Source: Bdellovibrionales bacterium
Lineage (GTDB): Bacteria; Bdellovibrionota; UBA2428
Length of the DNA: 24,446 nt
Direction of reading: 5' to 3'
Assembly (NCBI GenBank): GCA_018266335.1
Contig: JAFEAR010000190.1
Span: forward strand, 1-24,446
Shown here: positions 1 through 24,446 of the stretch, piece by piece
How positions within the stretch are numbered: the first letter of the stretch is position 1
How the letters are laid out: every line of letters begins with the position of its first letter
Notes under the pieces: generated by a model
Databases searched by the model: none
Told to the model about the DNA's origin: nothing
What the model saw: the letters and a program-made list of their open reading frames with translations, nothing else
Made by a program: the position numbers and the translations under genes

Positions 1-40
1 CGAAAAAAGAACAGCTGAGCGAGAAGCCATTTTCCAAACG

Positions 41-775
41 TTAGAGCGATTTTCGCTCATAACACGAACCAAGGGCCCCTTGGTGCTTCCGCCCAAACCG
101 GAAGTAATTACGTGAACACCACACGCTTAGGTCGGCCCTCAAAAGTTGTGAGTGGGAAAGGTCGGCCCCGGCGAGATTTGCTTTTCGAAAGCTTGCACCG
201 TAGAGGTATGCGCCTTGTAGGTTGGCGGTACTGAGCCTGGCCTCATCGAACTTTGCCTGATGCACGTTTTGATTGGCGCGAAAACTTGCCGCGGTGAGAT
301 CAGCCTTCGAGAAGTTAGCCATTCTTACGTTCGCATCGCTTAGATCCAGATTCGAAAGGTTTGCGCCAGTCAGATTGGCCCGGGAGAGAAAAGAATTTCC
401 AAAACGCGAACCCGTTAAGTTCGCAAAACTCAGATTCGCCCCATCTAAACTAATCAGGCGAAGATCGGCGTTACGAAGCGAAGCACCCATGAGATTCAAA
501 TTCGTGAAGTCGGCCCCATAGAGGATCGAGTCATCAAGAATGGCTCCGGGCATTGCATCCCAGGGGAATGTACGAATGGCCCACGTGAGGTCTTTTCCGC
601 TCAACATCCCGCACTCTCCCATAAAGTCCGGATTGTGCCCGACCTGTCCCCTGTCGTTCACACAGATATTATCTTTTTGATTGTAGCGAAACCCCAAGTC
701 CACCTCTGCTGCCATCGACGAGGAGGCGAGGGCAATTCCAAGAATCAAAAGTTGGTTAGGTTGGATCGCTTTCAT
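41..775 (-). CDS. Secreted pentapeptide-repeat protein
   Basis: The start is ATG at 775, preceded by GGAAAGAGC; an upstream in-frame start at 802 would put nine extra residues before a clean signal peptide (MKAIQPNQ...SSSMAA). After about 60 residues of unique sequence with two Cys, residues ~75-215 carry A(D/N)LxxA-type five-residue repeats (for example ADLTAASF, ANLTGANL, ANLAGADL), which in this family form a right-handed quadrilateral beta-helix. Function is unknown; such helices usually act by binding proteins. It is the last visible gene of a leftward cluster behind the ECF sigma factor, which suggests envelope stress or metal response. The last ~28 residues abruptly lose the repeat and end in a basic tail, so the 3' end may be altered by a frameshift or recombination near position 115. 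Confidence 0.8.
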   Translation of the reverse strand: MKAIQPNQLLILGIALASSSMAAEVDLGFRYNQKDNICVNDRGQVGHNPDFMGECGMLSGKDLTWAIRTFPWDAMPGAILDDSILYGADFTNLNLMGASLRNADLRLISLDGANLSFANLTGSRFGNSFLSRANLTGANLSNLDLSDANVRMANFSKADLTAASFRANQNVHQAKFDEARLSTANLQGAYLYGASFRKANLAGADLSHSQLLRADLSVWCSRNYFRFGRKHQGALGSCYERKSL

Positions 776-818
776 GCTCTTTCCTTTCGAGGTAACCCTC
801 AAGCGGCTCGAAGGGAGC

Positions 819-1316
819 CTACTGTTTCGTGTTTAGCTCGGCCAGCCTGGCCTTCATTTGTTCAATTTCTTTTCTCTGCCCCGCTAGGATCGACTGGCAG
901 AGGTTCTTAATTTCCTGATCCTCTAACGAAGCCTTATCGCACATCAACAAAGCTCCCGCGTGGTGAGAAATCATCGATCTCAAAAACTGTTTGTCGGTTA
1001 TTGCACTCTGCGCCTTGATCGCAGCAAAGCAAGCCAGCAAAGCAATAGAAGCGGCCAAAGCGCCCACCATGTTGAGCGTTCGGCTCGGGTACATCGCGCG
1101 CATGACTCCCAGCTCGATGAGGACCATGGCTCCTGTCATAAGACCGCTCATATAGACTTGATTCAAGCTGAGGTAGATGTTGGCCGTAGAATCCACCATG
1201 GAATACATAAGCCCGAACATCGAAAAAAATGACAGGCCACTCATCACAAGAAGCTTTGTATAAGGGTGATGACCTGAATGGTCTTTTTTTCCATACGGCT
1301 TTGGATTTTGGGGCAT
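819..1316 (-). CDS. DUF305-family membrane protein
   Basis: Encodes 165 residues. A short His-rich cytoplasmic N-terminus (KDHSGHHP) is followed by three predicted membrane helices at ~22-40, 55-73 and 82-101, then a soluble C-terminal domain with FLRSMISHHAGALLMC (111-126) and a Q-x3-EI-x2-M ending. The ISHHAGALLM signature is characteristic of DUF305, a helical ferritin-like family frequent in copper and silver resistance loci, where the His and Met residues are thought to bind metal. Cys126 and Cys140 could form a disulfide or add ligands. Start ATG at 1316 has GAGG four bases upstream. It lies 87 bp behind the candidate anti-sigma gene and probably belongs to the sigma-factor transcription unit. 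The family call is firm; the biochemical role is inferred. Confidence 0.85.
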   Translation of the reverse strand: MPQNPKPYGKKDHSGHHPYTKLLVMSGLSFFSMFGLMYSMVDSTANIYLSLNQVYMSGLMTGAMVLIELGVMRAMYPSRTLNMVGALAASIALLACFAAIKAQSAITDKQFLRSMISHHAGALLMCDKASLEDQEIKNLCQSILAGQRKEIEQMKARLAELNTKQ

Positions 1317-1403
1317 ATTTCCTCAAGCAACCTTCGGGTAGATCGTTCAATAAGCATCAATGAGTTTAGAGCAATATTTAAGCCGCCTCGAGCATCAAAC
1401 CCG

Positions 1404-2093
1404 TCAGCTCCTCCCCACTACGCTTGCAAGAAGTCTTGCGCAAACCAAAGCAGTTAAGCTTCCGGCAATCCAATACGGCGTTCCGGATCGAAGCTGGGCG
1501 TCGAGTATCTGAATGCCGATAATTGGGAGCTGCGTCAGGTAGACCATTCCAACGGCCCTTAGGAAGTTAGAAGATGAGCTACCCGCAAGGGCTTTCCTAA
1601 CAAGAAAAAATGTAAACCCTGAACCGACCCCAACAAAAATGAGTCCGCAAAGGAACATACATCCCTCCATGCCACCCCAACTCATAAACGCGTGACTTAC
1701 CGAGCTAAGGGGAGCCCATCCGATAGCTTCATGGGCAAGTACAAACGAGGGACAGATAAGGATTTCAAGAATGGTCGCAATCGTCATTGAGATGAGAATC
1801 TTTGCACTCACCCATGGATCAAGAGCACCTCGAATCGTAAGACGCGGCACGGGCCTCCAGTAAACCCCGAACGCAACGCTTAGGATCAGCCACCAAGCAA
1901 CGAAAGCGCAAATCCATCCCATGCCTAGTTGTCGAATAAGAGTCAGATGAATTGCGGCCGAGAGAGCGGCCATGATCACACTCGAAACAAACAAAACTTT
2001 GGCTATCCGCTGTCGAACAGGAATTTTTTCCTCTTTGAGTGCAACAGTGATGGCGCTTAGGACTTCGGATGACAATTTGATCGGCGCTTCCAT
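1404..2093 (-). CDS. Six-helix membrane protein, candidate anti-sigma factor
   Basis: Encodes 229 residues with a ~30-residue cytoplasmic N-terminus and six predicted membrane helices (about 31-53, 58-79, 98-120, 144-165, 180-197, 206-226). It begins three bases after the stop of the ECF sigma gene and has a strong AAGGAG site lying across that stop, so the two are translationally linked. That arrangement, the size and the six helices resemble NrsF/DUF1109 anti-sigma factors, of which the Caulobacter SigF partner responds to chromium and cadmium. Cysteines at 62, 114, 145, 149 and 218 lie in or beside helices and could sense metal or redox state. I could not confirm the DUF1109 motif by eye, so the anti-sigma role rests on context. 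Confidence 0.6.
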   Translation of the reverse strand: MEAPIKLSSEVLSAITVALKEEKIPVRQRIAKVLFVSSVIMAALSAAIHLTLIRQLGMGWICAFVAWWLILSVAFGVYWRPVPRLTIRGALDPWVSAKILISMTIATILEILICPSFVLAHEAIGWAPLSSVSHAFMSWGGMEGCMFLCGLIFVGVGSGFTFFLVRKALAGSSSSNFLRAVGMVYLTQLPIIGIQILDAQLRSGTPYWIAGSLTALVCARLLASVVGRS

Positions 2094-2096
2094 GAG

Positions 2097-2660
2097 TCAC
2101 TCCTTTCCTTGGTTCGGGATCGTGAGCATTTCGCGCAAAAGTTTGCGCCCCTTAAATAGGCTCTGCCTTACGGAGTTATCGGTTTTCTTTAGAACCTTCG
2201 CAGCCTCTTTCGAGGGAAGTTCTTCAAGGTCGCAGAGAATAATCGCTTCCCTCATGGCAACGGGAAGCTTGTCGATGGCTGATTGCAAAAGTTTTTCTGA
2301 TTCCAGGCTAAGGAGCCTGGCCTCAGCGTCAACTTCAGGCATCTTGTGCCCTGCGCCGTCTTTACTTAAGTCTTCGTCGACACGTTCGTAGCGCGTGGAG
2401 GCCTTCTTCCAGTGGTCGATCATTGAGTTTTGAGCGATGGTGAAAAGCCAGGTCATGAACTTCTGACTCGAATCAAAGCTTGCTCGATTTTGATGAACCT
2501 TTAGCCACGTTATTTGAAAAAGGTCCTCGGCAGTGGACTGAGAGCCGAGACGACGAAACAAAAAGCCGTAGACCTTTCCCTTGGAGCGCATAAAAAGCTC
2601 ACGAAACGCATCCGAATCACCATCTACATAAGCGCGCATAAGCTCTTCGTCGCTTGCCAC
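2097..2660 (-). CDS. ECF-type RNA polymerase sigma factor
   Basis: Encodes 187 residues from a GTG start at 2660. Sigma-70 region 2 spans about 15-85, with the typical AEDLFQITWLKVHQNRASFD segment and W71-L-F-T-I-A-x-N; region 4 spans about 123-178 (LPVAMREAIILCDLEELPSKEAAKVL, split here by the helix-turn-helix, ending SVRQSLFKGRKLLRE). The two-domain form without region 1 or 3 defines the extracytoplasmic-function group. There is no Cys-rich C-terminal extension of the CorE type, so metal sensing would have to come from the partner membrane protein or from transcriptional control. About 95 bp upstream lies a CsoR-type palindrome. Downstream genes are the candidate anti-sigma factor, DUF305 protein and pentapeptide protein. 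Confidence 0.93.
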   Translation of the reverse strand: MASDEELMRAYVDGDSDAFRELFMRSKGKVYGFLFRRLGSQSTAEDLFQITWLKVHQNRASFDSSQKFMTWLFTIAQNSMIDHWKKASTRYERVDEDLSKDGAGHKMPEVDAEARLLSLESEKLLQSAIDKLPVAMREAIILCDLEELPSKEAAKVLKKTDNSVRQSLFKGRKLLREMLTIPNQGKE

Positions 2661-2755
2661 TCCCCACGAGTCCTTTCCCTAAAATTCTACGAAGTTCCTC
2701 TCGGATTGTTACCCGATAGTTCGCAAAAAGAATTTCCAGCGCACACAGAGGCATC

Positions 2756-2772
2756 ATACCCTACTGGGGTAT
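2756..2772. promoter_or_regulatory. CsoR-type operator upstream of the ECF sigma gene
   Basis: Perfect palindrome ATACCC-TACTG-GGGTAT. It matches the known pattern of CsoR copper-repressor sites and has the same arms and spacing as copies at 3069 and 19490. Leftward, a -10-like TATGAT (2758-2753) starts inside one arm and would serve the sigma gene, though no good -35 is visible. Rightward, a perfect TATAAT (2770-2775) begins in the other arm, also without a good -35. Repressor bound here would cover both -10 elements. Confidence 0.8.
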
Positions 2773-2825
2773 AATCCGAAAGAAGCCGCGGGCCTTAAAG
2801 CTTGATTTTGCTGGGAGCATTTACC

Positions 2826-3068
2826 TCAGTGAGGACGAAGAAGGATCACGGCCTCTTCAACTAGCTTCAAGGCCTCAAGAGTTTCATCAAGCAGGATTAG
2901 AGTCACTGCCGCCGATTCAGGCCTCTTTAGGGCCGCTTCTAGGGAAGTGAGCTGTTTTTTTACCTGTCTAAGTGTGGCGACGGCGTTAAGCTGCTCACGG
3001 ACGGTTGTGCGTGATTCAACACGCTTTCGAGGTGAGCACTTCTTTTGCGTATTCTTCTTTTTTTCCAT
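2826..3068 (-). CDS. Small CsoR-like helical protein lacking the copper ligands
   Basis: Encodes 80 residues: a very basic N-terminus (MEKKKNTQKK, Cys11, RKR) followed by two predicted helices. The segment from residue 33 (LRQVKKQLTSLEAAL) can be laid over the first helix of the CsoR encoded at 19960 (LRRIRGQIEGLERMI), and the second helix keeps the spacing of Leu and Ala. The positions of the CsoR ligands Cys, His and Cys are not conserved, and the protein ends where the H-x3-C pair should be. The start codon overlaps a perfect CsoR-type palindrome, and no Shine-Dalgarno is visible, which suggests a near-leaderless message. It may be a degenerate or modulating CsoR paralogue. The homology is judged by eye and is tentative; an unrelated helical hairpin is possible. 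Confidence 0.6.
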   Translation of the reverse strand: MEKKKNTQKKCSPRKRVESRTTVREQLNAVATLRQVKKQLTSLEAALKRPESAAVTLILLDETLEALKLVEEAVILLRPH

Positions 3069-3088
3069 ATACCCGAGTGGGGTATATG
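3066..3088. promoter_or_regulatory. Extended CsoR-type operator with divergent promoters
   Basis: The core ATACCC-GAGTG-GGGTAT lies at 3069-3085, and the symmetry extends to nine-base perfect arms over 3066-3088. Leftward promoter: TTGCCC (3114-3109), 17-bp spacer, TATCAT (3091-3086), with the operator sitting on the expected start site and reaching the ATG at 3068. Rightward promoter candidate: TTTCCA (3062-3067), 17-bp spacer, TATGAT (3085-3090), which would transcribe into a region with no clear gene. The repeat pattern is certain; operator function is inferred from the CsoR family and from the csoR gene in the window. Confidence 0.82.
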
Positions 3089-3164
3089 ATATGACGCGCC
3101 GCGCTCCAGGGCAAAGAATCTATTTTTTGCTAATCAGGTAACAAACACCCCGGACCTTCGTAGG

Positions 3165-3185
3165 GGCTCTTTGGCACGAAGAGCC
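3165..3185 (+). terminator. Hairpin, possible weak terminator or attenuator
   Basis: Seven-base perfect stem GGCTCTT / AAGAGCC with a seven-base loop, followed on the + strand by the T-rich TTCGTTTGGTTTGG. It lies about 70 bp after the predicted start of a rightward transcript from the 3062-3090 promoter. The T-tract is interrupted, so termination efficiency is doubtful. Confidence 0.3.
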
Positions 3186-3199
3186 TTCGTTTGGTTTGG

Positions 3200-3536
3200 C
3201 TAGAAGCCAACACAAAGCAAATAACATTTGCTGGGCTCCACCCCGACGCTATCAAGCGAAGCCGAGTTGTTAATTATACCCGCTCGAACCGTTCCATCTT
3301 CAATGAAGTATGCGCACTGGCTTGCCCCTTCCCGTTCCAAAAGAGGAGCAAGCCCGTAGTTTTTGATGATCGTATAATCGAGACTCTCATATCGGCACCG
3401 TTGATGGCTTCCACTCGTTTTCACCATTCAGGGTAGCCACCGTGATAATTTCTTGCTTGATCCCGCGCGGCTCGACGAGATGCTCAAAGGAATTGGCTTT
3501 GCCTTGCGAGCATAGTTTATCGACGATTCGGACCGT
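3200..3536 (-). pseudogene. Decayed coding sequence downstream of the 3537-3989 gene
   Basis: No intact gene is convincing between 3090 and 3536. Immediately after the TGA of the upstream gene, the same frame stays open for 49 codons (3536-3390) and reads like protein (for example IKQEIITVATLNGENEWKP) before a second TGA at 3389-3387. Protein-like stretches then appear in the other two leftward frames, including an open stretch from 3427 to 3200 containing YTIIKNYGLAPLLERE. This pattern fits a gene remnant with an in-frame stop and one or two frameshifts. It has no recognised family. It may equally be chance in a gene-free stretch, since an 81-codon open frame also exists on the + strand (3191-3436). 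Confidence 0.3.
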
Positions 3537-3989
3537 TCAATTATTTCGAGACATCTTCGACTCCTCAAAAAGATTTCTTTGTCGAAATACAAAGGAAAGA
3601 GCTTCTTCTGTAACCGTCACATCGATCCGGCTTGAATCGGCATGGCTCATGTCCGGGTCGCCATCGCTGATCTTGGTCTTCAGCTCAATCGCACCAGTTC
3701 CTTCGACATCCTTTAGGGCGGTGAAGAAAATCCACGTGTCTTCGACGTTGTTGGGATCGGGGCACCCTTCGGGCGTCATCTCGACCAAGTTCTCCGGGTA
3801 GCTCTCGAACGACCAAAGTCGTCCGTTACTTTGATCGAGCACGAGCTTTAGAATCTCCCCGCCCTTCAAGCTTGCGGTGTAATTGTGCTTCGGCTTTACG
3901 CGAATTTCCTGTGCCGGTTTCACATCCGGGCACCAACCGTCGGCAAACGCCGGAAGTGATACAAGCGTCATTAGAAGTAATTTTTTCAT
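3537..3989 (-). CDS. Secreted beta-rich protein, possibly chagasin-like fold
   Basis: Encodes 150 residues with a short signal peptide (MKKLLLMTLVSLPAFA) and two Cys in the mature protein (WCPD, EGCPD). The core GGEILKLVLDQSNGRLWSF, then WIFFTALKDVEGTGAIELK, resembles the alternating strands of chagasin-type (I42) inhibitor domains, but the hallmark NPTTGY loop is not preserved, so this is only a fold suggestion. The ATG overlaps the TAA of the CzcC gene by one base (TAATG), so it is translationally coupled to the outer-membrane channel and likely acts in the periplasm with the efflux system. Its tail SKMSRNN may be a premature end, because the frame remains protein-like after the stop. Confidence 0.7.
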   Translation of the reverse strand: MKKLLLMTLVSLPAFADGWCPDVKPAQEIRVKPKHNYTASLKGGEILKLVLDQSNGRLWSFESYPENLVEMTPEGCPDPNNVEDTWIFFTALKDVEGTGAIELKTKISDGDPDMSHADSSRIDVTVTEEALSFVFRQRNLFEESKMSRNN

Positions 3990-5233
3990 TAGATTTCCCT
4001 TTCTTCGATTTTTCCGTCGATGGCGTAGATTTTCCAGAGCGCCTCAAGAGCTGCAATTTCCTGTTCATGCCTACTGCGCATGAAATCAATGAGCTGCCGA
4101 TGAGATTCAATAACCAGCGCACTCGGAACGATCCCGCGTTCCATAAACGACTCGATCTTAGCGTGCTCCTGGTTGATGTTAAGCCCCGATCCCGCACGCG
4201 TTAGCGAATCAACCGCCCGGCGGTAGCGATCCACAAGATTGGCCCGCTCTTTCGTGACTCGGCTTTGGACGGCTTCGAAATTTCGGGCAGCCATTTCAAT
4301 ACCGAGTCGCGAGTGCTCTTTCTTGCCTCCATTCCGATTGAGAATTGGAATCGGCATGCTGAGCATGATGCCGAAGGTCTGCTGGCTATTTGCTCCTTCT
4401 CCCGAGTTTGAAAATGCAGGCCCCACGCGTAGGTCGGGCCACGCATCGGAATCGGCAAGTTCAACTTCAGCACCGGCAACCGTCAGCTCCGCCTTGGCTT
4501 TAAGCACCTCGGAACCCTCTTTTCCGTCACCTGCGGGAATAACTTCGGGCCATTTGGTTTTGTAGATCGGAAGAAGCTTCGCGGTAATCTCAAACTTGCG
4601 ACCAGTCGCAAATTCAAGAGAACGCACACGCTCAATGATTTCGGCTTCGAGAAGGCTCTCACGAATTTTGTAATCCGACCCCGCCATGCGAAAGACTGAG
4701 AGCGAAATCTGCTGTTCGGGCGTGAGTCTCCCGCGCTCGCGGTATTGGCGCGAAACCTTATCAAAGGTCCTAAGGGCCTCCTGAACGCGTTCCAGTTCTT
4801 CTTGAAGCTGCCGGAGTCTGTAGAGGTCCGTGATCGTTTGCAACGCGACTTGCTCCTGAACTGACACGGCTTCCGAGGCTAGTGACATCTTGTCAGCTTT
4901 GGCCTTGAGCTGACGTGCGCCGCGTTTCCCCCCAAGCTCTAAAGGCTGAAGCAGAGTCACGTCGGTAGCCACGGAACTCTGCCCCGAAGCGTCTTGATGC
5001 TCAATTCGTGCCTCAAGTTCAGGATTAGGCAGAGCTGAGGCAATATCCAGAAGTTTTTCGCCTTGCTTGAGGCGACTACGCTCCCGAATCAAATATGGGT
5101 GATTGGCGAGCGCACATTTAAAAACATCCTGCGCATTGGCGTAGGACGTAGGACACGTTGGCTCGGCAGCTTGCACCGCACCTCCAAGGCTCAATCCCAT
5201 ACCCAGCAAGAGCATTTTTGCGTGGATGTTCAT
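3989..5233 (-). CDS. czcC: TolC-family outer-membrane efflux channel, CzcC-like
   Basis: Encodes 414 residues with signal peptide 1-22 (ending AVQA) and the two-fold repeated helical hairpin architecture of outer-membrane efflux proteins. Diagnostic stretches are ALANHPYLIRERSRLKQGEKL and LPNPELEAR near the N-terminus, QPLELGGKRGAR at ~95-106, and the second-half equivalents DLRVGPAFSNSGEG and GIMLSMPIPILNRNGG. The QPLE-GGKR and PIP(I/L)xNRNxG pairs are typical of CzcC/CusC channels. Start ATG at 5233 has GGAGG seven bases upstream. It would form the outer-membrane exit duct for the CzcA pump encoded at 11329, but it is separated from czcBA by the ATPase and the repeat-domain genes, an uncommon order. 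Confidence 0.93.
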   Translation of the reverse strand: MNIHAKMLLLGMGLSLGGAVQAAEPTCPTSYANAQDVFKCALANHPYLIRERSRLKQGEKLLDIASALPNPELEARIEHQDASGQSSVATDVTLLQPLELGGKRGARQLKAKADKMSLASEAVSVQEQVALQTITDLYRLRQLQEELERVQEALRTFDKVSRQYRERGRLTPEQQISLSVFRMAGSDYKIRESLLEAEIIERVRSLEFATGRKFEITAKLLPIYKTKWPEVIPAGDGKEGSEVLKAKAELTVAGAEVELADSDAWPDLRVGPAFSNSGEGANSQQTFGIMLSMPIPILNRNGGKKEHSRLGIEMAARNFEAVQSRVTKERANLVDRYRRAVDSLTRAGSGLNINQEHAKIESFMERGIVPSALVIESHRQLIDFMRSRHEQEIAALEALWKIYAIDGKIEEREI

Positions 5234-5258
5234 AACGGACCCTCCAATTCAGCACGTC

Positions 5259-5987
5259 TTAAAGGCGTGCTCTGATGCCTACCTCGAATTGCTTCATATC
5301 GATTTTCTGATCGGACCCGAGGCTACGCTCGATTCCTGCCGCGAGACGAACACCGCCAAACCAAGAACTCGATCGGGAGGTTTGGTCAAACAACACAATG
5401 CCTCCCGTAATGGCTGCAGTCGGAACCCAGAAGTTCTGGGAGACGCCATCCAGATAACCCGCTTGGCTTAGCCATTGAACGCCGAGGGCAGGCTCAACGA
5501 AGAGCGCAACAGGGCCCGCATCGTAGGTAGCGCGCGTTCCGAGAAGAAGAGGTACCCTCTGAAGGCGGAGGGAATCCATTGACTCATATCCCGTCTTAAG
5601 CGACTTGGCCCTTCCGACGTATTGAGCATACGAGTAACCCGTCGTGACAATGCCTCCGAGCCTAAATCGCGAGTTGGAAACAATCCCGAAGGAAAATCCA
5701 AACTGTACTCCCGGAAGATTTGTTCCCGAGCGTGCGTGGGGCACTTCAAAATACTTGTTACTTAGCGTGAGCTCATTGGGGCTTGTAAGCACAGCCCCAA
5801 CTTCGATCGTAAACGCATCTCGTCTACGCACGGACTCTAGCGAGGCCGCTTCTTCAACCGATTGCCGAAAAATCTGCCTAAACGTCGGCTCATCGGTAAT
5901 GGGCTTATCTTCTTGAGCGAGCGCAGTCCCCGCCGCGAAACCGGCGATTAAAGTGAAAATGATCTTAGTATTCAAAGTGCTCTTCAT
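5259..5987 (-). CDS. Predicted outer-membrane beta-barrel protein
   Basis: Encodes 242 residues with signal peptide MKSTLNTK...GTALA. A short polar segment (~25-58) is followed by alternating hydrophobic/polar strands rich in Gly and aromatic residues (FGFSFGIVSNSRFRLGGIVTT; PVALFVEPALGVQWL; FGGVRLAAGIERSLG) to a short C-terminal strand FEVGIRARL. This is the pattern of a small outer-membrane barrel of about eight to ten strands. No family was recognised. Its ATG overlaps the stop of the preceding lipoprotein gene (ATGA), and czcC begins 25 bp after its end, so it is cotranscribed with the repeat-domain proteins and the efflux channel. Confidence 0.75.
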   Translation of the reverse strand: MKSTLNTKIIFTLIAGFAAGTALAQEDKPITDEPTFRQIFRQSVEEAASLESVRRRDAFTIEVGAVLTSPNELTLSNKYFEVPHARSGTNLPGVQFGFSFGIVSNSRFRLGGIVTTGYSYAQYVGRAKSLKTGYESMDSLRLQRVPLLLGTRATYDAGPVALFVEPALGVQWLSQAGYLDGVSQNFWVPTAAITGGIVLFDQTSRSSSWFGGVRLAAGIERSLGSDQKIDMKQFEVGIRARL

Positions 5988-6496
5988 GATGCACTTCCTT
6001 CCTTGGTGACAAGCACCGTTCCGGTCTTACCGCTGGCACTAGCGTTCCAGGTACCGCTTAAGGTTTTTCCCTCGTCCTTGGAGTCGAGTTGCAAAATCAT
6101 GCGACCGATTTGATCCTGTTCGACGACCAGGGAGATCAGATTTTGCGCGGGCTTGTACTCGCTCTCAACGATGGCTGCGTCCCAGAATTCGTTTCCACCT
6201 GCAGCACCCGCGTAGATCCGAAGTGTTCCGACGATCTTCGGCACGAGCACAGGGTCAACTCCCTCGCCCGTAGACTCGGGGAGATCCTTAACTTCCAAAT
6301 TGAGAAGAACATCCATGTCCACATTGTCGGCCGGATTTTTCAGTTCCCCGGTATATTTACCAGCAACAGTTGAAAGCTCCTGACGCTTCAGGTTCGCCTG
6401 ATCTTGCTGTTGCTGGCGCTTCATGTCGCGCTCGCTGATTTTTCCCTGGGAGCAAGCCCCCAGGGAAATGGTTGCTAAGAGTAAAAGCCGCTTCAT
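5984..6496 (-). CDS. Lipoprotein with one B-type repeat domain
   Basis: Encodes 170 residues. A lipobox SLGAC places the acylated Cys at residue 15. A short Gln-rich linker (RQQQQDQANLKRQ) precedes one domain of about 120 residues starting VAGKYTGELK and ending LSGTWNASASGKTGTVLVTK. This domain has the same outline as those in the two upstream genes: G-x-Y-x-G opening, a central (G/A)xLR(I/M)Y strand, then GxxxGxW and G(K/R)xGTxxL. It contains no Cys after the lipobox. The ATG overlaps the stop of the preceding gene (ATGA) and the gene overlaps the next one the same way. It is probably the membrane-anchored member of the trio; function is unknown. Confidence 0.8.
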   Translation of the reverse strand: MKRLLLLATISLGACSQGKISERDMKRQQQQDQANLKRQELSTVAGKYTGELKNPADNVDMDVLLNLEVKDLPESTGEGVDPVLVPKIVGTLRIYAGAAGGNEFWDAAIVESEYKPAQNLISLVVEQDQIGRMILQLDSKDEGKTLSGTWNASASGKTGTVLVTKEGSAS

Positions 6497-7296
6497 TGGA
6501 CGACCTTCAGTTGGACGGTGCCAACTTTACCGAGGCCATCGGCAAAGACATCGGCAGTGAAGATGCCATCGAGACTCAGTAAGCCTTTAAGCGTCAAGCC
6601 GTACTCCTGGGTCTTCACGGTGAGGTAGCGGTTGTAGAAGTTGAACTGAACGTCCTTGAGCGGCGTCTCGTAGTACTCAAGCGAATCAAAGCTACCGAGG
6701 TACATCCGAAGGTTTCCGGAAATCAGAAGAACCGGCCGACCTGTTGCCATCTCTTGCGTAGTTACCAGCGATAGCGCCATTTTTTCAGGAAGGTTCGATT
6801 GAGGGTTTGTGTTCTTGTACTTGCCTTGATAGTGGCCCGTAATCGAGCGCACAAGCTGCATGCCGGCCGGAGGCACGGGATCGGCATTCTTAAGCGCCTG
6901 GAAGCCGCCTACGCGCCCCACAGACGAGGAATACCAGTCGCCCTTGATCTCGCCATCGCCCAACTGACCAACAAAGCTTACGTCGTTCACCGGATCGCGC
7001 ATGCTGATCTGACGGGTCAAAATGTTCATGGGTACATCGGCGAAGTCGTAGGTGAGAAACTCGTTGGAGTCCCAATCGCCGTAAACGATGCGCACGTTGG
7101 CCGAAATCTTAAGTGTCCCGCCACCAGCCTGAACCGTGCTGAGCGTGAAGAGCGCGTACTGGTAGAAGCCCGTAGCTTCATGGCGAAGCACGGCCTTATA
7201 GGTGCCTTGAACGGAGTCGGTAGCATACGACTGAGCCGACATAAGACTCACGGCGACAGCACTGGATTTGAGGACAGAGCGAATCATGGTTTTCAT
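6493..7296 (-). CDS. Secreted protein with A and B repeat domains
   Basis: ATG at 7296 is preferred over one at 7332 because AAGGAG lies nine bases upstream and it gives a clean signal peptide (MKTMIRSVLKSS...SYA); the longer form would also overlap the preceding gene. The 267-residue product has an A-type domain at ~29-136 (VQGTYKAVLRH ... GEIKGDWYSSSVGRVG) and a B-type domain at ~151-267 (ITGHYQGKYKN ... FADGLGKVGTVQLK). Both are dominated by beta-strand patterns. The tandem appears twice in the upstream gene, so this one looks like half of that protein. No metal-binding motif is obvious; there are no Cys residues in the mature protein. No known family was recognised. Confidence 0.8.
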   Translation of the reverse strand: MKTMIRSVLKSSAVAVSLMSAQSYATDSVQGTYKAVLRHEATGFYQYALFTLSTVQAGGGTLKISANVRIVYGDWDSNEFLTYDFADVPMNILTRQISMRDPVNDVSFVGQLGDGEIKGDWYSSSVGRVGGFQALKNADPVPPAGMQLVRSITGHYQGKYKNTNPQSNLPEKMALSLVTTQEMATGRPVLLISGNLRMYLGSFDSLEYYETPLKDVQFNFYNRYLTVKTQEYGLTLKGLLSLDGIFTADVFADGLGKVGTVQLKVVQ

Positions 7297-7309
7297 TTTC
7301 TTGATCTCC

Positions 7310-8902
7310 TTATCGTTGAATGAAGTTTTCAAAATTGAAGTTTTGCAGAGGGCTTCCGTAAACGTTGCTAATCCTTCGCACGTTCACGGAGCCATTACCC
7401 TTAGGCTCAATAACCAAAATGCCGTCGTCGCCGTAAGAAAGCGCCATACGATTCGTATAGAAATCGTAGGTTGAGGCCGTGATAGGCATTTTTCCGGTAA
7501 ACATAGGAGCGCGCAGGTATCCGGCCACCTTCAGGGGATCAAAGGGGTTGTTTGAGTTAATGGGGGTTCTGCCCAGCGAGATCGCAAGATTCAGGTCCCA
7601 TTCAGGGGCTTTGTAGAGTCCGCTGAAGTCGCTCATGAGTTCCGCGTCTGCGGGAATCGGGGGTGGCCCCGACTTCCGCATCTCGAAGGTTCCTACTCGC
7701 CCAAACATCTTCGACTGCCACTCACCCTTGATCGTGCCGTTGCTGAGTTGGGTGACTTCAAGAATCGCATCCACGTCGGCTTCGGGGCGCATCAAGGCAA
7801 ATTGTCTCACCAAGATGGGGTTCGGGAGCGAGATGGTCTCAAAGCGGTAAGTCGTGAAATTCGGCGAATCGTAGTCACCAAAGAACAGATTCGCCGTAGA
7901 GGCGAGCTTCAGCTCCTGACTTCCGCTCGGACTCATGCTTTGGAAGGTATTCAAAATGATTTTGGCACGTTGAAACTTGTTCAGTCGCTCATGATGAACA
8001 TAGCCGAAGTATTCGCCAGCAATGCCACCAGTGGGCGCAGGAGAGGGACCCGTTTGATGAACCTTGAAGAATGGTTGAGCCTTAGCAGGCTGATAACTGC
8101 GAGGTCCGCTTGTCGAATAGGTTCGTTCAAACTGACACTTTCCGCAGTCGAACTTTTCACCCGGCATAACCTTGCACTGAAAGTTCCTGCGCTTCCCGAT
8201 GAGCGAGAGATTGCCGGAGAAAAAGTTATACGACGACGCGCCGATGTCAGTGATGACGCAGGCCTGATCGCGGTTGGCGTCTTCAAAATCCAGGCAAAGA
8301 TCCTTATCGAACTGCGCAACAGTTCCAGCGATCCGGTAAGGGCCAAAGGGGTTTCCGATCTGGAAGGTGTCTTCAGTCGAACGGACAGCGTTCAGCTGCA
8401 TGACAACCGGCTTTTCGCCTTGGCAGCTACCCCGGTATTCGCCTGAGACGGAATCCACGAGTGGGAGCGTAGGAGCGGCTAAGGGGGCCTGCTTGAGGAC
8501 TAGTTCTCCGACGGGACCGACAAACGAGGAGCTGAATTGAGCCCGAAGCTCACCGTTTCCAAATTTCGTAGTCGTCAGAAACGCGCTTTGGTCGGATTGA
8601 TCGAAAACGAGCTGCTGCGTGAGAATGTTAAATTCGACGTTGTCGAAATGGTAGGCGACATATTCGCCGCTCTCGAAGCCACCAAATTGGAGCGTAAGCA
8701 CGGCGCTTAGGGTCACCTTTGAGGCATCTTCGCGCGAGACGACGAAATCCAGCTTTGCGATTTGCTGGCGTTGCAGACGATCGTGCTTCAAATAGCCAAG
8801 ATAGGTTCCGAACACCTGGGAACTAGCTTGGGCCTTAGTGCCACCCACGAGCAGAAACATCGCGACGAAGCCTCGGAATATATTTTTTTTCATGTGTAAC
8901 AT
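7310..8902 (-). CDS. Secreted four-domain repeat protein (A-B-A-B)
   Basis: The start is taken as ATG at 8902, nine bases after AAGGGG; the frame stays open to 8953, and an alternative ATG is at 8893. After the signal peptide (MKKNIFRGFVAMFLLVGG...AQA) the 530-residue protein has four domains: A1 ~30-138, B1 ~152-263, A2 ~293-412 and B2 ~425-530. A1 and A2 share GxYxGYxxHxRL, a central FG(G/D)(F/Y)(E/D)S strand, YxF, GxxxxxxxSxxxGxVG. B1 and B2 share NPFxPxxxAG and SxYxF(F/Y). Only B1 is Cys-rich, with six Cys including CGKC near its end, which suggests disulfides or metal binding. It sits 98 bp after the Cys/His-rich gene and heads the repeat-protein group. Function is unknown. Confidence 0.82.
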   Translation of the reverse strand: MLHMKKNIFRGFVAMFLLVGGTKAQASSQVFGTYLGYLKHDRLQRQQIAKLDFVVSREDASKVTLSAVLTLQFGGFESGEYVAYHFDNVEFNILTQQLVFDQSDQSAFLTTTKFGNGELRAQFSSSFVGPVGELVLKQAPLAAPTLPLVDSVSGEYRGSCQGEKPVVMQLNAVRSTEDTFQIGNPFGPYRIAGTVAQFDKDLCLDFEDANRDQACVITDIGASSYNFFSGNLSLIGKRRNFQCKVMPGEKFDCGKCQFERTYSTSGPRSYQPAKAQPFFKVHQTGPSPAPTGGIAGEYFGYVHHERLNKFQRAKIILNTFQSMSPSGSQELKLASTANLFFGDYDSPNFTTYRFETISLPNPILVRQFALMRPEADVDAILEVTQLSNGTIKGEWQSKMFGRVGTFEMRKSGPPPIPADAELMSDFSGLYKAPEWDLNLAISLGRTPINSNNPFDPLKVAGYLRAPMFTGKMPITASTYDFYTNRMALSYGDDGILVIEPKGNGSVNVRRISNVYGSPLQNFNFENFIQR

Positions 8903-9000
8903 TGGGTAGAACCCCTTCGCTTGCACCTGCCCCGCAAGAGAGACGCAGATCACAAGCCGAACAAAAGCCTTCGGATCAGGTCAGGAGAATGTGCGGGTGC

Positions 9001-9351
9001 TTAAGAGCGCGGCGGCTCAAAAACAGAGCTTAACGGAGTGAGTGACACCTGTTTATACTGACCGAAGGTCAGCGCGCGAGAAGGCGTGTCTCGAAGAGGA
9101 GAAAGTTCCACAACCTCAACTAAGTGGTGTGAGGCGCAGTGATTCGCGCAGAATAAATGGCAGTTATGATCGGACGCCGAACCCGCGGGAGAGCCTGGGG
9201 CCTGCGATGGAGCACAGCTAGAGCAAACGTCTTCGAGCGATGCCTGCGCAAAAATTTTACTTGCCTTGGACTGGGAGAGGAATTCCGCGCCACATTCCAT
9301 GAACTGAATTGCTCCAGCCAAGAGGATGAAAAGCGCAAGAACACGACGCAT
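9001..9351 (-). CDS. Small secreted Cys/His-rich protein, CzcI-like
   Basis: Start ATG at 9351 gives MRRVLALFILLAGAIQF, a convincing signal peptide; the frame stays open upstream to 9438, but no start there has a better ribosome site and those extra codons overlap the ATPase gene and a promoter. The mature protein carries a Cys/His cluster (VCSSC, then DHNCHLFCANHCASHH) and ends FEPPRS. Small secreted proteins of this composition, with a signal peptide, a Cys/His patch and a terminal PP, accompany czc operons (CzcI-type, DUF2946-like), where they are thought to bind or sense periplasmic metal. It shares layout with the C-terminal half of the protein at 16672-17376. The family assignment is by pattern, not by search. 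Confidence 0.65.
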   Translation of the reverse strand: MRRVLALFILLAGAIQFMECGAEFLSQSKASKIFAQASLEDVCSSCAPSQAPGSPAGSASDHNCHLFCANHCASHHLVEVVELSPLRDTPSRALTFGQYKQVSLTPLSSVFEPPRS

Positions 9352-9361
9352 GAGTACAAAC

Positions 9362-9390
9362 TTCGTACTGAGAAGGCCGTTTGCAGTCAA
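9362..9390 (-). promoter_or_regulatory. Promoter for the Cys/His-rich gene at 9001
   Basis: TTGACT (9390-9385), 17-bp spacer, TACGAA (9367-9362); the -10 end lies exactly ten bases before the ATG at 9351. The same -10-to-ATG distance and spacer occur at the paralogous gene (17103-17075). It lies in the 3' flank of the ATPase gene and implies a very short 5' leader. The -10 matches consensus poorly. Confidence 0.4.
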
Positions 9391-9412
9391 AGACAATCCG
9401 AGGTTTTTCATT

Positions 9413-11323
9413 TTAAATCCGATAGTTGAGGTTTCCAACCCTTAACGAATTTAGGACAACGAGTAAGGTAAGCCCCACATCCGCCACAATGGCCATTACG
9501 AGGCTGCTGTGGCCCAAAAGAGCCAAGACAAGGAAAACGGCCTTAACCCCTACCGCAAGGCCCGTATTGAAGCGTATGGTGTGTAGAGTCCTTCGTCCCA
9601 AACGCACCAAATAGGGCACCAAGTCCAACCGATCATTCAAAATGGCGATCGAGGAGGCCTCAATTGCGGCAGCGCTCCCAACGGCTGCCATGGAAATCCC
9701 AACCGACGCGGAGGCCAAAGCCGGGGCATCGTTAACCCCGTCTCCAACCATAGCGGTCGGGCCAAACTGAAATGAAATCTCGCGGATAGCCGACGACTTT
9801 TGCTCAGGTAGGAGCCCGCTCACGATCTTCTCGATACCTACTACACGTCCGACAAACCGTGCGGGTGACTCGTGATCGCCCGTGAGCATGACGGGCTCGA
9901 TCCCCAAAGCTTTGATGTCGGAGATGACCTTAGCGCTTTCGTCTCGAATAGCATCCGAAAGAGCGACTACACCCTCAACACCCGAGTTTGTTGCGACAAC
10001 GACGGCAGTCTTTCCGTCGGCGTAAAGACGATCAACAGTTTCCACGACCTCTTTTTGAACTTCATGCTCTTCCGAGATGAAAGGAAGCTTACCAACGCAG
10101 TGGTGTTTGTCGTGACAGACGACGCAATCCACCGTGAGGCCCTTGCCCGGAATAGCATGAAAATTCTTCGCTTCGTGAGGCGTTAGCCCTCGGGTTTGTG
10201 CCTCGCGAAAGATGCTCTTGGCTAACGGGTGCTCCGAGGGAGCCTCAAGGCCCGCAAGGCACGCTAGAAGCTCTTCCTGCGTTGTCTTTCCGAACGGCAA
10301 GATGTCCGTTACCTGCGGCTCGCCAAGTGTGAGTGTGCGGGTTTTATCGAAGGCGACTGCACGAAGTTTGGCACAGGCCTCCAGTGCGTCGCCTCCTTTG
10401 ACAAGGATACCGTCTTTTGAGGCACGACCCACCGCCGAGAAAACCGAGATCGGAGTCGAAATTACTAGAGCGCAAGGGCAAGAAATGACCAAGAGTGAGA
10501 GTGCTTCGGCTAGCCACTTGTCAAAGCTTCCTAGTCCAAAAAGAGGGGGCAGCACGGCAACTGCAATTGCAACGAGCACCACAAAAGGCGTGTAGTAGCG
10601 AGAAAACTTCTCGATGAACTTCTGCGAAGGAGCCTTGTTCGATGCCGCCTTTAAAGTTTCGTTGACGATTCTCGACATCGAAGAGTCGGCGGCGAGTGCC
10701 GTAATCTCAACCTCAAGCGACCCTTGCCGGTTCAGCGAACCCGCAAACACCTTGTCTCCAGGATGCTTGTCCTTGGGGAGCGGTTCTCCGGTCATGGAGG
10801 ACTCGTCAACGGATGAAAAGCCAGCTTTCACCGTGCCGTCGAGTGGGATGGCTTCGCCAGGGCGAATAACCATCAACTGACCAATCTTTGCCTCTTCGAC
10901 GGGAATCGGAGTCGTATTGCCCTTGATCTCGACCTTCTTGGGGGCTCTTTCGAGAAGGGCGTAAAGAGCGGCCTTGCTCTTCGAAAACCCATAGCTCTCA
11001 AGCTCTTCGGCAAGCGCGAAGAGCACAACAACCACGACGGCTTCTTCCCACTGGTTGAGGTAGATCGCTCCGATCACGGCGAGAGTCATCAAGAGGTTGA
11101 TGCTTCGGAAGTTGAGCTTAAAAAGAGCCTGAACGCCTTTCTTTAGTACCGCTCGCCCGAAGGTCACAAGCAAGACAACGTAAAGTGGGTACGCAGCCAG
11201 GCGCGGTAATTCGACGCCAGATAAGGAAAGGGCCTCAAGGCCAGTAGCCAGAATGAGGCCTGCTCCCATTAGGAGATACTTGCGGCGAAGACTATCGGCA
11301 GATTCTTTTGCTTCTGTAGCCAT
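9413..11323 (-). CDS. zntA: P1B-type ATPase, Zn/Cd/Pb exporter (P1B-2)
   Basis: Encodes 636 residues with no N-terminal HMA domain. Landmarks: TGEP at 178-181 (actuator), CPC at 282-284 in the metal-pore helix, phosphorylation Asp326, SEHP at 363-366, MLTGDH and [10 protein letters not shown]. The last two helices carry Lys in GLAVGVKAVF and Asp in ADVGLTLLVVLNSLR, which mark the Zn/Cd/Pb subgroup rather than the copper one. Two oddities: the invariant DKTGTLT motif reads DKTRTLT (Arg329), and the nucleotide-binding domain has a Cys/His patch CVVCHDKHHC at 400-409. Its ATG lies five bases after the czcA stop, so export across the inner membrane (this ATPase) and efflux across the envelope (CzcA) are coexpressed. 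Whether the Arg variant is active is open. Confidence 0.92.
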   Translation of the reverse strand: MATEAKESADSLRRKYLLMGAGLILATGLEALSLSGVELPRLAAYPLYVVLLVTFGRAVLKKGVQALFKLNFRSINLLMTLAVIGAIYLNQWEEAVVVVVLFALAEELESYGFSKSKAALYALLERAPKKVEIKGNTTPIPVEEAKIGQLMVIRPGEAIPLDGTVKAGFSSVDESSMTGEPLPKDKHPGDKVFAGSLNRQGSLEVEITALAADSSMSRIVNETLKAASNKAPSQKFIEKFSRYYTPFVVLVAIAVAVLPPLFGLGSFDKWLAEALSLLVISCPCALVISTPISVFSAVGRASKDGILVKGGDALEACAKLRAVAFDKTRTLTLGEPQVTDILPFGKTTQEELLACLAGLEAPSEHPLAKSIFREAQTRGLTPHEAKNFHAIPGKGLTVDCVVCHDKHHCVGKLPFISEEHEVQKEVVETVDRLYADGKTAVVVATNSGVEGVVALSDAIRDESAKVISDIKALGIEPVMLTGDHESPARFVGRVVGIEKIVSGLLPEQKSSAIREISFQFGPTAMVGDGVNDAPALASASVGISMAAVGSAAAIEASSIAILNDRLDLVPYLVRLGRRTLHTIRFNTGLAVGVKAVFLVLALLGHSSLVMAIVADVGLTLLVVLNSLRVGNLNYRI

Positions 11324-11328
11324 AAGCT

Positions 11329-14300
11329 TTAAGCCTCGGTCGGAGTTGACTCCTCGTTTGCAAACATTCTCTTCTCAAACACGCAGTACAGGTTCGGTAA
11401 CACTACGAGCGTGAGAAGTGTTGAAGAAATAATTCCGCCGATAACAACCGAAGCGAGGGGCTTCTGCACCTCCGCGCCCATGCCGGTTGAGAGCATCATC
11501 GGGAGGAAGCCGAAAATATCCACCAGTGCGGTCATTAGCACGGGGCGCAGACGAATCATGGCCCCACGCTTGGCAAGCTCTTCGCCGTGGAGTCCGTGTT
11601 TTCTAAGGTCGTTATAGTAGCTAATGAGAACCACGCCGTTCAAAACCGCAATACCGGAAAGCGCGATGAATCCGACGCCAGCCGAGATACTAAACGGCAG
11701 TCCATTCAGCACAAGTCCCAGCACGCCACCCACTAGCGCTAGAGGTACGCAGGCGAATACGAGTGCGGTCTGAACAACATTCTTGAAAGCGGCAAAGATC
11801 ATGAAAAGTACAAGGACGAGCGCTAGCGGTGCTAGAACCAAAAGCCTCGCGCGAGCTTCCTGGAGGTTCTTGAAATTTCCTCCCCATTCCAGGAAGTAGC
11901 CGGGCGGAAGTTTCACCGAACTTTCCACGGTCCTCATGGCCTCCTCAACAAAGCTTTCCGTGTCGCGACCGCGAGGGTTAATGAGAACCGCAGCGCGGCG
12001 TTTTGATTGCTCGCGGGAGACGGAGCTGTAGGCCTCGGAGAACCCGATATTGGCCAGCTCGGAAAGTGGCGCCGTAGAACTTGCCGCGATCCCCACGGGA
12101 AGATCCCGGATGGACTCAAGATCAGAGCGATCGTCTTCTTTCAGGCGCAGTACGATCGGGAATTTTCGTGCGCCCTCATAGAGATCGCCGACCTCCTGGC
12201 CGCCAATGGCAGTTCGCACCGTCTCCAAAACCTCTCCCGTTGAAACGCCCATGCGCACGAGAACATCATGCTTGGGCTCAACTCTAAGCATGGGAGAGGT
12301 TCCTTTGAGTTCCGTCTCAACGTCTCCCGAACCTTCCACTTTGGAGACAACTGCTGCGATTTGCTTGGTGATGTCCGCAAGCTTCTCCATATCGTCGCCG
12401 AACACTTTTACGGATACGTCTGCACGGGTACCTTCCATCAGTTCGTTGAAGCGCATTTGGATCGGCTGACTGACAAGCGCTCTCTGACCGGGAATTTCAG
12501 CATCAAGCTTTTCAATAATTGCCGCCGCAAGTTCGTCCTTCGTGCGCTGGTGGCCGTTTACTTTCGGCCATTCCTTATGCGGTTTGAGCGTGATGTAGGT
12601 ATCCGAGAGGTTTACACCCATGGGGTCGGTTGCGACTTCTGCTGTGCCGATACGCGAGAAAGGAACGTCCACCTCCGGGAAGGACATAAGAACCTTTTCT
12701 GCCTTCGACTGAAGCGCAATCGATTGATCAATGCTGATGTTCACGGGGCGCCCAAATTGAACGACAAGTGACCCCTCATTGAGCTGCGGCAAGAATTCGC
12801 CGCCAAGTCTTATGAAAAGAAGCGCTCCGAGAACCACGCCGCCCACGCCGATACCGACAGTCATGGCGCGTTTTTTGAAACTCATCTGAAGCAAAGGCTC
12901 GTAGATGCGGGAGAGCTTGCGCATCAGCCAAGGCTCTTTGTCCTCGGCAGCACCGGAAAGGAAGAGACTCGCAAGTGCGGGCGCGGTAGTGAACGACAGC
13001 ATGAGGGCACCGATCACGGCGATGCTGAAGGTAGCTGCCATCGGCACGAACATTTTGCCTTCGATCCCAGACAGTCCGAAGATCGGCAAAAACACAACAA
13101 CGATGATAAGTTCACCAAAACCTGCCGCCGTTCTAATCTCGACTGCAGCATCGTAAACGGCCTTTTGCACCTCGGTTCTGGTCAGCGATCTCTTGATTTC
13201 TTTGGTCTTCTCGTGAATCACTCGCACGCAGTTATCGAGCACGATTACGGCGCCATCGACAATGATGCCAAAGTCCAAGGCTCCCAGGCTCATGAGGTTG
13301 CCCGAAATCCCTCGGTACTTCATGACCATGAAGGTGAAAAGCAAAGAGAGCGGAATCATGACGGCGGTAATCAGCGCCGCCCGCACGTTACCGACGAGGA
13401 AGAGCAGAATGATGATAACAAGTGTCGCGCCCGTAACGAGGTTGTGTTCGACCGTTCCAAGCGTGGCGTTCACAAGATCGGAGCGATCATAGAGCGTTTC
13501 GACCTTGTACCCTTTGGGCAGCCCCTTGCTGATCTCCTCCATTTTTGTGGCGACCCGCTCCGAAACTGTTCGACTATTTTCGCCCATGAGCATGAGAACA
13601 GTCCCCAGGACCGTTTCCTCTCCACGCACGAGGGCCGCACCTGTGCGAAGCTCCGTAGCAAGTTCTACGCTTGCTACGTCGCCGATTGTGACTGTTCGGA
13701 AAGATTCAAGTGACTTGATGGGAACACGTTTGATGTCGTCGATGGTCTTGAGAAGTCCCACCCCTTGAACCAGGAACTGCTCGCCAGTTTGCTGGACGTA
13801 GCCGCCACCGACGTTTTTGTTTGTACGCTCAATAGCGTCGACGATGTCGCTATAGTGAAGGCCGTAGCGGGCCATGGATGCGGATGTCGGTTGGATGTGA
13901 AATTGCTTTTCAAACCCACCGATGGTGTTGACTTCGGCAACGCCTTTCACGGTCAAGAGGCGAGGTTTGATGTACCAATCTTGGATCGCCCGAATTTCCA
14001 TGAGCTGTCTAGTGCGCTCTTCGCCGGTAGCAACCTTTTCGGCTTCGACCGCGTAATGAAAAATTTCGCCCAGGCCTGTCGAAATAGGCCCCAGCCGAGG
14101 GTGAGCCCCTGGAGGCAGTTCTGAAGTTACAGATTGAAGGCGCTCGGCGACGAGCTGACGCGCAAGATAGATGTTTGTGTCCTCTTCAAAAACAACCGTG
14201 ACTTGGGCAAGACCAAATCGTGTGATCGAGCGCACTTGAAGAACGCCTGCGATACCATTGAGAGCTGTCTCAATCGGAAAAGTAACGTTTCGTTCGATTT

Positions 14301-14478
14301 CCTCGGGTGCTAGGCCATCGAGAGGCACGTTCACCTGAACTTGGGTGTTCGTAATGTCCGGCACAGCATCGATAGGAAGCTTCTGGAAGCTCATCCACCC
14401 GGCGACGATGAGAAGTGCCGTGAAGATGAGAACCGTAAGACGATTGTGTACGGAAAAGTAAATAATCTTGTTAATCAT
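11329..14478 (-). CDS. czcA: RND heavy-metal efflux pump, CzcA family
   Basis: Encodes 1049 residues, the usual length. It drives proton-coupled efflux of metal cations from the periplasm through the adaptor and channel. N-terminal helix INKIIYFSVHNRLTVLIF and the following PIDAVPDITNTQVQV are classic for the family. Helix 4 reads DFGIIVDGAVIVLDN with D402, D408 and D415, numbering identical to Cupriavidus CzcA where the third residue is Glu415; the conservative Glu-to-Asp change is unusual. The DFGxxVDG form points to divalent cations (Zn, Co, Cd) rather than the Cu/Ag CusA type. The second half repeats the fold (GGNFKNLQEAR, GFIALSGIAVLNGVVLISY). It starts three bases after the adaptor gene and ends five bases before the ATPase gene. 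Confidence 0.96.
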   Translation of the reverse strand: MINKIIYFSVHNRLTVLIFTALLIVAGWMSFQKLPIDAVPDITNTQVQVNVPLDGLAPEEIERNVTFPIETALNGIAGVLQVRSITRFGLAQVTVVFEEDTNIYLARQLVAERLQSVTSELPPGAHPRLGPISTGLGEIFHYAVEAEKVATGEERTRQLMEIRAIQDWYIKPRLLTVKGVAEVNTIGGFEKQFHIQPTSASMARYGLHYSDIVDAIERTNKNVGGGYVQQTGEQFLVQGVGLLKTIDDIKRVPIKSLESFRTVTIGDVASVELATELRTGAALVRGEETVLGTVLMLMGENSRTVSERVATKMEEISKGLPKGYKVETLYDRSDLVNATLGTVEHNLVTGATLVIIILLFLVGNVRAALITAVMIPLSLLFTFMVMKYRGISGNLMSLGALDFGIIVDGAVIVLDNCVRVIHEKTKEIKRSLTRTEVQKAVYDAAVEIRTAAGFGELIIVVVFLPIFGLSGIEGKMFVPMAATFSIAVIGALMLSFTTAPALASLFLSGAAEDKEPWLMRKLSRIYEPLLQMSFKKRAMTVGIGVGGVVLGALLFIRLGGEFLPQLNEGSLVVQFGRPVNISIDQSIALQSKAEKVLMSFPEVDVPFSRIGTAEVATDPMGVNLSDTYITLKPHKEWPKVNGHQRTKDELAAAIIEKLDAEIPGQRALVSQPIQMRFNELMEGTRADVSVKVFGDDMEKLADITKQIAAVVSKVEGSGDVETELKGTSPMLRVEPKHDVLVRMGVSTGEVLETVRTAIGGQEVGDLYEGARKFPIVLRLKEDDRSDLESIRDLPVGIAASSTAPLSELANIGFSEAYSSVSREQSKRRAAVLINPRGRDTESFVEEAMRTVESSVKLPPGYFLEWGGNFKNLQEARARLLVLAPLALVLVLFMIFAAFKNVVQTALVFACVPLALVGGVLGLVLNGLPFSISAGVGFIALSGIAVLNGVVLISYYNDLRKHGLHGEELAKRGAMIRLRPVLMTALVDIFGFLPMMLSTGMGAEVQKPLASVVIGGIISSTLLTLVVLPNLYCVFEKRMFANEESTPTEA

Positions 14479-14481
14479 GAC

Positions 14482-15000
14482 TTAGTGACCATGCCCTTCT
14501 TCGTTACCGCCGCTGGCATCGAGATCGGCCACCCGAAGTAGTCCCACACCTTCATTTGCTACCTGATCGCCCGACTTCAGCTCGCTTGAACGAACAACGG
14601 CTGTTTCTTTGTTTCGGGACGCGATCTGAACTTCGATGAGCTTGTACCAACCGTCTTTGACTCGGTAGACGCCAACTTCGCCCTGAAACAACACCAGAGA
14701 GGCCTTGGGCACCGTTGCTCCCCCTGCGCCTACTTGCACGGCAGCAGTTTTAACGCCGACCATCTTCAAGGCCGCTTCTGAGAGTTTGAAGCCCTTTTCG
14801 TGGTTGGCTTCCAAAATAGCTTTACCGGGACCTACACCTGGGCTTTGCGACTCTTCACTCTCTTCATGTCTTTCGCCGTGCTCTTCACCATGCTCAGTAC
14901 CACCTTCTTTGTGGTCTTTGTGATCGTCGCCTGAGGCTGCTGCCCACAAAGGCAGGGCACTCAGCGTGTAAAGCAAGGTTTTTTGAATAAGTCTTTTCAT
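14482..15000 (-). CDS. Reduced RND adaptor: CzcB C-terminal domain only
   Basis: ATG at 15000 has AAAGGA six bases upstream and a signal peptide (MKRLIQKTLLYTLSALPLWAAAS). The 172-residue product has a His/Glu/Asp-rich stretch (DDHKDHKEGGTEHGEEHGER), then a domain resembling the C-terminal part of CzcB: KLSEAALKMVGVKTAAV, VPKASLVLFQGEVGVYRV, LKSGDQVANEGVGLLRVADL, and a His tail EEGHGH. The lipoyl and helical-hairpin regions that normally make CzcB about 400-520 residues long are absent, and no frameshift remnant is visible in the flanking 69 bp. It lies three bases before czcA and so occupies the czcB position. It may be a trimmed adaptor or a metal-loading protein for CzcA. Confidence 0.75.
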   Translation of the reverse strand: MKRLIQKTLLYTLSALPLWAAASGDDHKDHKEGGTEHGEEHGERHEESEESQSPGVGPGKAILEANHEKGFKLSEAALKMVGVKTAAVQVGAGGATVPKASLVLFQGEVGVYRVKDGWYKLIEVQIASRNKETAVVRSSELKSGDQVANEGVGLLRVADLDASGGNEEGHGH

Positions 15001-15069
15001 GGCCGTCCTTTCAAAGCGCTCACCAATAGCTCTGATTGCTCGCACCCAGGGCCGAGTGTGAGCTAGTCG

Positions 15070-15510
15070 CTATTCTACCGAACCTTCCTTCGTTTGGTCG
15101 GATGCACTATTGCGCCGCACAAAGTCTCCTTCTTGAACCTGAACCCCTTCGCCGGCCTTCATCACGAAATCCCGTGCGTTGTAGGTCCGCACAACTACCG
15201 CTTTCCCGATATCCTTTCGTGAGCACTTTTCGACTTGCCGGTTACCCCGAGCCCCTGGCACTTGGGTCATTTTGCAAACTCTCCTGGAGAGCTGAAGCTC
15301 TTCTCCCTTTCTCACGGGAGGCGTCGTATCGAAACGAGCGTGAATCTCGTCACTCGAAGGATTCATAATAACCTTTCCCTCATCCGGTTGTTTGATCGTC
15401 GCGCAAGCACTCAGCACAGCGGTTGCGGCAATCGTCCATAAGGACTGGGGAGTGGCGAAGAACTGAACCCAGTTCTTCGCTTTTGATTTAATCGTAGAAA
15501 TTACTTTCAT
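15070..15510 (-). CDS. Lipoprotein with paired cysteines, paralogue of 17438-17785
   Basis: Encodes 146 residues from ATG at 15510, five bases after GAGGTG. A basic N-terminus of ~24 residues precedes a hydrophobic helix and lipobox LSAC (Cys36). The mature part carries GEELQLSRRVCK, RGNRQVEKCSRKDIG and VQVQEGDFVRR. The same landmarks in the same order occur in the 115-residue lipoprotein at 17438-17785 (GDHVQLYRNVCS, RGNGVIEVCKKQNIG, IEFKEGDLVEK), so the two are diverged duplicates, with a likely disulfide between the two conserved Cys. Beta-strand patterns and the repeated EGD suggest a small barrel-like fold. No known family was recognised. It follows the barrel gene by nine bases. Confidence 0.75.
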   Translation of the reverse strand: MKVISTIKSKAKNWVQFFATPQSLWTIAATAVLSACATIKQPDEGKVIMNPSSDEIHARFDTTPPVRKGEELQLSRRVCKMTQVPGARGNRQVEKCSRKDIGKAVVVRTYNARDFVMKAGEGVQVQEGDFVRRNSASDQTKEGSVE

Positions 15511-15519
15511 AAATTCACC

Positions 15520-16341
15520 TCAAAATTCCCGGTTAATCTTTAAGTTGATCGAAGCCGTTCGCGAAAACAGCTGGAAATCTTTTCCAGCCCCATAGCTCGA
15601 AACGTGAAAGAGCGTGAGTCCCGCGCCAAAACCGCCAAGGGCTTTACCGCTGTAGTCAAACCCGTACTCCTGCCACAGCTCGTTTAGCCAACTTGTACCC
15701 TTTCCATAGGGGCCGGGACCGCTGAGCTGATTTATGAGCACGAGGTCCACCAGAACCTTGAAGTCAGGCGCGAGCGTGTACTCGATCGTTGGGTTTAGCT
15801 GGTGGGCAATCAAGGGATTGCCTACAGCTTCATTGCGAGGCACGTTGATTTGGTATCCATTCCTTTGCAAAAAGAGCGACACCCCTTCACGAATCGTGAT
15901 CGCAAGGTCCCCAAATTTTCGACTCACTTGAGGGCGGAAGAGGAGCGTACCGAACGATCCCGATTTCTGTGCAGACTGCGTCGTAGGAGGATTGTACCGA
16001 TAGGTCATTCCCACCTTCCAACCGTCCACTTCCGCAATTTCCTTTTGCACTAGCGTCAACCTCAGATAGGCGTGGATCACATTAAACTTGTTGTCTCCAG
16101 CTGTTCGGTACTGAAGGATGTTCAGCATTTCAGGCGAGAAGAGCACTTTGTCGCTCAGTTTGTAGCTTAGGTTGTTGTAGAGGTATGTGCCTGCCTCTTC
16201 TCCATCAAAGCTTACGAAGTTTGTTGCTTCGACGTAGCCAGACGCTATCGCTCTGCGGCCCATCGCAAAGATACCCATTGTGGATAGAGCAAGCAGCACG
16301 CCGCTCTGCTTGCGGATTAAATTGATGCTTCGAGCTTTCAT
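15520..16341 (-). CDS. Predicted outer-membrane beta-barrel protein
   Basis: Encodes 273 residues. Start ATG at 16341 has AAAGGA eight bases upstream. A signal-like N-terminus (KQSGVLLALSTMGIFAMGRRAIAS) is followed by regular alternating strands such as YVEATNFVSF, TYLYNNLSYKLSDKV, VGMTYRYNPPTTQ and GFGAGLTLFHVSSYG, and the chain ends in Phe (INLKINREF), the expected last residue of a barrel inserted by the BAM machinery. There are no Cys or His clusters. Length would suit about 12 strands. It is the second of three barrels in the island. Its role is unknown; permeation or metal-responsive outer-membrane remodelling is a guess from context. Confidence 0.75.
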   Translation of the reverse strand: MKARSINLIRKQSGVLLALSTMGIFAMGRRAIASGYVEATNFVSFDGEEAGTYLYNNLSYKLSDKVLFSPEMLNILQYRTAGDNKFNVIHAYLRLTLVQKEIAEVDGWKVGMTYRYNPPTTQSAQKSGSFGTLLFRPQVSRKFGDLAITIREGVSLFLQRNGYQINVPRNEAVGNPLIAHQLNPTIEYTLAPDFKVLVDLVLINQLSGPGPYGKGTSWLNELWQEYGFDYSGKALGGFGAGLTLFHVSSYGAGKDFQLFSRTASINLKINREF

Positions 16342-16371
16342 GATCGAATTCCTTTCGCAGTGATTCGATCA

Positions 16372-16584
16372 TTAGAAGCTACGGTGAATTTCGCCATGCG
16401 TGGGCACGTAGTACGTTTTCCCGTTACACGTCTTGAGCCCCTTCTGACCGGGGGAGCAAGTTGAAGGGGTGCGTTCTGCCGCCGCTTCGTCCGTAGTTTG
16501 AGCTTGGTTTTGGGGAGATTCCTGCGTCGAAGCGCAAGCCGAGAGCATGGCAGCCGTGAAGAGACCAACGATAAGTTTTTTCAT
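16372..16584 (-). CDS. Small lipoprotein
   Basis: Encodes 70 residues with lipobox LSAC (Cys17) and GGAGG five bases before the ATG. The acidic, Gln/Thr/Ala-rich linker leads to a short C-terminal part with two further Cys (TCSPGQKGLKTCNGKTYY) that could form a disulfide, then HGEIHRSF with two His. No family was recognised. It lies 30 bp upstream of the barrel gene at 15520-16341 and is probably cotranscribed with it. A 76-codon frame overlapping it (16338-16568) lacks a ribosome site and signal sequence and is not coding. Confidence 0.75.
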   Translation of the reverse strand: MKKLIVGLFTAAMLSACASTQESPQNQAQTTDEAAAERTPSTCSPGQKGLKTCNGKTYYVPTHGEIHRSF

Positions 16585-16671
16585 AAAGACCTCCGGCTCG
16601 TGCGCAAGTTAAGCGCGCGCGAGCGAATAAAATTAGAAATCAAATGATAGAACTAGAGATGTACGGAGGTA

Positions 16672-17376
16672 TTAGGCCGTGGGCGGACGGAGAAGAGAAC
16701 CGTAGTGAGGGTCCGAGATCAGAGTGTTCTCGGACGAGACTCCCGAATGAAGAATCGAGAGAGCGTGATCGAGCTGAGTAGCCGCAAGCATAGCGGGGCG
16801 GCAGCTTGAATGACAGTGCGAGTGACAGCTAAGGGCGCAGTCTTCGTCGTGATCCTGATCGGTGCCTTCATGAGAGGTCGGTGAGGAGCAGTCGTCGGCA
16901 GCAAGAGAGGCTTGAGCCGCAGGAGCGCGCTGGGCCTTAGAGGTAGTAGTAGCGGCTGTCACTCGTTCGCTATGGGCGACCAGCTCAGAGAGATGGAGCC
17001 ATTGAGAAAGCAGGCCAATTCCCAACACCAGCAAGATCAGCTTGGATGTGAGTGTTTTGGCCATTTCCATATATATTGTATGAAGCTCCGACCTACTTGT
17101 CATCGGAATTCCGAAGAATTTCTTTAATTGTATATTCAGCAGTTTGACGCCCCTTGCGTACGTTACATCGCATGTATCTAAAACTCGAGTTTGCATGTCT
17201 TGGCCATCAGGCATGGGAACTCTAAACATGCCCTGCTTTCTAACCGTTAAAACAAAGTCGTTTCGATAAGTGAGCGGAGCTTCTCCGTGAGGAGTTCGGT
17301 CGTGAGCAAATACCCGGCTCTCAGAGATGCAAAGGGAGAATGCAACAAAAAGCCAATAGACTTGAGTCTTCTTCAT
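16672..17376 (-). CDS. Composite frame: secreted N-terminal part plus CzcI-like Cys/His-rich protein
   Basis: The frame of 234 codons reads like two proteins. Residues 1-102 start with a signal peptide (MKKTQVYWLFVAFSLCISESRVFA) and a small domain with one mature Cys. At 103-105 a second start region (ATG at 17070 and 17064) begins another signal-like segment (KLILLVLGIGLLSQWLHL), followed by a Cys/His-rich stretch (DCALSCHSHCHSSC) and an ending LRPPTA, the same layout as the protein at 9001-9351. A good promoter, ATGACA-17-TACAAT, lies just before 17070/17064 inside the first part. I think the functional CzcI-like protein starts at 17064 or 17070, and that the upstream part is a separate or truncated secreted protein that runs into it in frame. 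A true 234-residue protein with an internal helix cannot be excluded. Confidence 0.65.
   Translation of the reverse strand: MKKTQVYWLFVAFSLCISESRVFAHDRTPHGEAPLTYRNDFVLTVRKQGMFRVPMPDGQDMQTRVLDTCDVTYARGVKLLNIQLKKFFGIPMTSRSELHTIYMEMAKTLTSKLILLVLGIGLLSQWLHLSELVAHSERVTAATTTSKAQRAPAAQASLAADDCSSPTSHEGTDQDHDEDCALSCHSHCHSSCRPAMLAATQLDHALSILHSGVSSENTLISDPHYGSLLRPPTA
17075..17103 (-). promoter_or_regulatory. Internal promoter for the CzcI-like half
   Basis: ATGACA (17103-17098), 17-bp spacer, TACAAT (17080-17075): five of six consensus bases in each hexamer. The -10 ends ten bases before the ATG at 17064 and four before the ATG at 17070, implying a leaderless or nearly leaderless message. Spacer and -10-to-ATG distance equal those at 9362-9390. 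Confidence 0.5.
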
Positions 17377-17437
17377 AATTTCACCATAGGCGAAAACTTA
17401 CGCGGTTAAGAGAGCCTCGCCTATTCAGAACACTGCT

Positions 17438-17785
17438 TCAGTGCATGTGTTTTTCGACCAGATCGCCTTCCTTGAACTCAATTTCTGCGGGCACTCGAAT
17501 CACAGAGTAAGACTCGTTAATGAGCTGAATAATTTCTCCATGGCCAATGTTCTGTTTTTTGCAAACCTCTATAACGCCGTTGCCGCGACTCCCGGAGTGT
17601 TTTTGACTACACACATTTCTGTAGAGCTGCACGTGGTCGCCAACGGAAACTTCGCCAGCTCCCATGCTAACGTGAGCGTCCGTATCGGAGACCTTCATGG
17701 CAACGGTTGCGCGTCTTACATTGGGAGTAGTCGCGCAAGCGCCAAGGAAAAGAAGCGTGGTTATGGTGGCTAACTGAGCTTTCAT
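17438..17785 (-). CDS. Small lipoprotein, paralogue of 15070-15510
   Basis: Encodes 115 residues with lipobox LGAC (Cys17). The mature domain has GDHVQLYRNVCS, RGNGVIEVCKKQNIGHGEI and IEFKEGDLVEKHMH, matching the 146-residue lipoprotein at 15070-15510 in order and spacing. The two conserved Cys may form a disulfide; the extra His residues (HVSM, KHSG, HGE, HMH) could bind metal. Its ATG overlaps the stop of the HMA protein gene (ATGA), so both are made together and probably act together in the periplasm. It ends the leftward copper operon that starts at the shared CsoR-type operator. No known family was recognised. Confidence 0.78.
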   Translation of the reverse strand: MKAQLATITTLLFLGACATTPNVRRATVAMKVSDTDAHVSMGAGEVSVGDHVQLYRNVCSQKHSGSRGNGVIEVCKKQNIGHGEIIQLINESYSVIRVPAEIEFKEGDLVEKHMH

Positions 17786-18123
17786 TTTTTCTCCTGTTCT
17801 TCATGGGTAATTTTTGCCGGATATCCAATTTTTGAAAGCTTACTTAGGGTGCGCTCGAGATCGCAGCCCTTGGTCTTCTCACAGGTAAAGCGAGCTGCCT
17901 TATCCCCTAGATTCACGGAGACATCGGAAATTCCAGGCTGAGTCTGCAAAAGCTTCGACACCCGTGAGGTACATCCCCCGCACATCATGTTGTTGATGCG
18001 AAGTTCAACTTGGGGCTCTTTGGCGCTCTTACTATCGGAGGGCGGTGATTCTGCTCTAGCTTGTAGCCCCAAAAAAGCAGTTGTCACTACCAGCATCGCA
18101 GCGAAGAAAAAAGTTCGTTTCAT
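17782..18123 (-). CDS. Periplasmic heavy-metal-associated (HMA) protein
   Basis: Encodes 113 residues: signal peptide (MKRTFFFAAMLVVTTAFLGLQARA), a charged linker, then one HMA domain of about 65 residues. The metal site is M46-M-C48-G-G-C51, matching MxCxxC, the Cu(I)-binding loop of CopZ/MerP-type domains. A second pair, Cys80 and Cys86 (TCEKTKGC), lies on a loop farther along and is not standard for HMA. With a signal peptide this is a MerP-like periplasmic carrier, plausibly for copper given the CsoR-type operator of its operon. It lies 13 bp after the porin-like gene. CopA in this window has no HMA domain of its own, so this protein is not simply a detached cytoplasmic chaperone. Confidence 0.88.
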   Translation of the reverse strand: MKRTFFFAAMLVVTTAFLGLQARAESPPSDSKSAKEPQVELRINNMMCGGCTSRVSKLLQTQPGISDVSVNLGDKAARFTCEKTKGCDLERTLSKLSKIGYPAKITHEEQEKK

Positions 18124-18136
18124 GTCACATGCCCTC

Positions 18137-19453
18137 CTAGAACGCCAAGAGCGTTTGAATCACACCCAGGTATTCGGGCGCTTTCGTGTCACCATCTTTA
18201 GAGCGGAAAATCCCTCGATCATCCATAAGGTATGTCGCTCGAATCCAAGATTGGTCGGTTACATACCACGTAAGGCCAAACCCAAAGACTCCGGAGTCTT
18301 TATATGGGCGGCCTTCGATGATGGAAATGTCGCGCCCATCATCAAAGTAGTTGTATTGAAGCTGAACTGTGAACTTTTGCGGGATAATCCGGTAATCAAG
18401 GCGAGTGTAATAGTTTCTAATAGAATAGGATTGCCCCTCGTCACGATCCGTTCCAAAGGCGTATTCCGCGGACAAGTCCCAGCGCGAGCTAAGCTTAAAC
18501 TTTCCGTCCACGGCTCCCCGATTTTTATAAATGAGGCGCGAGTTGTCTGTGTGACCATTAAAAATCATATCGTGCATCGCAAAGCCGTAATGCGAGTAAA
18601 CGGGATAGGTCTTGCCGGTAAAACCAGAGAGGCCAAAACTTACGCCATCGACAGGCTCAGCGGAGAGTCGCGCGTAGACGGGCTTTGACCCATTTCGCAC
18701 ATCTGTCGCAACCATGGCTTCCTCGCCATTCATGCTCATTACTTCCCGATCAACCGAGTCTACGCCGTTTGCAACACCAAGCGACCACTCGAGAAACCCG
18801 GTATAACCCGAGAGTTCGATACCCTTATCCGTGATCGTGCCCAGAGTCTGGTAGACAGGTGAGCGAAGCGGATTAGCTGGTGAATCAAGCCTTGCGTCGA
18901 TGCCGAACTTAAAGCGGGTTCTGCCGACTTTGATGGCCATGTTCTCCGGTAGCCCTGGGATCGAAGAGAAGATGGCATACACGAATCCATGATCCTGGCC
19001 GATTGTATTGCCCATGGGGCTTGTCACAAGAAGCTGCTCTGCGAGAACGGAAATATGGTCTCCGATATTCGTCGTAAGAAAAAGCTCGCTCACGTGAATA
19101 TCAAAATATCCCATTCCAAGATGAGCATCGGTCGGGCCACCTGGCTTCGGCAGATAAAGGCGCATATCAAGCGCGCCCCCGAAGTTAATATTAGAAAGGG
19201 GCCCAAGATTTGCCCCCTCGTCTTTTTTTGCGTCAATCGAGGGTGCGTCGAGATTTAGCCCCTCGCTGGGAGCAGCCTGCGGCGTGGATTGCGCAATTAG
19301 CAACTGCTGCGCGGGACCAGGCGAATAGAACTTCTCAAAATAAGGAGCCTCTGATTTTGGAGCGAGCGCAAAGGTCATATGAGGCGCAGTCGCCAACAGA
19401 AAACAAATTCCTGCGAGCATCCAACTTGAGTAGTCCGTCTTTGTATTTTTCAT
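18137..19453 (-). CDS. Porin-like outer-membrane barrel
   Basis: The start at 19453 (MKNTKTDYSSWMLAGICFLL) gives the cleanest signal peptide; the frame is open to 19480 through weaker starts, including a TTG. The ~438-residue product has a proline/alanine-rich segment after the signal, then a long run of barrel strands (FGGALDMRLYLP, YFDIHVSELFLTTNIG, IELSGYTGFLEWSLGVANG, KFTVQLQYNYFDD, FGFGLTWYVTDQSWIRATYL) ending in Phe (IQTLLAF). The DSPANPLRSPVYQ and FKFGID segments resemble phosphate-selective porin (OprO/P-like) proteins. It is the first gene of the leftward operon with the HMA protein and lipoprotein, and its promoter overlaps the CsoR-type palindrome at 19490, so it is probably copper-induced. 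Confidence 0.8.
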   Translation of the reverse strand: MKNTKTDYSSWMLAGICFLLATAPHMTFALAPKSEAPYFEKFYSPGPAQQLLIAQSTPQAAPSEGLNLDAPSIDAKKDEGANLGPLSNINFGGALDMRLYLPKPGGPTDAHLGMGYFDIHVSELFLTTNIGDHISVLAEQLLVTSPMGNTIGQDHGFVYAIFSSIPGLPENMAIKVGRTRFKFGIDARLDSPANPLRSPVYQTLGTITDKGIELSGYTGFLEWSLGVANGVDSVDREVMSMNGEEAMVATDVRNGSKPVYARLSAEPVDGVSFGLSGFTGKTYPVYSHYGFAMHDMIFNGHTDNSRLIYKNRGAVDGKFKLSSRWDLSAEYAFGTDRDEGQSYSIRNYYTRLDYRIIPQKFTVQLQYNYFDDGRDISIIEGRPYKDSGVFGFGLTWYVTDQSWIRATYLMDDRGIFRSKDGDTKAPEYLGVIQTLLAF

Positions 19454-19481
19454 TTTCCTCTTCATCTCCAATCGACTCAAG

Positions 19482-19509
19482 TTGACTCTATACCCCTTAC
19501 GGGTATGCT
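19482..19509 (+). promoter_or_regulatory. Promoter of the csoR-copA operon
   Basis: -35 TTGACT (five of six consensus) and -10 TATGCT (four of six) separated by 16 bp. Transcription would start near 19516, giving a short leader with GAGG at 19518-19521 placed correctly for the ATG at 19528. The CsoR-type palindrome fills the spacer and the start of the -10. Confidence 0.65.
19490..19506. promoter_or_regulatory. CsoR-type operator between divergent copper operons
   Basis: Perfect palindrome ATACCC-CTTAC-GGGTAT. The rightward promoter TTGACT (19482-19487), 16-bp spacer, TATGCT (19504-19509) contains the palindrome, and the leftward -10-like TATAGA (19492-19487) begins in the opposite arm. A repressor here would silence both the csoR-copA operon and the porin/HMA/lipoprotein operon. 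The csoR gene lies 450 bp to the right, so autoregulation is expected. Confidence 0.85.
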
Positions 19510-19527
19510 GTACATATGAGGTACGAA

Positions 19528-19911
19528 ATGAACATGAAATTTGTTACTTTCTTTTTCTCGGCTGCACTAACTACGCTCCCAGCCCTTGCACACAACCAGT
19601 CACCAGCGACCATTCGGCGCGCCATGGAGCGAGCCTTTAGCGCGTTTGAAGCCCCAACGCCCTCAAACGTGCTCAAAGGGCAGCGTTCGCTCAGAATCAG
19701 CGGCACGAATGCGCAGATTTTCGACGTTAAAAAAGATTCAAATACGGTTGGAGAAGTTGCGCAGCTTGAATACCAAGAGGAAGTCTTTGTTGTAGCCATC
19801 GAAAAGAAGAGTGGCGAGGTCAAAGGAGTTTTCCGCGGCGCAACGAAACTAGACGAGGCCGAATGGAAAGAGCTCCCTTTCATTGGACCACTTCAAGAAA
19901 AAACCAAGTAA
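19528..19911 (+). CDS. Small secreted protein of unknown function
   Basis: ATG at 19528 is chosen over 19516 because GAGG at 19518-19521 is correctly spaced for it and the expected transcription start is near 19516. The 127-residue product has a signal peptide (MNMKFVTFFFSAALTTLPALA) and a mature domain of ~105 residues without Cys, predicted as an N-terminal helix (ATIRRAMERAFSAFE) followed by beta strands (EVAQLEYQEEVFVVAIEKKSG, VKGVFRGATKL). No family was recognised. As first gene of the CsoR-controlled copper operon it is probably periplasmic and copper-induced. It has few Met or His residues, so direct copper binding is not evident. Confidence 0.75.
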   Translation: MNMKFVTFFFSAALTTLPALAHNQSPATIRRAMERAFSAFEAPTPSNVLKGQRSLRISGTNAQIFDVKKDSNTVGEVAQLEYQEEVFVVAIEKKSGEVKGVFRGATKLDEAEWKELPFIGPLQEKTK

Positions 19912-19959
19912 AAGGCTGGCACATGGCCCTTAGGCAACATCCAAGGGGGAGAAGGTCGC

Positions 19960-20253
19960 GTGAAAAAGAAGATGACTTCAAGCAATCAACACCCGGATCA
20001 CACCGCAAAACTTGTTCGACTTAGGCGAATTCGTGGTCAGATTGAGGGTCTTGAGCGAATGATTGGGGAGCGGCGCTACTGCCCGGAAATTCTAGTTCAG
20101 ATTCAAGCCGTCAGTTCAGCCCTCAGGTCACTTGGGGCCTCCATCTTGGAGGGCCACCTTGATCATTGCTTAAGAAACGCGATGATAAAGAAAAAATCCC
20201 AAGATGCGGAACAAAAGATTCGCGAGGTCGTAGAACTCTTTAGAAGGAGTTAA
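19960..20253 (+). CDS. csoR: Copper-sensing repressor CsoR
   Basis: Encodes 97 residues from a GTG start preceded by a purine-rich GGGGGAGAAGG; an ATG at 19972 is an alternative. It is an all-helical DUF156 repressor: LVRLRRIRGQIEGLERMI is the conserved first helix, and the Cu(I) ligands Cys41 (RRYCPEI), His66 and Cys70 (EGHLDHC) match the Cys-His-Cys set of CsoR, rather than the RcnR or CstR patterns. In the family, the apo-tetramer binds GC-rich palindromes and leaves them when Cu(I) binds across subunits. Three fitting palindromes occur in the window (2756, 3069, 19490). It is in the operon it would repress, five bases before the next gene. Confidence 0.95.
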   Translation: MKKKMTSSNQHPDHTAKLVRLRRIRGQIEGLERMIGERRYCPEILVQIQAVSSALRSLGASILEGHLDHCLRNAMIKKKSQDAEQKIREVVELFRRS

Positions 20254-20258
20254 AGACT

Positions 20259-20726
20259 ATGAAAAAGCTAGCTTTAGAACTAGCACTTTTTGTTGGCATA
20301 AGTTCCCCCGCATTTGCTTCGGGCAGCGCTCACGAGGCTCACAATCACGACCCGAAAAAGGGCGGCGCCGTGATGATGTTTGGCGATGAGCACATTGAAA
20401 TTAAAACTGATCCCGCAAACCCCAAAACAGTGCTGCTGTACATCTCCGACAAATTCAGAAAACCCGTCGCCCTTAATCTTGTGACACTTAAAGCTGATCT
20501 TGTTGAGCCTCAGCCTAAGGGAAAAGACCTCGTTAAGTCGCTCCCCATTGAGAAAGATGCCAAGACCTCAAACCTTGCCAGGGTAAAAATCCCCGAAGAA
20601 GCGGCTGCGGGAGCTCAACTTCAACTCAGTGTTTTTAGAAATCATCCACCTAAGGGATACATGGTGGACAAAGATCCTCAGCCTATCGATGTCGATGTCC
20701 TTAATAAACTGGGGCAAGGTCAGTGA
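20259..20726 (+). CDS. His-rich periplasmic protein of the copper operon
   Basis: Encodes 155 residues; ATG at 20259 has AGGAG nine bases upstream. A signal peptide (MKKLALELALFVGISSPAFA) is followed by a His cluster (SAHEAHNHD) and then KGGAVMMFGDEHIEI. The GGxxxxxGDxHIE(I/L) motif with a beta-sandwich tail (VLLYISDKFRKPVAL ... AQLQLSVFRNHPP) resembles the metal-binding N-terminal domain seen on some heavy-metal RND adaptors and stand-alone periplasmic proteins. It probably binds copper in the periplasm through the His cluster and Met residues. It is cotranscribed with csoR, and its stop overlaps the start of the cytochrome gene (TGATG). Confidence 0.75.
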   Translation: MKKLALELALFVGISSPAFASGSAHEAHNHDPKKGGAVMMFGDEHIEIKTDPANPKTVLLYISDKFRKPVALNLVTLKADLVEPQPKGKDLVKSLPIEKDAKTSNLARVKIPEEAAAGAQLQLSVFRNHPPKGYMVDKDPQPIDVDVLNKLGQGQ

Positions 20727-21517
20727 TGCGCGTCTATTTTGCCATTTTTCTTCTTTTTTTCAGCACGTCCGCACTGGCTCTTCCAGCCAGTGCGAGGCTC
20801 TTTCAACAAAAGTACGGCTATCGCGTAAGCTGTATGCTCTGCCACACGGACGGCGGTGGATCAGCTCCTAACGAGTACGGAAAAGCTTTTCTACGTGCAG
20901 GAGCAAACCTGAACGCCTTTCAGAAAATTGAAGCCATGGATTCCGATGGCGATGGCTTTAAGAATTTGGCCGAGATTCTAGCGAAATCAAATCCGGGTCA
21001 AAAAGCAAGCACGCCGACCGCCCTGGGCGATTGGCTCGCCAATGTTGGCGGCGTACAAATTCCTCAAAAGGAACTCGAAAAACTTTTTCCTGGCTTTAGC
21101 AAGTTTTCAGCCCTCGAAGGTCAGCTAAAGCCCGAACAAGTTGAGTTTTTAAAAAGCAAACTGGGACACGACCCCTCAGACGATGATCGTGTGCCCACTT
21201 TCTACTTTGCCGAAAGGGACGGAAAAAAGCAGGCCGTCGCTCAGTTTGTTTCCGAGCGAGACGAGAGCCAAAGAAGCCTCACAACTGCTGTAGCTGTATC
21301 AACAGCGGGAAAAGTGACAAACGTTCTTGTGCTTGGAGGATCGCTTGCAAAAGAAGCCCCTGAGGACTCGGGATTTCTGAAGTCCTACCTAGACAAAAGC
21401 TTTGCAACTTTGCCTTCCGAGGCGCCGGCTCAAGGCGCACAAAAATTGATTTACTCGAGCGTCAAGCGAAGCCTGACGCTTATGCAGGCTGTTTTTAGCG
21501 GAGGAGCTAAAAAGTAA
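20726..21517 (+). CDS. Periplasmic c-type cytochrome with calcium loop and FMN-binding-like tail
   Basis: ATG at 20726 overlaps the previous stop; a GTG three bases earlier is possible. The 263-residue product has a signal peptide (FAIFLLFFSTSALA), one haem-attachment motif CMLCH near residue 36-40 followed by TDGGGSAPNEYGKAFL, a calcium-binding-like DSDGDGFKNLAEIL, and a C-terminal region (~155-255) with PTFYFAERDGKKQAVAQFVSE and AVAVSTAGKVTNVLVLGG. The last part has the outline of FMN-binding (RnfG-type) domains, but the Thr of the SGAT flavinylation motif is replaced in YSSVKRSL, so flavin attachment is unlikely. A single-haem redox protein in a copper operon suggests electron transfer with the membrane protein encoded next, perhaps for copper redox chemistry. 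The haem call is firm; the tail is tentative. Confidence 0.8.
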   Translation: MRVYFAIFLLFFSTSALALPASARLFQQKYGYRVSCMLCHTDGGGSAPNEYGKAFLRAGANLNAFQKIEAMDSDGDGFKNLAEILAKSNPGQKASTPTALGDWLANVGGVQIPQKELEKLFPGFSKFSALEGQLKPEQVEFLKSKLGHDPSDDDRVPTFYFAERDGKKQAVAQFVSERDESQRSLTTAVAVSTAGKVTNVLVLGGSLAKEAPEDSGFLKSYLDKSFATLPSEAPAQGAQKLIYSSVKRSLTLMQAVFSGGAKK

Positions 21518-22167
21518 TGGGGGACGGTGAAGGTGCGCTCAATCTGGATGGTGGGAACTTAGCAAACGCAGCCGTTGGCGCTACTCGCGCTTTTAATCTG
21601 TGGCTCGATGGACTGCTACCGGCAATCTCCATAGCAGCGCTTCTTGCCCTTGTGATTGTCTCTATGTTTTGGGCTCGCAATCAAAGACAAGTTGAGATTC
21701 CAGAATCGTGTAAGATTTCTTCTTGGACACCTTCTCTGAAAGCGTGCCTTTGGCCGTTCATCACTGCCTTTGCCCTTACGCACGCATTTTCTGCTTTCTC
21801 CGTGTACTACAACACAAGCATCGCAAACCCAACAACCGCCGCATACTTTGAAGCAATGGGCATCGGCCGCTTGGCCTCCCTTAGCCACGCGCATCTCTTC
21901 GCGCACGCTACGATGTATTTTCTCCTGGCTCTGCTTGTGCAGCTGACTTCCGCCGGGAAAGCCGCAACCCTTTACGCACCCATTGGAGCGCTCTGGGCTG
22001 GAGTGTTTGATGTGGTGTCGTGGTGGGGCCTAAAAAAAGTCTCCGCTCACTTTGAAATTCTCTCGGCCATTTGCGGCACCTTGTTTTCTCTCGGCTTTCT
22101 GCTGATGAGCTACGCCATTCTTCGTGAAACTATGAGGAAAGATCGCGCACCGAATCAGTCCTCTTGA
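21517..22167 (+). CDS. Five-helix inner-membrane protein with His motif
   Basis: Encodes 216 residues; its ATG overlaps the cytochrome stop (TAATG), so production of the two is coupled. About five membrane helices are predicted (~34-54, 76-98, 124-146, 150-170, 178-200). The stretch RLASLSHAHLFAHATMYFLL brings three His (HxHxxxH) to the start of helix 3, and another His lies in ALTHAFSAF. Such intramembrane His residues can bind haem b or copper. With the adjoining c-type cytochrome it could form a small membrane-bound redox unit. No family was identified with confidence, so the function remains open. Confidence 0.72.
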   Translation: MGDGEGALNLDGGNLANAAVGATRAFNLWLDGLLPAISIAALLALVIVSMFWARNQRQVEIPESCKISSWTPSLKACLWPFITAFALTHAFSAFSVYYNTSIANPTTAAYFEAMGIGRLASLSHAHLFAHATMYFLLALLVQLTSAGKAATLYAPIGALWAGVFDVVSWWGLKKVSAHFEILSAICGTLFSLGFLLMSYAILRETMRKDRAPNQSS

Positions 22168-22179
22168 TCGGAGTTTCTC

Positions 22180-24446
22180 ATGGATTCAAACGGCTCTCAT
22201 TCCCACGATCACAGTAAGATGCATACGGAAACCGATCCCGTGTGCGGGATGAGAGTTGACATGCGCACCCCCAAGGGTGGCCAATGCAACTACCAGGGGA
22301 AAACCTACTTCTTTTGCAATCCAAAGTGTCGCGATAAGTTTTTAAGAGAGCCCGCAAAGTACCTGTCTTCGCCACCAGATGCCACAAAACAAGTTAAGGC
22401 ACCTGAGGGAACTCTCTACACCTGCCCAATGCACCCGGAGGTGCTAAGCCCTAAACCAGGGAGCTGCCCCAAATGTGGCATGGCGCTTGAACCCATGGAG
22501 CCAAGCCTCGAGCCGGTAGGAAGCCACGAGCTTCACGACATGCGCAGAAGACTTTGGGTATCGGCACTTCTCACACTTCCCGTAGCAGCTCTTGCAATGG
22601 GTGGAATGGCTTTTCCTTCGTTCTCGTTTGCCCATTTTCTTCATTCTCGAGCGGCGCAGTGGAATCAACTCGCACTTGCAGCCCCCGTTGTGCTGTGGGG
22701 AGGCTGGCCTTTTTTTGAGCGCGGATGGGCCTCCGTAAAAAATCGTAGCCCCAATATGTTCACGCTCATCGCCATGGGAGTTGGCGTGGCCTTTTTTTAC
22801 AGCATTGCGGCCACGCTCTTCCCCTCTTGGTTTCCTCCCTCGCTCAGAACGCAAAACGGCACGGTTGAAGTTTACTTCGAAGCTGCTGCTATCATCACGA
22901 GCCTTGTTTTAGTGGGACAGGTTTTAGAACTGAAGGCGCGTGATCAAACAGGAAACGCGCTAAGGTCTCTACTTGGACTTGCCCCAAAAACCGCTCGAGT
23001 CGTACGAAATAACGGGGCCGAGGAGGATATTCTCCTCTCGGAAGTCGAAGTGGGGCAGCGCCTCAGGCTTCGCCCAGGCGAGAAGGTGCCGGTCGATGGG
23101 ACGGTTCTAAGCGGGTACAGCTCTATTGATGAGTCCATGGTCTCAGGTGAACCTATCCCTGTTGAAAAACGCGAAGGAGATCTTGTTGTAGGTGGCACGC
23201 TCAATGGAACAGGTTCCTTCTTAATGCGCGCGGATAAAGTTGGTCGAGACACCTTGCTTTCTCAAATTGTACGCCTAGTGTCTGAGGCCCAGCGCTCTCG
23301 CGCCCCTATTCAGCGAATCGCCGATCAGGTAGCTGGCTACTTTGTTCCAGTAGTGCTTGTAATTGCCGCTTTGACCTTTGCTATTTGGTTTTTAGCTGGA
23401 CCCGAGCCGCGCCTGGGACATGCCTTGGTCAATGCAGTTGCCGTGCTCATCATCGCTTGCCCGTGCGCCTTGGGGCTTGCCACCCCCATGTCCATCATGG
23501 TTGCAACTGGCCGAGGGGCCACTTCTGGCGTGCTTTTCAAAAATGCCGAGGCCTTAGAGCGCTTGCGAGCCACCACCACGCTTGTTGTCGATAAGACCGG
23601 AACTTTGACTGAAGGAAAGCCTCGCCTGACAGGAATTTGGGCGGCGGGATCGCACTCTGAGAACGATCTACTTGAATTTTCTGCAAGCCTTGAGCGCGGC
23701 AGCGAGCACCCATTGGCCGCAGCTATCGTAAAAGCCGCAGAGGAGAAAAAGCTAAAACCAGCAAATGCAGCGAATTTTGAATCCTTGACTGGCAAGGGTG
23801 TCACGGGCGCTGTCCAGGGCACCCGCGTTGCGCTTGGCAACCAAGCTCTTCTTGATGAGCTAAAGATTTCCACATCTGATGCTCTTAAAGCAAAAGCCGA
23901 TGAATGGAGAGCGTCTGGCGCTACGGTTCTTTTTGTTGCCATTGATGGAGGTGCAGACGGAATTCTTCGAATCGAAGACCCCATCAAGGAATCAACTCGT
24001 GAGACGCTCAGCGCTCTTCACGCAAATGGCATTCGTATCATTATGCTCACCGGAGATAACCCCATAACGGCCAAAGCTGTATCCGAGAGACTTGGCATTG
24101 ATCAATTTGTTGCAGGCGTGCTCCCCGCGCAAAAAGCAGAAGAAGTACAGCGGCTGCGCGAGCAAGGAGATGTCGTCGCGATGGCCGGAGACGGAGTCAA
24201 CGATGCCCCTGCTTTGGCTGCGGCCGATGTGGGCATTGCCATGGGATCGGGCACCGATGTTGCCATCCAGAGCGCGGGAGTAACTCTTGTAAAAGGCGAC
24301 TTGCGTGGAATCTTGCGTGCGCTGGATCTTAGCCGCGCCACCATTCGCAACATCAAACAAAACCTCTTTTTTGCGTTCGTCTACAACGCATTGGGGGTGC
24401 CTGTGGCAGCCGGGCTTCTCTATCCTTTTTTTGGCATTCTATTGAG
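22180..24446 (+). CDS. copA: Copper-exporting P1B ATPase CopA (3' end outside the window)
   Basis: ATG at 22180 has GGAG seven bases upstream; 755 codons are visible with no stop. Instead of HMA domains it carries a His-rich start (HSHDHSKMH), a YHS-type domain (DPVCGM at 19-24, YFFCNPKC at 43-50) and a short metal-binding domain YTCPMHPEV...[10 protein letters not shown] (80-105). Catalytic landmarks follow: SGEP in the actuator domain, C427-P-C429, D471-KTGTLT, SEHPL, MLTGDN and [17 protein letters not shown] in the penultimate helix marks the Cu(I)/Ag(I) class. The window ends in YPFFGILL, just before the final helix. It is the last visible gene of the CsoR-controlled operon and would pump Cu(I) from the cytoplasm to the periplasmic proteins encoded beside it. 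Confidence 0.96.

Follow-up and report, generated by a model that had tools for sequence, protein, structure and literature searches.

Secreted tandem-domain proteins that accompany metal pumps and multicopper oxidases: candidate scaffolds of envelope metal-handling machines

It is generally held that a tripartite metal pump cannot do without a periplasmic adaptor extending in the direction of the outer membrane. The stretch of Bdellovibrionales DNA analysed here (24,446 nucleotides of contig JAFEAR010000190.1, hereafter the window) shares with CzcCBA and CusCBA a CzcA pump and a CzcC-like outer-membrane efflux protein (OEP), encoded on the same strand and in the same run of genes as three predicted secreted proteins, P1, P2 and P3, but differs from those systems in having only an adaptor stub and in the addition of a barrel protein and of the three tandem-domain proteins (Table 1). 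What are these three proteins, and what might they contribute to metal handling in the envelope? A sequence-only reading of the window had placed seven domains in three neighbouring genes, tightly packed with czcC and a barrel gene, and both descriptions hold: the seven domains are real, and the three open reading frames, co-directional on the minus strand, lie at the coordinates it gave, with gaps of 13 bp between the P1 and P2 genes and 25 bp between the barrel gene and czcC, and 4-bp overlaps between P2 and P3 and between P3 and the barrel gene. The P3 lipobox, judged by eye, is L-G-A-C at Cys15, and a Pfam scan of the barrel protein returned no match.

Table 1. Features of the metal-export cluster, with window coordinates or protein residues
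Feature	Position	Strand	Remarks
CzcC-like OEP	3989..5233	-	PF02321, E 7.2e-21
Barrel protein	5259..5987	-	outer-membrane barrel judged by eye; conserved beside P3
P3, lipoprotein, 170 aa	5984..6496	-	charged N-terminal linker and one family-a domain
P3 domain (family a)	residues about 44-166		hhalign
P2, predicted secreted two-domain protein, 267 aa	6493..7296	-	upstream starts possible
P2 domains 1 and 2 (both family a)	residues 28-138 and 150-267		hhalign
P1, predicted secreted four-domain protein, 527 aa	7310..8893	-	upstream ATG at 8902 possible
P1 domain 4 (family b), residues 420-527	7313..7636	-	hhalign, predicted strands
P1 domain 3 (family a), residues 290-408	7670..8026	-	hhalign, predicted strands
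P1 domain 2 (family b), residues 146-262	8108..8458	-	hhalign
P1 domain 1 (family a), residues 28-137	8483..8812	-	hhalign, predicted strands
Heavy-metal P-type ATPase	9413..11323	-	TIGR01525, 540.7 bits vs cut-off 346.25
CzcA-type heavy-metal RND pump	11329..14478	-	TIGR00914, 1236.1 bits vs cut-off 701.45
Adaptor stub, 173 aa	14482..15000	-	TIGR01730, end of profile
CsoR/RicR-like regulator gene	19960-20253		below family cut-offs

To relate the seven domains to one another, we compared their profiles all against all with hhalign, using match columns only in the main run. The profiles split into two groups: the ten mutual pairs of P1-1, P1-3, P2-1, P2-2 and P3 scored probabilities of 95.0-99.8 and P1-2 paired with P1-4 at 96.5, whereas the remaining ten cross pairs reached only 0.5-7.7. 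Column-shuffled controls (126) scored at most 5.6 and reversed ones (21) at most 3.3; a single cross pair (P1-2 with P1-3, at 7.7) thus lies marginally above the controls. With insert columns included, the ten family pairs scored 94.7-99.8 and cross pairs at most 19.8, the highest being P1-4 with P2-2. The domain layout is thus a-b-a-b in P1, a-a in P2 and a in P3, and the two families may be remotely related. The alternation of A and B types previously read through all seven domains is therefore confined to P1, and a single A/B series is rejected. As for the motifs on which that reading drew, all seven segments do start with G-x-Y-x-[G/A], the FGDxDS-like central strand is found in four of the seven, and the closing G-[RKP]-[VT]-G is indeed restricted to one family, but to the five family-a domains (P1 positions 126 and 398, P2 127 and 256, P3 156), P2-2 and P3 included.

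Structure prediction for P1 and P2 gave two confident models with mean pLDDT of 91.3 and 84.4, in which each of the six segments folded shows eight strands, with nine in P1 domain 1, and the only helix lies within the signal peptide. In these models family a appears to resemble calycin-like barrels, represented by nitrobindin, lipocalin and avidin, and a barrel domain of quinohemoprotein amine dehydrogenase (1jju), from which it differs by sharing about 12% identity, by its arrangement in arrays of two and four, and by its lack of a significant sequence-family match. The sequence-only reading knew of no described family with this layout, and the searches made support this: Pfam and NCBIfam scans of the window proteins did not recognise the P1-P3 domains, a Pfam scan of 26 P2-type and 25 P1-type proteins gave no significant match (a weak one to the lipocalin-like GH43_C, E 0.091), and sequence searches of the PDB returned nothing significant. 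A Foldseek search with the P2 model found no PDB match below E 0.001, and the three found with P1, at query TM-scores of 0.08-0.09, were taken as noise; viral structures likewise gave none below E 0.001. Among the literature matches listed, nothing concerned the family or an adaptor-less metal pump, and a term search in the accessible part of PMC8277102 found no match. A first genome scan and a plasmid search gave no useful result.

The gene neighbourhoods place P2 beside metal pumps. In all eight P2 loci read (the window, L001-L006 and L039), P2 occurs together with the lipoprotein, the barrel protein and a CzcA-type RND pump, although in L001 and L006 the contig ends within the pump gene. 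The three genes also stand side by side in distant genomes, and the lipoproteins of L001, L004, L005 and L039 carry two additional P2-like domains; domains have therefore been gained as well, and the stepwise loss from four domains to one that had been read into the window is not supported.

Within one phylum, P1-like proteins occur in 25 of the 368 genomes searched (E 1e-8). A multicopper oxidase adjoins or is fused to the P1-like protein at 15 of the 36 loci, a CzcA/CusA-type pump lies in the stretch read at seven, and one locus has both; neither is seen in the remaining 15, seven of which are on contigs under 7 kb. A Cu-oxidase_3 match falls within 1.5 kb at 14 loci, where independent genomes would lead one to expect 0.06, a figure that overstates the significance because related genomes are not independent; at the fifteenth, the oxidase is the neighbouring gene just past 1.5 kb. 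Six of the 14 are fusions of oxidase and P1 in one open frame. In a tree of 31 P1 rows, all 15 oxidase-linked rows fall within one group of 17 (99/100) and the fusions form one clade (99/95); the pump-linked rows are not a single clade. These P1-like proteins invite comparison with PcoA/CopA-type multicopper oxidases and their partner proteins in being fused to or beside a multicopper oxidase, but differ in that the partner domains lack a Pfam family match in the member scanned (L045) and the neighbouring oxidases are short (344-377 aa), and judged by their size and Pfam hits to have two domains. In six of six cases the fusion is followed by a gene of 435-466 aa; we do not claim it as an outer-membrane efflux protein, since in the four tested its OEP/TolC matches are weak and sub-threshold (L079 in Pfam; L081, L083 and L084 in NCBIfam). 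In two other genomes, pairs of P1 and oxidase genes have free-standing hairpin proteins beside them, and the L003 locus has a DsbA-like gene close to P1. Together, the conserved pump and oxidase neighbours support the earlier placement of these undescribed, predicted secreted tandem-domain proteins in a setting of envelope and metal functions.

Could the set stand in for a full adaptor? P1-P3 are like MexA, CusB and BesA in being predicted secreted, beta-rich proteins beside an RND pump, but they match no adaptor family: the window proteins gave no match to TIGR01730, HlyD_D23 or HlyD_3 in Pfam and NCBIfam scans, nor did 51 aligned P1-type and P2-type proteins match adaptor profiles in Pfam, and the P1 and P2 models lack a helical hairpin. 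A hairpin is not obligatory, as the hairpin-less BesA adaptor of Borrelia illustrates (PMC4446572). The stub aligns with positions 250-314 of the 322 in TIGR01730, the membrane-proximal C-terminal part (E 6.2e-5, at 22.1 bits where the family cut-off is 94.9), with no match to the lipoyl, beta-barrel or hairpin parts, and its homologues in L003 and L039 show no adaptor match. We then compared 16 CzcA/CusA-type pump genes scoring over the cut-off, from 13 genomes, in a table compiled by hand: an adaptor gene lies beside two of eight pumps with the module vs four of eight without it (Fisher p 0.61; 0.28 once two pump genes on short contigs, 4.3 and 6.3 kb long, are dropped). Pump type confounds the comparison, as CusA-like pumps account for three of the four that have an adaptor but lack the module. 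One locus (L005) has the module plus two adaptor genes, one of them over the family cut-off, and adaptor absence is not specific to the module, since none was recognised at six other RND loci of one genome (L059-L064 in G003). These counts do not show strict replacement of the adaptor by the barrel module. A bolder version, in which the adaptor has been taken apart, with the stub kept in the window, free-standing hairpin proteins beside P1 and oxidase in the two genomes mentioned, and strings of calycin-like barrels in P1 and P2 spanning the periplasm, anchored by the lipoprotein and the barrel protein, would be a modular bridge unlike any adaptor known to us; it is quite unlikely, and the association test does not support it.

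The earlier suggestion of a metal-buffering fibre raises the question of ligands. Neither the P2 alignment, which has one conserved His, nor the 16-row P3 alignment, in which only the lipid Cys is kept, contains a conserved set of Cys or Met, and buffering by P2 and P3 is accordingly rejected as unlikely. Conserved cysteines occur in P1 domain 2: Cys157, Cys240, Cys250 and Cys253 are present in 120 of 120 aligned P1 proteins, and in 30, 31, 31 and 30 of 31 rows across all contexts, and Cys200 and Cys212, which mostly occur together, in 115 of the 120. Judging from these alignments, the six could form either disulfides or a metal site. If the near-invariant four were a metal site, P1, and through it the set, might act as a periplasmic chaperone or store feeding the pump or oxidase, to which the fused or adjoining oxidases and the CsoR/RicR-like gene of Table 1 lend weight; against this, P2 and P3 lack comparable ligands, Cys200 and Cys212 bring the total to an even six, as disulfides would, and the L003 locus has its DsbA-like gene, and we consider the idea unlikely, though worth keeping in view.

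Three further readings appear less probable. The barrels may act as calycin-like cups for a small organic ligand, such as a lipid, haem or a complex of metal and ligand, which they would hand on to the export system, but function cannot be read from fold alone and no gene for making such a ligand was noticed in the loci read, and we rate this as distinctly improbable. That P1-type proteins are general envelope proteins, with their metal context a by-product of resistance-island clustering, would suit the 15 loci with neither pump nor oxidase and the common context, with no metal gene seen by eye, of L040, L043 and L044; the six oxidase fusions and the P2-pump linkage in eight of eight loci exceed what island clustering would give, which makes this very improbable. 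The slightest chance goes to P3, with P2, as a surface lipoprotein system like TbpB, HpuA or fHbp, which would serve capture or defence together with the barrel protein of the outer membrane.

We tentatively favour, at a little less than even probability, P1, P2 and P3 as secreted tandem-barrel scaffold proteins of envelope metal-handling machines; their most likely role is that of scaffold or docking parts in metal export and oxidation. In this scaffold model, the lipidated P3 would, with the neighbouring barrel protein, anchor the set at the outer membrane, as the lipobox and the conserved gene pair suggest, and P2 would dock on P3, to which P2-like domains are fused in relatives. P1, as a four-domain string, would extend into the periplasm and hold a metal enzyme or pump partner, which gene order and fusion point to as the CzcA/CzcC export system here and a multicopper oxidase in other lineages. 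The computations show the seven domains, their two sequence families, the predicted strand pattern, the conserved gene order and the oxidase fusions, while the assembly itself, its contacts and a role in structure instead of metal binding are our inference. Counting against the model are the 15 P1 loci with neither pump nor oxidase, among them L040, L043 and L044, the scatter of pump-linked P1 rows over the tree, the lack of a Foldseek match for P2, and the cysteines of P1 domain 2, which could be a metal site.

An undescribed barrel-like family thus accompanies metal pumps, in the window beside an adaptor reduced to a stub, and has P1 relatives fused to copper oxidases. If its members are structural partners, they would add a novel type of accessory component to the machinery that exports and oxidises metals, and the paired and fused genes offer handles for studying how a pump functions without a full adaptor.

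The genes for the tandem-domain proteins P1, P2 and P3 (the last with the lipobox LGAC) lie on the minus strand within one co-directional run that comprises an adaptor stub, CzcA, a P-type ATPase, a short Cys-containing ORF, P1, P2, P3, a protein judged by eye to be an outer-membrane barrel, CzcC and a small ORF, with 4-bp overlaps between P2 and P3 and between P3 and the barrel gene. On the plus strand we also observe a second P-type ATPase, recognised by its 35% similarity to the first. Short Cys/His-containing ORFs with signal-like starts are found in the window and in the related loci L002 and L003; they end, by eye, in a similar PPR/PPT tail and have no Pfam match. Mutually related small lipoprotein-like ORFs occur in the window and in L002, both window copies being without a Pfam match.

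An hhalign comparison of the alignments that we cut for the seven domains (120, 120, 120, 120, 120, 121 and 16 rows) gave 19.8 for its top cross pair; we repeated it on match columns only, with 126 column shuffles and 21 reversals as controls. All ten pairs among P1-1, P1-3, P2-1, P2-2 and P3 (family a) then score 95.0-99.8 and P1-2 versus P1-4 (family b) scores 96.5, while the remaining ten cross pairs give 0.5-7.7, one of them just above the controls, as the shuffles peak at 5.6 and the reversals at 3.3. Of the seven domains, only the five of family a were found to carry the closing motif G-[RKP]-[VT]-G. The alternation of two domain types that the sequence-only reading had extended over all seven domains thus holds within P1 (a-b-a-b) but not in P2 and P3, whose domains all belong to family a.

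None of P1, P2, P3 or the barrel protein reached the cut-off of any Pfam or NCBIfam family; 26 P2-type and 25 P1-type proteins gave nothing significant against Pfam (best E 0.014 and 0.021), and profile searches of PDB sequences returned no significant match. Homologues at E 0.01 or better number 127 for P1 (the window's own counted; scoring limited to the 7994 candidates with most shared words), 127 for P2 and 11 for P3. Among the matches listed (the best 120 of 127 for each of P1 and P2), the names given are 'hypothetical protein' and the organisms, where given, are Bdellovibrionota, Deltaproteobacteria or Proteobacteria MAGs. P2 is present in six genome records, labelled Bdellovibrionaceae (L001, L003), Bacteriovoracaceae (L002) or only in broad terms (L004-L006). 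In the phylum of L003 the P2 profile matches 15 of 368 genomes at E 1e-10, only six of them with a full-length P2-type match and the remainder with P1-type proteins, and the P1 profile matches 25 of 368 at E 1e-8; with at most seven (P2) or four (P1) candidates scored per genome, locus counts are lower bounds. Because the L005 genome is absent from the P2-profile matches of this phylum, though its own match is strong, the family seems to reach beyond it.

Coordinates of the genes and open frames discussed
Locus	Positions	Strand	Feature
Window	5984-8902	minus	P1 (527 aa), P2 (267 aa), P3 (170 aa)
Window	14482-15000		adaptor stub
L003	1332-1859		stub homologue
L039	10820-11569		stub homologue
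L048	10938-11303		free-standing small protein
L053	101-514		free-standing small protein
L079	2124-4997		multicopper oxidase and P1-like part, one open frame
L080	2177-4846		same
L081	1985-4687		same
L082	2487-5138		same
L083	1192-3828		same
L084	530-3157		same
L002	8375-9926		P1 gene
L001	1570-2871		sensor histidine kinase
L004	1592-2899		sensor histidine kinase
L006	7907-9184		sensor histidine kinase
L051	2824-4077		sensor histidine kinase
Window	22876-24363	plus	second P-type ATPase
Window	9001-9411		short Cys/His ORF
Window	16672-17376		short Cys/His ORF
L002	7442-7816		short Cys/His ORF
L003	8027-8371		short Cys/His ORF
Window	15070-15510		small lipoprotein-like ORF
Window	17438-17785		small lipoprotein-like ORF
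L002	7890-8294		small lipoprotein-like ORF

Gene order ties P2 to efflux pumps. All eight P2 loci read (the window, L001-L006 and L039) place P2 next to the barrel protein and a P3-type lipoprotein, with a CzcA-type pump gene within about 6 kb; in L001 and L006 this pump gene is truncated where the contig stops. The lipoprotein is longer in L001, L004, L005 and L039, with two additional P2-like domains, and L042, which gave no P2 match, holds P1, lipoprotein, barrel, outer-membrane efflux protein and pump. In four cases, sensor histidine kinase genes related to one another stand near a P2 or P1 locus and are possible regulators.

P1 is further linked to multicopper oxidases. Among 36 P1-type loci in 25 genomes (the P1 profile search of the phylum and one further locus), 14 have a Cu-oxidase_3 match within 1.5 kb, where chance would give 0.06 loci under independence of the genomes, a condition that does not hold; in a fifteenth (G001:C275) the adjacent gene lies at 1521 bp. 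In six of the 14, one open frame of 875-957 aa encodes the oxidase followed by a P1-like part, and Cu-oxidase_3 is found in every one of these frames; of the separate neighbours, Pfam confirms five as oxidases and a sixth partly. A CzcA/CusA-type pump appears in the stretch read at seven loci, one of which (L045) also holds an oxidase and a CusB-like adaptor, which brings the loci with at least one of pump and oxidase to 21 of 36. The other 15 show neither in the stretch read; seven of these are on contigs shorter than 7 kb, and L040, L043 and L044 have a common context with no metal gene seen by eye. The P1 gene of L002, with 108 N in its sequence, is split into two pieces in that record. With the window there are 37 P1-type rows, of which six are incomplete and were omitted; in a tree of the other 31, the 15 oxidase-linked rows fall within one group of 17 (99/100) and the fusions form one clade (99/95); the six other pump-linked rows and eight unlinked rows make up a set of 14 (99/100), in which the pump-linked ones are not one clade.

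At 85% conservation, P2 retains one His, no Cys and no Met, and P3, its start Met aside, only the lipid Cys; both are therefore unlikely chelators, as judged from sequence. P1 retains two His; its Cys157, 240, 250 and 253 stand in 120/120 rows, and Cys200 and 212 in 115/120. Across all contexts (31 rows) the first four cysteines are kept in 30, 31, 31 and 30. Domain 2 of P1 could contain either disulfide bonds or a metal site.

The stub, His/acid-rich at its start and directly before CzcA, matches only positions 250-314 of the 322-position RND adaptor profile, its C-terminal end, with an E-value of 6.2e-5 that falls short of the family cut-off. Small proteins beside P1-oxidase pairs in L048 and L053 match only positions 61-133 (E 5.2e-6 and 1e-6, likewise below cut-off), which we take to be the hairpin. 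These separate matches suggest an adaptor in pieces. The stub homologues in L003 and L039 likewise start with a His/acid-rich stretch and precede CzcA, but neither matches the adaptor profile. Against such a division, L005 carries the module together with two adaptor genes, no adaptor gene was recognised beside six other RND loci (L059-L064) of the Bdellovibrionota genome G003, and an adaptor lies beside 2/8 pump genes with the module versus 4/8 without (16 pump genes, p 0.61), three of the latter four being CusA-like. An adaptor that lacks the hairpin, BesA, is described in PMC4446572. The boldest reading, in which tandem barrels would span the periplasm as a modular bridge and replace the adaptor, we regard as improbable.

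Gene order and fusion together give good support to a new tandem-domain family that serves envelope metal machines. As their mechanism we favor, by inference, scaffolding or docking.
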